A stretch of 64,000 nt of DNA from Candidatus Peribacteria bacterium (GCA_943350395.1 CALRAD010000002.1:1-64000); one strand, 5' to 3'; positions 1 to 64,000 are shown, numbered from the stretch's first letter. Notes: generated by a model from the letters alone, not told the origin. Translations and numbers: made by a program.

Positions 1-153
1 CACAACTTCATCGTTTGGCAGTGGCTGAACTGGTACAACTACGTTAAAAGCCATTCTGGCATGGGAATGGACAGAAGAACCCCTGCAGCCGTAGTCTATG
101 AATGCCTCACCAAGGAAAGTGTTACCCTAATGCTGCAACCTAACAACAAGTGA
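1..153 (+). CDS. C-terminal fragment of an integrase/transposase-like protein (truncated by window edge)
   Basis: Frame 1 reads HNFIVWQWLNWYNYVKSHSGMGMDRRTPAAVVYECLTKESVTLMLQPNNK*; the 'W..YN..+.HSGLG..TP' style resembles rve-type transposase C-termini. Confidence 0.5.
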   Translation, partial: HNFIVWQWLNWYNYVKSHSGMGMDRRTPAAVVYECLTKESVTLMLQPNNK

Positions 154-162
154 CGGTTCGGG

Positions 163-1011
163 TTAGCTCCCGAGAATCAATTTCGCAGCGCTTTCGAGAT
201 CGCGGCGATAGTGCATCCCGAGGGTCGGGATGTACTCGAGGCCGACATGGCCTTGATACTCGGTTTCCCGAAGGGCGGCGAACGTCGCCTTCCAGTCGGT
301 GAACTGATGCCCGCGATTGATTTCACCGCGAACACAGTCATTCCCGTCACCGGCAACATGAATGTGGCCGATATGCCAGATATTTCGGCGCATCCACTCG
401 ACCATGTTGCCCAGAGACAATTGTCGCCGCCAGTGGTACATGTCAAACAGAACTTTGACGCGCGGCGAGTTCACCCGTCTCACAACGTCCAACGGGTAGT
501 TCGGATCGATGGCTTCGTAGTCGGGGTGGCATCGCCACCCCTTGCCGTACTCAGCTTCGTTTGGCACGACGACATCGTTCAGGTGTTCGAACATCATGAC
601 GGCTGTGGAGCCCGCCGTTTGTTCGAGCAGAAGATTGATGCCGTCGACGCAGTTTCCGATCGAGGTTTCGCGCGACTGATTGAGATCCTTCTTTCCGGAG
701 AAGCCGATGAAGGCATTGCAGACGCCGTCCGACGCTTCACATAGTGCGATCTGCCGCTTCGCTTCGTCGAGCACTTGCGGACGGTCTGCGACTCGGTTCC
801 AACCGATGTCGAATGGCGCACAACCGTCATAACTCAAGAGCGAGAGCGGGCAGGTCAGCTCCGAGTCCTTGAGCGCCGCCCAATGCTCGGGCGGCGTCAA
901 TTCGATGCCGACAACGCCCGCTTTCTTGGCGTTTGCCATCGCTGTCGCCGGATTCCACTTTGGGCCGAACTCTCCGGCGATGCACCACCACGTCCAATCG
1001 ATTTTGATCAT
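163..1011 (-). CDS. TIM-barrel sugar isomerase/epimerase family protein (hydroxypyruvate isomerase-like)
   Basis: ORF from MIKIDWTWW; motifs 'MFEHLN', 'VKVLFDMYHW', 'IGHIHVAGDGND', 'YQGHVGLEYIP' typical of AP-endonuclease-2-like isomerases. Confidence 0.8.
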   Translation of the reverse strand: MIKIDWTWWCIAGEFGPKWNPATAMANAKKAGVVGIELTPPEHWAALKDSELTCPLSLLSYDGCAPFDIGWNRVADRPQVLDEAKRQIALCEASDGVCNAFIGFSGKKDLNQSRETSIGNCVDGINLLLEQTAGSTAVMMFEHLNDVVVPNEAEYGKGWRCHPDYEAIDPNYPLDVVRRVNSPRVKVLFDMYHWRRQLSLGNMVEWMRRNIWHIGHIHVAGDGNDCVRGEINRGHQFTDWKATFAALRETEYQGHVGLEYIPTLGMHYRRDLESAAKLILGS

Positions 1012-1749
1012 AATGCTTCTCGTAGCTCCCGAAAAAAGTTTTACATCACTGCTCGCGACGTGCGAGTCCAGCTGATGTGCCATTGCGGCAGACTGGATAC
1101 GCTCTGCATATCCACTATGCCGCAATGGTTTATTTAACCGTCACCCGTGTTTCCAAAGACCGCTTCCTCTATGCAAAAGCACAGAGCGAGTGATTGTACT
1201 GTAAAAATAAAATGCGTCAATCCGCCTCATTCCAGTCGACTCTTCAGGCGCTTTCCCTCTGAAATGAGAGGTTGACAGCAAGACGAGTGGCACGCTCTAC
1301 CTTTATTTGTTCATGCCTGAAGCTGAGAGCTCCATCTCCTTCACACCATAAGTACTTCAGTCGTTCTCTGTGACGCTCGGAAGAACGTACTCGGTTGGAA
1401 TCCGGAACAATATGCATGGCATGTATGTCTTCTTCTGCTCGAGTTTCCATCATACTTCCTATTTTACTCTTCTCCATATTTTGTCAATTTTTTTCTATTC
1501 ACTCATACTATTCCTTGCGTAGATGCGCGAAGAAGCCAAGATTTTGGCACAACAAAAAGCTCCGAGTCACCCCATCGTGTAGTAGAGAGAAGAATATCCT
1601 TCCGAGCCTCGCACGCTTCGCAGTTTCCAGCATCCCCAGAGGGGAGAGGCTGAAGACTGAAAGCGAGGAGGGTGTCCTCGGACAATTGGCATAAATGAAT
1701 GATGGCACTCGACACTGGCCAGAGCATTCGCCAAGGATTAACTCCCTGG

Positions 1750-3218
<1,469 letters not shown>

Positions 3219-3543
3219 GAGATTTGCCCCCGTACCGGAAGCCCGAAGGCGACTGGTACAGGGATAGCTCTTAATAACTAGCGCATCGATTTTTTAGAGA
3301 GGGCGATGCATCCTCTTTATTTTCAAAGAAAATAGGTGGACTTCTTTTTCTCTACTACACGATGCTGTGAAGGAGCTTGTGCTGACGAGCGTTTAAGCTC
3401 CTCTTTCGAAGAGACAATCTACCAGCCATTACGAACGTACTGGTGTGCTCACAGCCGAGCCATCTTAGGAGTGAGGGTAGGGGTCGTCAAGAGGGAAGGC
3501 GAAGTTTTTTGTACCCTCTGTCATCGATGTTACGATTCTCCCG

Positions 3544-5064
3544 ATGAGACGCATTTTTTCTCCCTCGATTCTCCCGTATTTAGCGGTGATTCTTTCCCTG
3601 TGCTTGGTCTGGCTCCTGCTTCTGCAACTTGAGAACCCCGTCTCGCTCGACGACGGGCTTCGGCATTTTGCGATGGCACGGTTGATGACCGAGCAAGGAA
3701 TAGGCACTGCAGAGTGGAGTCAGTTCTTTTCGCACGGATACTTTGCACATCACAGTGTCGATCCGTGGTTTCTTTCGAATCTTGCCTTCATCCCGCTTCT
3801 TTCTTTCGGGCCCGTTCTTGCACTGAAATTGTTCGCACTGTGTTCGGTGTTTTTGCTTCTCATTTCATTTCTGTATGCATGCTCAGTTTTTCGCGCATCG
3901 CCACTCGTGACTGCAGTCGGAATTGGGTTGCTCCTGTTTTTCGATCCGTCGTTCTTCTATCGCTTGCTCGTGGCACGTCCGTATGAACTTGTCACACCGT
4001 TTGCGGTGATCATCATTGCCGCCGCCATTTCGAAGCGTTCATTTCTGATCGGCATTGCACTAACGCTCTGTGTTCTTCTCTCGCAAATTTTTATTTTTCC
4101 TCTCCTCATCGCTTTACTTGCAGTCGCTTGGCGCATAAGTCTTCGCGATTGGCGCGAAGCCGGGACACTACTCTTCTGGATCTCTTTCGGCGTTCTCATC
4201 GGCTTCTGGCTGCACCCTGATTCTCTGGAGTATGTGCTCTACATGCATGATACGTTTCTCCGGATTCCTCTTCTCCCGGGCGTACGTCTCGGAGTCGAGA
4301 TGCAATCCGGATTCGTTCTCGGTTCCAGAGTAGTCGTTGTCCTTGGCATCCTCACACTGCTGCATGTCGTTCTCTTGAAAGAAGGCATGACCTACCGGAA
4401 GTATTTGCAGAGTGGTTTATTTTTTCTTGCAGCACTGACAGGGTTGTTCACTGTACTCTTCTTTTTCTGGGCGCGGTCGATCGATTTTCTCTGGCCGATC
4501 CTCATTCTCCTACTCGTTCTTTCACTCTCCGTTTCACCGGGTATTTTTTCACGCACGATCGCAGCGATGTTGCCGAGAAAATTTTGTCCGAGTTTGCGAA
4601 TCAGAGTGTTTGTCCTCTTCTTGCTTCTCAGTTCCGTATTTCTGGCGATGGCTTACACACTCACGGCAACCGATGCGGATCGATCTCTGGAGGTCTATGC
4701 TCAAGCACTGCAAAACATTCCCGCAGACAGCAGCATGCTCACAGTCGATTGGCATTTCTTTATGCCTGCGGTTCTCGTTCGTCCTGATCTGAAGTATGCA
4801 ACGGGTATTGATCCTTCTTATACATACCTCGATAACCCAAGAGTGCTCGAGCTCCTTGCATCACTCGGTACGCCAAAGTTCAAGTCGTCCCCGACCGAGA
4901 GCGATCTACGTGAGTGGCTTCAGAACATTCTTGCGCTGTATCCGTCTGACTATCTTGTGCTGTTTCGGAGCAAGCATGCGGCGGTGATTGATCAGTTCGA
5001 GAAGTCGGGTATGAAGGATCTCTCGAGGAGTGCAGAGGTTGCCGTATTTGCAAAAGAAACTTGA
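3544..5064 (+). CDS. Multi-TM membrane protein, GT-C glycosyltransferase-like
   Basis: About 10 hydrophobic segments; N-terminal 'SLDDGLRHFAMARLM' acidic loop after TM1 as in GT-C enzymes. Confidence 0.55.
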   Translation: MRRIFSPSILPYLAVILSLCLVWLLLLQLENPVSLDDGLRHFAMARLMTEQGIGTAEWSQFFSHGYFAHHSVDPWFLSNLAFIPLLSFGPVLALKLFALCSVFLLLISFLYACSVFRASPLVTAVGIGLLLFFDPSFFYRLLVARPYELVTPFAVIIIAAAISKRSFLIGIALTLCVLLSQIFIFPLLIALLAVAWRISLRDWREAGTLLFWISFGVLIGFWLHPDSLEYVLYMHDTFLRIPLLPGVRLGVEMQSGFVLGSRVVVVLGILTLLHVVLLKEGMTYRKYLQSGLFFLAALTGLFTVLFFFWARSIDFLWPILILLLVLSLSVSPGIFSRTIAAMLPRKFCPSLRIRVFVLFLLLSSVFLAMAYTLTATDADRSLEVYAQALQNIPADSSMLTVDWHFFMPAVLVRPDLKYATGIDPSYTYLDNPRVLELLASLGTPKFKSSPTESDLREWLQNILALYPSDYLVLFRSKHAAVIDQFEKSGMKDLSRSAEVAVFAKET

Positions 5065-5146
5065 CGGATTCTCTTCGTCTCGCGTACAGTCCGCCAGCTG
5101 ATTCCCTCCTCCCGATTCCGGGAGCAGGTTTTACCCAAGAATCTCC

Positions 5147-5704
5147 ATGCCCACTCTTATTCCAAGCAACGAAGACGTCCGTGTCTACGAATTTGCCGTG
5201 ATGTACCAGCCTGATCTCGACCAGAAAGCCGAGTCGATTCTCCTCACGGAGATCGAAGGGCACTTTGCCGAGGCACAAGGAAAGCTCCTCTTCAAAGATC
5301 CTTGGAGCAGGCGCGGTCTTGCGTACAAAATCGCAGGCTACGATGAGGCGAAATTTGTCATCTACTATTACGAGCTTCCTCCCGCATCCATTCGCGAGCT
5401 CGATCGCCAGCTTCGTCTCCAAAAAGGAGTCCTCAGACACCTCATGCTGATCCCACCAAAGGGATATGAGGCTGTGAGTTTCGAGGCGAAGTACCAAGAT
5501 TGGTTGAAAAATCGCGAGACCATTGAAGATGTTCGCGCCCGCAAGCGTGAGGAAAAGACGAAGCAGACTGTTGTGGATCAGGCGAAGCGCGTCAGTAAGC
5601 GTCTCGAGACAAAAGCCAAAGACACCGCCAAGCCAGTTCTGAAGATGCAGGATATCGACTCGCAGCTCGACAAACTGATTGCCGACAGCGACCTGAAACT
5701 TTAA
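5147..5704 (+). CDS. rpsF: 30S ribosomal protein bS6 with C-terminal extension
   Basis: 'VYEFAVMYQPDLDQKAES...DPWSRRGLAYKIAGYDEAKFVIYYYELPPASIRELDRQLRLQKGVLRHLML'; followed by rpsR. Confidence 0.9.
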   Translation: MPTLIPSNEDVRVYEFAVMYQPDLDQKAESILLTEIEGHFAEAQGKLLFKDPWSRRGLAYKIAGYDEAKFVIYYYELPPASIRELDRQLRLQKGVLRHLMLIPPKGYEAVSFEAKYQDWLKNRETIEDVRARKREEKTKQTVVDQAKRVSKRLETKAKDTAKPVLKMQDIDSQLDKLIADSDLKL

Positions 5705-5729
5705 TTCCCCCACTTTTCCAACTCTGACC

Positions 5730-5960
5730 ATGGCCGTACAACAGAAGATCAAGCACGACATCAAGAAAGGCTGCGCGTTCGACCGTGAGGGCGTTGCGTA
5801 CTTTGATTACAAAGATTATCCGACACTCAAGCAGTACATCGACTACTTCGGAAACATCCGGAATCGTTACTACACAGGAGTGTGTCTCAAGCACCAGAAG
5901 ATGCTGAAGAACGCTATCGAGCGCGCGAGGTTCCTAGGAATCTTGTCCTACCGAAAGTAG
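5730..5960 (+). CDS. rpsR: 30S ribosomal protein bS18
   Basis: 'FDYKDYPTLKQYIDYFGNIRNRYYTGVCLKHQKMLKNAIERARFLGILSY'. Confidence 0.95.
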   Translation: MAVQQKIKHDIKKGCAFDREGVAYFDYKDYPTLKQYIDYFGNIRNRYYTGVCLKHQKMLKNAIERARFLGILSYRK

Positions 5961-6299
5961 TTCGTCTGATGTAATTAGGAGAGTATTGTCAGGGCTTTTC
6001 GCTCTCTCTATCCATCGTGGAGAGAGAAGAGCGCTTGCCAAACCTTCATTGATCGTCACGGTCCCCGTTTGTGGACACTCTGGTATTGCTGCGATTCTTT
6101 CACGCACGAGTGAAATGAGAAACTCCCCATACTTTCTCACATCTTCTTCACTGAGTGGATACAGAGGTTCCCTTGCTTTTTCATTGAGTACCTTCCAGAG
6201 GTTCTCATCGTCTAGTGATTCCGATGATGGTGCTGTAACTGACATAAAGTAGTGCCGCAGTATGTCAAATAATTTGGAACTTGCAACTTCTTCTATCAT
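5934..6299 (-). CDS. Hypothetical protein
   Basis: 121-aa ORF between rpsR and yebC with protein-like composition; overlaps the 3' end of rpsR by 27 nt. Confidence 0.45.
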   Translation of the reverse strand: MIEEVASSKLFDILRHYFMSVTAPSSESLDDENLWKVLNEKAREPLYPLSEEDVRKYGEFLISLVRERIAAIPECPQTGTVTINEGLASALLSPRWIERAKSPDNTLLITSDELLSVGQDS

Positions 6300-6320
6300 T
6301 TGCGGTATAGTGCCGCCGCT

Positions 6321-7052
6321 ATGTCAGGGCACTCTAAATGGCACAATATTAAAGGCAAGAAAATGGCGACGGACGCCAAGCGTGGTAAAACGTACACGAA
6401 GTACGCACGCCTGATCGAGATTGCCGCACGCGAAGGAGGAGGCGATTTATCGAGCAACGTTCGTCTTCGCACGCTTGTCGATTCTGCGAAGTCCGAAAGC
6501 GTACCCAATGTGAATATCGATCGCGCGATCAAAAAAGGAACCGGAGAGCTGAAAGGTGATGCGATGGAGGAGGTCACCTACGAAGCCTATGGCCCAAGCG
6601 GCAGCGCATTCATTGTCGAGTGTCTTACGGATAATAAAAACAGAACACTGAGTAACGTGAAAGAAATTCTCAGCAAGAACGCCGGAAGATTTGCATCAAA
6701 CGGTTCGGTGCTGTGGATGTTTGAGCGTAAGGGTGTGGTTCTTGGAAAACTTGCAGAGGGCACGAGTGGGCTTTCTGAAGAGCTTGAACTTCTGCTCATC
6801 GACGCAGGTGCCGATGACATTCAGGAAAGCGAAGGACACATCAGAGTGCTGAGTGACAGCACCAAGTGGAGTCTTGTGCGTGATGTGCTCACCGCAAAAG
6901 GTGCCGCAGTTGAATCTGCAGGGCTTGAGTACATCGCAAAGCAGACCGCTCCGGTTGACGCTGATGCTCTGACGAAAGTCGAAGCACTGGTCGAAGCACT
7001 CGAGGAGGACGACGACGTGTCTGAGGTGCATACGAATGCAGTGCAGCACTGA
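6321..7052 (+). CDS. YebC/PmpR (TACO1) family protein
   Basis: 'MSGHSKWHNIKGKKMATDAKRGKTYTKYARLIEIAAREGGGDLSSN' hallmark N-terminus. Confidence 0.93.
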   Translation: MSGHSKWHNIKGKKMATDAKRGKTYTKYARLIEIAAREGGGDLSSNVRLRTLVDSAKSESVPNVNIDRAIKKGTGELKGDAMEEVTYEAYGPSGSAFIVECLTDNKNRTLSNVKEILSKNAGRFASNGSVLWMFERKGVVLGKLAEGTSGLSEELELLLIDAGADDIQESEGHIRVLSDSTKWSLVRDVLTAKGAAVESAGLEYIAKQTAPVDADALTKVEALVEALEEDDDVSEVHTNAVQH

Positions 7053-7111
7053 AGTGTCCAGGCAACAGAGAATTTGCATTTATTTATAATTAGTATATAA
7101 TATCTATCAGT

Positions 7112-7621
7112 ATGAAGCATGAATTTGCAGCCTCTGGGCAAAGCGACCATCTGCATGGCAGACATCGCGATCTACCTCCTTCTCGACGCAACGATATGGA
7201 ACCAGATTTTCTGCCCGTCGACTTGAACGCATGGCAGGAAGATTTTCAGCCGGAATTTCGCGAATCAGCGGAACCTGTGACGGGTGCGGCTGACGTGCAG
7301 ACGAGCACGATTGAAACCAAGACCAAGCTTTTTCGCAGACAACATCAGTTTTTATTTGAGCTTTCATCACCGAATGAGTCTATGAAGTTTTCGAAATACC
7401 TTGCGGTCAGCAGAGCTGATTCCGGGAGAGGGTATACGTTGCAATTTCGAGACGTTCATCCCGCCGATGAAGAAGAAGGAATTGCAGAGAACGCGCAATT
7501 TTTCAGAAACCCGGAGGTTCTTATGGACATGAGAAGAGCAGAGTCGCCGCAGAAGGCACTCTTTGCCTTGCGGAAGTTTTTCAGAAAGAAGGGCATCGAT
7601 TTATTTCGCGTCAATAACTAG
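7112..7621 (+). CDS. Hypothetical protein
   Basis: 169-aa ORF with TATAAT 10 nt upstream of ATG. Confidence 0.5.
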   Translation: MKHEFAASGQSDHLHGRHRDLPPSRRNDMEPDFLPVDLNAWQEDFQPEFRESAEPVTGAADVQTSTIETKTKLFRRQHQFLFELSSPNESMKFSKYLAVSRADSGRGYTLQFRDVHPADEEEGIAENAQFFRNPEVLMDMRRAESPQKALFALRKFFRKKGIDLFRVNN

Positions 7622-7782
7622 GAACTAGGAACGAGTAGAGACGCCCCGCTGGGGCGTCTAAGAGCGATCTTCATTGAGACGCGCGCACCGCGCGTCTCTA
7701 CCTATTCTGGAATGAAAGAAGGATATTCTATCCTCAGAACTCTGGACGGATCATTTCCTCCGCGTCTACACTGACTTTTCTC

Positions 7783-9504
7783 ATGCGTGCTTTTCAAGCT
7801 CTCCTCTCGGCTCTCTGGCGTTATGCCGGCAGTAACCGGAAAGTGGTGCTGAGCTACGCTTTTCTCTTCGTGCTCGGGAACACCGTGTGGCTCTTCGAGC
7901 CGTACGTTATCGGGAAAATCCTGAATGCGGTGCAGCAGTCGGGATCCGATCCGGATGCCATACCTTCCATCCTCAAGTCTCTCGCGATGCTCGTGTCACT
8001 GTCTGCGGGTTTCTGGCTCTTTCACGGACCCGCACGCATCCTCGAACGTACGACTGCATTTCATGCTCGCAGAGCATTCAAAGAACATCTGTTTTCCGTG
8101 ATTACGGCACTGCCGATCCAGTGGCACAAGAATCACCACTCCGGTCAGACGATCAATCGTATTTCCAAAGCGACGAACGCGCTCTTCAACTTTTCGCAGG
8201 ACGGATATCAGTTGATCGAAATGATCGTTCGACCGCTCGGAGCACTCGTCGCACTCACGATTCTCTTCCCGATGGCGGCTCTTGTCGCTGTTCTTGCGAT
8301 GTCCTTAGCATGTGCGATCGTTTTTTTCTTCGATCGTGTCCTGCTTCCGCTCTACGATCTCTTGAACGAGAAGGATCACTTCGTCGCGTCCGCGCTCCAT
8401 GATTACATCACGAATATTACGACAGTGATCACACTGCGACTCGAACAGCTGACGCAAACCGAACTCTATCAGCGCATGACGAGCTATTTTCCAGTCTACC
8501 GACGTGAGTGTCGCCTCAACGAAGGGAAATGGTTCATCGCGACGATGGCGATCTCCATCACCACTGCCGTGATCCTCGGTGGGTACGCCGTGCTTACACT
8601 CAAGTCCGGTGCGGTGCCCCTCATCGGTACATTCTTTATGCTCTACGAATACTTGCAACGCATTGGCGGCGCGTTCTACATGTTTGCATGGAAGTACAGC
8701 CAGGTCGTCGCGCAGTATGCTGACTTGAAATCCGTCGATCCGATTCTTGAGGCCGATCAAGCCGAGAAACATTTGCATTGCTCCATTGATCCCGAGTGGA
8801 AAACGATTGAGATCAAGAATCTCAACTTCACGTACAAAGATGAAGAGCGGTCGTCGGTTCATCATTTGAGGGATGTTTCGATGACGCTTCATCGCGGCAC
8901 GCGCATTGCGTTCGTCGGCGAGAGTGGCAGCGGGAAATCTACGTTGATGTCGCTGATTCGCGGTTTGCATGAAGCGGATTCCGGTGAAATTCTCTGTGAC
9001 GGTCACGTGCTTACACACGGTCTGAAGGATGTCGGATCCACAGTGACGCTTATTCCGCAGGAGCCCGAGATTTTCGAAAATACAATCGAGTACAACATCA
9101 CTCTCGATACGGATCAGGAGGCGAGCGAGCTTACGGAGGATGTCGAGCTGTCCCGTTTTGCATCCGTTGTTCAGAGACTTGCACACGGTCTCAAAACCAA
9201 TACCGCCGAGAAAGGCGTGAACTTGAGCGGCGGAGAGAAACAACGTCTTGCGCTCGCTCGTGGATTTTTCGCAGCGAAACGGAGTTCGATCATTCTGCTT
9301 GATGAACCGACAAGCTCCGTCGATCCCGTGAACGAACGTCATATCTACGAAAATATGATCAGGCGATTTGGTGATCGCTGTATCGTGTCGTCACTCCACA
9401 AACGGTATCTGCTTCCACTCTTCGATTACGTGTACGTTTTTGAATCAGGGAAGATCGTGGATGAGGGTACTCCGACAGAGATCGAGCCGAGGCTGAAGAG
9501 GTAA
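7783..9504 (+). CDS. ABC transporter, fused permease and ATPase
   Basis: N-terminal TM domain, Walker A 'GESGSGKST', signature 'NLSGGEKQRLALARG', Walker B 'IILLDEPTSSVD'. Confidence 0.92.
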   Translation: MRAFQALLSALWRYAGSNRKVVLSYAFLFVLGNTVWLFEPYVIGKILNAVQQSGSDPDAIPSILKSLAMLVSLSAGFWLFHGPARILERTTAFHARRAFKEHLFSVITALPIQWHKNHHSGQTINRISKATNALFNFSQDGYQLIEMIVRPLGALVALTILFPMAALVAVLAMSLACAIVFFFDRVLLPLYDLLNEKDHFVASALHDYITNITTVITLRLEQLTQTELYQRMTSYFPVYRRECRLNEGKWFIATMAISITTAVILGGYAVLTLKSGAVPLIGTFFMLYEYLQRIGGAFYMFAWKYSQVVAQYADLKSVDPILEADQAEKHLHCSIDPEWKTIEIKNLNFTYKDEERSSVHHLRDVSMTLHRGTRIAFVGESGSGKSTLMSLIRGLHEADSGEILCDGHVLTHGLKDVGSTVTLIPQEPEIFENTIEYNITLDTDQEASELTEDVELSRFASVVQRLAHGLKTNTAEKGVNLSGGEKQRLALARGFFAAKRSSIILLDEPTSSVDPVNERHIYENMIRRFGDRCIVSSLHKRYLLPLFDYVYVFESGKIVDEGTPTEIEPRLKR

Positions 9505-9527
9505 GCTGCGTGTCAGTAGACCTGCGC

Positions 9528-12401
9528 TTACTCGAACGTGAACGTCACACTGTCTTCCGCCGTGTTGAAGTACGTATCGGTCACGATCACCTTGAAGATG
9601 TGAGTTCCTGATTGTTCGACGGTACGTGGAACACGCAGACTGCCTTCATACGGTGCAGCGTCAAAACTCCGGAGCGGCTTATCGTCGACGTAGAATTGCA
9701 CCAATGTCACGGGACTTGCGGAGCGTACGGAGACGACAGGCAGAAATGCCGGGTAGGTCACGACTCCGCCATTGCTCGGCGAAGAGATTGAGACGGAAGG
9801 TTTCTCTCCTCGCCCAGGTGTGAGTGCCGGGTCACACTCCGTTGTCGGTGCGAGAGGGAGCGGGAGAAGAGAGCCTGAATGATCGGGTGCAGCATTCCAA
9901 AGTTCCATCTGTTTTTTCGTCCAGTTCTGGAGATCTGTTTCCCATGTCGGCCAACGGTTCGGGAGTTCGCTTTTTGGCAAGAAGAACATTTGTTCTTCGA
10001 TTGCATCTTGCGGACACGCAGGAGAACTGAGAAGCCCCGTTACTTTGTCGACTTTTAAGACGACACACGCGGTGTCCTGTTCAGACGGCGTTTGCTCCGC
10101 GAGGAACAGGTCGGAACCCTGGAGGGCTGGTGGTGTGCAGACGGAGGCAAGCTTTCCAGAAAGCCTTGAGAGAAGAGGATTGGTCAGGTTCTCGGGGAGA
10201 ACGAAACTCGTCTTCGTATTCTCAAGTTTTCGATGTGCTTCGACCATGAAGTCATGCCAGATCGGAGCCGCAGTCGTTAAGCCATCCGCTTTTTCGAAGA
10301 GCGATTGGCTCGTGGCATTGCCGACCCACACGCCGGCAATGAGGTTTGGGGTGTATCCCATTGTCCATGTGCTCTCGGGACGTCGAAGAGTGCAATTTTT
10401 CTTGGTATCTCGTTCCAGACACTTGTTGCTTGTTCCAGTTTTCGCTGCGGCGGAGTAACCAGGCACTGAGAGAATGCTTTGCCAATATTCGTTCGGTCTC
10501 GCGGAAACGTCGCTGATCACTGAGGTGATCTCGGCTGTCAGACGTGCATCGACGACTTGGCGCGGCAACTCTTGTTTCGGAAGGTAGAGAATATTGCCGT
10601 CCTTATCCGTGATCTTGAGGAGCGACGTCATTGGACGGAATACTCCACCGTCTGCGATGGTTGCATATCCTTGAACCATCTCGGTGAGAGGCACCTCGGC
10701 GGCACCGATCGAGAGCGGCCATCCGTAGTCGTAGTCGGGATTGGATGCTCTCGTCATACTCTTCTGGTTTGCAGGTGTTGGCATCCCCATACGGCTTGCA
10801 AGAGAGAGGAGTGGTTCTTCACCACCTCCGAGAAAGAACGCTTTGATCGCCGGAATATTTCTCGATCCTCCGAGCGCTTTTCTCATGGTCGTGAGCCCCC
10901 AGAACGTACCGTCGTAGTTGCTCGGCTGATCGTCACCGAATTTTGTTGGAATGTCCCAGATCACCGAACCCGGACCGAACCCGGCTGCGAAGGCATTCAG
11001 ATAGGTGAAGACTTTAAAGCTCGATCCAGGCTGTCTTGGAGAAGCAGCCATGTCGATTTTTCCTTCGTGGTCTTCATCGGAGTAGTCGGTATTCCCCACG
11101 TATGCGACGACTTCGCGCGTCACAGGAGACAGAGCGACGAGTGCAATGTTATTAGCGCCAAAACGTTTTCGGATATCGTCTTTATGAGCAGCTACAACTT
11201 TCTCGGCAGCTTGCTGGAGTTTCCAATCGATTGTGGTCGTGATCCTGAGTCCTCCCTGCTCCAGAAAGCGGTCATCAATCCCAAGCAGTCCTTGCACCTG
11301 TTTTTGGATCCCAAGGACGAAGTGTGCGGCGCGTATGTTCTGACGGTCCGGAGCGAAGGTCATCGTTTTGATATCGCTCTGAGCTTTGTTGTATTCGTCC
11401 AAGCCGATCATTTTTTGATCCATCATATTCTTCAGGACCTGATCCGTTCGTCCTCCGACGTAGACTTTGACGGCTCCGCTTCCGATCGCCCGTCCCAGCA
11501 AACCTATTTTGACTTGGGAATCCTGGATCTGTGCGGTTGACGTGATGCTGCCGGCATCTATTTTTTTCCTGATCTCGGGAGACACTTCGGTGAAGCGGTG
11601 TAAGCCATAGGGGTTGAAGTAACTCGGTCTCTGCAGGAGGCCTGCGAGGACTGCAGATTGCGCAAGGCTCAGGTCTTTTGCTCCGATGCCGAAATAGTTT
11701 CGCGCTGCCTGCTCGATGCCGTAGGCGTTGTGGCCGAACGGGATCCAGTTCAAGTAGAGCTCGAGAAGCTGATCTTTGTTATACCGCTGTTCCAGTTGGC
11801 AGGCGAGCATCAGCTCTCTCACTTTTCTCACGATGCTGCGTTGCCGACCGACCAGTGCATTTTTTGCAAACTGCTGCGTGAGCGTGGAGCCGCCGGAACG
11901 AATGAAGAATCCCGGAGCGATTTGGCTGAGTGCCGCGCGCGCAAATCCCACGACGTCGAGACAGCCGCTTCTTGAGAAAAATCTTTCATCCTCGATCGCG
12001 ATGGCAGCTTTCTTCGCCATCGGATTGATCTGGTCGCCTTGCACGTACGTTCGATCTTGCTCGGAGAAAAGCCTGTAGAGTTCAACGCCGTTTCGATCCA
12101 AAATGACCGTGCTCTGTGACGGGAACATTGTCGCAGGATCGTCGATGTTCGGAAGCGTGAACCAGAAAATCGTCAGTGTGAGCATGCCCGCACATGCGAG
12201 TCCTCCCAATGTTTTCAACGCAAGCAAGCGCCATTCTTTTTTCTGTCTGGGCTTCCGTCCCCACGCCCCGATTGCTGCGAGCATGCCGGTCCATTTCCTG
12301 CGCAGGCCGGAAGCATTCGGCATCGAGGCTTTCCATCGTTTCTTCCGTTTCTTACTCTCTCCTTCGCCAATGGATCGCTTCGAAAAACCTAAGTCATTCA
12401 T
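9528..12401 (-). CDS. Class A penicillin-binding protein (PBP1A-like)
   Basis: GT51 motifs 'AIEDERFFSRSGCL', 'GGSTLTQQFAKN'; transpeptidase 'SPRQPGSSFKVF', 'AAKTGTSN'; C-terminal Ig-like tail. Confidence 0.93.
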   Translation of the reverse strand: MNDLGFSKRSIGEGESKKRKKRWKASMPNASGLRRKWTGMLAAIGAWGRKPRQKKEWRLLALKTLGGLACAGMLTLTIFWFTLPNIDDPATMFPSQSTVILDRNGVELYRLFSEQDRTYVQGDQINPMAKKAAIAIEDERFFSRSGCLDVVGFARAALSQIAPGFFIRSGGSTLTQQFAKNALVGRQRSIVRKVRELMLACQLEQRYNKDQLLELYLNWIPFGHNAYGIEQAARNYFGIGAKDLSLAQSAVLAGLLQRPSYFNPYGLHRFTEVSPEIRKKIDAGSITSTAQIQDSQVKIGLLGRAIGSGAVKVYVGGRTDQVLKNMMDQKMIGLDEYNKAQSDIKTMTFAPDRQNIRAAHFVLGIQKQVQGLLGIDDRFLEQGGLRITTTIDWKLQQAAEKVVAAHKDDIRKRFGANNIALVALSPVTREVVAYVGNTDYSDEDHEGKIDMAASPRQPGSSFKVFTYLNAFAAGFGPGSVIWDIPTKFGDDQPSNYDGTFWGLTTMRKALGGSRNIPAIKAFFLGGGEEPLLSLASRMGMPTPANQKSMTRASNPDYDYGWPLSIGAAEVPLTEMVQGYATIADGGVFRPMTSLLKITDKDGNILYLPKQELPRQVVDARLTAEITSVISDVSARPNEYWQSILSVPGYSAAAKTGTSNKCLERDTKKNCTLRRPESTWTMGYTPNLIAGVWVGNATSQSLFEKADGLTTAAPIWHDFMVEAHRKLENTKTSFVLPENLTNPLLSRLSGKLASVCTPPALQGSDLFLAEQTPSEQDTACVVLKVDKVTGLLSSPACPQDAIEEQMFFLPKSELPNRWPTWETDLQNWTKKQMELWNAAPDHSGSLLPLPLAPTTECDPALTPGRGEKPSVSISSPSNGGVVTYPAFLPVVSVRSASPVTLVQFYVDDKPLRSFDAAPYEGSLRVPRTVEQSGTHIFKVIVTDTYFNTAEDSVTFTFE

Positions 12402-12446
12402 GGACACGTATTGTAGACGATTTCCTCTGATGTATGCTATACTGCA

Positions 12447-12770
12447 ATGATGCTTCAACGTTTGCTTGCCATCGCATTTCTCACGTTTTCACCGTACTTC
12501 GCTTCCGCGGCGCCTCTCATTGTCGATACGGGAGTGGACAGCAATGTGCCAACGATTCTTCAAGGCATCGTGAACGTGCTCCTTGGATGGAGCGGGCTTG
12601 CTGCAACGGGCCTCTTTCTTCTTGGGAGTATCATCATGGTGGGTTCGGGTGGCGAGGAAGCATTTCTTTCGGCAGGCAAGAAGATTATGAAAGCCGCTCT
12701 CATCGGTTTTGCCCTTATTCTTGGCTCATGGTTGATGTTGAGCACCGTGATTTTCTTCATCTCACTCTGA
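12447..12770 (+). CDS. Small two-TM protein with signal peptide, VirB2/TrbC pilin-like
   Basis: Signal peptide, then two hydrophobic helices separated by 'SGGEEAFLSAGKKIMKA'. Confidence 0.55.
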   Translation: MMLQRLLAIAFLTFSPYFASAAPLIVDTGVDSNVPTILQGIVNVLLGWSGLAATGLFLLGSIIMVGSGGEEAFLSAGKKIMKAALIGFALILGSWLMLSTVIFFISL

Positions 12771-12772
12771 CG

Positions 12773-13363
12773 ATGCCCAATTCTTCCCGCGATTCCATCG
12801 AGCAGATTCTCGTCAAGGCGGAGGAGCTCAAGTTTGACGGAAAATATGCGGACGCACTTGCGTTACTTGAAGAGCTTTTAGTCATGGATCCGGACAATGT
12901 CACTGCTCTCGAGGAGCTTGCCGACAATGAATTGAGTCTCGGTCGTTACGAACGCGCCAAACTTGCCGCTGCACACGTTCTTCGCCTCAATAAGGACAGT
13001 TATACTGCGCACTACATTCTTGGTTTCATCGCATCACACTCAGAAGATTGGGATGCTTCGATCGTTGAATTGAAGATTGCGAATTCGCTCGAACAGAACA
13101 ATCCGGAGATTCTGCGATGCCTCGGATGGTCGCTGTTTTCAGCAGGCAAGAAGATCGAAGGCATGGTGACGCTCGAGCGAGCTCTCAATTTAGAAGAGCA
13201 GAATCCTCTCATTCTCTGCGATCTTGGCGTTGCGTGCTTGCGATCGAATGAATTTACGAAATCGAAAGCGCTTCTTAGTCGCGCGCTCGACATCGATCCT
13301 GCTAACAGTCGCGTGAAGGAATGCCTCGAGATGGTGAAGAGAATCGAGAAGCACACAGTATGA
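12773..13363 (+). CDS. TPR-repeat protein
   Basis: 'YADALALLEELLVMDPDNVTALEELADNELSLGRYERAKLAA' and further TPR-like units. Confidence 0.75.
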   Translation: MPNSSRDSIEQILVKAEELKFDGKYADALALLEELLVMDPDNVTALEELADNELSLGRYERAKLAAAHVLRLNKDSYTAHYILGFIASHSEDWDASIVELKIANSLEQNNPEILRCLGWSLFSAGKKIEGMVTLERALNLEEQNPLILCDLGVACLRSNEFTKSKALLSRALDIDPANSRVKECLEMVKRIEKHTV

Positions 13364-13481
13364 AAATTCCAAAAACATAAATACCAAATTCCAAGCACTG
13401 ATGCGTTCTTTTGGAATTTGGTTTTTAGATTCTGGATTTTCCTGATTTTTAACATTCTCAATCTTCGCTATACTATCCCCC

Positions 13482-14453
13482 ATGCCGACCAGCATGAAAT
13501 TGCCACTCTTTCTCAGTAGGGGAATCGCTCGGGGGATGAAGAATATTCTGCGTGAACACGGTTGGGGAACGTCGTTTGCTTCTCTCTTCGGTGTGCTGTT
13601 TCTCGGACAAATCCTGCTTCTCCTCGTTTTTGGCGTGCAGGGAGGACTTCGACTTCTTGAGGCGCAGACGGATTTGCGGCTACAGATTCTTGAAACCGCT
13701 AACGACAGTCAGATTCAGGATTTATTTCAAAACATACGACAATTGCCGATTGTCACCGATGTCGTCTACATCACGCGCGAACAGGCGTACGAACGTCAGA
13801 AGGCGCGTGATCCGGAGCTCGTCACATTTCTCGAAAAATTCGGCATTGAGAATCCGTTTCCGGAAACCATCGGCGTGAGACTTGGTCGTCTCACCGACTA
13901 CGGCGCGTTCGTTCAGTTCCTGCGTCAGCCGGTGTTTACGAAAGTCGTAAATCCGGAATTTCTGTCACAGACCACCGATCAACAAGAGCAGGTGTATCGA
14001 TTGATCGAAGCAGTGCGAAGCGGACAGTACATTCTTTTCTTTGTCGTAGCGCTCCTCATTGTCGCGATACTTTTTGTTGTGACCGAGCTGGTGCGGAGGC
14101 GAGTACTCTGCAAACGCGAAGAACTCTTCGTGGAACAGCTCGTCGGTGCGGACAGAACCACGATCATGATTCCCTTCTGCACCGAAATGATCTGCTTGCT
14201 CGGCGTCGCACTTTTCATCTCGTTCTTGCTTGCCGCGGGTGTGGTATGGTTTTTACCCGTATTCTTGCCCGTTCTTGGGAGCAGCGGTCTCTTCAGCGTT
14301 TGGTCGGTTGCGACTGTAAGCGAACTTCTGTCCTCACTCGTGTGGTTACTGCCACTCGAAATTACAGGAATCTTTTTCCTCGCAATCATCGGCACGATTC
14401 TTGCACTTCGCTCCGAGACATCGATGCAACTTTTGCCTCTTCTTCCGTCGTAA
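13482..14453 (+). CDS. ftsX: Cell division protein FtsX-like permease
   Basis: N-terminal TM, extracellular domain, three C-terminal TMs; 'EQAYERQKARDPELVTFLEKFGIENPFPETIGVRL'; ftsE not adjacent. Confidence 0.75.
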   Translation: MPTSMKLPLFLSRGIARGMKNILREHGWGTSFASLFGVLFLGQILLLLVFGVQGGLRLLEAQTDLRLQILETANDSQIQDLFQNIRQLPIVTDVVYITREQAYERQKARDPELVTFLEKFGIENPFPETIGVRLGRLTDYGAFVQFLRQPVFTKVVNPEFLSQTTDQQEQVYRLIEAVRSGQYILFFVVALLIVAILFVVTELVRRRVLCKREELFVEQLVGADRTTIMIPFCTEMICLLGVALFISFLLAAGVVWFLPVFLPVLGSSGLFSVWSVATVSELLSSLVWLLPLEITGIFFLAIIGTILALRSETSMQLLPLLPS

Positions 14454-14457
14454 CATC

Positions 14458-15207
14458 ATGCCGAAGTCTTGGACAGACGAAGCGATCGTGCTCAGAACGT
14501 ACAACGTCGGAGAGACGGATCGTTTCTGTCTTTTGCTGACGGAAAAGTTCGGACGCATCGCCGCCCGTGCCAACGGCGTGCGTCGGCTTCTCAGCCGCAG
14601 AGGGAGCGGCCTTCTTCCGCTCCATCGAGTAAGTGTCGTCTGCGAATTGCATTCGTTCGGTTGCACGATTGTCTCTGCATCCTGCCTCGATGCACATGCT
14701 CGAAGTTGGGAAAATCCTTCTGCGTTCGCCTGTGCCGAGCAGGGGATCGAACTACTGCTCAAGCTGACCGAAGAAGGCCCGCCGATGCCAAGGGTCTACC
14801 GTCTGACATCGGATTTTCTTGCCGCATGTTCACTTCCGCATGTTCACTGCTTCCCTCCACTGTTCACACTGAAGCTTCTTTCCATTCTCGGGCTCTGTCC
14901 GTCACTCACTCATTCCTCCGCAGATCATGCGTCGCTCGATGACGGTGAGCAGGTCGTACTTTCAAGAAGGTTTGGAGGTCTGGTGTCACTCGCCGATGAT
15001 CCTGCAGGTATTCGCCTGTCTGTTCCTCTTGTCGGCATTTTGCGGAACTGTCAGGGAATTTCTTTTGCAGATGTTCCGGTATTCTCCGATGCCCTTCTTG
15101 CCGAACTTACGCGTTTCGTTCAGGGCTTGCTCGGGAGCCAGCTAGGGCTCTCACTCAAGGCGCCCGGTATTCGGTTCGCCATGTCCTCCGCGGTGACTCC
15201 GATCTGA
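14458..15207 (+). CDS. recO: DNA repair protein RecO
   Basis: 'DEAIVLRTYNVGETDRFCLLLTEKFGRIAARANGVRR'. Confidence 0.85.
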   Translation: MPKSWTDEAIVLRTYNVGETDRFCLLLTEKFGRIAARANGVRRLLSRRGSGLLPLHRVSVVCELHSFGCTIVSASCLDAHARSWENPSAFACAEQGIELLLKLTEEGPPMPRVYRLTSDFLAACSLPHVHCFPPLFTLKLLSILGLCPSLTHSSADHASLDDGEQVVLSRRFGGLVSLADDPAGIRLSVPLVGILRNCQGISFADVPVFSDALLAELTRFVQGLLGSQLGLSLKAPGIRFAMSSAVTPI

Positions 15208-16418
15208 AAGGTGAGCGGTCTCGCTTGATAGAATGAGTAGAAGTATTGCAGCACGGATCCGGAGCCCGGTGTTGTGATTGTTCGGTACCACATCGCTTTC
15301 ATGCCGTCGTGTTTTTCGCCCGCTTTCCTTTTTTCCCCTACGGGAATTTCCGTCGTGTACGAAATGAATTCATGCTCCGGCGCTTTCACTCTGTCGGTGA
15401 CGTACGGACCGAAGATTTCCGTCTTCCGATCATCTCGCGTCCCGTAGTAGATGTAGAAGGCGCGGTCATGCTTGTCGGTGAGTGTCTGCAAAAGGAGTGC
15501 TCCAGGCGTGTCATTCAAGAATTTCATGTCGACGTTCGGCGGGTAAATCGTCGCGTCTGTACCCTGCGGGCTGTAATAGCTTACGGCGTAGCTGTGATTC
15601 TTCCTCTGCACGATCGGCATACCGTACTCCCAGGGTCCGCGGTATGCGGTGGTGCTGACCTGACACAGACCTCCGCCGTAATCCGGGATTGTCGCATCGC
15701 CTTGAATCACGAGTTCTTTCCTGTATCCGGTTCGGTCGTTGACGGGTCCCAAGGTTTCATTGAATGAGAAGACCGATCCTTGAGGAATGAGATGACCGTT
15801 AAATTTCGAAACACCGACTCCGATATTGTGCCTCCTGTTGACCGGCGATTTCGCAAAGACGGATTCGCCGATCGTCACAACTTCTTTGATTCCGAGATTT
15901 CGGAGTTCCGGATCATTCACCGTGATTGTCGGCTGCGTTTCGGTGACAGGCAACTGTACGAAAGGAATGTCTTGATCAAGCGCGGTTTTCGTAAGCAGAG
16001 CCGCAAGCGGCAGATCGATGTCTCTTCCGGTGAGCCCGATACCCTGAAAAAGTATCTCCCCCGATGCGGATCTGCCGATCGTCACAGAACCTGCTTCGCG
16101 GTTGAGCACCGATCCGATATCACGGTCGATCGTTCTCATCATCGCTTCTGCGTTCCAGTCTGAAGATTGCTCTCTCGTCCAATCTTTCGCGATTGGTGTC
16201 TCCTTGCCGCAACTAAGGAAGCGTGCGGGAGGCACGGCTTCGATACCTCGATAGAACCAGCGTTCTTTCGGCATGCGCCACTCGGGATGCGCACTCACAG
16301 ACACTGTGAACAAATGGTGACCGTATGTGAATGTGACGGCGGGGGGAGCGGCATGCGCCAAGGCGGGTACGCCGCTCAGGACGATTGCAAGGGAGAGGAT
16401 TAGTTCGGACTTTTTCAT
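15120..16418 (-). CDS. VanW family protein
   Basis: 'RRHNIGVGVSKFNGHLIPQGSVFSFNETLGPVNDRTGYRKELVIQGD...GGGLCQVSTTAYR'; TACACT 6 nt upstream. Confidence 0.88.
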   Translation of the reverse strand: MKKSELILSLAIVLSGVPALAHAAPPAVTFTYGHHLFTVSVSAHPEWRMPKERWFYRGIEAVPPARFLSCGKETPIAKDWTREQSSDWNAEAMMRTIDRDIGSVLNREAGSVTIGRSASGEILFQGIGLTGRDIDLPLAALLTKTALDQDIPFVQLPVTETQPTITVNDPELRNLGIKEVVTIGESVFAKSPVNRRHNIGVGVSKFNGHLIPQGSVFSFNETLGPVNDRTGYRKELVIQGDATIPDYGGGLCQVSTTAYRGPWEYGMPIVQRKNHSYAVSYYSPQGTDATIYPPNVDMKFLNDTPGALLLQTLTDKHDRAFYIYYGTRDDRKTEIFGPYVTDRVKAPEHEFISYTTEIPVGEKRKAGEKHDGMKAMWYRTITTPGSGSVLQYFYSFYQARPLTFQIGVTAEDMANRIPGALSESPSWLPSKP

Positions 16419-16432
16419 GAGCGGAGTGTACG

Positions 16433-17002
16433 CTATTTCTTTCCCAACAGATCGTCGAGTGCCCTGTTGACGAGCAGGTCTGCCCGCGTGTTCTTTTCCC
16501 TGGGGATATAGACGAACGAGACGTGAGGAAAACCGCTCTTCAGAGCATTGATCTCCTGTATGAGCGGCGTGAACGTCGCCATCTTGACGCGGTACTCGCC
16601 GTTCAGTTGTTTCACGACCAGTTCGGAATCAAGATGGCAGATGAGATGGTTGGGATGAAACTCCGCGCCGATTCTCAGCCCCGTGATGAGTGCCTTATAT
16701 TCGGCGATATTGTTTGTTTCGACGCCGATGCACTCGCCGTACTCGCGGATGACTTCGTTCTTGAGAGGGTCGTAGAGGACACAGCCGACGGCTGCCTGCC
16801 CCGGGTTCCCCCGAGAGCCACCATCAGTGAAAAGATGCAGTGTTCCGCCAATTGCCAAGGGCTGCATCGTATCGTTTGGCACATGCGTGTCGAGTGCCTT
16901 CTTGACTGCCTCCGCGACAAATTCTGCTTGCTCGTGTGTGCCCTGGAACACTGCAGCAAGTTTTTTCTGGAGAGGGAGAGGGAGACGAACCACGCTCACC
17001 AT
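16433..17002 (-). CDS. Ribonuclease HI-like protein
   Basis: 'LHLFTDGGSRGNPGQAAVGCVLYD', 'NNIAEYKALITGL', 'HLDSELVVKQLNGEYRV'. Confidence 0.88.
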   Translation of the reverse strand: MVSVVRLPLPLQKKLAAVFQGTHEQAEFVAEAVKKALDTHVPNDTMQPLAIGGTLHLFTDGGSRGNPGQAAVGCVLYDPLKNEVIREYGECIGVETNNIAEYKALITGLRIGAEFHPNHLICHLDSELVVKQLNGEYRVKMATFTPLIQEINALKSGFPHVSFVYIPREKNTRADLLVNRALDDLLGKK

Positions 17003-17010
17003 TCTACATT

Positions 17011-17586
17011 CTACGTTTTGCATGTACATGCATTACTGTTGCACACACAATTTTCTTCGATATCCAACTTAAATCTCCCTTCCCTGAAATCCACCGTCGA
17101 TCCCCCGATGCTCCAGAGCGTTTCCTTGGTTGCGATCAGCGAGACTCCTGCGATGCCTTTGCACCGAAACATCTTGTCGCTTTTCATCGGTTTTCCTGCA
17201 AACTCCATGCAGAAACCGCCGCTTCCGTCAGTCGTTACGCGAAGACAGACGGTTTTTTGTTTCTCTTTTTTTGCAATCAATTGCAGAGCTTTCGCTGCCT
17301 CTTTTGTGAGGATCAATGTTTCCGTTCGCGGGGGAGAGGCATCGATCAATTCTTGCATGTCCGTCACGAGATTTTCGACGTCGACATCCGTGAGTCCGTG
17401 ACTTTTCGCTCCCGATTCGAGAGAGTCCATCGTATTGAACGCACACTGGAAGCAGTGCAGCCCGTACTCAGCCAGAATATCGGCGGCCTTCGGATGCAAT
17501 GCGATGACGTCCATCACGTTCATATCGGCTTCCACTTTTGGCCGAAAAGACTTGGCAGCAGCCTTCGATTGTCGTGTGCGTGGCAT
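17011..17586 (-). CDS. DUF1858-like domain fused to HesB/IscA-like A-type carrier domain
   Basis: N-term 'MNVMDVIALHPKAADILAEYGLHCFQCAFNTMDSL' (DUF1858-like), C-term 'LTKEAAKALQLIAKKEKQKTVCLRVTTDGSGGFCMEF...CVCNSNACTC'. Confidence 0.7.
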   Translation of the reverse strand: MPRTRQSKAAAKSFRPKVEADMNVMDVIALHPKAADILAEYGLHCFQCAFNTMDSLESGAKSHGLTDVDVENLVTDMQELIDASPPRTETLILTKEAAKALQLIAKKEKQKTVCLRVTTDGSGGFCMEFAGKPMKSDKMFRCKGIAGVSLIATKETLWSIGGSTVDFREGRFKLDIEENCVCNSNACTCKT

Positions 17587-17610
17587 AGGTTCAGTCTATA
17601 CTGATGTGCT

Positions 17611-18897
17611 ATGAAAATCCTGCGCTCTCTCGCTCTCGTTCTTCTTCCGCTTATCGCACTCGCACTCGGATGGCAGCTCGGTGCGAGTTACCAGATGAAA
17701 CACCTCACGAGCGAGCAGCAGCGAATTGCCGAACTGTTCAGCGTCTCGAGCGGTAGCGGGCAAACCGTGAAGGCGGATCCTGAGGAAGAGGTGGATATCA
17801 CGCTTCTCTGGAGCGTGTGGAGGCTTCTCTCCAAGCACTACCTTGAACCCGAGAAGCTTGAAACAAAATCGATGGTGTATGGCGCAGTCGGAGGTCTTGT
17901 CAGTGCCATTGGAGATCCCTATACGCTCTTCATGACGCCGCAGGATACGAAGATCTTCGAGAGTGCCTTAAGCGGAACACTCGAGGGTATCGGTGCGCAG
18001 CTCGATCTGAAAGATGGACATGTCCAAGTCGTTGCACCGATCAAAGGTTCCCCTGCGGAAAAGGCCGGATTGCAGCCGAAAGATCTCATTGTCAGCGTGG
18101 ACGGAAAATCTATCGAGGGGATGGCGCTCGAGAATGTTGTTGGCATGATTCGAGGTCCCAAAGGAACATCCGTCACTCTCGAAATTGTGCGAGGGTCGAA
18201 GCCGGGTTCGATGAAGATCACCGTCGAGCGCGACGCAATTCATATTCCGAGCGTGGAATCGAAAGTGATTGCGACCGCGACCGGGTCCATCGGATATGTC
18301 GCTCTCAACCAGTTTGGCGATGATTCCGTCGCAGAGCTCAAAAAGGCAATGACGTCGTTCCCGAAGGAAGGTCTCAAGGGAATAGTGCTCGATTTGCGAT
18401 TCAACGGCGGAGGATATCTGGACGGTGCTGTCGATCTTGTCTCGATGTTTCTGGAGTCGGGGGATGTCGTGACGGTCGAGCACAGGGAGAACGAACCCGA
18501 GATTCATCGGGTGACGGGTTCATCGATACTGCCGAAGATGCCTCTCGTCGTTCTCATCAACGGAGGATCCGCGAGTGCCTCAGAGATTGCGGCAGGAGCG
18601 CTGCAAGATCACAAGCGTGCAACGATTATCGGCGTGCAGAGCTTTGGCAAGGGCACGGTGCAGGAGATCATCGAGCTTCCGGGAGGCGCCAGCCTTCGGG
18701 TGACCGTTGCGCATTGGCTGACTCCTGCAGGGCAGGATCTCGGGAAGAAAGGTGTGACACCGGATATCGTCGTCGATCGCACCGTTGAGCAGTACCAGCA
18801 AGGCTACGATCCACAGCTACTGGCTGCAGAAGCGTGGCTGACCGAACACAGGGACGTGTCGGGAGGCAAAAAAACGGGTACGGGAAGCGTGAAGTAA
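17611..18897 (+). CDS. S41 family C-terminal processing peptidase (CtpA-like, PDZ)
   Basis: PDZ 'PAEKAGLQPKDLIVSVDGKSIEGM', catalytic 'NGGSASASEIAAGALQDHKRATIIGVQSFGKGTVQ'. Confidence 0.95.
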   Translation: MKILRSLALVLLPLIALALGWQLGASYQMKHLTSEQQRIAELFSVSSGSGQTVKADPEEEVDITLLWSVWRLLSKHYLEPEKLETKSMVYGAVGGLVSAIGDPYTLFMTPQDTKIFESALSGTLEGIGAQLDLKDGHVQVVAPIKGSPAEKAGLQPKDLIVSVDGKSIEGMALENVVGMIRGPKGTSVTLEIVRGSKPGSMKITVERDAIHIPSVESKVIATATGSIGYVALNQFGDDSVAELKKAMTSFPKEGLKGIVLDLRFNGGGYLDGAVDLVSMFLESGDVVTVEHRENEPEIHRVTGSSILPKMPLVVLINGGSASASEIAAGALQDHKRATIIGVQSFGKGTVQEIIELPGGASLRVTVAHWLTPAGQDLGKKGVTPDIVVDRTVEQYQQGYDPQLLAAEAWLTEHRDVSGGKKTGTGSVK

Positions 18898-18956
18898 GAT
18901 CGGGGCAATCCGCTGGCTTGCATGAGTGTGATTTGTCGCTAGAATTTCTCTCCTTT

Positions 18957-19214
18957 ATGGAAAAAGACTCTTTAATGATCGAATTACCAGTTCTCTCTGA
19001 AAGAGAAAGATGGGGGCTGGATTATGCCGATGCTGTTACGAAACAATGTCGTTCGGGGAGAGTCCCAGCCGATATAGAAGCTGGCTTGCGCAGATATGCA
19101 TTCAAATTTCTTTCAGGCACACAACTCGTTCCTGAAGATGAAGAGAGTATTTTAAAGCACATTCAACAGGTAATTGATGACGGAGGTTTCCCAGGGGGTA
19201 TAGATAAGGATTAG
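18957..19214 (+). CDS. Hypothetical protein
   Basis: 86-aa ORF from MEKDSLMIELPV. Confidence 0.4.
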   Translation: MEKDSLMIELPVLSERERWGLDYADAVTKQCRSGRVPADIEAGLRRYAFKFLSGTQLVPEDEESILKHIQQVIDDGGFPGGIDKD

Positions 19215-19630
19215 TACTGAAACAACTCTTCATTTTTGAAGAATCGCTTCACCTCAACGACCGCTGTTTCAGGGCTGTCACTCGCGTGTGCGACATTGAT
19301 CATCACGTCCTTGCCAAACGTTGCACGAAGCGTGCCGGGAGCAGCTTTGCGGCTGTCGGTCACACCGAGCATCTCGCGCATTACGTTCACGATATCGTTT
19401 CCTTCGAGCACCATCGCGATCACCGGAATCGAACTCATAAATTTCTCGATCTCGGGGTAGAACGGCTTGTCTGCAACGTGTGCATAGTGCTCTTTCAGAA
19501 TTGCAGGCGTCAGTTGCATCATCTTGCATCCTCTAATCGTAAAACCTGCTTCTTCGAAGCGAGAAATCACTTTACCGCAGAATTTTCCGCTGACGGCATC
19601 GGGCTTGAGGAGGACGAGAGTGCGTTCCAT
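19211..19630 (-). CDS. ndk: Nucleoside diphosphate kinase
   Basis: 'ERTLVLLKPDAVSGKFCGKVISRFEEAGFTIRGCKMM...GTLRATFGKDVMINVAHASDSPETA'. Confidence 0.95.
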   Translation of the reverse strand: MERTLVLLKPDAVSGKFCGKVISRFEEAGFTIRGCKMMQLTPAILKEHYAHVADKPFYPEIEKFMSSIPVIAMVLEGNDIVNVMREMLGVTDSRKAAPGTLRATFGKDVMINVAHASDSPETAVVEVKRFFKNEELFQY

Positions 19631-19820
19631 AGGAGGGTGGTAGACCCTACTTCGCTCCTAATGGAGCTACGCGGGGCAGGAAAAGTAGTTGGATATCTTT
19701 TACAGGAGTAAGGGTGTTTTGACAACTGACCCCTCCGCCTCACCCCATCCCTCTCCCGCGCTGATGCTTGGGAGAGGGTGCGCTGATTTTCAGAAAAAAA
19801 TGTTCTGCAAAAAAATGACA

Positions 19821-19870
19821 GGGCTCCCCCTTCTCCCCAGCGCTAGCGGGAGAAGGGGCTAGGGGATGAG
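19821..19870. repeat. Dispersed intergenic palindromic element, family A (copy 1)
   Basis: gggctcccccttctcc...ggagaaggggctaggggatgagg; closely matches 31534-31579. Confidence 0.7.
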
Positions 19871-19881
19871 GCGAAGGTGTT

Positions 19882-21141
19882 CTACGAAATCAGCTCCTCC
19901 AGTTTCTTCTCATCTTTCTCTTTCCCAATAACGACTAAGCGCAGACGGTCGGTTTGCAGCAGATTCTTGCCGAGTGCATTGACCTGCTCCAGTTCCACTT
20001 TCTCGATTTCCTCAAAGTACTCAGGAAGATCGCGCGTCTTCGGATACAGCAACTGCTGCTTTCCGAAGAAGTGAGCCCTTTCCTCACTGTCTTCCATTGA
20101 GAGCGTGATTTTTCCTTTCAGGAAATCTTTTGCTCTTCGCAACTCTTCTTTCGTGATGCCATCTTTTGCACACACATCATATTCATGACGGATTGCCGAG
20201 ATCGCTTCATGCAGTCTCGACTGATCCACACCCGCGCGTGTCGAGAGGAGTCCCGTGTCGAGATAGTTATCGGTCGAGGTCGAGATGTAGTAGCAGAGAC
20301 CTCGGGCTTCGCGAATATTCAGGAACATTCGAGAGCTCATCGAGCCGCCGAGAATCACAGAGAGAAGTTTGAGTGCGAAGTGATCACTATCGAGAGACGA
20401 GACAGCTTCCACTCCGAGTACGAGGTGTGCTTGCTCCGTCTGCTTGTTCGTCAATGTAATGCGCTTTCCCGTGTGTGGTTTTACCGCAACGAAATCCTGC
20501 TTCTTCTTGCCGCCAATCGCACCGAAATATTCCTGTCCGAGTTTCATTGCCTGCTTTTCATCGATATTCCCCGAGAAGGTCGCGACAAGATTGTCCGGCG
20601 TGTAGAGCTCATCTTTGTGTCTTTGGAAATCCGCCTGTTTCACAGATCGAATAAGCTCTTCCGTGCCGATCGTGTCCCATCCAAGCGGCTGGTCTCCGTA
20701 CACAAGTGTTTCAAAATCCCATCCTGCTTGATACATCGGTGTGTCTTGGTACATCCGGTACTCCTCAATGATCACGCCCCGCTCTTTCTCGATTTCATCC
20801 TCCGGGAATTTGGCATGCAGGAGCATGTCCGAGAGTACGGAGCAGGCGAGCTCGACTTTGTCCGCTGCGATCTTCACGTAGTAGCCCGCGTACTCTTTTC
20901 CTGTGAATGCGTTAAAGCTGCCTCCGACCGCATCGATTGCCATACTCACTTCGGCTGCCGTTTTGTACTTTTTGCCACCCTTGAAGAACATGTGCTCCAG
21001 AAAGTGACTGATCCCGCGCGTTTTCTGCACTTCGTATCTCGAACCTGCGCCTGCGAACACAAGAACTGTCACGCTGTCCGTACCGCTTGTCGGTGCGGTA
21101 AGGACGGGTAGGCCGGAATTGAGACGAGAGAGAGTGAACAT
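19882..21141 (-). CDS. M16 family zinc metallopeptidase
   Basis: 'GISHFLEHMFFKGGKKY' HxxEH motif, 'SMAIDAVGGSFNAFTGKEYAGYYVK'. Confidence 0.94.
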   Translation of the reverse strand: MFTLSRLNSGLPVLTAPTSGTDSVTVLVFAGAGSRYEVQKTRGISHFLEHMFFKGGKKYKTAAEVSMAIDAVGGSFNAFTGKEYAGYYVKIAADKVELACSVLSDMLLHAKFPEDEIEKERGVIIEEYRMYQDTPMYQAGWDFETLVYGDQPLGWDTIGTEELIRSVKQADFQRHKDELYTPDNLVATFSGNIDEKQAMKLGQEYFGAIGGKKKQDFVAVKPHTGKRITLTNKQTEQAHLVLGVEAVSSLDSDHFALKLLSVILGGSMSSRMFLNIREARGLCYYISTSTDNYLDTGLLSTRAGVDQSRLHEAISAIRHEYDVCAKDGITKEELRRAKDFLKGKITLSMEDSEERAHFFGKQQLLYPKTRDLPEYFEEIEKVELEQVNALGKNLLQTDRLRLVVIGKEKDEKKLEELIS

Positions 21142-21167
21142 TGCGGGGGGGAGTGTACACTACTTTT

Positions 21168-22571
21168 ATGTCTGAGCCCCTGTTTCTCAGATCGCTCGAA
21201 CGGAAGGATGCAGATCGTCTGCAGACGGCTGTTCTGTTTGCGCGAAAGCATCTCGGATTTCTCGAACGAAGAAGCGGAGAGAGCTACGCGAAGAACGGTG
21301 AGGAAGTTGCGGAGACTCTGCTTGAAATCACAAAAGATCCCTCGCTCGTTGCCATTGCGCTTCTTCATGATCTTCCGGTGCTTCGAAATGGCGAGACCTT
21401 GCTTCTTGATGCACCGATCACGGATGACGAACGCATGCTTGTTCGTCGGATGCACTCTCTTCGCGGGCTGCACATCGATCTCGTGAAACAGGATCTCGAT
21501 CTCGTGATCGATGCGTTCATGCAGGAACCAAGACTTTTGCCACTTCGTATGGCGCACCGTCTTACGGATATTCGGCACCTGCAGCGGTTTTCGAAAACTG
21601 CACAACGAAAACTCGCGCGCGAGACGCTCCACATGTACGCAGCCCTTGCAGGGCGTCTTGGGATGCATGCATGGCGGCATGAGATGGAAGATGTGTGTTT
21701 TCGTTTTCTCAAGCCCGAAGCAGCAGGAAGTCTTGAGAAGGAATTTCAGCTTCACAAACGAAACGATACGCAGTGCCTAGATCACATTCAGACTTTTTTA
21801 CAAAAAAAACTGCAGAGTGCGGGGATCCATGCTTCGATGTCCGCACGCACGAAGTCTCTGTACTCGACATATCGGAAGATGATCGTGAAGAAGAGGCGTT
21901 TCGAGGAACTCACCGACCGTCTCGCTCTTCGCATTCTCGTTTCGACAATGGATGATTGCTACAGAACGCTCGGCATCGTCCATTCGTCGCTGCGTCCGAT
22001 GCCAGGGAAGCTCAAAGATTACATCGGTGCGCCGAAAGAGAATGGTTACCGTTCCATCCACACGGTGATCTATCCGCTCCCAGGAGTGACCGAGTATCCC
22101 GTAGAAATCCAGATCCGCACTTCGGAGATGCACGAGGAATGCGAATTCGGTCCTGCGAGACACGCTGATTATAAGAAATTTACGTACGTCTTGGGGTCTG
22201 CTATTGCTAGAGTCGATCTGTTTCGGAATTTGCAGAGTCTCAAACAACACACGCGTTCACCAAGTCAGTTCGAGACGGCACTTCGAACATACTTTCGTGA
22301 TGATCATGTTGCTCTTTTTGATCACAGGAATAATCTCTATCACTTAAGCAAACCTCTGACTGCGCTTGATTTCGTCTGTTCGGTGTATCCGAGTCGTGTG
22401 CGGACTCTGAGGGATATCAGGATCAACGGAAGGCTCCGTCCGATCGATACGTTGCTGCATGATGGTGATGCAATCGAGCCGTCTTTTGCAAAAACATCGC
22501 AGTGCAGCAGAGAGTGGTTAAAGGCGTGTCGCCATAGCACGGCGAGAGCGCTGTGTGCGTCATTCCTGTAG
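21168..22571 (+). CDS. RelA/SpoT homolog with degenerate HD domain
   Basis: 'RPMPGKLKDYIGAPKENGYRSIHTVI', 'PVEIQIRTSEMHEECEFGPARHADYK', TGS-like C-term; HD region reads 'LLHDLPVLRNGE'. Confidence 0.85.
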   Translation: MSEPLFLRSLERKDADRLQTAVLFARKHLGFLERRSGESYAKNGEEVAETLLEITKDPSLVAIALLHDLPVLRNGETLLLDAPITDDERMLVRRMHSLRGLHIDLVKQDLDLVIDAFMQEPRLLPLRMAHRLTDIRHLQRFSKTAQRKLARETLHMYAALAGRLGMHAWRHEMEDVCFRFLKPEAAGSLEKEFQLHKRNDTQCLDHIQTFLQKKLQSAGIHASMSARTKSLYSTYRKMIVKKRRFEELTDRLALRILVSTMDDCYRTLGIVHSSLRPMPGKLKDYIGAPKENGYRSIHTVIYPLPGVTEYPVEIQIRTSEMHEECEFGPARHADYKKFTYVLGSAIARVDLFRNLQSLKQHTRSPSQFETALRTYFRDDHVALFDHRNNLYHLSKPLTALDFVCSVYPSRVRTLRDIRINGRLRPIDTLLHDGDAIEPSFAKTSQCSREWLKACRHSTARALCASFL

Positions 22572-22574
22572 TTT

Positions 22575-23159
22575 TTACTTCCACTTTCCTTGGAATACAA
22601 AACTGCTCTGCGTGTTTCTGGATCTCGGTGCTTTCTCGCGTGTCAGCAGTGCTTCCGGCAGTGTCGCGGGATCAGCCGGATAGCCGATCGCGATCATCGA
22701 GCCGGGTTCGAAATCAGCCGGAACCCCGAGTGCTTCATTGGCATGTGCGGTATCAAACCCCGCCATTTGATGAGAGTTCAGACCCATGGATGTGGCTTGC
22801 AATGTCAGTAAAGCACTTGCTGCTCCCAGATCATGGAGAGAGTGGCGGTTTTCCTTTCCGTTCTTTGCAAATGTTTTCTTCGCGAAGCTGATGATCAGGA
22901 GACCGGCATTTTTTGCCCAACTATTGCCTTCTGCCAAGAGCGATTCGAGCTTCTCGCGATCAGGATCTCCTTTCGATGCATAGACATACCGCCACGGTTG
23001 TTCGTTATAGCTGCTCTGCGCCCACCTTGCAGCCTCGAACAGAGACGTGATCATCTCCCCCTTCAGAGGGGTTGGCTCGAATGCGAGAGAGCTCCAGCGC
23101 TTCCCAATGATGTCGAGAATTGGCGCTTCAGTCGGGGTGAGTTTGTCGTGATAGCGCAT
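22575..23159 (-). CDS. Nitroreductase family protein
   Basis: 'RWSSLAFEPTPLKGEMITSLFEAARWAQSSYNEQPWRYVYA', 'GMNSHQMAGFD'-like region. Confidence 0.85.
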   Translation of the reverse strand: MRYHDKLTPTEAPILDIIGKRWSSLAFEPTPLKGEMITSLFEAARWAQSSYNEQPWRYVYASKGDPDREKLESLLAEGNSWAKNAGLLIISFAKKTFAKNGKENRHSLHDLGAASALLTLQATSMGLNSHQMAGFDTAHANEALGVPADFEPGSMIAIGYPADPATLPEALLTREKAPRSRNTQSSFVFQGKWK

Positions 23160-23293
23160 AGAAAGCAGGGGAAATCGTTTAGATCTTAACTAATTATTTT
23201 TGCCTTGCACAGCGAAGACGAACGAAGAGTCTTTTCCGGTCTCTCGATAGCCTTGACGGTTGGAGCAGATATTCTGTACCCTCTCTTGGCTTT

Positions 23294-23437
23294 ATGCTTG
23301 GTAAGTTACGTTGGCGTCGGCGTCTACGCGTGCACGGTTTCCTTGCGCGCACTGCGACCAAGAACGGTCGCAGAGTGATGCGAAAGCGCAGAGCGCAGGG
23401 AAGAAAGCGCATAACAGTGCAGAAGAGGCTGAAGTAG
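23294..23437 (+). CDS. rpmH: 50S ribosomal protein bL34 (absent from the supplied ORF track)
   Basis: Translated by hand: [47 protein letters not shown], matches bL34 '[27 protein letters not shown]'. Confidence 0.92.
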
Positions 23438-23486
23438 ATAGATTGGTGTGGGTCGATGGGTTTTTTAAGATGAATCAAGAATTATG

Positions 23487-23560
23487 AAGTACGAATTAAG
23501 CACCTTGTTTCTCTCTAGGAAGAGTCATCATTCATAATTCGTACTTCATCATTCATCTCC
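23487..23560. repeat. Inverted repeat (atgaagtacgaatt / aattcgtacttcat)
   Basis: tcaagaattatgaagtacgaattaag ... ttcataattcgtacttcatcattcat. Confidence 0.65.
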
Positions 23561-23592
23561 GATTCGATGAAAGCTTCCTGTATACTCCGTCT

Positions 23593-23889
23593 GTGGTTTC
23601 CCTCAGAAAAGCCTCGGCAGCAGTCTTTTACCTTCTGGGTGCGCTGACGATCGTTGCGATCGTGCTGGTGAATCGCGGGATCGCGGTTGGTTCACTCTCA
23701 CTGTTTCTGAACGTTGTCGATTTACCGCTTCTTTTCATGGGAATACTGTTTGGCGGGAGCACGCTTGTTTCGAGTCTCAGTCGCGACAAAATATCACTGT
23801 CACTGACACTCGTTGTTTTTCTTCCCCTCCTGATCGCTTTCGGGTTCTTTGCGTGGATCAACTTTGCGATGCCGTTTGCGGAGGTGTAG
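23593..23889 (+). CDS. Small membrane protein (GTG start)
   Basis: 98 aa, three hydrophobic segments; TATACT 6 nt upstream of GTG. Confidence 0.55.
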   Translation: MVSLRKASAAVFYLLGALTIVAIVLVNRGIAVGSLSLFLNVVDLPLLFMGILFGGSTLVSSLSRDKISLSLTLVVFLPLLIAFGFFAWINFAMPFAEV

Positions 23890-23907
23890 AAATTGTGAGG
23901 AGAAAAT

Positions 23908-24300
23908 TTATCGTAAAAATATTCCCGAATCATCACGAAGGTTGATCGCTGAATCATCGTTGGAGAGCGCGCTGCCGGCCGATTGTTCCAATTCTTCGTC
24001 GATTCTTCGCTCAATGCTTCCTCGCAACAGATCGATTCTTGTCTGTGCTGCGCTCGAAAACTCTGGGTGAAGACCGATGACGTTCGGTATGTGATGCAAT
24101 GTCTCCTGCCATCCCATGGCAATCTCTTTTCTGACATTCATCGCTATGGGAATCAGTTCACGGAGGTCCAGGCACATCGTTTGTATTGCAACTAAAAATT
24201 GCTCTTCTGTTTCTGGTAGCACGGTAGCTTGCGAAAGAATCTCGCGAACCACAGCGGCTCCTTGCTGTTCGTATTCGGTATCGTCAAGCACGGAAGACAT
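23908..24300 (-). CDS. Hypothetical protein
   Basis: 130-aa ORF, TATAGT 6 nt upstream of ATG. Confidence 0.5.
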   Translation of the reverse strand: MSSVLDDTEYEQQGAAVVREILSQATVLPETEEQFLVAIQTMCLDLRELIPIAMNVRKEIAMGWQETLHHIPNVIGLHPEFSSAAQTRIDLLRGSIERRIDEELEQSAGSALSNDDSAINLRDDSGIFLR

Positions 24301-24339
24301 GGCATGACTATAGGAATAATTCTCGACTTGGCAAGGATT

Positions 24340-24891
24340 TCACCCCCTCGGTATCTCCACGCCTTTCTCCTCCGCCCCTAATTTTTTATTTGCATATCTT
24401 GCTGCGACGAACAAATAATCGCTCAATCGATTTACAATCATGATGATCGCCTTCGTGATCTCCTCTTTTTCATCCAGTTCAACGATCAGTCTCTCCGCAC
24501 GACGACAGATCGTCCGTGCGAAGTGTAACTCCGCACCTGCCTTGCTTCCTCCAGGAAGGATGAAACGTGTCAGTGGTGCCAATTCCACTTCAAGCGCGTC
24601 GATCCACTGTTCCATCTGCATCGCGGGTGCTTCGGTCATGCGGAGAATGTTCGCACTGCTTTCGAGAGGGGTCGCGAGATCGGCTCCGATTTGGAACAAG
24701 AGCGATTGAATGATTTCGATTTGTTTTGGTAGTGGCACAGGCAGATTTTTTTCTGCTGCAATCACGCCAAGGCAGGCATTCAGTTCGTCGAGTGACCCGT
24801 ATGCATGCAGTCGCAGTGCCGATTTTGCGACGCGCTGTCCACCGAAGAGCCCCGTTTTCCCCTTATCGCCGGTGCGAGTGTAGATTTTCAT
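24340..24891 (-). CDS. Cob(I)alamin adenosyltransferase, PduO type
   Basis: 'MKIYTRTGDKGKTGLFGGQRVAKSALRLHAYGSLDELNACLG', 'FILPGGSKAGAELHFARTICRRAER'. Confidence 0.93.
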   Translation of the reverse strand: MKIYTRTGDKGKTGLFGGQRVAKSALRLHAYGSLDELNACLGVIAAEKNLPVPLPKQIEIIQSLLFQIGADLATPLESSANILRMTEAPAMQMEQWIDALEVELAPLTRFILPGGSKAGAELHFARTICRRAERLIVELDEKEEITKAIIMIVNRLSDYLFVAARYANKKLGAEEKGVEIPRG

Positions 24892-24972
24892 ATGATAGCT
24901 AGTACGCGGCAAGCATGCCGCTCCCTTTGATGAAATAATGATAGAAAAAGGAGCGCGATGCTTCGCGCGGTT

Positions 24973-27342
24973 TCAGGATTTCTGCAATTCGGTGAGAACT
25001 TTCCCATGAATCTTCTCCACCTCTTCCTGTGTCAGCGTTCGGTCGGATGATCGATAGGTGAATCGCAGTGTCAGAGTTTTCAGCGCGTCTTTTTCGTAGA
25101 GGTGCACGGTCTCGATGCTTGTCAGGAGAGGATCGATGTTCTTCAGTGCTTTGAGGATCGTCTCATAATTCTTCTTCTCCGTCAGCGGCATGGTCTCGTC
25201 GAGAATGATTGCAGGGAAGACAGGAAGTGATTTCGCGATCGTTACGGTTGCCGGGAGAGGGAATAGCCGATGCAGTCCGAGTGTTGCGACGGCCGTTCTC
25301 TCGGGGAGCCCGAGGGAACTGAGGAGAAGAGGATGCAACTCGAAGAGATGTCCGATGAGCGTGTTGCCCACCAAAATCTCCGCGCTCCGTCCAACGTGCG
25401 CCACTCCCGGCATCGGAACCGAACCTTTGCGTAGAGTTGCCGTGTACCCGGCGCTCGCCAAAGCTCTCATGATGCCTGCTTTCGCGATGAGAAGAGGAGA
25501 ATTTTGCATCGTCGTTTTTCCGCGTGAAAGCACGGCGTATGTCAAGCCCGCGTGTTCGTCGTTCTTCCGAAACACATGACCCACTTCGTACACTTTGAGG
25601 ATTTCTGCACCATTTTTTTTGAGTTCGCCGGCTGCCGTTTCGACAAGCGAGGGCAGCAAGCTCGTCCGCATCAGCGACAGTTCTTCTCCGATTGGATTCT
25701 CGATCTTCACCGCTTCGGACGGATCCAGACGCCACCTCTTCAACTGTGCGGGACTTGTGAATGCGAGGTGCAGCATTTCAATTGCTCCCGCTTCCGACAG
25801 AGAATCTCGGATTGCATGCAGTTTCGTATCGCGAACAGGAGGCTCGATCGATGCTTCGGGCATGCTTGGAACGATCTCGGAGTATCCGTACACGCGTGCT
25901 ACTTCTTCTGCGATGTCTTGTACGTGTGTGAGGTCCCTGCGCCACGCCGGAGTCGTCACTGCGATTGCATCTTTTGGGATTGTTTTCACCGTGCAACCAA
26001 GATGAGCGAGGATTGTCTTGATGTTCGTCGAAGGAATATCAACTCCAATGAATTCCTGCAGCTTTTTTACATGTACGTTGATTACTTTCGGCTTCTCGTG
26101 TTTGCCCCATGTCACCGGCTTTGAACTCACGCATGATCCTTCCGAAAGTTCCAAAAATAATTCGACAGCGCGCATCAAACCGAAGTCTGCGGTGACAGGA
26201 AGGACGTCTTTTTCATAGACAGTCGCCGCATCGGTTCTGTGGCCCATGGCAATTACTGTTTTTCGCACGGACTTTGGATCAATGATGCCCGCCTGTAGGA
26301 AGATTTTGCGCGTCGTATTCTTCGTGGAAGTCCGAAGTCCCCCCATGACGCCGAAGAGATCGAAGATCCCGGCATCATCACTGATGACGATCGTTCCCTC
26401 AGGCAGGATTCTTTCGGCTTTGTCGAGCGTTGTTATTTTTTCGCCTTTCTTGCTCTTGCGGATTCGCAGCGTGCCTTTGAAATCATCCGCATCGAATGCG
26501 TGTAGCGGCATGCCTATCTCGACGAGGACGTAGTTCGTGATGTCGACGATGAGGTTGATCGGTCTCCAGCCGGTCGCAATCAGCCTTTTCTGCATCCACT
26601 CGGGTGACGGTCCGATGTTCTTGAGTGTCAGGAGACAGCCTCGGTAGTACGGAATCAGCTCTCCTGCGTCATTTTCAAGCGTGAACGGAGGATCGGTTTT
26701 CGGAAACACGCACGTGGGCATCGCGGGCTCTTTCTTCCACGTTGCAAGACCCATTGCGACGAGTTCCCTTGCGACACCAATCACCGAGAAGAGATCTGGG
26801 CGATTGGTAATCGCATGATTGTCGATATGGAAAATGACATCGGTGAGCCCGAGCGCTTCGCGAAGGGGAGCACCAACGTTGTATTCACCTCGAGTGAGAT
26901 CCGCAATCGGTCTGCTGCCATCCTCCGGCTTTGATGGAAAGAGAGCTTCGATTTCCACTTCTTCGGCTGCACAGATCATGCCTTCACTTTCTTCGCCGCG
27001 GATTTTCACTTTCTGAAGCGTCACTAATTCTTTGCCGCCAGCTTTCACCGTTGCGCCGACATGCGCTAATGCAACAAGCATTCCTTGCCTCAGATTGGTT
27101 CCTCCACAGACGACATGCTTCGTGCCTTGATCCGTTTCGAGCGTGCAAACAGAGAGCTTGTCGGCATTCGGGTGTTTATTCAGCGTGAGAATTTTGGCAA
27201 CGACACAGTTCTCCATCAGTGAGCCAAGCTCCGTCACCTCATCCACTTCGCCCATGCCGCGTGTCATGCGATCTGCGATCACTGCAGGATCTGTTTCGCT
27301 CCAGTCGATAAAATCTGAGAGCCAATTGCGAGAGATCTTCAT
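24973..27342 (-). CDS. pheT: Phenylalanyl-tRNA synthetase beta subunit
   Basis: 'MKISRNWLSDFIDW', tRNA-binding domain 'NADKLSVCTLETDQGTKHVVCGGTNLRQGMLVALAHVGA', B5 and FDX regions. Confidence 0.95.
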   Translation of the reverse strand: MKISRNWLSDFIDWSETDPAVIADRMTRGMGEVDEVTELGSLMENCVVAKILTLNKHPNADKLSVCTLETDQGTKHVVCGGTNLRQGMLVALAHVGATVKAGGKELVTLQKVKIRGEESEGMICAAEEVEIEALFPSKPEDGSRPIADLTRGEYNVGAPLREALGLTDVIFHIDNHAITNRPDLFSVIGVARELVAMGLATWKKEPAMPTCVFPKTDPPFTLENDAGELIPYYRGCLLTLKNIGPSPEWMQKRLIATGWRPINLIVDITNYVLVEIGMPLHAFDADDFKGTLRIRKSKKGEKITTLDKAERILPEGTIVISDDAGIFDLFGVMGGLRTSTKNTTRKIFLQAGIIDPKSVRKTVIAMGHRTDAATVYEKDVLPVTADFGLMRAVELFLELSEGSCVSSKPVTWGKHEKPKVINVHVKKLQEFIGVDIPSTNIKTILAHLGCTVKTIPKDAIAVTTPAWRRDLTHVQDIAEEVARVYGYSEIVPSMPEASIEPPVRDTKLHAIRDSLSEAGAIEMLHLAFTSPAQLKRWRLDPSEAVKIENPIGEELSLMRTSLLPSLVETAAGELKKNGAEILKVYEVGHVFRKNDEHAGLTYAVLSRGKTTMQNSPLLIAKAGIMRALASAGYTATLRKGSVPMPGVAHVGRSAEILVGNTLIGHLFELHPLLLSSLGLPERTAVATLGLHRLFPLPATVTIAKSLPVFPAIILDETMPLTEKKNYETILKALKNIDPLLTSIETVHLYEKDALKTLTLRFTYRSSDRTLTQEEVEKIHGKVLTELQKS

Positions 27343-27402
27343 GAGTACAGAATACTCCTGTGCTACACTATCCTCCACTTACTTCTTTTCTCTCCTCGTT
27401 CT

Positions 27403-27675
27403 ATGGCTATCCTCAGTAAGAAGCATGCAGGATGTTCCACGAGCTGCACGGTCGGCAAGTGGATCGTTTGCCTGCTCCTTCTTCTCGTCGCCGTCGCGGC
27501 ACTCGTTGGCGTCTATCAGACGCATGTGATCGTCGGCACCGATCCGGCGCGTTTTGCGATTCAGTTCGGTTCCACATCGGGCTCACTCTCGATCCTTGCT
27601 TTCGTTGTTGCCGTGATGGCGTGGGGCAAGAAGATGTCTTGCTGCATGAGTGGCACCTGCGAGGTGTGTAAATAA
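27403..27675 (+). CDS. Small two-TM membrane protein with Cys-rich termini
   Basis: 90 aa; two hydrophobic helices and C-terminal 'CCMSGTCEVCK'. Confidence 0.55.
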   Translation: MAILSKKHAGCSTSCTVGKWIVCLLLLLVAVAALVGVYQTHVIVGTDPARFAIQFGSTSGSLSILAFVVAVMAWGKKMSCCMSGTCEVCK

Positions 27676-27723
27676 TGTATGAATGATAAAGAGACGCTCT
27701 GATTTCTGGGGCGTCTTTTTTTG

Positions 27724-27813
27724 TGGCGGAGAGGGGGAGATTCGAACTCCCGAGACCCTTTCAGGTCTACTCGCTTTCCAAGCGAGCGCACTAGGCCACT
27801 ATGCGACCTCTCC
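27724..27813 (-). tRNA. tRNA-Ser (GGA), CCA encoded
   Basis: Reverse complement ggagaggtcgcatagtggcctagtgcgctcgcttggaaagcgagt...ttcgaatctccccctctccgcca; anticodon GGA, long variable arm. Confidence 0.93.
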
Positions 27814-27952
27814 GTAGTTCTCAGGATGATGCAGAAGGATCAATGCTCGCTTGCGAGCGGTACTCTATGCCACTATGCGACCTCTCCGTATCATGCGACG
27901 GATAGTGAACACTGAATACGGGTTTCCCACAAGGGCAGGGGCGAGGCGCTTC

Positions 27953-29329
27953 CTATTTCTTCTTTAGTGAAAACCTCACCATGAATTGTCGGATTCTTCC
28001 GATCTTCGACGGAGAAGCAGGGGCGGCAAGAAGGTCTTTCCTCATTTGCCATCCGAGTCCCGCGTAGAGGAAGAAGAAAATGACGATGCCTGACGCAATG
28101 AAGACATCAAGCATCGGGAATTGGTCGAAGACCGCACGATCGATCCATCCCGCATGGAGCCATCCGAGGAAATTGAGATACACGAAGGCGGAGATCAAAA
28201 TGTACAGTCTTGCGGATTTCGCATTCAGGAATGCAACGACGAATCCGAGTGGGAGGAGTGCGAAGTCGTAGCGCTCGTGCATTTGCGTGTTCCAGAGGAA
28301 GAATCCGTAGATGCTGAAAGCAGCGGCGAAGAAAATGACGGGGAGCGTCTCTCTCGTCTTCGGTGAAGGTTTGAGGAAGCGCCAGAAAAGGATGATTCCG
28401 TAGAGACAACTGAGGAACCACAAGTTCAAACCGATCTTTTGGTAGGATCCGATTCCGAAGAGGATCTCGGTATCGTGCATGTTCCCCGCCGCGTCGCCGT
28501 ACATCGACCACCAGAAATTGTATGCGGCGCTCGAGACGCTGTCGTAGAATCCGACACTTGTCGTGTAGATATTGAAGACGTCCTTTAATGCTCCTTGCCA
28601 CCAGAACGGAGTGAGTACGAGGACAGTTGCGATACATCCTCCGAGGAATATTTTTACAGCGTTTCTCCAGCCGTTTTTGAGTGCAAGAATGACGAAGAGG
28701 GGCAGACAGGCGGCTGCTTGCAATTTCGTCAGCAGTGCCAGCGCCATACTAAAGCCCGAGATCATCGGGAAGCCGTACGCGAACGCACCGAAGGCGCCCA
28801 CGAGGAACATCGAATAGATGCTGTCAGTTTGTCCCCAGTGCGCGCTTAAGTGAAACGTTGCAGGATGAAAAGCATAGAGTGCTCCCGCAGCGATGCCGAG
28901 CCAAAGATTTCTTTTCCAGAATCCGATGAGAAGTCCGAGCAAGATAGCCGTGAGAAGGTCTGCGATGATTGCCGGCAGCTTGATGATCGTCTGAAATGCC
29001 GGTGCATCGATGTCCAGTGACGGTGAGAGCGTGCGTTGATAGATCCAGCCGGCTGAGTAAAAAGAGAGGATGCCGACCGGCGGATAGTTCGGAAGCATGC
29101 TGCCCTTCAATTGCTGTGTGTAGGATTTCCCGGGTCCCAAGATGACGGCACTGTAGGACCACCCTTTATTCGTACCGACATCGAAGCCGTAGCCTTCGCT
29201 CGGCGATAACCACAGTCGGAGCGTCAGCGCGAGGGCGAAGATCACGATGACAATCACTACCGCCCACCATCCTCTTTGATTTGCCTCCGGACTTTTGCGC
29301 AATGTTTTTTGTATCGGAAGAATCGGCAT
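27953..29329 (-). CDS. GT-C type membrane glycosyltransferase
   Basis: Multi-TM; 'WLSPSEGYGFDVGTNKGWSYSAV', 'HWGQTDSIYSMFLVGA', 'MHERYDFALLPLGF'. Confidence 0.75.
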   Translation of the reverse strand: MPILPIQKTLRKSPEANQRGWWAVVIVIVIFALALTLRLWLSPSEGYGFDVGTNKGWSYSAVILGPGKSYTQQLKGSMLPNYPPVGILSFYSAGWIYQRTLSPSLDIDAPAFQTIIKLPAIIADLLTAILLGLLIGFWKRNLWLGIAAGALYAFHPATFHLSAHWGQTDSIYSMFLVGAFGAFAYGFPMISGFSMALALLTKLQAAACLPLFVILALKNGWRNAVKIFLGGCIATVLVLTPFWWQGALKDVFNIYTTSVGFYDSVSSAAYNFWWSMYGDAAGNMHDTEILFGIGSYQKIGLNLWFLSCLYGIILFWRFLKPSPKTRETLPVIFFAAAFSIYGFFLWNTQMHERYDFALLPLGFVVAFLNAKSARLYILISAFVYLNFLGWLHAGWIDRAVFDQFPMLDVFIASGIVIFFFLYAGLGWQMRKDLLAAPASPSKIGRIRQFMVRFSLKKK

Positions 29330-29381
29330 GAATGTCTTCCAGTGTACATGTTTTTGGAATCTCATACTCGTTCTACTTCTG

Positions 29382-30059
29382 TCATATATTCTTCAATGCC
29401 CAAAGTTCTCGGAACATTCGGAGAATCACGCCGAGATTTGCACCCGTCTGCGTTCCAAATTCTCTCTTTGCATGCGGTACGTCGACGACGACCCATGGAA
29501 TGTCGGCTTTCTGTGCTCGATAGAACATTTCGGCATTGATGAGAGCGCCTGTGGAGTGTGTCGGACGCGTACGATTCCATACGTCTTTCGTGAAGACCTT
29601 CATTGCACAGTTGATGTCCCTGACCCAGATGCCGAGCACCACCCAGCTGAGAAGACCAAATAATTTTGCGTTCAGTTTCCGGATGAACGGATCGGCGCGC
29701 TTTCGCCTGCGACCGGTGATGAAGGAAGCTTCGGAAAGTTTTGGCAGCAGCAGATCGAAATCTTTCGCCTTGAATTGCCCGTCACTGTCCATATAGCCGA
29801 TGACGTCGCCTCTTGCGGCATCACACCCGGATCTTACAGCCGCTCCGTAGCCTCTGTTTTTTTCGTGCGTGACGATTTGAAGCTGCGGAATTTCTTGTGC
29901 AAGTTTTTCAAGGACCTTCCCCGTTCCGTCTTTCGATCCGTCATTAACGACGACGATTTCCCACTCGACGTCTTTCGTCATGAGCCATGCCTGCGTCTCG
30001 CGCAGCGTGCGTTCGATATTCAGTTCTTCGTTGAAAGCCGGCATCACGATGGAAAGCAT
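29382..30059 (-). CDS. Family 2 glycosyltransferase
   Basis: 'LSIVMPAFNEELNIERTLRETQAWL...VVNDGSKDGTGKVL...YMDSDGQF'. Confidence 0.92.
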   Translation of the reverse strand: MLSIVMPAFNEELNIERTLRETQAWLMTKDVEWEIVVVNDGSKDGTGKVLEKLAQEIPQLQIVTHEKNRGYGAAVRSGCDAARGDVIGYMDSDGQFKAKDFDLLLPKLSEASFITGRRRKRADPFIRKLNAKLFGLLSWVVLGIWVRDINCAMKVFTKDVWNRTRPTHSTGALINAEMFYRAQKADIPWVVVDVPHAKREFGTQTGANLGVILRMFRELWALKNI

Positions 30060-30127
30060 CGAGCTGCATTGTAACAAGAAAAAACCCCGAGCACAGCATG
30101 CGCGGGGTTTTGCAGTCACGGAGTGAT

Positions 30128-30478
30128 CTATTTTCCGCTTCCGAGGCCCACGACAAGACAGGCTGCTGAGATCGCGAGGTGCAAGTAATTGTCCGCTTCA
30201 TTTGCATGGAAGAAGCCAAGAATTTCTCCACCCATCATGAATCCGAGGATCGCCACGACGCCGTAGACGAGTCCGAAGATGATGAGGAACGTGCGGGAGG
30301 CAGATTGGCTTGAATTGAACGCGAAGAGCCCAATGAGGCCGCTTGCGAGGTGAACGATGTTGTGTGTCGTGTTCACTTCGAATATCAGGAGCATGCCGGG
30401 GACGAAGAAACCCGCGACACCGACGAGGGTGAGCACAAGACCCAGTATGCCGGTGAGGGGTTTCACGAGAAGGTTCAT
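30128..30478 (-). CDS. DUF4383-like four-TM membrane protein
   Basis: 'NTTHNIVHLASGLIGLFAF...EADNYLHLAISAACLVVGL'. Confidence 0.7.
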   Translation of the reverse strand: MNLLVKPLTGILGLVLTLVGVAGFFVPGMLLIFEVNTTHNIVHLASGLIGLFAFNSSQSASRTFLIIFGLVYGVVAILGFMMGGEILGFFHANEADNYLHLAISAACLVVGLGSGK

Positions 30479-30525
30479 GAAAGAAGGAGGGAAGGAATAG
30501 ATTAAGGAATATCCTACCCCTTCAC

Positions 30526-30726
30526 TTACGCAGCTTGCAATTGCTTCGCGAGCGTTCTGAGATACGCAGTCGATACTTTCATCGTCACGTATTTGCCGGT
30601 TTTGCGATCCAAGATGCGCTTCTTCTGGATATTCGCACGGTACGTTCTGCGTGTTGCGCGCTTGGAATGGCTTCGGTTGTTGCCCGTCGAGCCTTTTTTG
30701 CCGGTCATGGAACACATTCTGGACAT
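30526..30726 (-). CDS. rpmB: 50S ribosomal protein bL28
   Basis: 'MCSMTGKKGSTGNNRSHSKRATRRTYRANIQKKRILD...VTMKVSTAYLRTL'. Confidence 0.92.
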   Translation of the reverse strand: MSRMCSMTGKKGSTGNNRSHSKRATRRTYRANIQKKRILDRKTGKYVTMKVSTAYLRTLAKQLQAA

Positions 30727-30785
30727 GAGCCAAAGGACTTTACAAGGAGGGTGAGATTCCGTCAATGCTTCTGTACACTGTTTCC

Positions 30786-31457
30786 ATGCAGGAGATCCTC
30801 AATCCACCATTTATCATTGCAATTCTCATCGCACTCACCGTACATGAGTGGGCGCATGCATACGTTGCCGATCGTCTTGGGGATCATACGGCGCGCGATT
30901 TGGGTCGACTGACGCTGAATCCGATTGCGCATCTGGATCCGCTCGGGACACTGATGTTTTTCCTCGTGCACTTCGGTTGGGGCAAGCCTGTCCCGATCGA
31001 TCCTCGGAATTTCCGAAATATTCGCAGAGACAGCGCCCTTGTGTCTCTTGCAGGTCCTCTCTCGAATCTGGTTCTTGCGATTGTCGCGTTCGTTCTTCTT
31101 CTCCTCATCGCTCCGCAGATCATGCACGTCGCGGCGAGCGAGGAACTACTCATGACCCATGGAGCAGGGGAGAGACTGCAGGCATTCCTCACACAAGTTC
31201 TCACTAATTCACTGTTCATCAATCTCGGACTCATGGCATTCAACCTGTTGCCGATCGCTCCTCTCGATGGATCGAAAATTCTCGAAGCGTTTATTCCCTA
31301 TCAATATTCAGAGGCGTACGACACTTTTATGGATCGCGGTCCGATGATCCTGATCGGACTTCTCGTTCTTGAACGCGCACTTGGAATACCGATTCTCATC
31401 ACGTGGATTTCTTTCATCATGGACGGGGTGCTTGGGGTGATGATGATGTTGACGTAA
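30786..31457 (+). CDS. Site-2 protease family (M50) membrane metalloprotease
   Basis: 'LTVHEWAHAYVADRLGDHTARDLGRLTLNPIAHLDPLGT', 'NLLPIAPLDGSKIL'. Confidence 0.93.
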   Translation: MQEILNPPFIIAILIALTVHEWAHAYVADRLGDHTARDLGRLTLNPIAHLDPLGTLMFFLVHFGWGKPVPIDPRNFRNIRRDSALVSLAGPLSNLVLAIVAFVLLLLIAPQIMHVAASEELLMTHGAGERLQAFLTQVLTNSLFINLGLMAFNLLPIAPLDGSKILEAFIPYQYSEAYDTFMDRGPMILIGLLVLERALGIPILITWISFIMDGVLGVMMMLT

Positions 31458-31533
31458 CGGTCCTCACTCCGGCTCTGCGGAGCCACCTCTCTCCATTGGC
31501 TGGAGAGAGGAAAGTTTGTATTGAGAAAGGTAC

Positions 31534-31579
31534 GGGCTCCCCCTTCTCCGGCATACGGAGAAGGGGTTAGGGGATGAGG
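31534..31579. repeat. Dispersed intergenic palindromic element, family A (copy 2)
   Basis: gggctcccccttctccggcatacggagaaggggttaggggatgagg; matches 19821-19870. Confidence 0.7.
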
Positions 31580-31583
31580 ACCG

Positions 31584-32339
31584 TCACTTCGCCACGAATG
31601 CAGTCGCCCCGAGCCATGCCAAATCGAATACTGCTTTCATCGTGCGTGCGAACGTTGGGCTTTCGACGATGAGCCCCAAAAGTTCATCTGTATTGAGGGA
31701 AACGATACCGACGGAGTTTCCGAAGATGAGGACTTCGTTCTCAAACAGGAACTGATTTTTGTTCACGAGCAGAATTTCGATGAGGTTTGCATCGTACTTT
31801 TCCGGTAAAAATGTATCGAGCACGTGCACAGTCTCGACGGTGGTGGGGGAGAGGTAGCGGGTTTTAATGCCTTTCTTCAATTTCGTTTGTGTGTAATTTC
31901 GAAAGAAGTCCGGAAAGAACTCAGTGACATTCTTGAGGTTCGTGTAGCCGAGGATCTCACGCTTCGCCGTGAGAGATTCCGTGAAGACTTTCTCCACACC
32001 GTCCCTTCCTTCGTAGAACCTGATCTTCGGCTTGAATGCCGACGTTGAAATCAACGATTTCAGTTCCGGCATCAGACTCCGCGCCATATTCATTCGTTCT
32101 TCCGTAATTCGTACGAGTTGCTCAGGGGGTTCCGGAGCAAAACACTTCACTCCGTTCTTGTTGTACTGACTCAGGAGTTTTTTCTGCAGAAGGTTGTCGA
32201 TGGTGTAGTAGCAGCTTACGCGGTTCGCACCAGCCTTCCGTGCGATGATCGACACCGGTCCGCCGCCGATTTCGAGGCAAGCGAGGTAAACGCGCGCCTC
32301 TTCGTCACTCAAGCCGATCTTTAAGAGTTCCGTGATCAT
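31584..32339 (-). CDS. TrmB-like transcriptional regulator (array regulator 1)
   Basis: 'LLKIGLSDEEARVYLACLEIGGGPVSIIARKAGANRVSCYYTIDNLLQKKLL'; 'KIRFYEGRDGVEKVF'. Confidence 0.85.
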   Translation of the reverse strand: MITELLKIGLSDEEARVYLACLEIGGGPVSIIARKAGANRVSCYYTIDNLLQKKLLSQYNKNGVKCFAPEPPEQLVRITEERMNMARSLMPELKSLISTSAFKPKIRFYEGRDGVEKVFTESLTAKREILGYTNLKNVTEFFPDFFRNYTQTKLKKGIKTRYLSPTTVETVHVLDTFLPEKYDANLIEILLVNKNQFLFENEVLIFGNSVGIVSLNTDELLGLIVESPTFARTMKAVFDLAWLGATAFVAK

Positions 32340-32523
32340 TCACCCTGTATTATACCTGTGTTGTCGAATTTTTTCTACAGTATTTTACTATCAATAAATG
32401 GCTTAATATAAACAAAATATAAGAAAAATAATATTGAGTGTTGGACGCATTTTGCGAAGTATGGGATAGTGTAGTCGTCATCGAAAGGGACGCACAACGT
32501 CCAAGTTTCCCCTAATTTTTCAT

Positions 32524-34182
32524 ATGAAAAATATTTGCACCCAATGCTCGGCACACTTCGAAATCACAAGTGAAGATCAGCGCCTCCTGAAGCTCTTCGA
32601 TGTTCCGGATCCGAAGACCTGTCCCGATTGCCGTCTGCAGCGACGACTCTGTGAACGCAACACACGAAGCTTGTATTACAGAAAATGTGATCTGACCGGG
32701 AAGCAGATCATCTCCCAATACAATACCGACTGCGTGTTTCCCGTGTACGGCATCGATGCCTGGCTCAGTGATCAGTGGGATGGACTCACGTACGGTCGTT
32801 CATTCGATTTCAGCAGACCGTTCTTCGAGCAGTTCCATGAACTTTTGAATGTCACTCCGCATCTCGCGCTCTTCAATACGCCAGGAACAATGGAGAACAG
32901 CGATTATAATAACTGCACAGGGTACCTCAAAAACTGCTATCTGATCTGCGAGAGCGATATCTGTGAGGACTCCTACTACAGCAACCTCCTCAAGAAATCG
33001 AAAGATCTGATGGACTGCTCGGTGTGTTACGAGTGTGAGCGCTGCTACGAGTGTATTGACTGTACCGGCTGTCATACAGTGCTCTTCAGTCAGGATTGCC
33101 AGCAGTGCAGCGATGGATTCTTCCTGAAATACTGTCACGGCTGCAAAGACTGCATCGGCTGCATGAATCAGAGAAACAAGCAGTACATGATCTGTAATCA
33201 GCAGTACTCGAAAGAGGAGTACGAGAAGTATAAGAAGGAGTTTGCACTCGATACGCGCAGCGGACTACTGAAGCTTGCAGAGCAATGCGATACGTTCTTC
33301 GCGACTCAGCCGCACCGCGCACTTGATATTCAGCGAAGCGAAGGGTGCACCGGTGACCGTATCTACGACTGCAAGAACGCCGTGCATTGTTTCGACGTGA
33401 AAGATCTCGAGGATTGCAGGCATTGCCAGAGACTCTCGCTCACGTGCAAGACGTGCATGGACTTCAACTCATGGGGTCAGAATAGTGAGCTCGTGTACCA
33501 GTGCTCCGCCTGCGGGGACCGAACCTATAACACCAAATTCTGCTCGACCTGTATCACACTGAAGGACTGCGAGTACTGCTTCGAGTGCACGACGTCATCA
33601 GATCTCTTCGGCTGTGTTGGACTCAAGCATGCGCGTTTCTGCATCTTCAACGTGCAGTATACGGAAGAGGAGTATCGCGTTCTGCGTGCGAAGATCATCG
33701 AGCACATGAAGAAGGGTAGCGACTACGGTGAATATTTCCCTATGTCACTCTGTGCTTTCGCCTACAACGAAACATTTGCACCGGATCTGTTTCCGATGAC
33801 AAAAGAAGAGGTACTCGCACGCGGCTGGCGCTGGTACGAACACAGGGAAACAGAGAAGCAGTACATGGGTGCGGACGTCACGCTTCCGGAAACGATCGGT
33901 GAAGTTTCCGATGATCTCTGCAAGCAGATACTGCTGTGCAAGGCGACAGGAAAGCCCTACAAGATTATTCCCCAGGAACTAAAATTTTATCGTTCCATGG
34001 ACCTCCCCGTGCCATTCCTTTGCCCTGACGAACGTCACCGTCTGCGGATCACTAAAAGAAATCCTTATAAGCTCTTCACGCGCGAGTGTGCGAAGTGCAA
34101 GAAGCAGACGGAGACAACATACGCACCCGAGAGAGCAGAGATTATTTATTGTGAGGATTGCTACCTTTCCACTGTCTACTGA
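32524..34182 (+). CDS. Cys-rich array protein 1 (552 aa, zinc-ribbon/CxxC-x17-CxxC family)
   Basis: 50 Cys by hand count; N-term CTQC...CPDC, core 'CYECIDCTGC...CHGCKDCIGC', C-term 'CAKCKKQTETTYAPERAEIIYCEDCYLSTVY'. Confidence 0.9.
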   Translation: MKNICTQCSAHFEITSEDQRLLKLFDVPDPKTCPDCRLQRRLCERNTRSLYYRKCDLTGKQIISQYNTDCVFPVYGIDAWLSDQWDGLTYGRSFDFSRPFFEQFHELLNVTPHLALFNTPGTMENSDYNNCTGYLKNCYLICESDICEDSYYSNLLKKSKDLMDCSVCYECERCYECIDCTGCHTVLFSQDCQQCSDGFFLKYCHGCKDCIGCMNQRNKQYMICNQQYSKEEYEKYKKEFALDTRSGLLKLAEQCDTFFATQPHRALDIQRSEGCTGDRIYDCKNAVHCFDVKDLEDCRHCQRLSLTCKTCMDFNSWGQNSELVYQCSACGDRTYNTKFCSTCITLKDCEYCFECTTSSDLFGCVGLKHARFCIFNVQYTEEEYRVLRAKIIEHMKKGSDYGEYFPMSLCAFAYNETFAPDLFPMTKEEVLARGWRWYEHRETEKQYMGADVTLPETIGEVSDDLCKQILLCKATGKPYKIIPQELKFYRSMDLPVPFLCPDERHRLRITKRNPYKLFTRECAKCKKQTETTYAPERAEIIYCEDCYLSTVY

Positions 34183-35864
34183 TGAAAAAAATCTGCCTTC
34201 ACTGTTCAGCGAAGTTTGAGATCCCGGAGGACGATCTTCTCTTCTTCGAGAAAGTCTCACCGATCTTTGCCGGCAAAAAAGAACTGATCCCACCCCCGAC
34301 TCTGTGTCCTGACTGTCGTCAGCAGAGACGTCTTGCGTGGAGGAACGAGAAGCGGCTCTACCACCGGAAGTGTGATCTCACGGGGAAGCAGATCCTCTCG
34401 ATTTATGCTCCCGATTCGCCGTACACGGTCTACGATCACCGTGAGTGGTACACGGATAAGTGGGATCCACATGATTATGGACGCGAGTTCGATTTTTCAC
34501 GTCCGTTCTTCGAGCAATTTGGGGAACTTCTTCTCAAAACTCCGATGCGTTCGGTGAATCTGCAGGCTGAGAATGAGAATTGCGAGTACACGAACCTGAC
34601 GACCAGAAACAGGAACTGCTATCTGGTTTTCGCAGCGAACGATAACGAGGATTGCTACTATTGCATGTACATTCACAGGAGCAAGAACTTGATCGATTGC
34701 TTCTTCGTTTTCGACAGTGAGCTCTGTTACGAGTGTGTCGACTGCGAGCACTGTTACGATCTGCGTCACAGTCAATATTGCGAGACATGCAGCGAATCGG
34801 AGATGCTTTTTGCCTGTCGCGGCTGCAAAAATTGTTTCGGCTGCGTAAACCTCACCAACAAGGAATATCATTTGTTCAATCAGAAGATGGACAAAGAGAG
34901 TTATCTCCAAGCGGTTGCCGATATTCGCTGTAGCAGAGAAATGTTCGAGCGTGCGAAGGAAGAATTTATGAAACTTCGTCTTTCACTACCTCATAAAGAA
35001 TATGCGGGACTCAGTAATGAAAATGTCAGCGGAGATCACTTGAATCACTGCAAGAACGTGAAGCAGTCCTTCGACTGCACTTACGACGAAGATTGCTCGT
35101 ACTGCACATGGCTTCACCAATGCAGGGAATGTAGAGACTGTTACGCATGGGGGATACCTGGGGAGCTTGGGTACGAAAATCACCTGATCGGAAACGGCTT
35201 CTACAATGTCCGGTTCAGCGAATCGTGCTGGAATAACGTCAGGGATCTTCTGTACTGCCGCTACTGCCTCGACGGTTCACACGACTGCTTCGGTTGCAAC
35301 GGTCTTCGTGCCGGTTCGTACTGCATTCTCAATAAGCAGTACACAAAAGAGGAGTACGAGAGACTGGTGCCGAAGATTATCGAACATATGCGCAGTACGG
35401 GTGAGTACGGCGAATTCTTACCAGCAACACTTTCTCCGTATGCCTACAACGAAACTGTTGCGCAAGAATATTTTCCGCTCTCCAAAGAAATCGCGGAAAA
35501 ACAGGGTCTTCGCTGGAGACCGGAAGATCCGGAAGAGAAGAAGTACTTGGGTCCGAAGATAGAAGTACCGTGGTCGGTGAGTGATGTCAGCGATGATATT
35601 TGCAAACAGATTCTGATCTGTGAGGTCACGGGCAGACCGTATAAGATCATTCCTCAGGAATTGAAGTTCTACCGCGAGCGAGGGATTCCGCTCCCGCTTC
35701 GGTGTTTCGATCAACGTCATGCAGATCGCAGAGCGCTCAGGAACCCACGAAAAATCTGGACTCGTGCGTGTGCAAAATGTAGCAAGGAAATCCAGACGAC
35801 GTACAGCCCCGAGCGACCGGAGACTGTCTACTGCGAGCAGTGTTACCTTGAAGCCGTTTACTAA
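34182..35864 (+). CDS. Cys-rich array protein 2
   Basis: Start overlaps stop of copy 1 (TGATG); 'MKKICLHCSAKFEIPEDD...CGLNGLRAG..'-type core and C-term 'CAKCSKEIQTTYSPERPETVYCEQCYLEAVY'. Confidence 0.9.
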   Translation: MKKICLHCSAKFEIPEDDLLFFEKVSPIFAGKKELIPPPTLCPDCRQQRRLAWRNEKRLYHRKCDLTGKQILSIYAPDSPYTVYDHREWYTDKWDPHDYGREFDFSRPFFEQFGELLLKTPMRSVNLQAENENCEYTNLTTRNRNCYLVFAANDNEDCYYCMYIHRSKNLIDCFFVFDSELCYECVDCEHCYDLRHSQYCETCSESEMLFACRGCKNCFGCVNLTNKEYHLFNQKMDKESYLQAVADIRCSREMFERAKEEFMKLRLSLPHKEYAGLSNENVSGDHLNHCKNVKQSFDCTYDEDCSYCTWLHQCRECRDCYAWGIPGELGYENHLIGNGFYNVRFSESCWNNVRDLLYCRYCLDGSHDCFGCNGLRAGSYCILNKQYTKEEYERLVPKIIEHMRSTGEYGEFLPATLSPYAYNETVAQEYFPLSKEIAEKQGLRWRPEDPEEKKYLGPKIEVPWSVSDVSDDICKQILICEVTGRPYKIIPQELKFYRERGIPLPLRCFDQRHADRRALRNPRKIWTRACAKCSKEIQTTYSPERPETVYCEQCYLEAVY

Positions 35865-37510
35865 TGCAAAAATCTTGCACCCACTGCTCGGCTCACTTCA
35901 CTCTCGACACTGTCGATGAGGATTTCTTTGGAAGAATCGATATGCCGCTTCCATCGGATTGTCCTAATTGCCGCAGACAGCGGCGTTTGATGTTCCGGAA
36001 CTTTTTCAACCTCTACCACCGCACATGCGATCTAAGCGGTAAGAAAATTATTTCGATGTTCGACACGGACGTTCCATTCCCCGTCTACGAAATGCACGAG
36101 TGGTGGAGCGACAAGTGGGACGGTCTTGCGTACGGGAAAAATCCGGACTTCGAAAAACCATTCTTTGATCAAGTCGCGGTGTTGCATCGGACGGTTCCGC
36201 GCATGTCGATCGCCAATGCGCAGTGTGAGAATACCGACTACTGCAATATGGCCAATGAAAGCCGCAATTGTTATCTCGTCTTCGGGAATGTCGGCAACGA
36301 AGACTGTGCGTACGGACATATTGTCTGGAAGTCGAAGGATCTGTTTGACTGTCTCTACTGTTACAAGTGTCAGCTCTGTTACGAATGCATCGACTGCGTC
36401 GAATGTTACGGACTTACATTCTCGCGTGACTGTGACAACTGTTCCTCTTCTTCATTTCTGGTGCACTGTGTCGGTTGCAGCGACTGTTTCGGGTGCGTTG
36501 GGCTTCAGCACAAGACACATCACATCTTCAATCAGCCGTATTCCAAAGAAGAGTATGCGGCAAAAATTGCGGAGCTCCGTTTCGACGCTCACGAAACAAT
36601 TGCGTGGGCAAAAAGTCAGGTCGCGGTCCTCGTCGGCAAAGAAATCGTGAAGGTGTATCACGGATTCAACTCCGAGAATGTGACCGGAGACTATCTCTAC
36701 CACTGCAAGAACATTGTGGACGGTTATGATCTCAAGAATTGCGAGGACTGCCGTCACTGTGCGACCCTCGACGGATACAAGGATTGTCACGATTCCAATT
36801 TTTCCGCGAAGATCGGGGAACTTTGCTTCAATTGTCTCACGTCCTACGGGCATACCGTTCTCTGTTGCCAGGGTTGTATGAGCCCCTCAAGCAATATCGC
36901 GTACTGCGATAGCTGTTTCAACTGCAAAGATTGCTTCGGCTGCGTTGGTCTGAAGAGTAAGCAATATTGCATCCTGAACAAGCAGTATGCGAAAGAGGAG
37001 TATCAAGCTTTGCGTGAGAAATTGATCGAGCATATGCGAAATACAAGTGAGTGGGGTCACTTCTTCCCGCATGCACTCAGTCCGTTTGCCTACAATGAGA
37101 CAATCGCGTTCCAATACTTTCCACTGACCCGTGAGGAAGTCCTCGCGCGCGGCTGGCGATGGAAAGATACGGAATCAACGGCTGAGCAATACCTTGGTCC
37201 GGTTGTCGCTGTGCCATCGTCCATTCACGATGTATCGGATGACATCACGAAGCAGATTCTCCTCTGCGAGGTCACCAAAAAACCTTTCAAAATCATTCCG
37301 CAAGAACTTGCATTCTATAAACGAATGAATATTCCGGTTCCGCGAAAATGTTTCGATCAGCGGCACAGAGAACGCATGGCGCTTCGTAATCCCCGCAGAC
37401 TTTGGCAAAGGCAGTGTGCGAAGTGCTCGAAAGAAATCCAGACGACGTACAGCCCCGAGCGACCGGAGACTGTCTACTGCGAACAGTGTTACCTCGAAAC
37501 CGTCTATTAA
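35864..37510 (+). CDS. Cys-rich array protein 3
   Basis: Start overlaps stop of copy 2 (TAATG); 'MQKSCTHCSAHFTLDTVDED', C-term CxxC-x17-CxxC. Confidence 0.9.
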   Translation: MQKSCTHCSAHFTLDTVDEDFFGRIDMPLPSDCPNCRRQRRLMFRNFFNLYHRTCDLSGKKIISMFDTDVPFPVYEMHEWWSDKWDGLAYGKNPDFEKPFFDQVAVLHRTVPRMSIANAQCENTDYCNMANESRNCYLVFGNVGNEDCAYGHIVWKSKDLFDCLYCYKCQLCYECIDCVECYGLTFSRDCDNCSSSSFLVHCVGCSDCFGCVGLQHKTHHIFNQPYSKEEYAAKIAELRFDAHETIAWAKSQVAVLVGKEIVKVYHGFNSENVTGDYLYHCKNIVDGYDLKNCEDCRHCATLDGYKDCHDSNFSAKIGELCFNCLTSYGHTVLCCQGCMSPSSNIAYCDSCFNCKDCFGCVGLKSKQYCILNKQYAKEEYQALREKLIEHMRNTSEWGHFFPHALSPFAYNETIAFQYFPLTREEVLARGWRWKDTESTAEQYLGPVVAVPSSIHDVSDDITKQILLCEVTKKPFKIIPQELAFYKRMNIPVPRKCFDQRHRERMALRNPRRLWQRQCAKCSKEIQTTYSPERPETVYCEQCYLETVY

Positions 37511-37512
37511 CC

Positions 37513-39189
37513 ATGCAACGATCCTGCACCCACTGCTCGGCATCGTTTGGGATCAGCAAGGATGATCTTCAGTTTTACGACGATATCTCGCCCGTCTTCG
37601 GTGACAAAAAATGCGCAATCCCTCCGCCGACGCTCTGTCCTGCATGTAGATTCCAGAGGCGCCTCCTGATGCGCAATGACCGACATCTCTATCATCGAAA
37701 AAGTTCACTTTCAGGGAAGCAGATCATCTCTATTTACGCTCCGGAGAAAGAATTCCCTGTGTACGACCAGGACGAATGGTGGAGTGATCGGTGGGATCCA
37801 AAGGCATACGGAAGAGACATCGATTTCTCGAAGCCTTTCTACGATCAGGTACAGGAACTTCGACTCACGGTACCGCGAATTTCACTTCTGACGACCGGAG
37901 TTGAGAACAGTTACTACACGAACCATGCGCTTTTTCTGAAGAACTGTTATCTCGTCTTCGGTGGCGGTCATGACGAAGACTGCATGTTCAGTAATTATAT
38001 TTCATTCTCAAAAGATACACTCGACGGGCTTTGCTTATACTCATGTGAGCGATGCTACGAAGGCGTTTCGTCGCAACGCTGCTACGAATGTCTCTGGTTC
38101 ATGAATTGCCGCGACTGTACGTCGTGTCTGATGATCGAAGATTGCGAATCCTGCAAAAACTGTATCGGCTGTTTCGGTCTACATCGTAAAGAGTATTGCA
38201 TTCTCAATAACTTCGTCGGCAAGGAAGGCTTCGAAAAAATGCAACGCGAGCTTCTGCCGCTCACGCACGGCAAGATCGACGCACTTCGAGAGCGTTTCGA
38301 TGCGTTGAAGGCAACACTCCCGCATCGAAGCGCACATACATACGCATCAGAAAACTGCACCGGTGATGCCGTTTATAACAGTAAGAACAGTTTCGATTGT
38401 TTCGATGTTACGGACTGCGAGGACTGCAAGCACATTGCTTTCACACCGAAAGGAATCAGGAGTCAGGATGCGACGTTCACTTCTCCTGATGGTGTCGACC
38501 ATAACTACTTCGTCGGTTCCACGGTCGGTGCTCCGCGCTCGGCGTTCACGTTCATGGTGTGGTACGGCAGCGATGTGTATTGCTCAATCGAATGTCATCA
38601 CTGCCAAAATTGTTTCGGCTGCGCAGGGCTACGGAATGCGAAGCACTGCATTCTCAATAAGCAGTACACAAAAGAGCAGTACGACGAGCTGGTGCCGAAG
38701 ATCATTGAGCAGATGAAGAAGTTCGGGGAGTGGGGCGAGTTCTTTCCTCTCGATCTGTGTCCGTACGGCTACAACGAAACAAATGCTGTCGATTATTTTC
38801 CGCTCACCAAAGAGCAGGCACTCGCGCATGGATTTTCGTGGCGCGATGAGTCCGATCAGCAGGAGACATACCTCGGGCCGAAGCCGGAGATCCCTGAGAC
38901 GATTACCGATGTCGGCGATGACATCTGCACCAAGATTCTCGTCTGTGAAGCCACCGGCAGGCCCTTTAAGATCATTCCGCAGGAACTAAAGTTCTACCGA
39001 AGCATGGGACTCCCGCTTCCGAAGCGCTGCTTCGATGAGCGTCATAAAGACAGGATTCTTCGGAGAAACCCGAGGAAGCTTTGGGCACGCGATTGCGCCA
39101 AATGCAAAGAAGAAATGCAGACGACGTACTCTCCCGAAAAACCGCAAATCGTGTATTGCGAGCGTTGCTATCTTGAAACAGTCTACTAA
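37513..39189 (+). CDS. Cys-rich array protein 4
   Basis: 'MQRSCTHCSASFGISKDD'; C-term 'CAKCKEEMQTTYSPEKPQIVYCERCYLETVY'. Confidence 0.9.
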   Translation: MQRSCTHCSASFGISKDDLQFYDDISPVFGDKKCAIPPPTLCPACRFQRRLLMRNDRHLYHRKSSLSGKQIISIYAPEKEFPVYDQDEWWSDRWDPKAYGRDIDFSKPFYDQVQELRLTVPRISLLTTGVENSYYTNHALFLKNCYLVFGGGHDEDCMFSNYISFSKDTLDGLCLYSCERCYEGVSSQRCYECLWFMNCRDCTSCLMIEDCESCKNCIGCFGLHRKEYCILNNFVGKEGFEKMQRELLPLTHGKIDALRERFDALKATLPHRSAHTYASENCTGDAVYNSKNSFDCFDVTDCEDCKHIAFTPKGIRSQDATFTSPDGVDHNYFVGSTVGAPRSAFTFMVWYGSDVYCSIECHHCQNCFGCAGLRNAKHCILNKQYTKEQYDELVPKIIEQMKKFGEWGEFFPLDLCPYGYNETNAVDYFPLTKEQALAHGFSWRDESDQQETYLGPKPEIPETITDVGDDICTKILVCEATGRPFKIIPQELKFYRSMGLPLPKRCFDERHKDRILRRNPRKLWARDCAKCKEEMQTTYSPEKPQIVYCERCYLETVY

Positions 39190-39197
39190 TCAAAACG

Positions 39198-40034
39198 TCA
39201 TTTCTTTTTATTGATCGGAGCGAAGCCCTCCGAAGCCCCGCCGCTGCGGGGCGCAGGATGGGTCTTCGTCGCCTGCAGCCACAGTGACTCGAAGAACATT
39301 CTGAACGTATCGGCAAAATTCTTGTTTTCGATTTTGACAATCGTCAATTCATCGTCATACGCAAATAATGCGACGGTATCTTCAAAAATAACCATCTCGG
39401 ACATGAATTGCATACTTTTTGGAAGCAGGCGGACTTCGTACTCGTCATCTTGCGGTATCTCTGTGATGTATCTGCGTGCACCGGCGTTGTCGACGAAGAG
39501 TTCGCGACCGCGAAGACGTTGTTGACTTCCGAAAAGCATCGGGACGACGTTGCTTCCGAATGAATTGAACATCATTTCCGAATTGAAGAATGCGCAGAAG
39601 CCGTTCTGCAGTAGAACGTCCCTGTACACCTGCTTCATTCCGTCGAGACCATGCAGTGTCGTCACACGCGGCGACCCTACGTAGTTCGGTGTCAGCGTTT
39701 TTAGGAGCGGCAATGCACCTTCTAAAAGTGTCTGCGTTTCCTTCCACTCCTGCTCACGGTTCTTTGCGTAGTGCACAAGTCGGTGCGGGGGCTCGGCGAC
39801 GAATTGGAGAACTTTTCCCTGTTCGACGTGTGAAACCAAACCTTTTTCTTCAAGGCTCTGAAGCACGAGGTACGTATGACTTCGCGATTGTTTTGCGGCG
39901 CGTGCAATATTACTCACGCGTCCTGCTTTCATTGTGAGAAGTGCGAGATACACTTCTGATTCTTTCTCATCAAGTCCTGCACGTTTCAGTAGCGGGCGTA
40001 TCGCGGTACCGGAGTACGAAGGTCGATCGTTCAT
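39198..40034 (-). CDS. TrmB-like transcriptional regulator (array regulator 2)
   Basis: 'LLKRAGLDEKESEVYLALLTMKAGRVSNIARAAKQSRSHTYLVLQSLEEKGLVSHV'. Confidence 0.85.
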   Translation of the reverse strand: MNDRPSYSGTAIRPLLKRAGLDEKESEVYLALLTMKAGRVSNIARAAKQSRSHTYLVLQSLEEKGLVSHVEQGKVLQFVAEPPHRLVHYAKNREQEWKETQTLLEGALPLLKTLTPNYVGSPRVTTLHGLDGMKQVYRDVLLQNGFCAFFNSEMMFNSFGSNVVPMLFGSQQRLRGRELFVDNAGARRYITEIPQDDEYEVRLLPKSMQFMSEMVIFEDTVALFAYDDELTIVKIENKNFADTFRMFFESLWLQATKTHPAPRSGGASEGFAPINKKK

Positions 40035-40035
40035 A

Positions 40036-40057
40036 TTTGTCTAAAAGTATAGACAAA
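40036..40057. promoter_or_regulatory. Candidate operator TTTGTCTA-aaagta-TAGACAAA overlapping minus-strand -10 (TATACT) of regulator 2
   Basis: Perfect 8+8 inverted repeat, 6-nt spacer, directly upstream of the regulator start codon. Confidence 0.6.
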
Positions 40058-40130
40058 ATTGATTTATAAGTACAGTAAGCCCTTTATAGAGAGAAAAAAA
40101 GCTATCTGTTCTTTTCAGACGAAATACACG

Positions 40131-40144
40131 ATACTGATCAGTAT
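40131..40144. promoter_or_regulatory. Perfect 14-bp palindrome ATACTGATCAGTAT overlapping start of Cys-rich protein 5
   Basis: Self-complementary; contains the -10-like GATACT and touches the ATG at 40143. Confidence 0.5.
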
Positions 40145-41825
40145 GCACAACGCACATACCTGCCAGCAGTGTCAGACATCCTTCTCCGTCACTGACGAAG
40201 ACCGAAAATTTCTCGATATGCTCTCTCCGATCATCGGCGGAATGAAACAGAACTTGCCCGAACCGACGATGTGCCCCGATTGCCGACTGCAGCGTCGTAT
40301 GGCGTGCGTGAATCAGCTCAGTCTCTATGAGCGCACATGCGACTTAACGGGTGCATCGGTCATCTCCAATATAAGACCGGGCTCTCCCTATAAGGTCTAC
40401 CGACAGGAGGATTGGCACAGCGACAAGTGGGACGCGCTCGAGTACGGAAAGGAATTTGATTTTTCGCGTCCATTCTTTGATCAGTGGCAGGAGCTCTGTT
40501 TGGCAGTTCCCCGCCCGAGCCTCTTTACCGGTTACGAATTCGATGAGAACTGCGCGTATACGAATCACGCAGGGAAGAACAAGAACTGCTACATGATCTT
40601 TGACTCTGACGAGAACCGCGACTGTTACTACAGTTACAGTATCAACCAGTGCGAAAACTGCTGCGACTGTTTCCGTGTCCGTAAGAGCGAGCTGTGTTAC
40701 GAATGTGTTGATTGTGTGCGTTGCTACGGTTCGTCGTATTTGCAGGATTGCGACAACTGCTCGAGTTCGCTCTTTCTCAAGAATTGCACAGGCTGCAAAG
40801 ACTGTCTTATGTGCAGCAACATGAAGAACAAACAGTTTTGTATCGAAAATAAGCAGTACACCGAAGCAGAATTCCATGCGACACGCGATTTGCTTCGTAC
40901 ACGGAGTGCTCTCTGCTCTGCACAGGAACGTTTCCGTGCACTCAAGCTGGAGTATCCGCAGAAGTACATGCACGGAGTGCAGAATGAAGATGTTCTTGGT
41001 GATTATCTTGTCGGCTGCAAGAATGCACAGTTTTGCTTCGACAGCGAAGATCTCTGGGATTGCCGATACGTGTATCAGGGCTTTATGCCGCTTAAGAATT
41101 GCATGGATATTCAGGAGTGTGGGGATGGCGAACTTCTCTACGAGTGTTCGGTCATGGGCTACGACATCCATAGTTCTCTCTTCTGCAGTCACGTGCTCGC
41201 AAGTGTCAGCGAGATGATCTATTGCTCGCTCTGTCCGCACAGCAAAAATTGTTTCGGCTGTATCGGTGTACAGCGCAAGCAGTACTGCATTCTCAATAAG
41301 CAGTACACGAAAGAGGAATATGAAGCACTTGTACCGAGAATCATTGAACATATGCGAAAGTCTCGCGAGTATGGCGAGTTCTTACCTGTCAGCGTTTCGA
41401 CATATGCTTACAACGAATCGCTCGCGATGGATTACTACCCGATGACGAAGCAAGATGTAGAGAGCAGAGGATGGAAGTGGCTGGATGACGAAAGAAAGAA
41501 TCGCAAAGAAGCTTCTGCGGTTGCATTGCCTGAAAGTATTGCAGAAGCAGACGATGATCTTCTGAAGAACGTCCTGACATGCAGGACCTCAAAGAAGCAG
41601 TACAAGATTACTGCGCAGGAGCTCAAGTTCTACCGTCAGATCGGTGTGCCCGTTCCGGATGAGTGTTTCTTTGAGCGTCACAAAGGTCGTATGACACTCA
41701 GGAACAAGAGAACGCTTTATGAGAGGATCTGCGGCAAGTGTTCGAAGTCGATCCAGACAACGTATGGTCCGGATCGGCCGGAGCAGGTGTACTGCGAAGA
41801 GTGCTATCTGGAAGCACTGACATGA
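40143..41825 (+). CDS. Cys-rich array protein 5
   Basis: 'MHNAHTCQQCQTSFSVTDEDRKF'; C-term 'CGKCSKSIQTTYGPDRPEQVYCEECYLEALT'. Confidence 0.9.
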   Translation: MHNAHTCQQCQTSFSVTDEDRKFLDMLSPIIGGMKQNLPEPTMCPDCRLQRRMACVNQLSLYERTCDLTGASVISNIRPGSPYKVYRQEDWHSDKWDALEYGKEFDFSRPFFDQWQELCLAVPRPSLFTGYEFDENCAYTNHAGKNKNCYMIFDSDENRDCYYSYSINQCENCCDCFRVRKSELCYECVDCVRCYGSSYLQDCDNCSSSLFLKNCTGCKDCLMCSNMKNKQFCIENKQYTEAEFHATRDLLRTRSALCSAQERFRALKLEYPQKYMHGVQNEDVLGDYLVGCKNAQFCFDSEDLWDCRYVYQGFMPLKNCMDIQECGDGELLYECSVMGYDIHSSLFCSHVLASVSEMIYCSLCPHSKNCFGCIGVQRKQYCILNKQYTKEEYEALVPRIIEHMRKSREYGEFLPVSVSTYAYNESLAMDYYPMTKQDVESRGWKWLDDERKNRKEASAVALPESIAEADDDLLKNVLTCRTSKKQYKITAQELKFYRQIGVPVPDECFFERHKGRMTLRNKRTLYERICGKCSKSIQTTYGPDRPEQVYCEECYLEALT

Positions 41826-41856
41826 TAGTGCCTCAAGCGTGTTACAATTCCGCTCC

Positions 41857-43557
41857 ATGCAACGAATCTGTATCAACAGCTGGTGTGCCGAGGCATTCGA
41901 GATCACTGACGACGATCTTGCTTGCTACAAGAAGCTTGCTCCGGTGATTGGCGGGCAGACCCATGAATTACCTCTTCCAGATTTCTGTTTTTCCTGCCGT
42001 TTGCAGCGCAGACTTGCGTTCTACAACAGTCGGTCTCTCTACAAACGAATATGCGATTTCTCGGGGAAACAGGTTGTCTCGGTCTTCTCTCCGGATAAAC
42101 CTTTTAAGGTGTACGACAAAGATATCTGGTTCAGCGATGCATGGAATCCGCTCTCTTACGGACGTGATTTCGATTTCGACCGTCCGTTTTTTTCGCAATT
42201 CAGAGAACTCATGGAAGCAGTGCCTCAGCTTGCGATCACACACTTTGGCTGGGAGAACATCAATAGTGAGTTCACGAATGATAATTACAAGATCAAGAAT
42301 TGCTATCTGACGTTCGATGGCGAGCAGGCCGAGGATTGTTATTACCTGCATTCATTCGTGATGGATAAAAATTGTGTCGACGGGGTTCATCTGATGCTTT
42401 CGGAGCTTTGCTACGAGTGCGTGCACTGCACGCAGTGCTATGCACTGAGGTTTGCGCGATACTCCAACAACTGCAGCGACAGCGAGTTTCTCCGTGATTG
42501 CATTGGGTGTAAGAACTGCTTCGGCTGCGCGAATCTGAGGCAGAAACAGTACTGCATCTGGAACGAACAGAAGACGAAGCAGGAGTACGAAACGTTCTTG
42601 CAGTCATTCGAATCAAGTTCGCATGACGTTGTACAGGCAATGCGGAAAAAGGCGGAAGACTTCTTCAGCCGTCAGCCCGTGAAGAGTATGCGCGGCGAGC
42701 AGAATCAGAATGTTGTCGGAGACAATATGAATCAGTCGAAGAACGCGCACTGGTGTTTCGATTGTTACAATCAGGAAGACTGCCGCTACACGACGAACTG
42801 CATGATGCCAGCGAAAGATCTCTTCGACGTGCATGTGTGGGGTGATGGGCTCGAGCTCGCCTATGATTGCTGTGTCATCGGTGCCGACTCGCGCGAATTA
42901 TTTTTCGATTACGCAGTCGCATCGAATTGCACGGATATTCTCTATTCGACCTACTGCAGTCAGGGTTGCTCGCATTGCTTCGGTTGCGTAGGGCTGCGGC
43001 GTTCCAAGTATTGTATCTTCAATCAGCAGTATTCCGAAGAAGAGTACGGGAAACTTGTGAACAGAATAATCGATCACATGCGCCAGGCAGGGGAGTGGGG
43101 GCGATTCTTTCCTTCAGAATATTCGTTCTTTGGGTACAACGAGACGATGGCGCAGACGTTCTTCCCGCTGACGAAAGAAGAATGCAAGAAGCGCGGCTAC
43201 CGGTGGTGCGACTACGAAGCAGCAATCGAAGCAACGAGAACGATTCCTGCTGCGCAGTTACCGGATAACAGTGCCGATATTCCGGATGACATCCTGAACT
43301 GGGCGATCGTGTGCGAAGTCAGCAAGAAACCATTCAAGATTATCAAGCAAGAGCTCGATTTCTATCGTACCCATCGCTTGTCGATTCCAAGACGGCACCC
43401 GAATCAGCGGCATTTTGACCGGTACGCTCTCAAAAATCCCTTCAAGCTCTTCGATCGAACGTGTGCGAAGTGCTCGAAAGCGATTCAGACAAGTTATGCG
43501 CCCGACCGCCCCGAAATTGTGTATTGCGAGGAGTGCTACCTAAAGGAGGTGTATTAA
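41857..43557 (+). CDS. Cys-rich array protein 6
   Basis: 'MQRICINSWCAEAFEITDDD'; TACAAT 8 nt upstream of ATG; C-term CxxC-x17-CxxC. Confidence 0.9.
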   Translation: MQRICINSWCAEAFEITDDDLACYKKLAPVIGGQTHELPLPDFCFSCRLQRRLAFYNSRSLYKRICDFSGKQVVSVFSPDKPFKVYDKDIWFSDAWNPLSYGRDFDFDRPFFSQFRELMEAVPQLAITHFGWENINSEFTNDNYKIKNCYLTFDGEQAEDCYYLHSFVMDKNCVDGVHLMLSELCYECVHCTQCYALRFARYSNNCSDSEFLRDCIGCKNCFGCANLRQKQYCIWNEQKTKQEYETFLQSFESSSHDVVQAMRKKAEDFFSRQPVKSMRGEQNQNVVGDNMNQSKNAHWCFDCYNQEDCRYTTNCMMPAKDLFDVHVWGDGLELAYDCCVIGADSRELFFDYAVASNCTDILYSTYCSQGCSHCFGCVGLRRSKYCIFNQQYSEEEYGKLVNRIIDHMRQAGEWGRFFPSEYSFFGYNETMAQTFFPLTKEECKKRGYRWCDYEAAIEATRTIPAAQLPDNSADIPDDILNWAIVCEVSKKPFKIIKQELDFYRTHRLSIPRRHPNQRHFDRYALKNPFKLFDRTCAKCSKAIQTSYAPDRPEIVYCEECYLKEVY

Positions 43558-43560
43558 AGT

Positions 43561-44340
43561 TTATTCTTTCAATCCTTGCATCGGCTGCTTGTCGGCACTC
43601 GCCCCCTTCCATGCGAGTTCAAAGACAGCACGCTCGGTCTTCGTGTAGACGGAACTCTCGATGATCATGCCAATGAGTTCATTCGGATTGAGTGACAAAA
43701 TTGCCGCACGGTCGTTGTAGAATGTGATCTGATACTCGAAGGGTGCCGAAGCAGGATCCACGAATAGCACTTCCACGAGGTACGTATGGAATCCCTGCGG
43801 ATAACAGTGACCAAGATGACGGAGTCCTTCGTTGGAATGCGGCGAAAGGAAGCGCGTTCGGATACGTCTCTCGAGTTTCTGATTCGCGTAGTGGATGAGT
43901 TCGTTCTCAGGGAGCACGCTCGGAAGTGCACCGAAATCCGTGTAGCCGATAATCTCATGCTCGGCATTCAGCGTGTCTTCGAGGACGTTTCTGATCCCTT
44001 CAGTTCCTTCGTAGTACTGGATCTTCGGCTTGTAGGCGAGTGCATGGGTCATCGAGAGAAGTTCAGGCAGAATTTTCTCCGCACGCTCGAGTTTCTGTTG
44101 CTGCTTCCGGACGAGAATACGCGGGTCTTCTGCTGAGAAGTGACGAACATTGTTTTTGGAGAATTGCGAGATCAGTCCTTTCGATGTCAGTCCTTCCAGA
44201 ATTTTATAACACACCACGCGGTGCACTCCCGCCTGCTTCGCGATCGCACTGACGTACGATCCGCCGAGTTCAAGCAGTGCGATATACACTTTCGCTTCGT
44301 CGTCGCTTAAGCCGAGTTCGATCAAGTCAGAAGATTTCAT
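43561..44340 (-). CDS. TrmB-like transcriptional regulator (array regulator 3)
   Basis: 'LIELGLSDDEAKVYIALLELGGSYVSAIAKQAGVHRVVCYKILEGLTSKGLISQFSKNNVRHF'. Confidence 0.87.
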   Translation of the reverse strand: MKSSDLIELGLSDDEAKVYIALLELGGSYVSAIAKQAGVHRVVCYKILEGLTSKGLISQFSKNNVRHFSAEDPRILVRKQQQKLERAEKILPELLSMTHALAYKPKIQYYEGTEGIRNVLEDTLNAEHEIIGYTDFGALPSVLPENELIHYANQKLERRIRTRFLSPHSNEGLRHLGHCYPQGFHTYLVEVLFVDPASAPFEYQITFYNDRAAILSLNPNELIGMIIESSVYTKTERAVFELAWKGASADKQPMQGLKE

Positions 44341-44342
44341 GC

Positions 44343-44365
44343 TTGTTGTAATAAAATTACTACAA
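44343..44365. promoter_or_regulatory. Candidate operator TTGTTGTAAT-aaa-ATTACTACAA
   Basis: 10+10 inverted repeat with one mismatch, between regulator 3 and Cys-rich protein 7. Confidence 0.5.
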
Positions 44366-44383
44366 ATAGAATATTCTAATAAT

Positions 44384-46156
44384 ATGGCTTCTGTAAAGCA
44401 AGATATAGATCTTTATCTTTTTGAGTGTATTGACTACTTTACATTTATGACTAGGATGACTTGCATGCAAACCTTCTGCGCCTCCTGCGCTCTGTCATTC
44501 ACGGTCATGGATGACGATCTTGCGTTCTACGATCAAGTTTCGCCGATCTTCGGAGGGAAGAAATATGGCATCCCTCCACCAACGCTTTGTCCGGATTGCA
44601 GACAGCAGAGGCGACTCAGCATCGTGAATGAAAGAAATTTTTATACAACCACATGCGGCCTCTGTAAAAAACGAACGATGACTGAGCATCCTTCGGAGAG
44701 CGGCAAGACAGTTTATTGTCGAGATTGCTGGTTCAGCGATCGTTGGGACAGCTGTTCGTATGGCAAGGACGTCGATTTCACACAACCGATTTTTCCTCAG
44801 ATTTTAGAGCTCGTTCGCTCTGTTCCTGCGCTCAACTTGCTTGCCGAAGGAACGAACGTGAACTCGGATTACATTCACTATGCAGGATACGCAAAGAATT
44901 GTTACTTGATCATGCATGCGGACTTCTGCGAGGACTGTTACTACGGATACGGTTTCAAGAAGAACACGAGCTGTGTCGACGGATTTTATAATCTGAGTTG
45001 CCAGCTCTGCTACGACTGCGTCGATGTGCACAGTTGTTACGGACTGAAGGGATCTCAGGACTGTGTAAACTGTTCCTCTTCCGCTTTCCTCCGCGACTGC
45101 ATCGGTTGCAAGAACTGTTTTCTCTGTGCGGGGCTACGCAACAAAGAATATTGTTTTGAGAACGAGCAGCTCAGCAAAGCTGACTACGAGGCGAGAGTGG
45201 CTGCGATCGATCTTTCATCCTACAGGCAGTACCAAGGATGCAAGGTGAAGAGAGCGGAGGTTGAGAAGAATCATCCTTTCAAACAACTCCACACGCACAA
45301 TCTCGAAAACTGCTCGGGCGACTATCTCCAGAATTGCAAAGACACGCAGTGCAGTTTCGATTGCGAGGATGTCGAGCGCGGTAAATTTCTCTATCAGGTC
45401 GTGACCGGAGCCAAGAATGTCTATGATATTTATCAATACGGTTTGAATCTTCGGGAGTCCTACGAATGTTCCATTGCTGGCACAGAAAGTTACGGGATTC
45501 GCTTCACACACAATGCGCATAACAGTTGTGCAGAACTTCTGTACTGTTGGTACATTCAGACATCGAAAAACTGTTTTGGTTGCGTCAATATGAATCGAAA
45601 GCAGTATTGCATCTTCAACAAGCAGTACACGAAGCAGCAGTACGAGGAACTTGTACCCAAGATTATCGACTACATGAAGAAAACAGGCGAGTGGGGAGAG
45701 TTTTTTCCGACGACCTTTTCGCCATTCGGGTATAACAAGTCGTCTGCACAGATGTATTACCCGCTGACGAAAGCCGAGGCGCTGAAGCGCGGTTGGAAGT
45801 GGGATGACAGCAAAGAGGAGCCTCCGGTTGTGTCAAAAATCATCGCTGCCTCGATGCTTCCGGATGCGATCACGGATATTCCCGATGACATTTTGAACTG
45901 GGCGGTGGAATGCGAGGTGACAAATAAGCCCTATAAAATCACACCGCAGGAACTCCGGTTCTACCGCGAGCAGAATCTTCCGGTTCCGAGGCGATGTCCC
46001 GACCAGCGTCATCTCGATCGATTTGCACAGCGCAATCCGAGAAAGTTCTTCGATCGTCCCTGCGCAAAATGCAAAAAAGCAATTCGGACAACATATAGTC
46101 CTGAGGAGCCCGAAACAGTCTATTGCGAGGAGTGCTATCTCACCTCCGTTTACTAA
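44384..46156 (+). CDS. Cys-rich array protein 7 (retains an intact internal CxxC-x17-CxxC; possibly extended N-terminus)
   Basis: Start chosen at MASVKQD because TATTCT lies 6 nt upstream; alternative start MQTFCASC at 44465. Contains 'CGLCKKRTMTEHPSESGKTVYCRDC'. Confidence 0.85.
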   Translation: MASVKQDIDLYLFECIDYFTFMTRMTCMQTFCASCALSFTVMDDDLAFYDQVSPIFGGKKYGIPPPTLCPDCRQQRRLSIVNERNFYTTTCGLCKKRTMTEHPSESGKTVYCRDCWFSDRWDSCSYGKDVDFTQPIFPQILELVRSVPALNLLAEGTNVNSDYIHYAGYAKNCYLIMHADFCEDCYYGYGFKKNTSCVDGFYNLSCQLCYDCVDVHSCYGLKGSQDCVNCSSSAFLRDCIGCKNCFLCAGLRNKEYCFENEQLSKADYEARVAAIDLSSYRQYQGCKVKRAEVEKNHPFKQLHTHNLENCSGDYLQNCKDTQCSFDCEDVERGKFLYQVVTGAKNVYDIYQYGLNLRESYECSIAGTESYGIRFTHNAHNSCAELLYCWYIQTSKNCFGCVNMNRKQYCIFNKQYTKQQYEELVPKIIDYMKKTGEWGEFFPTTFSPFGYNKSSAQMYYPLTKAEALKRGWKWDDSKEEPPVVSKIIAASMLPDAITDIPDDILNWAVECEVTNKPYKITPQELRFYREQNLPVPRRCPDQRHLDRFAQRNPRKFFDRPCAKCKKAIRTTYSPEEPETVYCEECYLTSVY

Positions 46157-46907
46157 TCTTCGGCTCCGGCAGCAAATCCCACATCATCTTCCACCAGATG
46201 CGATAACTCGCCGCGAGGCGGGGGCTCACCATCACGAAGATCGTGAGATCGTCTTCCAGTTTTCCGAATCCGAGTCCTGTGAACGTTACGACATGATCAC
46301 CGAAAACTTCGATCGCGGACTCTGATGTGTATTTCTTCGGTGCAAATTTATACGGCTTGCCGACGGCTTCGGGCACATGAGGCACTTTCTCCTGCACTTC
46401 CCAGTCAAAGATGTGATGAAATTTCATTTTCTTCTTCTTTGCCTCGGTCAGAAACCATTTCGTGAACGTCTCCAGCCGTGGATCGAACCAACCGCCCTTC
46501 GCGCCGAACTCGTACATATCTTCGCCGACTTTCAGTGCCTCACGCAGAAAGTTTTTCATTCCCTCGACGCCTTTATAGATGTACGCGCGCTGCACGGCAC
46601 GTTGCGATCGATACGTCGAAAAGAGCTCGGGGAGTGCCTTATCGAGCAGGCGTTCTTTCTCTTTCACAAGCTCCATCAGCTTTCCCGGTTCTACTGCTTC
46701 GTAGACGGTTTCTCCCTGGCTGAAGACCTCTGATACAAGCCCCTTTTCGATAAGTCTATGCACTGCATCGTACGCATTGCGGCGATGGACCCCTGAGCGT
46801 AGTGCAATCGTCGACACGCCGGAACCTCCGAATGTCAGGAGTGCTTCGTAAATGCGCGCTTCATTCGGAGAGAGACCGAGTTCTTGGAAGAGTTCTGCAT
46901 GCAACAT
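46140..46907 (-). CDS. TrmB-like transcriptional regulator (array regulator 4)
   Basis: 'MLHAELFQELGLSPNEARIYEALLTFGGSGVSTIALRSGVHRRNAYDAVHRLIEKGLV'; TATACT 7 nt upstream of this start. Confidence 0.85.
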   Translation of the reverse strand: MLHAELFQELGLSPNEARIYEALLTFGGSGVSTIALRSGVHRRNAYDAVHRLIEKGLVSEVFSQGETVYEAVEPGKLMELVKEKERLLDKALPELFSTYRSQRAVQRAYIYKGVEGMKNFLREALKVGEDMYEFGAKGGWFDPRLETFTKWFLTEAKKKKMKFHHIFDWEVQEKVPHVPEAVGKPYKFAPKKYTSESAIEVFGDHVVTFTGLGFGKLEDDLTIFVMVSPRLAASYRIWWKMMWDLLPEPKISKRR

Positions 46908-47010
46908 AGACATCAGTATAGCAGATTGTGGTGATAACTGCCACCTTATGGTGATCTATGCTACTCATTTGAAATTCCTATAATTGACACAGTTTCCTAA
47001 TCATTCTCTA

Positions 47011-47502
47011 ATGACTACAGAATCTTCTCGCAACCCGGCTGAAGCAAAAGCTATGATGCTGTATTTCACTGACCTGCTGGGTCAGGGATGGGAAGGTCGA
47101 CTCTATCACCTGTTGAATGCGGGGAGTGTATTTGCAGGTGCTCGAAATGTAACTACTGCCGAAGAGGCAATGGCCTATTCTGAAAGTTTACTTTCACAAG
47201 TGCCGACGGAGGAAAAAGATATGATTGCTTCCTATGTGAAAAGTATGTGTGGAGAAGGCAGAAATGTCGTATTTCTCGCTAACCCAACGATTGTTTATGG
47301 CAACGCTGAATTTCATTTATTCGGTGCTCGGCACCAGAATGTGGGAAGCGTGAATCTGTTCTCTCTTCCCTTGGTTCGATTCAGAACTATATGCGAATTG
47401 AGGGGTTGGCAGGAGCCGGAAGCTGACGCAGGTAGTCCAATCGATTCTGCGAAGCAGGAGGAACGAAGAAAGCTGGATCAATTATTTTCCTCTCTCCGAT
47501 GA
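47011..47502 (+). CDS. Hypothetical protein, 4-nt overlap with Cys-rich protein 8
   Basis: 'MTTESSRNPAEAKAMMLYFTDLLGQGWEGRLYHLLN'; ATGA junction with next ORF implies an operon. Confidence 0.6.
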   Translation: MTTESSRNPAEAKAMMLYFTDLLGQGWEGRLYHLLNAGSVFAGARNVTTAEEAMAYSESLLSQVPTEEKDMIASYVKSMCGEGRNVVFLANPTIVYGNAEFHLFGARHQNVGSVNLFSLPLVRFRTICELRGWQEPEADAGSPIDSAKQEERRKLDQLFSSLR

Positions 47503-49226
47503 ATGCAATCTGCTCCCTCTGTTCGGCTCCGTTTGAAATCACGCAAGACGATCTTGCATGCTACGAAAAAGTTTCCCCTGTGTTTGCAGGAAAAACCTTT
47601 ACGATTCCACCCCCGACTCGTTGCCCCGATTGCAGGAACAGACGTCGAATGAGCTGGCGTAATGATCGGTATTTCTACAAAAGGAAATGTGATCTCACCG
47701 GTGAAAATTTTCTTTCGATCTTTCCGGCGGACTCGCCCTATGTCGTCTATAAACCGAGCGCTTGGTACAGCGACAAGTGGGATCCTATGGAGTATGGTCG
47801 TTCCTTCGATTTTTCCTGTCCGTTTTTTGAGCAACTTGAGGAACTGATGCGGATTGTGCCGCAGATCGGCATTGACGTCATCAATTGCGAGAATTCGGAG
47901 TATTGCAACTACTGCGGGGATGATAAGAATTGCTATCTCGATATCGCGGGAGAGGGGAACGAAGACTGTTACTTCAATCTATTCATCAAGCACTGCACGA
48001 ATTGTGCTGACTGCACATTCTGCTATCACAGCACGCTGTGTTACGAGTGTATCAACTGCTATAACAGTTACAGCTGTAGATTCAGTCAGTATCTCGAGAA
48101 CTGTAATGACTGTATTGGCTGCTTCGATTGCAAAGGCACGAAGGATTGTGCGTTTTCTGTGAATTTGCGCGGCAAACAGTATCAGATTTTCAATGTGCAG
48201 TACGAGAAAGCAGAGTACGAGCGCAGGATTCAAGAAATGCGTCTGGATACTTTTAGCGGATGGCAGTCTGCAGGGGGGCAGTGGCAGACATTCCGCATCG
48301 AGAAAGGCATCTACAGAGACATGTACACGCTCAATTGTCAGAACTGCAACGGAAATGACATTCAGAATTCGAAGAATTGCAGCGCCGCGTTTAATGTTCT
48401 CAATTGCGAGGACAGCAGCTACCTCAGTGACGTGCTCGATGCACGCGATTGCCGCGATCTCAACTACTCACTCTATAAACCGGAATGCAGCTACGAACTC
48501 TGCAGTACCTTGGCTCTTACATTCTCTGCATTCAACATGGCTTCGCACTACTCAAGCAACATTTTTTACTGTCAGAAAGTGAATCACTGTAAGAATCTTT
48601 TCGGTTGCATCGGTTTTGCACTCGGGCAGAAGCAGTATTGCATTCTCAATAAGCAGTACACGAAAGCAGAGTACGAAGATCTGGTGCCGAAGATCATCGA
48701 ACATATGAGAAACGATGGTGGCGGTGCCATGAACCGTGCGAGCGGAGCGAGCTCTGGTTCATGGGGCGAATTCTTTCCGGAAACGATCAGTCAGTACGCG
48801 TACAACGAAACAGTCGCGCAGGAATATTATCCTCTGTCCCGCGATGAAGTGACGAGTCGTGGTTGGAAGTGGCGGGAACAGATTGATGAAATGCCGAAAG
48901 TTGAGAGAGTCATCGAGGCATCGAAGCTTCCGGAAACGATCGCTGATATTCCCGATGATATTTTGAATTGGGCGATTCGATGCGAAGCGACCAATCGTCC
49001 GTTCAAGATCATCAGGCAGGAATTGGAGTTCTACCGGAATTTGCAGTTGCCGATTCCGCGTGTGCACCCCGATGAGCGTCACCGACAGAGGATGATCCGG
49101 AGAAACCCGCGAACACTCTGGGATCGTGTCTGTACAAAATGCAAGAAGGCGATCAGAACGACGTATGCACCCGATAGGCCGGAGATCGTGTATTGCGAAT
49201 CTTGTTATCTTGAAACAGTCTATTGA
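47499..49226 (+). CDS. Cys-rich array protein 8
   Basis: 'MNAICSLCSAPFEITQDDLACYEKVSPVFAGK'; C-term 'CTKCKKAIRTTYAPDRPEIVYCESCYLETVY'. Confidence 0.9.
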   Translation: MNAICSLCSAPFEITQDDLACYEKVSPVFAGKTFTIPPPTRCPDCRNRRRMSWRNDRYFYKRKCDLTGENFLSIFPADSPYVVYKPSAWYSDKWDPMEYGRSFDFSCPFFEQLEELMRIVPQIGIDVINCENSEYCNYCGDDKNCYLDIAGEGNEDCYFNLFIKHCTNCADCTFCYHSTLCYECINCYNSYSCRFSQYLENCNDCIGCFDCKGTKDCAFSVNLRGKQYQIFNVQYEKAEYERRIQEMRLDTFSGWQSAGGQWQTFRIEKGIYRDMYTLNCQNCNGNDIQNSKNCSAAFNVLNCEDSSYLSDVLDARDCRDLNYSLYKPECSYELCSTLALTFSAFNMASHYSSNIFYCQKVNHCKNLFGCIGFALGQKQYCILNKQYTKAEYEDLVPKIIEHMRNDGGGAMNRASGASSGSWGEFFPETISQYAYNETVAQEYYPLSRDEVTSRGWKWREQIDEMPKVERVIEASKLPETIADIPDDILNWAIRCEATNRPFKIIRQELEFYRNLQLPIPRVHPDERHRQRMIRRNPRTLWDRVCTKCKKAIRTTYAPDRPEIVYCESCYLETVY

Positions 49227-49236
49227 ATATCTCCAG

Positions 49237-49255
49237 CGCGGCCTTCCAGGCCGCG
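49237..49255. terminator. Hairpin CGCGGCC-ttcca-GGCCGCG downstream of Cys-rich protein 8
   Basis: 7-bp GC-rich stem immediately after the stop codon; no obvious U-tract. Confidence 0.35.
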
Positions 49256-49268
49256 TCGCAGCCAGCAG

Positions 49269-49294
49269 CCTTCGCTAAGGCTATGGCCGCCAGG
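49269..49294 (+). repeat. Dispersed element, family B (copy 1)
   Basis: ccttcgctaaggctatggccgccagg; similar to the 52937-52988 and 53374-53403 (reverse) elements. Confidence 0.55.
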
Positions 49295-49344
49295 GGATGG
49301 CTGCGCTGGCAAAAACGCCCATTATGCGCTATAATTAGCTCTTA

Positions 49345-51600
49345 ATGGCCACTTCTACACTCCGCTACTTCCACGTCGTGGTTCCGCAGGGGACCGAAGG
49401 CAACAAAAAACTGGAATCCAAGTTCCATGAGTTGCTCGTGAATATGCGTAATACCTTCACGGGACGCAGAGTGGGTCTCGAGTTCTACGGTGTCGGGCAG
49501 TACACCTACTTCTTTGTCGTTGTAGAAGAGAATCTTCTTGAAACTGTTGAAGGGTTAATTTACGCGACGTTTCCCGAAGCAGAGATTAAAGAAGTCCAAG
49601 ACTACACGCTTGGGGTCGACCCGAGCACGCACGCCATCGCAGGCGCAACACTCACACTGCATCATTCCGATATCTATCCGATCAAGACGTATGACGAATT
49701 CGAGGAGGATAGCTTGAGCCGCGTGTTCTCCGTGATCTCGAAAATCAGTACGGGCGATCAGGTTTTCGTACAGATCATCGCTGAGCCGCAAGATGATACG
49801 GCGTTCTATCACTTCATCCGGAACGTGATGATTTGGATTGCCGACTTCAAACACTTCTTCTCGATTCGCGATCGCGTGCGTGCCGGAGGCAGGAAGAGCA
49901 TTCAACCGCTGCGGCATAAGAAAGCGCATGAGAAAGCCGCAATCAAGCCGTTTCGTGTGAGTATCCGCTGCGCATATGTGAGTAACGATGTTGCTTCTGC
50001 GAAGCGAAAACTCATTGCCATTACTTCAAGTTTTTCTCAATTTAACGATAAAGATATCAATGAATTTCATGCCAGTGATGTAAAACCGAAAGCGATTGGC
50101 AAATTTCTTGAGCAGTATCGGCTGCGCACGCACGCTGCAACAAATTATATTTTGAGTGCGAAAGAAGTCGCAACGCTCTATCACCTGCCGAATGCCGATG
50201 AAGTTCCGCACATCGTCCACGTGCTTGCACGCAAGTCCGATCCGCCGCAGGATCTGCCGAAAGCAGGGGAGAGCGATGTGAGTGCGTTCGGTGTCACGAA
50301 CTACCACAATAACTTCGTGCCGTTCGGCATTCGCAGAGCGGATCGTCGCCGTCATCTCTATACGGTCGGTAAATCCGGTTCCGGAAAAAGCAAAATGCTG
50401 GAGCTTCTGATCAATGCTGATATTCAAAATGGTGAAGGAATCGCCGTCATCGACCCGCACGGAGACCTGATCGACAACATCATGCGGTATATTCCGGCAC
50501 ATCGCATCAACGATGTTGTGTTGCTGGACCCGAGCGATATTACTTTCCCGATTGCCTTCAATCCGCTCGAGAAAGTGCCGGAGGAACAGAAGATGCAGGT
50601 GACGATCGGCTTCCTGCAGATCTTCAAGAAGTTGTTTGGCAGCAACTGGTCGGATCGCCTTGAGCACGTGCTCCGCTACACCACGCTCGCTCTCCTCGAT
50701 AGTCCGAATACAACCGTTCTCTCGATTCTCAAGATGCTCACGGACAAAAACTACCGCCAGAAGATAGTTTCCCGCATTCAGGATTCCGTTGTGAAGAGCT
50801 TCTGGGTTTCGGAATTTGCCGCATGGAGCGAGAAGTTCGATGCCGATGCCATTACGCCGCTTCTGAACAAGGTCGGACAGTTCGTCGCGACCAATATGAT
50901 CAGAAACATGATCGGGCAGCCGATCACGAAGTTTGATATCCGAGAGATCATGGACAAGAAGAAAATTCTTCTCATGAAAGTCAGTAAAGGACTTCTTGGT
51001 GAAGAGAACTCATCCTTAATTGGTGCAATGTTTATCACCAAGCTCTATCAGGCTGCGATGAGCAGAGCCGATACGCCGGAAGATCAGCGTACGGATTTCT
51101 ATTTGTATGTTGATGAGTTCCAGAACTTTGCAACAGATACGTTCACCGAAATTCTTTCGGAAGCACGCAAATATCGCCTAAACCTGACGATTGCGCACCA
51201 GTATATGGGGCAGCTGTCGGATACTGTCAGAAAAACCGTGTTCGGAAACGTCGGATCGATGATCAGCTTTAGAGTCGGCGCTGAAGACGCAGCGATTTTG
51301 TCTGAGGAATACAATCCCGTCTTCAAAGAACGTGACATCATCAACCTCGGAGTTCGTGAGTTCTACATCAAAATGTCCGTAAATGGCGAATTGCGAGAAG
51401 CTTTCTCGGGCCGTACGCTCGATGCCCCGCGTGTGGAATATGACAACACGGAAGCGATCATCGCAGCCTCACGAAAAAAGTACTGTATGCCGCGCGCCGA
51501 CGTTGAGACGATGCTGAAGCAGTGGGACGAAGCCGCAAGCGCTCCACCGAAGCCGGAGGAGATTGATCAGAGTGAGGTGTTTGAGGAGCCGCTCATATAG
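49345..51600 (+). CDS. TraG/VirD4-like type IV secretion/conjugation ATPase (HerA/FtsK fold)
   Basis: Walker A 'TVGKSGSGKSKMLELLINADIQNGEGIAVIDPHGDLIDNIM', 'FYLYVDEFQNFATDTFTEILSEARKYRLNLTIAHQYMGQL'. Confidence 0.88.
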   Translation: MATSTLRYFHVVVPQGTEGNKKLESKFHELLVNMRNTFTGRRVGLEFYGVGQYTYFFVVVEENLLETVEGLIYATFPEAEIKEVQDYTLGVDPSTHAIAGATLTLHHSDIYPIKTYDEFEEDSLSRVFSVISKISTGDQVFVQIIAEPQDDTAFYHFIRNVMIWIADFKHFFSIRDRVRAGGRKSIQPLRHKKAHEKAAIKPFRVSIRCAYVSNDVASAKRKLIAITSSFSQFNDKDINEFHASDVKPKAIGKFLEQYRLRTHAATNYILSAKEVATLYHLPNADEVPHIVHVLARKSDPPQDLPKAGESDVSAFGVTNYHNNFVPFGIRRADRRRHLYTVGKSGSGKSKMLELLINADIQNGEGIAVIDPHGDLIDNIMRYIPAHRINDVVLLDPSDITFPIAFNPLEKVPEEQKMQVTIGFLQIFKKLFGSNWSDRLEHVLRYTTLALLDSPNTTVLSILKMLTDKNYRQKIVSRIQDSVVKSFWVSEFAAWSEKFDADAITPLLNKVGQFVATNMIRNMIGQPITKFDIREIMDKKKILLMKVSKGLLGEENSSLIGAMFITKLYQAAMSRADTPEDQRTDFYLYVDEFQNFATDTFTEILSEARKYRLNLTIAHQYMGQLSDTVRKTVFGNVGSMISFRVGAEDAAILSEEYNPVFKERDIINLGVREFYIKMSVNGELREAFSGRTLDAPRVEYDNTEAIIAASRKKYCMPRADVETMLKQWDEAASAPPKPEEIDQSEVFEEPLI

Positions 51601-51721
51601 TGAAAGAAAACCTAGCGGTTTTCTCTCACTGGCTCTCTTTCCCTTTTATTGGAGCAGCTCCAGCATTGGGGCCCGCGAGACCCAATGCTTCGCTGCGGAT
51701 TTTTTGTTGTACAATGGAGGC

Positions 51722-52243
51722 ATGGCTTTATTGGCGGAACAGTTAGTGGAAGAATGGCTGAATCGACAGGGGTTCTTTACGATACGAGGTTGTAAAATTG
51801 GAGTACAAGAAATCGATCTTCTTGCTGTGCGAATTGCCGGAAAAAATCCCGAGTGTCGGCACATTGAAGTTCAGGCATCTGTCAGACCCGTTTCGTATGT
51901 AACCGGTGTTTCTAAGTCATTGCAGAAATCCAGTGGAAGAAAGTCTGGAAGTGCTAAAAAGCGTTCTGATGAAGAGCTGCAGGAATGCGTTCAAGAGTGG
52001 GTAAAGAAAAAATTCTTGTTACCGATAAAACAAGCAATGCGTGATTCTTTGGCGCAAGCATTATGGAGCTACGAATTAGTCGTGCATCAAGTTAAATATC
52101 CAGAGGAACTGTGTGTCATTGAAAATCATGGAGTGAAGATTCATCGTCTATCAGAGATCATTAAAGATTTAAAAACTGCTTCAAAAAAGCATATCGTTGC
52201 CGGTGCAGGAGGAACTGATTTTGTTGATCTTCTGTATTTATAA
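51722..52243 (+). CDS. Putative PD-(D/E)xK-like nuclease-fold protein
   Basis: 'LVEEWLNRQGFFTIRGCKIGVQEIDLLAVRIAGKNPECRHIEVQAS' resembles E..D-x(n)-ExQ core. Confidence 0.45.
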   Translation: MALLAEQLVEEWLNRQGFFTIRGCKIGVQEIDLLAVRIAGKNPECRHIEVQASVRPVSYVTGVSKSLQKSSGRKSGSAKKRSDEELQECVQEWVKKKFLLPIKQAMRDSLAQALWSYELVVHQVKYPEELCVIENHGVKIHRLSEIIKDLKTASKKHIVAGAGGTDFVDLLYL

Positions 52244-52318
52244 GTTCTAAAGTTGCTCATCAAAAAGCAACGGAGCTTCTATTGATTCTTATTTCACAGG
52301 GTGTACAATCATCCACCT

Positions 52319-53210
52319 ATGGACACTTCCTCACTCCCAGAAAGTCGCATTGCGATCTTCCATGACAAACAGATTCGAAAGATATTACATAACAATGAAT
52401 GGTGGTTCTCTATTGTCGATATTGTCAGCGCACTGACGGATACGAGCAATCCTCGTGATTACTGGTACAAGATGAAAATTCGTGTGCAGACGGAGGATGG
52501 GGCGGAGTTGTCGACATTCTGTCGACAACTGAAATTGCAGTCAGCAGATGGGAAAATGTATGAGACAGACTGCGCAAACACCGAGAATGTTCTTCGTATT
52601 ATCCAATCGATTCCATCACCGAAGGCAGAGCCCTTTAAGCGTTGGCTTGCGAAGGTAGGGTATGAACGCGTGCAGGAGATCGAGGATCCGGAGCTTGCGA
52701 CAAAACGTACTCGTGCTTTGTACAAAGCAAAAGGTTATCCGGACGATTGGATCGAGAAACGCATGCGCGGGATTGCCGTGCGTGAACAACTGACCGGCGA
52801 ATGGAAGAATCGGGGTGTGCAAGAAGGACTCGAGTATTCGATTCTGACGGCAGAAATTTCGAAGGCAGCATTCGGGATCACACCTGCTGAATACAAAGAG
52901 AAGAAAGGACTGAAGCGTGAAAACTTACGGGATCACCCACCTTCGCCCTTTACTATTCTAGCCGTTTGTAAGGCTACGGTGGGCAGGCATGAATGGTCTT
53001 GAACTTATTTTCACAATGCTTGGCGAAGCGGCAACGACGGAGATCGCACAGGCAAAGGATGCGCAGGGCTTTCATCAGAATAAAACTGCTGCGAAGAAAG
53101 GCGGCACGATTGCAGGAGACGCGCGGAAGAAGCTTGAGATCGAGAGTGGGAAACCTGTCGTTTCTAAAGAAAATTATCTTGGGATTTCAAAAAATAAGAT
53201 TTTGCCATAA
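52319..53210 (+). pseudogene. Bro-N/antirepressor-like protein split by a ~52-nt insertion that shifts frame (ORFs 52319..53002 and 52989..53210)
   Basis: 'IRKILHNNEWWFSIVDIVSALTDTSNPRDYWYKMK'; continuation 'LELIFTMLGEAATTEIAQAKDAQGFHQNKTAAKKGGTIAGDARKKLE' in another frame. Confidence 0.65.
52937..52988 (+). repeat. Dispersed element, family B (copy 2), inside the Bro-N gene
   Basis: ccaccttcgccctttactattctagccgtttgtaaggctacggtgggcaggc; TAGCC/GGCTA stem, CCCACC/GGTGGG outer arms. Confidence 0.55.
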
Positions 53211-53227
53211 TCAAAGTCAGGCAAAAT

Positions 53228-53258
53228 CTCGGCGTAGCTCCCGCGGGAGCGAAGCCGG
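53228..53258. repeat. Dispersed palindromic element, family C
   Basis: ctcggcgtagctcccgcgggagcgaagccgg; similar on the opposite strand at 19646-19676. Confidence 0.5.
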
Positions 53259-53259
53259 A

Positions 53260-53334
<75 letters not shown>

Positions 53335-53485
53335 ATAGTGCGAACGGATTGAAATGATCGTGCTCTACTCCTGCTTGTCGGCCGTAGCCTCGGCGAAGGC
53401 TGGAGCTAAGACGGCATGAATAACGCGAACGGAGCCTGCAGATTCTCGGTGCAGAAGCCCAAAATGTCAATTCTCGGTATCTTCT

Positions 53486-53920
53486 TCAGTTCCCGAGGAA
53501 GTAGAACGCTGTCCCGCTGAGTTTCTTGATTGCATCCGGACGGTAGTCCAACATTTTCATGCCGACGAAGACCATGCGAATGTCACGCTCTTCGATGAGA
53601 GCGGACAGGTTGTCTTCGAGCTGCCCCTGCTTTGAGATCAGTTCGAAGTGAATGTCCGAATTCCCTCGCTCTTTGAGATTGCTTTCCATCTGTGAAAACA
53701 GCCGCTCGGCCCTCTCCGCAATGTCTTGGACGTAGGCATCGGAATACTTTTTTTCAGGACAATGGAGGATGAGGACGTGTTCGATTCTGTTATGTCGCGC
53801 ATAGTTTGTCACCTCTTGCAGGCGGTCTTCGAAGGAGTAGCCGCGTGAGCAGAGCACCACAGCTGCGGCTGCTTGATTTGCGACGGAAGCCTGTGGAGTG
53901 CTGACAGAGGGGGAGAGCAT
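53486..53920 (-). CDS. Hypothetical, possible universal-stress-like protein
   Basis: 144-aa ORF adjacent to APC permease; 'VLILHCPEKKYSDAY...MVFVGMK'. Confidence 0.5.
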   Translation of the reverse strand: MLSPSVSTPQASVANQAAAAVVLCSRGYSFEDRLQEVTNYARHNRIEHVLILHCPEKKYSDAYVQDIAERAERLFSQMESNLKERGNSDIHFELISKQGQLEDNLSALIEERDIRMVFVGMKMLDYRPDAIKKLSGTAFYFLGN

Positions 53921-53965
53921 GTTTCCTATTATGCACGGACAAAGGCAGGGAGCAAGCCGTTCTTC

Positions 53966-55753
53966 TTACTCGAAGATGATGCGTGCACCACCGAGTGAGT
54001 CATATTCGAACTCATGATGATGATGGATAGAACCGATGAGGATGCGATTCTTTCGGATATCGAGCTCTTTCGAGATCTCGTCGATTGCCTCTGGTCCGAA
54101 TGTCATATTTTTGCTGATCAGGCTGATTCTGAAGTGAGGGAAGAAACCCGCTTTCTGAAGAACGGGGATCGTTTCTCTGATGCTCTCAAAGACTTTTTGA
54201 GACTCGGCACTTCCGTTGTTGCAGTGAACGAGGATGATGTTCCATCCGGTCTCGTTGCGATCGATGTACTGCAGAATGGGACGTAGACGTTCCACTTTAT
54301 GAATGAATGCGACGAATTTTCCTTCCGTGAGATCGCTGAAGTGCCGTTCGATGTATCGGTGAAGTTTCGGAAAATTTTTCCGCGTCAGCCTCTGGAGGAA
54401 CTTGATGATGTAGTCCTGATAGATGACGAGCAGAACGATCGTCACTGCAGGAATGAAGTAAATTTCGAAGAACGTGAGGTTCCGGGGATCAATGCGGATG
54501 TTCCCGAGCATTCCGAACAGCGTCGAGAGCAGCGCAACAATGACGGCGAAGAATGGAGCACGATATGTTCGTTTCAGGTCTGAGCGCGTTTCTCGAAGGA
54601 TCAAGTTGCCGAGAGCAAACAAGCTCATGACTCCGAGGAAGGCGATGGTATAGACTCCAGCAAGAGAGAGAAGATCTCCTCCCGTCATCAAGAGAATAGA
54701 GCTGCAGAGGAGGAAGAAGCTCAGGACGATCCTCGGGAACGAGCCTTTTTTATTTTCTTTTCCAAAGTAAGCGGGGATGCACGCATCGCCGCTCATGCGA
54801 TGCATAAGGCCAGATACTCCGACATACGACGTGAGAACCGCACCGGAGAGAACGAGGAAGGCATTGATTACAACCAGGTACACAAAATAGGTTCCGCCGA
54901 TCACGCCTGCCGCGTCCGCAAGGAGGAAGTCTTTGGCTGACGTGATCGATTCGTACGGCATCACATTCAGGACAACGAGCGCGATCAGAGGATTGAAGAT
55001 CACGACGCCGAGAAGCATATTGCGAAGGGTCAGGCGAAACACGCCCTTCTTCTGTTCTTCGACAAAGTTCGCGGAGCTCTCGAATCCGGAGACACCGAGG
55101 AGGGAGGCGGAGAATGCGAGATAGAGTGTCAGCATCATGCCGCCTTTTTCCTGGAAAATGAGATTCGTTCTGGCAAAATTTTCCAAAAAGAACGAGGGTT
55201 CGTTTCCAAAGTAATAGAAGGCACCGAGCACAAGGAATAAGACCATCGTTGCAATATGTGTAACGAAGATGCCAAAGGCTACTCTTGCCGAATCCTTGAT
55301 GCCGGAGATCACGAGGAGTGCAAAAAATGCCAGAAGCACAATTGTTGCCTGAATGACCGGTTCCGGGAGATAGGCACTGTGCGGAAACACGACAGAAAGG
55401 GGGAAACTTCGGTTGAGGTATTCCATGCCCACTTTTGCCGAAATCACCGCGGTTGCGATGTACGAGAGGAACGTCATGACGCCGGCGCATGCCGCCACGG
55501 TTTTCGAGGTGCCATTGAGGAGGCAGTTGTAGGCTCCTCCGTTCACCGGAAGTGCTTCGACAACTTCCGTATATACTTTTTTATAGAGAAAGAGGATGAA
55601 CCCGATGAAAAGCAGGACGAGAGGCGCATACACGCCTGCGAAGAGGATTGCGATGCCGGAGACATAGAGACACGAGCTTAAGATGTCGTTTCCGCAGATG
55701 GCCGTTGCGTATGCTTGGCCGAGTTTTACGTGTTGATGAGCGGGCTTTTGCAT
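53966..55753 (-). CDS. APC-superfamily amino-acid permease with C-terminal cytosolic domain
   Basis: About 12 TM segments; 'GNDILSSCLYVSGIAILFAGVYAPLVLLFIGFILFLYKKVYTEVVEALPVNGGAYNCLLN'. Confidence 0.88.
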   Translation of the reverse strand: MQKPAHQHVKLGQAYATAICGNDILSSCLYVSGIAILFAGVYAPLVLLFIGFILFLYKKVYTEVVEALPVNGGAYNCLLNGTSKTVAACAGVMTFLSYIATAVISAKVGMEYLNRSFPLSVVFPHSAYLPEPVIQATIVLLAFFALLVISGIKDSARVAFGIFVTHIATMVLFLVLGAFYYFGNEPSFFLENFARTNLIFQEKGGMMLTLYLAFSASLLGVSGFESSANFVEEQKKGVFRLTLRNMLLGVVIFNPLIALVVLNVMPYESITSAKDFLLADAAGVIGGTYFVYLVVINAFLVLSGAVLTSYVGVSGLMHRMSGDACIPAYFGKENKKGSFPRIVLSFFLLCSSILLMTGGDLLSLAGVYTIAFLGVMSLFALGNLILRETRSDLKRTYRAPFFAVIVALLSTLFGMLGNIRIDPRNLTFFEIYFIPAVTIVLLVIYQDYIIKFLQRLTRKNFPKLHRYIERHFSDLTEGKFVAFIHKVERLRPILQYIDRNETGWNIILVHCNNGSAESQKVFESIRETIPVLQKAGFFPHFRISLISKNMTFGPEAIDEISKELDIRKNRILIGSIHHHHEFEYDSLGGARIIFE

Positions 55754-55846
55754 GAAGAGTTAGTGAAAATAATAGTATGACAAAGTAATAAGTTTCGCGT
55801 GTTCTAGCGTTGGTCTTTCGGAAAATCAAGGGTCTAAGGTCTCGGT

Positions 55847-56254
55847 TCATCTGGGTTCAAGCATTTGGGTCCATGACAGCATTTCCTTACCGACATGTTT
55901 CCGGATGGCATTCTTTAAGGTATGGAGGCAAAGCAGAGCACACTTGGTTCGTCTCGTACCGACAGGAACACCGAGAAGTTGCTTCACGTGCTCCGGTTCC
56001 AAATGATCCGCTTTCTCGAGAGGCATCCCGATCAGCTCTTCCGAGAGCATCGACATCGCCGCCTGCGAAATCGCACAGCCGGTGCCTGACCATGAGAGTG
56101 CGGTGATTTTTTTGCCTTCGATCCGGAGTTGCAGCGTCAGCTCGTCGCCACAGCTTGCGTTGATCTCATGATGCTCGACCGAGGGCTTCTCTAAAGGCTC
56201 TTTGCCACGTGGGCTTCTGAAGTGGTCGAGAATGTTTTCGGCGTAGAGGTCCAT
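55847..56254 (-). CDS. sufU: SufU/IscU-like Fe-S cluster scaffold
   Basis: 'YAENILDHFRSPRGKEPLEKPSVEHHEINASCGDELTLQL...SGTGCAISQAAMSMLSEEL...RTKCALLCLHTLKNAI'. Confidence 0.88.
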   Translation of the reverse strand: MDLYAENILDHFRSPRGKEPLEKPSVEHHEINASCGDELTLQLRIEGKKITALSWSGTGCAISQAAMSMLSEELIGMPLEKADHLEPEHVKQLLGVPVGTRRTKCALLCLHTLKNAIRKHVGKEMLSWTQMLEPR

Positions 56255-56307
56255 AGAAAGGAGGCAGACGAAGCAAAAGAATGAAAGGAGTGAAAGGATA
56301 GACGTAC

Positions 56308-57537
56308 TTATTTTCTGAATCGTTTCTGCGCAGCAATGATTTCTTCGATACAGCGATCAATTTCTTCTTCGGTGTTGTAGACGGCGACCGACAATCTCGT
56401 CGAGGCCGTCACACCGAGATACTTGTGCAGTATCTGCGTACAGTGATGTCCTGCGCGGAGACAAATGCCTTTTTGACCAAGGAGTTCTGTACAATCATGA
56501 GGATGAATTCCGTCAACGGTGAAACTGACACAGCCGAGAAGATCATTGCCTGAGGTCGGACCCAAAATCTTCAAGTCTTTCACGCTCTCAAGTTTTTTGC
56601 GTGCGTATGCGAGCACATGTTTCGTCTGCGCGCGCATCGGATCGACACCGATCGATTCCATCCATTCGATTGCCGATCCAAGACCGATCGCATCAGCGAT
56701 GCTCGGAGTCCCCGCTTCGAATTTTCTTGGAAGTTCCGCCGGCACAAAGCCGTCCCGATCGACCGATGCGATCATGTCGCCGCCTCCGAGAAATGTAGGC
56801 ATGGACTGAAGAAGTTCCTGCTTGCCATAGAGCACGCCGATGCCGGTTGGGCCATAGATTTTATGGCCGGAGAATGCGAGGAAGTCGATGTCGAGTTCTT
56901 GAACATCGATCGTTGCGTGCGCGATCAGCTGCGCTGCGTCGATCAAAACTTTTGCGCCCGCCTCATGCGCGAGCGAGATGATGTCTTGGAGCGGCGTTCG
57001 GATGCCAAGCACGTTACTGAGCCCCGTGATGCTCACGAGTTTTGTTTTCTTTTTCTTGAGAATATTTTTGAGTGATCCAAGATCCGGTCGTCCGTCTTCC
57101 TGCAGTTCAATCCAATCGATCGTTGTTCCTTGTCTCTTTGAAAGCTGCATCCACGGGATGATGTTGCTGTGATGCTCAAGAAGGGAGAGTGCGATTCCGT
57201 CATCTTTTTTCAAGAGTTCTCCGTACGATCTTGCGACAAGATTGATCGATTCTGTCGCGTTTCTGGTGAAGATGATTTCTTGTGGTGATGCGGCACCGAT
57301 GAAACGGGAGACGATGCTTCTCGCATTTTCATATGCCACGGTCGCCTCCTCGGCGAGCGGGTGCATTCCGCGATTGATATTCGCATTGTGCTCGGCGTAG
57401 AACTGCTCAAGGCGATCAAGAACTGCCTGCGGTTTTTGCGTTGTCGCCGCATTGTCGAGATAGGCGACGGGTCTTTCTTCTCGAAGTTTTTTAAGAAAGG
57501 GGAACTGCCGACGGATGACGTCTGTATCCAGATTCAT
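56308..57537 (-). CDS. sufS: Cysteine desulfurase, SufS type
   Basis: 'VAYLDNAATTQKPQAVLDRLEQFYAEHNANINRGMHPLAEEAT', PLP Lys 'FLAFSGHKIYGPTGIGVLYGK', 'CLRAGHHCTQ'. Confidence 0.95.
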   Translation of the reverse strand: MNLDTDVIRRQFPFLKKLREERPVAYLDNAATTQKPQAVLDRLEQFYAEHNANINRGMHPLAEEATVAYENARSIVSRFIGAASPQEIIFTRNATESINLVARSYGELLKKDDGIALSLLEHHSNIIPWMQLSKRQGTTIDWIELQEDGRPDLGSLKNILKKKKTKLVSITGLSNVLGIRTPLQDIISLAHEAGAKVLIDAAQLIAHATIDVQELDIDFLAFSGHKIYGPTGIGVLYGKQELLQSMPTFLGGGDMIASVDRDGFVPAELPRKFEAGTPSIADAIGLGSAIEWMESIGVDPMRAQTKHVLAYARKKLESVKDLKILGPTSGNDLLGCVSFTVDGIHPHDCTELLGQKGICLRAGHHCTQILHKYLGVTASTRLSVAVYNTEEEIDRCIEEIIAAQKRFRK

Positions 57538-57587
57538 GGATGTTCAGTATAGCGCGAAAGCGGCCTTCGCTGTACGCTACTCGCACT

Positions 57588-60491
57588 ATGACCCAGCGCA
57601 CCGTTGTCACACTCAGTTCAGCTCTTTTCCTTACGGCTTTGCTTTGGGGCGGATACACCTTGCTCGTGTATCTCGGTATCCCGATTCACGCTCTTGTGTA
57701 CGCACTGCCTTCCGACGTCGATTCCATCGGGATCGCCTGTGGAGGAGCGGCAAGCATCGGAACGTATCTGTGCCGAGGATCAGCATTTCTTGCGCCTTTT
57801 GTTATCGCACTGTTCCAAATGGCAAGTCCGTTTTGGCTCTATATCTTCTTGTCACTTCTTGTGTACGGCGGTTTTCTCCTCGTGAACGGATACAGGACGG
57901 GATATTTCGAGCTTCGACTCACAGTTCGTCCGATCTATTTTGTCGCAGCATTCGCACTGTCGGTCTGGCTGATTGCGACGACGTTGTCCATCGGCACGTT
58001 CTACAATGCCAATACGCCTCCCGAGCAGATGGTGGCCGATCAAGACGGGCAAAAAATACTGCAGCCGTTTCGACGTTTCTACGAGCCGCTCCCTCAGGTG
58101 TACGGAGGTGTCGGACCCCAGGGCATGGCGGAGTTGCAAGCGAATTATCAGTCGCTTCTGAGTCGCGGATGTCTGACGATGTATGGGACGACGATGAACG
58201 GTGCGAAAATTTATGATCTCAGTTTCTTCTGCATGCAGCAGAGCTTCTTCAGTCGCGTCGGCCTGCAATTCCTCATGATTCTCCTCTTTATTCTCAACCT
58301 CTTGGTTCTCGGACGATTGATTCTGCAGAAAATTCTTCGCATTCGCGATCTGCACCCTCTCCTGATGCTAGTCTTTGCGATCGGCCTCGGAGCACTCGGT
58401 TGGGTGTCGATTCTTTGGACTCTGTCGATCTTTGGCCTGCTCAAGACCACGCTCATCAGGGTGCTGTTCTTTGGCATGCCGCTCGTTCTCTTCACTGAAA
58501 CGATCGCATGGGCGAAAGCTTCGTGGAACGATACGTTTTCGTTCGATGTTGATTGGAAAGACGTATTCCCACTTCTTGTTTGGCTCCTGATTTCCTACCT
58601 CGCTCTCAATTTCTTGAATGTTTTGAGGCCATTTCCGATCGGTTGGGATGATCTTGGCAGTTACCTGAATCGTCCTCGTCTCCTTGCGAGCTACGGTTCG
58701 TTCATCGCATCCATGGCGCAGTTCCAGTGGGAGTACCTCACGTCACTCGGATTCGTGCTCTTCGGATACGACAGCTGGAACGGATCCACATTTGCGATGC
58801 TCATCAACTGGACTGCGGGGCTCTTTGCCGTGGTCAGCGTGTATGTCTTCGGACGCCTGTACTTCGGTCGAGGACGTGGCGTACTCGCTGCCATCTTCTA
58901 CTATTTCTTGCCGATGACGGGACATTTTTCCTTTGCCGACATGAAGATCGACAACGCGGTGTTCTTCGTGAGCACACTCTCGCTTCTTGCCGCATTCGTC
59001 GCGCTTTTCCCGCCGCAACAACTTCAAAAGGATAACGATCAGCCGTCCCGGTCGCTCCTCCTCGTCTCCGGTTTGCTTGCGGGGTTCGCGTTCGCCATCA
59101 AGCCGACGGCGGTCTTGTCGATCCTGATGATTCAGTCGGTGCTGACCGGTGCTCTGCTCGGACCGATCGGGTTTACGGGCATGACAATTGTCGGTTTCGG
59201 GATTCTGCAGTACTTCGGTCCGCTCAATATCACGCAGGTTGCTGAGCGTGCACTTCTCGGTTTGTCCGTTTCACAATCTGCCGCAGCGCTCTCCACCCTC
59301 TTCGTCGGCCTTCTCGTCTTAGCCTACGCACTGTGGAAGAAGAAGCTTCTGCTGCGTTCGTTTGCGTTGTCGTTCGGTGCGTTTACACTTGGCATTTGTA
59401 TCGCATCCGCCGCCTGGATGCTGCATAACGGTTCGATTGCGGGACGGTACACTCCTTCGAAAATGCTCACCGCGCAGGATCTCACCGCGCCGCAAGTTTT
59501 TTACATGCAGAAAGAAGAGATCGATGCCATGTCTTTCCCGCCGACCGTTCCGGTGCGTTTTCTGACGCCGGATCTCAAACTCGACCCCGAAAATCCGCTG
59601 TGCAAAACATCGGCGCGTACCGAAGAGCTCGATCGTTACTGGGGCTTCGGCTCAGGATTGACGCATTACATCACGCTCCCGTGGAGGCAGGTCATGAATA
59701 TCGATTCGTTCGGATACTACGTCACGTTGGTGCCAGCACTCCTACTGTTCCCACTCGCGCTGCTTTTGCCTTTCTTTTGGTCTCCGGAGCGTAAGTGGCT
59801 TCGGCTTCTGTTTGCAGGAACGTTTGTTTTTCTCGTTCAGTGGGTGCTCGTGGCAAACGGCATCGCGTGGTACGGCATCGGGATGTTCCTCGGATTCGCA
59901 ATGCTTCTCGAAGCGTTCATCGTCTATGCGCCCGATGCGCCCAATCGTTCCCTTTTCTCGTTCTTTCTTACGATGAGCATCATCGTGTGTTTGGTGAATC
60001 GTTTGTGGCAGTTCGATACGCAAAAGAATATTTTTGAGTATCCTCTCGGCAAAGTGAATGCGACAAGCCTCCGAGAAATTACGATTCCCGCCTACGATGA
60101 CATCAGGGAGAGCGTGGTTTCCCGTCATGAAACACTGACCGACACGCCGTACACGTATCGCATCGGAACATTCATTTCGTACTTCATCCCGAAGAACAGA
60201 GAAATTTTGCCGCTCGCCGATCATCAGCTCATGTTCTTCAACTGCTTGAATCAGGAGCGAGATCATCTTCTTACACTGAGACGTCTCAAGGCACTTGGGT
60301 TCAACAGCATCATCTTCGATACGAATACGCAGACGATCGAGAAAGATCAAAACGGTTCGCTGCATCAGAAGGTGAATGCGTTTCTCGATTTTGCCAACGA
60401 TGCGAGATTGGGACTCAATATCATCGTCAATGATCCGGGTAACGGTATCGCCTATATCTTGCTTCCGACCGGCACGGGCGCTGTGCAATAA
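57588..60491 (+). CDS. Large GT-C type membrane protein
   Basis: 968 aa from MTQRTVV, about 18 hydrophobic segments; 'RPFPIGWDDLGSYLNRPRLLASYG'. Confidence 0.65.
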   Translation: MTQRTVVTLSSALFLTALLWGGYTLLVYLGIPIHALVYALPSDVDSIGIACGGAASIGTYLCRGSAFLAPFVIALFQMASPFWLYIFLSLLVYGGFLLVNGYRTGYFELRLTVRPIYFVAAFALSVWLIATTLSIGTFYNANTPPEQMVADQDGQKILQPFRRFYEPLPQVYGGVGPQGMAELQANYQSLLSRGCLTMYGTTMNGAKIYDLSFFCMQQSFFSRVGLQFLMILLFILNLLVLGRLILQKILRIRDLHPLLMLVFAIGLGALGWVSILWTLSIFGLLKTTLIRVLFFGMPLVLFTETIAWAKASWNDTFSFDVDWKDVFPLLVWLLISYLALNFLNVLRPFPIGWDDLGSYLNRPRLLASYGSFIASMAQFQWEYLTSLGFVLFGYDSWNGSTFAMLINWTAGLFAVVSVYVFGRLYFGRGRGVLAAIFYYFLPMTGHFSFADMKIDNAVFFVSTLSLLAAFVALFPPQQLQKDNDQPSRSLLLVSGLLAGFAFAIKPTAVLSILMIQSVLTGALLGPIGFTGMTIVGFGILQYFGPLNITQVAERALLGLSVSQSAAALSTLFVGLLVLAYALWKKKLLLRSFALSFGAFTLGICIASAAWMLHNGSIAGRYTPSKMLTAQDLTAPQVFYMQKEEIDAMSFPPTVPVRFLTPDLKLDPENPLCKTSARTEELDRYWGFGSGLTHYITLPWRQVMNIDSFGYYVTLVPALLLFPLALLLPFFWSPERKWLRLLFAGTFVFLVQWVLVANGIAWYGIGMFLGFAMLLEAFIVYAPDAPNRSLFSFFLTMSIIVCLVNRLWQFDTQKNIFEYPLGKVNATSLREITIPAYDDIRESVVSRHETLTDTPYTYRIGTFISYFIPKNREILPLADHQLMFFNCLNQERDHLLTLRRLKALGFNSIIFDTNTQTIEKDQNGSLHQKVNAFLDFANDARLGLNIIVNDPGNGIAYILLPTGTGAVQ

Positions 60492-60518
60492 CCCGGAATT
60501 CGGTATACTGCGTCGCTT

Positions 60519-61187
60519 ATGAAGCTTGCGATTGTCATTCCGGCTTACAACGAAGCGACGCGCATTGCGGCTGTGGTCCGTGGCGCCAAAGCACATTCTC
60601 CAGACGTGTTCGTGGTCGTCGACGGATCGACCGACGGAACAGGCGACGTTGCGCGAAGCGAGGGTGCGCGAGTGCTTGAGCATGTGGAAAATTGCGGTGC
60701 AGGAGCGGCGACGATGACGGGGATTGAAGCGGTGCGCCGCCTCGGATTTGATACGGTCATCACACTCGATGCCGACGGTCAGCATGATGTTTCCGACATT
60801 CCGCGCCTTCTTCAGGCGCTTCAGGAGAAGCATGCGGATCTCGTGATCGGGAACCGCTTTGGCCGGAAGAACAACATTCCGATGATCCGCCGGATCGCCA
60901 ACGGCATCGGCAACGCCGTCACATTCGCCGTGACCGGAATTTTTCTGCCCGACACGCAATGCGGCTTCAAGGTTTTCGGACCGAAGGCGCTCGCCGAGCT
61001 CGATCTCAAAATGTCCGGTTTCGAATTCTGCACGGAGATCATCAGGGAAGCCGCAAGGAAGCGATGGAAAATTGTCTCCGTACCTTCGAAAGTGGTGTAT
61101 TCTGAGTACACGCTTGCTAAAGGTCAGTCCTTTGCGAGCGGCATCCAAACTGCCTGTAAGATCCTCCTTCGTACCTTCCTCCGATGA
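60519..61187 (+). CDS. Family 2 glycosyltransferase
   Basis: 'LAIVIPAYNEATRIAAVVRGAK...VVDGSTDGTGDVARSEGARV...TLDADGQHDVSDIPRLL'. Confidence 0.93.
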   Translation: MKLAIVIPAYNEATRIAAVVRGAKAHSPDVFVVVDGSTDGTGDVARSEGARVLEHVENCGAGAATMTGIEAVRRLGFDTVITLDADGQHDVSDIPRLLQALQEKHADLVIGNRFGRKNNIPMIRRIANGIGNAVTFAVTGIFLPDTQCGFKVFGPKALAELDLKMSGFEFCTEIIREAARKRWKIVSVPSKVVYSEYTLAKGQSFASGIQTACKILLRTFLR

Positions 61188-61561
61188 TCCCAATGGAATT
61201 TACCCCGTATCAGGTCGTTGTGCCGCTCTTCGGTGGGCTGATGATCGCGTATGCGTGGAATCTTGTGTTGCGTCAGAAGAAGACGGTATGGGAGGGGGTG
61301 CTCTGGACGGTGTTCTGGTCTTCCGTCGCATATATTTCTCTCGTGCCGAGCAGTCTTCAAACGCTCAGTACGCTCACAGGTATTAAGAAGAACGAGAATG
61401 CTGCGACGATTACGGCGATCGGTGTCATTTTCTTTATTCTGTTCTATTTGATCATGCGTCTTGAGGAGCTGGAACAGCGGGTCGTGAAGGTCGTTCGGGA
61501 GAGGGCGCTCAAAGATGCGGGGATCGCTTCGCATGATGAACGATCGGAGAAGCATTCATAA
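61184..61561 (+). CDS. DUF2304-like small membrane protein
   Basis: Three TM plus coiled tail; 4-nt overlap with upstream GT2. Confidence 0.65.
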   Translation: MIPMEFTPYQVVVPLFGGLMIAYAWNLVLRQKKTVWEGVLWTVFWSSVAYISLVPSSLQTLSTLTGIKKNENAATITAIGVIFFILFYLIMRLEELEQRVVKVVRERALKDAGIASHDERSEKHS

Positions 61562-61569
61562 CTTTCGTC

Positions 61570-62685
61570 ATGAAGACCATTCTCCTCGTCAGTCCGTATT
61601 GGAAAGAAGACCATCGTTGGATGGTGAGCTCGGTGAAACTGGCGGAGCTTTGGCAGAGGATCGGGTATCGGGTGGTTGTTCTCTGTATGGGAAGCCCCGG
61701 AGTGACGAAGATCAGCGACACGCTTGAGATTCATCGCCTCAAAGATTTTTTCCTGAAGGATCCTTGGAATTACGGTATTGCATTCGGCTTTAGCGGCTAT
61801 GCGCTGAGGCTTGCCAAGCGAGAGTGCCCCGACATTGTCATCGTCAACAAAGTCTTGTTCTGGAGTTCGATGGCGCTTCTTCGTCTCCGTCTTGCGGGCT
61901 ACAGAGTGCTTCTCACCACGGACGCTCTGGTTGGGATCACCTGGTGGCCGCGCGGGAGGGTCGCAAAAATCTGTGCGGCGATCTATGCGTGGACGCTCGG
62001 CTGGTTGATTTTGAAATGTGCGACAAAGATCGTGTTCTTCCATCCGCAACCTCCTGCCATCCTGAGGCGACTTGGCATTGCGAAGAATTCGGATGTTATT
62101 CCGACGGGGATTGATCCTGCAGGCTATGGTTTGGGGGTAAGAAATTCCTCCTCCGCCGTGACTGTCACCTATATTGGTCGTCTTGAATCGGTGAAAGGCG
62201 CGGACGATTTTGTCGCTTCGGCTCTTTCGGTCAAAAAAGCACACCCCGAGCTTTCGCTTCAGGTTGTCGGTTGGTATGCGCCGAATCATACGCTTGTCAC
62301 TGCTCACGCTGCAGAGGTTTCTTTTACGGGACTTCGAAAAGACATCCCAGAGATATTGGCCGCAACGGATATTTTCGTCTTGCCGAGTTATTCCGAAGGC
62401 CTCAGCAATGCACTTATGGAAGCCATGGCATCGGGTTGCGCCTGCATCGCAAGCGACGTCGGCGGCAATCGTTTCCTGATCCAGAACGGCGTCTCTGGCT
62501 TCCTGTTTCCGGCTGGCGACAGGGAAGCCCTTGCGGGACACATCCGTCGTCTTGTCGAAGATGCTTCGAAAAGAATGTCGCTCGGTCTGCAGGCGAGAAA
62601 GAGGATTGACGATGTGTTCAGTTGGCAGAAAGTATCGGAGCAGTATCGTACGCTCTTTGACCGATGGATTTCCTCCCGCTTATGA
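61570..62685 (+). CDS. Family 4 glycosyltransferase
   Basis: 'VTYIGRLESVKGADDFVASALSVKKAHPELSLQVVG...VLPSYSEGLSNALMEAMASGCACIASDVGGN'. Confidence 0.93.
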   Translation: MKTILLVSPYWKEDHRWMVSSVKLAELWQRIGYRVVVLCMGSPGVTKISDTLEIHRLKDFFLKDPWNYGIAFGFSGYALRLAKRECPDIVIVNKVLFWSSMALLRLRLAGYRVLLTTDALVGITWWPRGRVAKICAAIYAWTLGWLILKCATKIVFFHPQPPAILRRLGIAKNSDVIPTGIDPAGYGLGVRNSSSAVTVTYIGRLESVKGADDFVASALSVKKAHPELSLQVVGWYAPNHTLVTAHAAEVSFTGLRKDIPEILAATDIFVLPSYSEGLSNALMEAMASGCACIASDVGGNRFLIQNGVSGFLFPAGDREALAGHIRRLVEDASKRMSLGLQARKRIDDVFSWQKVSEQYRTLFDRWISSRL

Positions 62686-63746
62686 AAAAGAAGATCGTAT
62701 ATCTGTCGGCATTTCTCTCGCCATTTCGGAGCGGTGCCGAGGCGATGGTTGAAGAAGTGTCGCAGAGACTTTCGGCGGATTTCGACATCACTATTGTGAC
62801 AGCGAGGCTTTCAAGAACGCTTCCGAGACGAGACATCCTCGGGGGTGATGTGCACATTGTTCGCGTTGGGGTTGGATGTTCGATCGATAAATATCTTTTC
62901 CCGTTTCTTGCTCCGTTTGCCGTGCGTTCTCTCAAGCCAAATATCATTCATGCCGTCCTCGAGTCGTATGCGGGCCTGGCACTTGTGTTTTGTACATTTA
63001 TTGTGCCGCGCGCGAAGCGCATTCTGACACTGCAGAGCACCAACACGAGCTTTTTTCTCGGCCCGATTCATCGCAGTGCACAGAGGATGACAGGCATCAG
63101 CACGGTGCTTCTTGAGCGTGCAAAAAAATACTGCACTGCAGACGTCATGCTTATTCCCAATGGCATCGATCTCTCGGGCATCGATGAAGCGTGCTCGTTT
63201 CATGCGAAGGACTCTGGTCTTGTGCTGTTCGTGGGCCGTCTCGAACCGATGAAAGGAGTTGATACGTTGCTGAGAGCTTTCGCCAAAGCAATCAAAGGCT
63301 TGGATCCTTCCATTCGTTTACGTATTGTTGGGAGCGGATCACTTCAGAATTCATTGCAACAATTGGCTTCGGAACTGGAGATCGATCATCGCGTTCTGTT
63401 TACCGGGAGGATTGTCGGAAAAGCAATTTTCGATGAGTACGCGAGAGCAGAAATTTTCTGCGGATTGTCTCGAAGCGAGGCGCTTGGGAACGTATTTCTG
63501 GAGGCTGCGGCAGCGGGTTGCGCTGTTCTCGCCACGAATGTCGGAGGTATTCCCGAGATCGTGCAGGATTCCGTGAGTGGGGTACTGGTTCCCGCAGACG
63601 ACATCGATGCTGCCGCATCTGCACTGCGAACCCTTCTCGGAGATCCGTCACTTCGAGCAAGACTCTCCAGCAATGCGAAGCGAACGGCAAAGCAGTATGA
63701 CTGGAGCGGGATTTCGAAGCTTTACAGAGATCTCTACCGCGGGTAG
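62682..63746 (+). CDS. Family 4 glycosyltransferase
   Basis: 'VLFVGRLEPMKGVDTLLRAFAKAIKGLDPSIRLRIVGSG...LSRSEALGNVFLEAAAAGCAVLATNVGGIPEIV'. Confidence 0.94.
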   Translation: MKKKIVYLSAFLSPFRSGAEAMVEEVSQRLSADFDITIVTARLSRTLPRRDILGGDVHIVRVGVGCSIDKYLFPFLAPFAVRSLKPNIIHAVLESYAGLALVFCTFIVPRAKRILTLQSTNTSFFLGPIHRSAQRMTGISTVLLERAKKYCTADVMLIPNGIDLSGIDEACSFHAKDSGLVLFVGRLEPMKGVDTLLRAFAKAIKGLDPSIRLRIVGSGSLQNSLQQLASELEIDHRVLFTGRIVGKAIFDEYARAEIFCGLSRSEALGNVFLEAAAAGCAVLATNVGGIPEIVQDSVSGVLVPADDIDAAASALRTLLGDPSLRARLSSNAKRTAKQYDWSGISKLYRDLYRG

Positions 63747-63773
63747 AAAACCCGCTCCTGTTTATCCTTGTTT

Positions 63774-64000
63774 CTAGCGTCGCATCACGGCGATTTCATG
63801 CACTGCTTCCACGCAGGTTTCCAGACTGTCATTGACGATCAGATGGTCGAACAGATGCGCATGATCGTCGAATGCTCGGAGATCGGCTTCGGCAATCTTT
63901 AGTCGTTCCTCGATCTGCTCTTCCGTATCTCGTCCCCGAGTGCGAAGTCTGTGGAGCAGTGCGGAAAGCATGCTGCGGCGCGAGTGCCCCGGTGGCAGCA
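63774..64000 (-). CDS. gmk: Guanylate kinase, C-terminal part (truncated by window edge)
   Basis: Minus strand ...LPPGHSRRSMLSALLHRLRTRGRDTEEQIEERLKIAEADLRAFDDHAHLFDHLIVNDSLETCVEAVHEI. Confidence 0.88.
   Translation of the reverse strand, partial: LPPGHSRRSMLSALLHRLRTRGRDTEEQIEERLKIAEADLRAFDDHAHLFDHLIVNDSLETCVEAVHEIAVMRR

Follow-up and report, generated by a model that had tools for sequence, protein, structure and literature searches.

The S array and its genes

The window analyzed here is a stretch of 64,000 nucleotides from a Candidatus Peribacteria bacterium (GCA_943350395.1, CALRAD010000002.1:1-64000). Between positions 32524 and 49226 it carries eight full-length homologous genes, all on the + strand, which code for proteins of 548 to 575 aa with 38 to 50 Cys each and are referred to as S1 to S8 (Table 1). 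A first-pass annotation of the sequence had listed these eight ORFs, had counted by hand 50 Cys in the 552 aa of copy 1, and had described an N-terminal CxxC...CPxCR segment and a C-terminal CxxC-x17-CxxC pattern. All eight were confirmed as full-length paralogs, the count was borne out, and both segments were present in every copy, the N-terminal one as CxxC...CxxCR and slightly altered in copy 6. Of the two starts offered for copy 7, 44384 and 44465, the alignment favored the latter. Four TrmB-type regulator genes (R1 to R4) between the S genes and an ATPase gene (T) at the 3′ side had been missed at that stage.

Table 1. Features of the S locus in the window
Feature	Position	Strand	Description
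Island-like segment	31455..53488	.	~22 kb between the M50 gene and the 53489 gene; missing from the matching place in G002, a genome of the same genus
R1	31584..32339	-	TrmB-type HTH regulator, divergent from S1-S4; PF01978, 26.9 bits (cut-off, 25.6)
Operator-like palindrome	32362..32379	.	TGTCGAATTTTTTCTACA; 1 mismatch to TGTAGAA-N4-TTCTACA
S1	32524..34182	+	552 aa, 50 Cys; predicted zinc-ended protein with two solenoids
S2	34182..35864	+	560 aa, 41 Cys; copy modeled with AlphaFold2
S3	35864..37510	+	548 aa, 44 Cys
S4	37513..39189	+	558 aa, 38 Cys
R2	39198..40034	-	TrmB-type regulator, divergent from S5-S6; PF01978, 50 bits
S5	40143..41825	+	560 aa, 44 Cys
S6	41857..43557	+	566 aa, 38 Cys
R3	43561..44340	-	TrmB-type regulator, divergent from S7; PF01978, 51.8 bits
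Weaker operator-like site	44347..44364	.	TGTAATAAAATTACTACA; between R3 and S7; 3 mismatches; tentative
S7	44465..46156	+	563 aa, 41 Cys
R4	46140..46913	-	TrmB-type regulator, divergent from S8; PF01978, 57 bits
172-aa ORF	46984..47502	+	Overlaps S8 start; without family match or recurrence; may not be a gene
S8	47499..49226	+	575 aa, 41 Cys
T	49345..51600	+	Soluble VirD4/TraG/HerA-type ATPase (PF02534), 751 aa, directly 3′ of S8
tRNA-Thr(ggt)	53260..53334	-	3′ edge of the island

S2 to S8 were 39 to 47% identical to S1, and S1 to S4 abut or overlap their neighbors within one sub-operon. Since the E-values among the copies were 1e-146 or better and some 50% of the genomes in a class sample (see below) have relatives, chance was excluded as the source of this homology. 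Two further full-length S genes lie at other places in the same genome. Across genomes, the copy number varied from 1 to more than 30, with at most 34 to 36 matches in genomes of ~1 Mb, and the 36 matches (full copies, ~1.7 kb) would occupy up to ~6% of one such genome; this contradicted the earlier view that an eight-copy array would be unusual. The S proteins of the whole family contained 27 to 53 Cys each.

Predicted architecture of the S proteins

An AlphaFold2 model of S2, calculated with 140 homologs, reached a mean pLDDT of 92 and a pTM of 0.91. The core of S comprises two tandem solenoid units (residues ~122 to 235 and ~273 to 378), each closing with ...CI.N.QY.KEEYE, and the same profile region matched twice in a core-only S relative (L117). 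In solenoid 1, nearly all Cys were spaced by multiples of three residues, with the maximum at 12: lags of 3 to 27 at multiples of three were enriched 2.7- to 3.9-fold, while other lags stood at ~0.1-fold. A period this strict is as structural core positions would show, and we infer that the solenoid Cys point inward. Insect antifreeze-type proteins (PF02420), which are 12-residue Cys beta-solenoids, resemble S in this periodicity; PF02420 gave no match to S at E ≤ 1, and the likeness is probably convergent.

The annotation had likened the N-terminal end of S to probable zinc-ribbon (zf-trcl-type) domains and the C-terminal end to the CxxC-x17-CxxC domain pattern. The N-terminal module retains C5, C8, C42, and C45, the C-terminal module retains C530, C533, C551, and C554, and each has lost most of its other site. 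These ends are paired, partly degenerate versions of zf_Tbcl and zf_Tbcl_2 (PF13451 and PF23477) and of TIGR04272, but S stays under every cut-off (17.4 to 23.6 bits versus 27 bits for PF23477; 15 to 20 bits versus 36 bits for TIGR04272). Zinc modules at the ends are supported by these sub-cut-off matches together with two relatives (L117 and L118) in which the zinc module is a separate neighboring gene, as the separate module ORF beside the core-only S passes PF13451. The zinc-module matches span just ~35 of ~560 residues, and searches of Pfam, NCBIfam, and PADLOC (the last run on S2 and S8) returned nothing above cut-off, so the Pfam check proposed by the annotation found no curated family spanning S. 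A whole-fold PDB search with the S model gave nothing below E 0.03 (TM, ~0.1), and a search of viral protein structures gave mainly zinc-module matches and none to the whole of S.

By hydropathy, S has neither a signal peptide nor a transmembrane segment and begins directly in the zinc module, in line with the cytosolic location predicted before. Neither an export signal nor a known effector domain was found, and about three quarters of the S proteins end in ...V-Y-COOH. Based on the model, S is predicted with high confidence to consist of a pair of Cys-triplet solenoids with a zinc module on either side, without a confident known overall fold.

Divergent regulators and a conserved operator-like palindrome

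One regulator gene heads each sub-operon: R1 that of S1-S4, R2 that of S5-S6, R3 that of S7, and R4 that of S8 and T. The TrmB HTH domain (PF01978) exceeded its cut-off in all four (26.9 to 57 versus 25.6 bits) and was the sole part of TrmB matched, the NCBIfam equivalog models of the TrmB family scoring far below their cut-offs. An R1 ortholog with 96% identity heads the array of another genome (L022).

Across many genera, the intergenic regions between R and S had the palindrome TGTAGAA-N4-TTCTACA in common. Among 1.12 Mb of sequence flanking the arrays, 14 sites carried ≤1 mismatch, each located a short way upstream of an R or S start or at an R start. A second set of loci, which shares some genomes with the first, had a site with ≤2 mismatches in 16 of 31 R/S regions, and 15 sites with ≤1 mismatch were recovered versus 0.3 expected (per 1.18 Mb). 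The array had been called regulated, a point that the analysis supported. Judged from sequence, each R would control its own sub-operon and bind the palindromic operator located in its divergent promoter. In the literature searched, we found no publication on TrmB in CPR bacteria.

T, a new member of a known superfamily of ATPases

T scored above cut-off with PF02534 (35.4 versus 20.1 bits) and PF10412 (23.7 versus 20.5 bits), and marginally so with the HerA family PF01935 (24.3 versus 23.2 bits). TrwB and DotL were the nearest solved sequences, and Foldseek matched T to VirB4, TrwB, HerA, and Cag-beta, with the VirB4 match extending over the full length, as well as to the HerA partners in SIR2-HerA and DUF4297-HerA defense complexes. 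By E-value, T is nearer to VirB4 and TrwB than to HerA. No N-terminal membrane anchor was seen in T, the maximum 19-residue hydropathy being 1.18 (0.9 to 1.7 in 20 T homologs); a distant T relative in L117 was the only one with a hydrophobic N-terminus. Among the ~31 genomes whose array neighborhoods were clustered, no gene family of a T4SS channel or relaxase recurred. The T paralogs of an array-less genome were considered as pointers to a T4SS locus and rejected, for they were located among housekeeping genes.

Patescibacteria encode 5,713 VirD4-like proteins, of which just 148 lie near virB4 and the rest have no assigned role; in the one cultured member studied, epibiotic growth is reported to depend on T4SS genes (PMC12102498). 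T probably belongs to this pool of orphan VirD4-like ATPases.

S, T, and R form a recurrent module

Unbiased neighborhood clustering of all ORFs of ≥70 aa around the arrays in ~31 genomes revealed three recurrent clusters, S (29 genomes), T (21 genomes), and the TrmB-type R (16 genomes), all others being limited to ≤5 genomes. The genes are usually ordered R< S> S> ... T>. These data indicated that R-S(n)-T is a three-part module, S(n) being its variable part. The M50 gene upstream was discarded as a module part, as it is single-copy also in array-less relatives and unlinked elsewhere.

Co-occurrence was determined in a class sample of 147 genomes, with S called at E ≤ 1e-100 and T at E ≤ 1e-180. 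Both genes occurred in 65 genomes and neither in 68, 13 had S without T, and 1 had T without S (Fisher p = 3e-27, phylogeny ignored); 8 of the 13 S-only genomes had a more diverged T-like ATPase beside S. All but one of the 66 T-bearing genomes had a single T; the exception, G375, had two.

In a second, distant class (that of G102), 7 of 100 genomes had a single-solenoid S relative, and precisely these 7 also had its T. Six of these have adjacent S-T pairs, and the seventh has one fused ORF of 629 aa (L189:1492-3381) that encodes the ATPase followed by the solenoid. Single-solenoid relatives paired with T have few Cys (L115 and L116), and at the L116 locus a TrmB-type gene adjoins T. With linkage, co-occurrence, and fusion taken together, S and T are very probably functional partners.

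Old S types in reshuffled arrays on an island-like segment

Just 29 of 171 S proteins had their closest relative in their own genome, and the eight copies of the window were 53 to 69% identical to copies in other genera versus 44 to 50% among themselves. By these comparisons, the S copies are old types rather than recent duplicates. S types shared between arrays were concordant in order in 79 of 142 pairs, which is about chance, so a conserved ancestral array order was rejected. The array of L022, the closest relative, has the order S7, R1, a type that the window lacks, S1, S2, S4, S3, and T, and it differs from the window by one insertion, one swap, and losses. Identity between the two was 65 to 79% for S, 91% for T, and 96% for R1, with dN values of 0.13 to 0.27, 0.07, and 0.04, respectively, and saturated dS; as a protein, S therefore evolves more rapidly than T or R1.

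In G002, nothing separates the M50 gene from the ortholog of the 53489 gene, so that the ~22-kb segment is lacking there. A tRNA gene also follows T in L022, L031, and L044, and no integrase was seen. Phage origin was rejected: there was one marginal viral-contig match, a PHROG of unknown function matched the S core at E 5e-6, and weak Cys-rich matches in Campylobacter and Vibrio phages had a gene context that gave nothing.

Solenoids are type-specific and ends are alike within a genome

Between S types, the solenoids were the least conserved large part (identity ~0.33 to 0.40, versus 0.54 to 0.62 for the ends), while within a type solenoid identity was 0.64 to 0.74 versus 0.61 to 0.64 for the ends. 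The ratio of solenoid to end identity was thus 0.64 when different types were compared and 1.11 among members of one type. Among different types of one genome, likeness exceeded chance for the linker (z = 7.0), the C-terminal module (z = 6.7), and the N-terminal module (z = 3.9), and the two solenoids were not alike beyond chance (z = 0.6 and −0.5). This pattern of sequence conservation fits a type-specific binding body whose ends are adapted, genome by genome, to a partner that all copies share, for which T is the obvious candidate; gene conversion of the ends would yield the same within-genome likeness. Across genomes, T and the ends co-varied weakly (Spearman 0.29 for the C-terminal module), in a comparison that phylogeny or gene conversion confounds.

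A model for the R-S(n)-T module and its alternatives

The best overall explanation, to which we assign a probability of roughly 0.5, is that S proteins are interchangeable recognition bodies with a constant dock that serve one shared ATPase, T. Each S would be a rigid rod in which two Cys-triplet solenoids present type-specific exposed faces and constant zinc modules form the ends; these ends, above all the C-terminal module, would dock onto T, which would spend ATP to move or remodel S or an S-bound partner. Binding of S to T through the ends, ligand recognition by the solenoids, and the ATP-driven transport with its direction are what we infer for this arrangement. Its most likely use would be that of a coupling ATPase with interchangeable adaptors or substrates for a type IV secretion-like envelope machine of episymbionts, an arrangement favored because of the VirD4-type matches of T and the orphan VirD4-like pool. 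Exclusive recurrence of S, T, and R, the co-occurrence and fusion of S with T, a nearly always single T beside 1 to more than 30 S, the type-specific solenoids with ends alike within a genome, and the ...VY-COOH end speak for this explanation. The lack of a membrane anchor in T, of any other T4SS gene recurring beside the module, and of an export signal or effector domain in S speaks against it, as do the weak T-to-end co-variation and the restriction of the fusion to one genome.

The module could instead serve defense against mobile elements, with T as a HerA-like motor and the S types as a sensor repertoire for foreign proteins or nucleic acids. Its island-like presence or absence between close relatives next to a tRNA, its sporadic distribution in the second class, the Foldseek matches of T to defense-associated HerA, and a repertoire of fixed specificities would suit this function. 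However, S2 and S8 had no PADLOC match, R1 and the 172-aa ORF gave only noise at E 0.02 to 0.05, no nuclease, NADase, or killing effector of another kind is found repeatedly in linkage with the arrays, and T is closer to VirB4 and TrwB than to HerA; we consider a defense role unlikely.

The S proteins might themselves be exported and put together at the cell surface, where they would act as adhesins or subunits of appendages, with T as the export or assembly ATPase. This would agree with the full-length structural match of T to VirB4, the rod-like shape of S, and a 3-residue Cys ladder like that of extracellular disulfide-rich solenoids. In the alignment, moreover, the complementary loss of one zinc site in each of the two terminal modules could permit head-to-tail pairing. 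This reading is improbable, as S lacks a signal peptide or transmembrane segment, its treble-clef zinc modules suggest a reducing cytosol, and orthologous solenoids are conserved rather than diversifying.

The annotation had proposed a metal-binding or metal-buffering, redox, or ligand-sensing battery. Of these, ligand sensing comes near the conservation pattern described above. A main function in metal buffering or redox, including a metallothionein-like role, is not supported, because the inseparable ATPase, the type-specific solenoids, and the reshuffling are left without explanation, as is the T-S fusion. The high Cys content and the zinc modules would be expected of such a battery, but the Cys lie on the strict solenoid period of structural core positions and are few in the single-solenoid relatives that occur with T, which makes this function very unlikely. 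A locus for antigenic or phase variation that expanded through recent tandem duplication, which the tandem paralogs and variable copy number might evoke, is scarcely credible, being contradicted by the nearest-relative and within-type conservation tests.

Returning to the recognition-body model, a wider version is tentative: R-S(n)-T may be a phylum-wide Patescibacterial machine made of one ATPase motor and a library of old interchangeable solenoid rods, reshuffled as island-borne cassettes. Patescibacteria presumably live on other microbes (PMC12102498), and if this version is true, the S repertoire sets what each episymbiont recognizes, imports, or delivers on its host. Through the module, one clade of the VirD4-like ATPases without a known client gains a genetic partner that is inseparable from it, together with a regulator and an operator, and the single-copy T-S pair and the natural T-S fusion provide a small, testable entry point.

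Comparison with known systems

In the literature searched, we found no publication describing the S family, which is absent from curated libraries and has no full-length match in those tried, and by the features tested R-S(n)-T fits no known system. The module looks more like an undescribed recognition or movement system than a simple metal store.

Ca. Peribacter riflensis, which belongs to the same class of bacteria, is described as having a 14-gene Cys-rich cluster (7.2% Cys) whose proteins have a mean length of 1,655 aa and, for the most part, a signal peptide (PMC4736985). On that published description, the cluster is probably distinct from the S proteins, which are 548 to 575 aa long and have no signal peptide or hydrophobic segment.

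The VirD4/TraG/TrwB coupling proteins (PF02534, PF10412, and PF12696) have the ATPase core in common with T; in contrast to them, T lacks a membrane anchor, has a VirB4-like N-terminal region, and is encoded with S arrays rather than with T4SS or relaxase genes. HerA and the HerA-partner defense ATPases are of the same superfamily and were matched by Foldseek, but the partner of T is S, and no NurA, SIR2, or DUF4297 partner was seen.

A parallel in the way of working is offered by the Xanthomonas X-T4SS effectors, in which variable bodies carry a constant C-terminal XVIPCD recognized by a single VirD4, much as many variable S bodies with a constant C-terminal region would face one T. The S bodies differ in that they are solenoids without recognizable toxin domains, carry a constant N-terminal module as well, and are encoded in clusters with the ATPase and regulators. 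If the coupling-ATPase reading were proved, R-S(n)-T would rank closer to a known kind of system.

Variants and surroundings of the S array

At two loci (L117 and L118), the Cys-rich protein S consists of its core only and the zinc module is encoded by its own neighboring ORF; T, the VirD4/HerA-type ATPase gene, lies close by these core-only S genes, and the T product of L117 carries a hydrophobic N-terminus. A stand-alone zinc-module protein is also encoded in the window's own genome (see the table), and small ORFs resembling it were found across many Patescibacteria. Furthermore, a single solenoid is naturally fused to a T-type ATPase. Several T paralogs per genome (~31 to 47% identity; G002:C4:10625-18925 and others) were detected in 16 of the 16 relatives searched, even in those devoid of S arrays, and two of those in G002, a same-genus genome lacking the window's island, sit amid housekeeping genes.

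Genome G415 carries about 25 S-related genes in one array (G415:C4:48671-99621; L178-L180), where T and the divergent TrmB-type regulator R are likewise present. Full-length S proteins partially alternate there with shorter S′ proteins, in which neither zinc module is present and the C-terminus reads ...RIKLGFKF. In-frame TGA codons are numerous in this genome, and 11 of the 14 checked in one S gene fell at Gly-containing alignment columns. S genes were also found in MAGs labelled Micrarchaeota or Nitrospirota (L025, L046, and L064), labels more likely to reflect binning errors than real transfers.

No family match was obtained for the ORF following T in the window. Bro-type DNA also lies past T in the closest relative's array (L022).

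Features in and beyond the window
Feature	Coordinates	Strand	Remark
226-aa ORF	window 51563-52243		between T and tRNA-Thr(ggt)
Bro-N gene (phage antirepressor-type)	window 52301-53002		between T and tRNA-Thr(ggt)
Stand-alone zinc-module protein, zf_Tbcl type	G000:C2:170043-170261 (L125)		same genome as window array
T-type ATPase plus single solenoid	L189:1492-3381	-	one ORF, 629 aa
Small Cys-rich phage protein	NC_027997.1:24206-24577 (L191)		weak likeness to solenoid core

Resemblance to phage proteins

A weak likeness to the solenoid core of S, probably convergent, is seen in small Cys-rich proteins of Campylobacter and Vibrio phages and in PHROG 15341.
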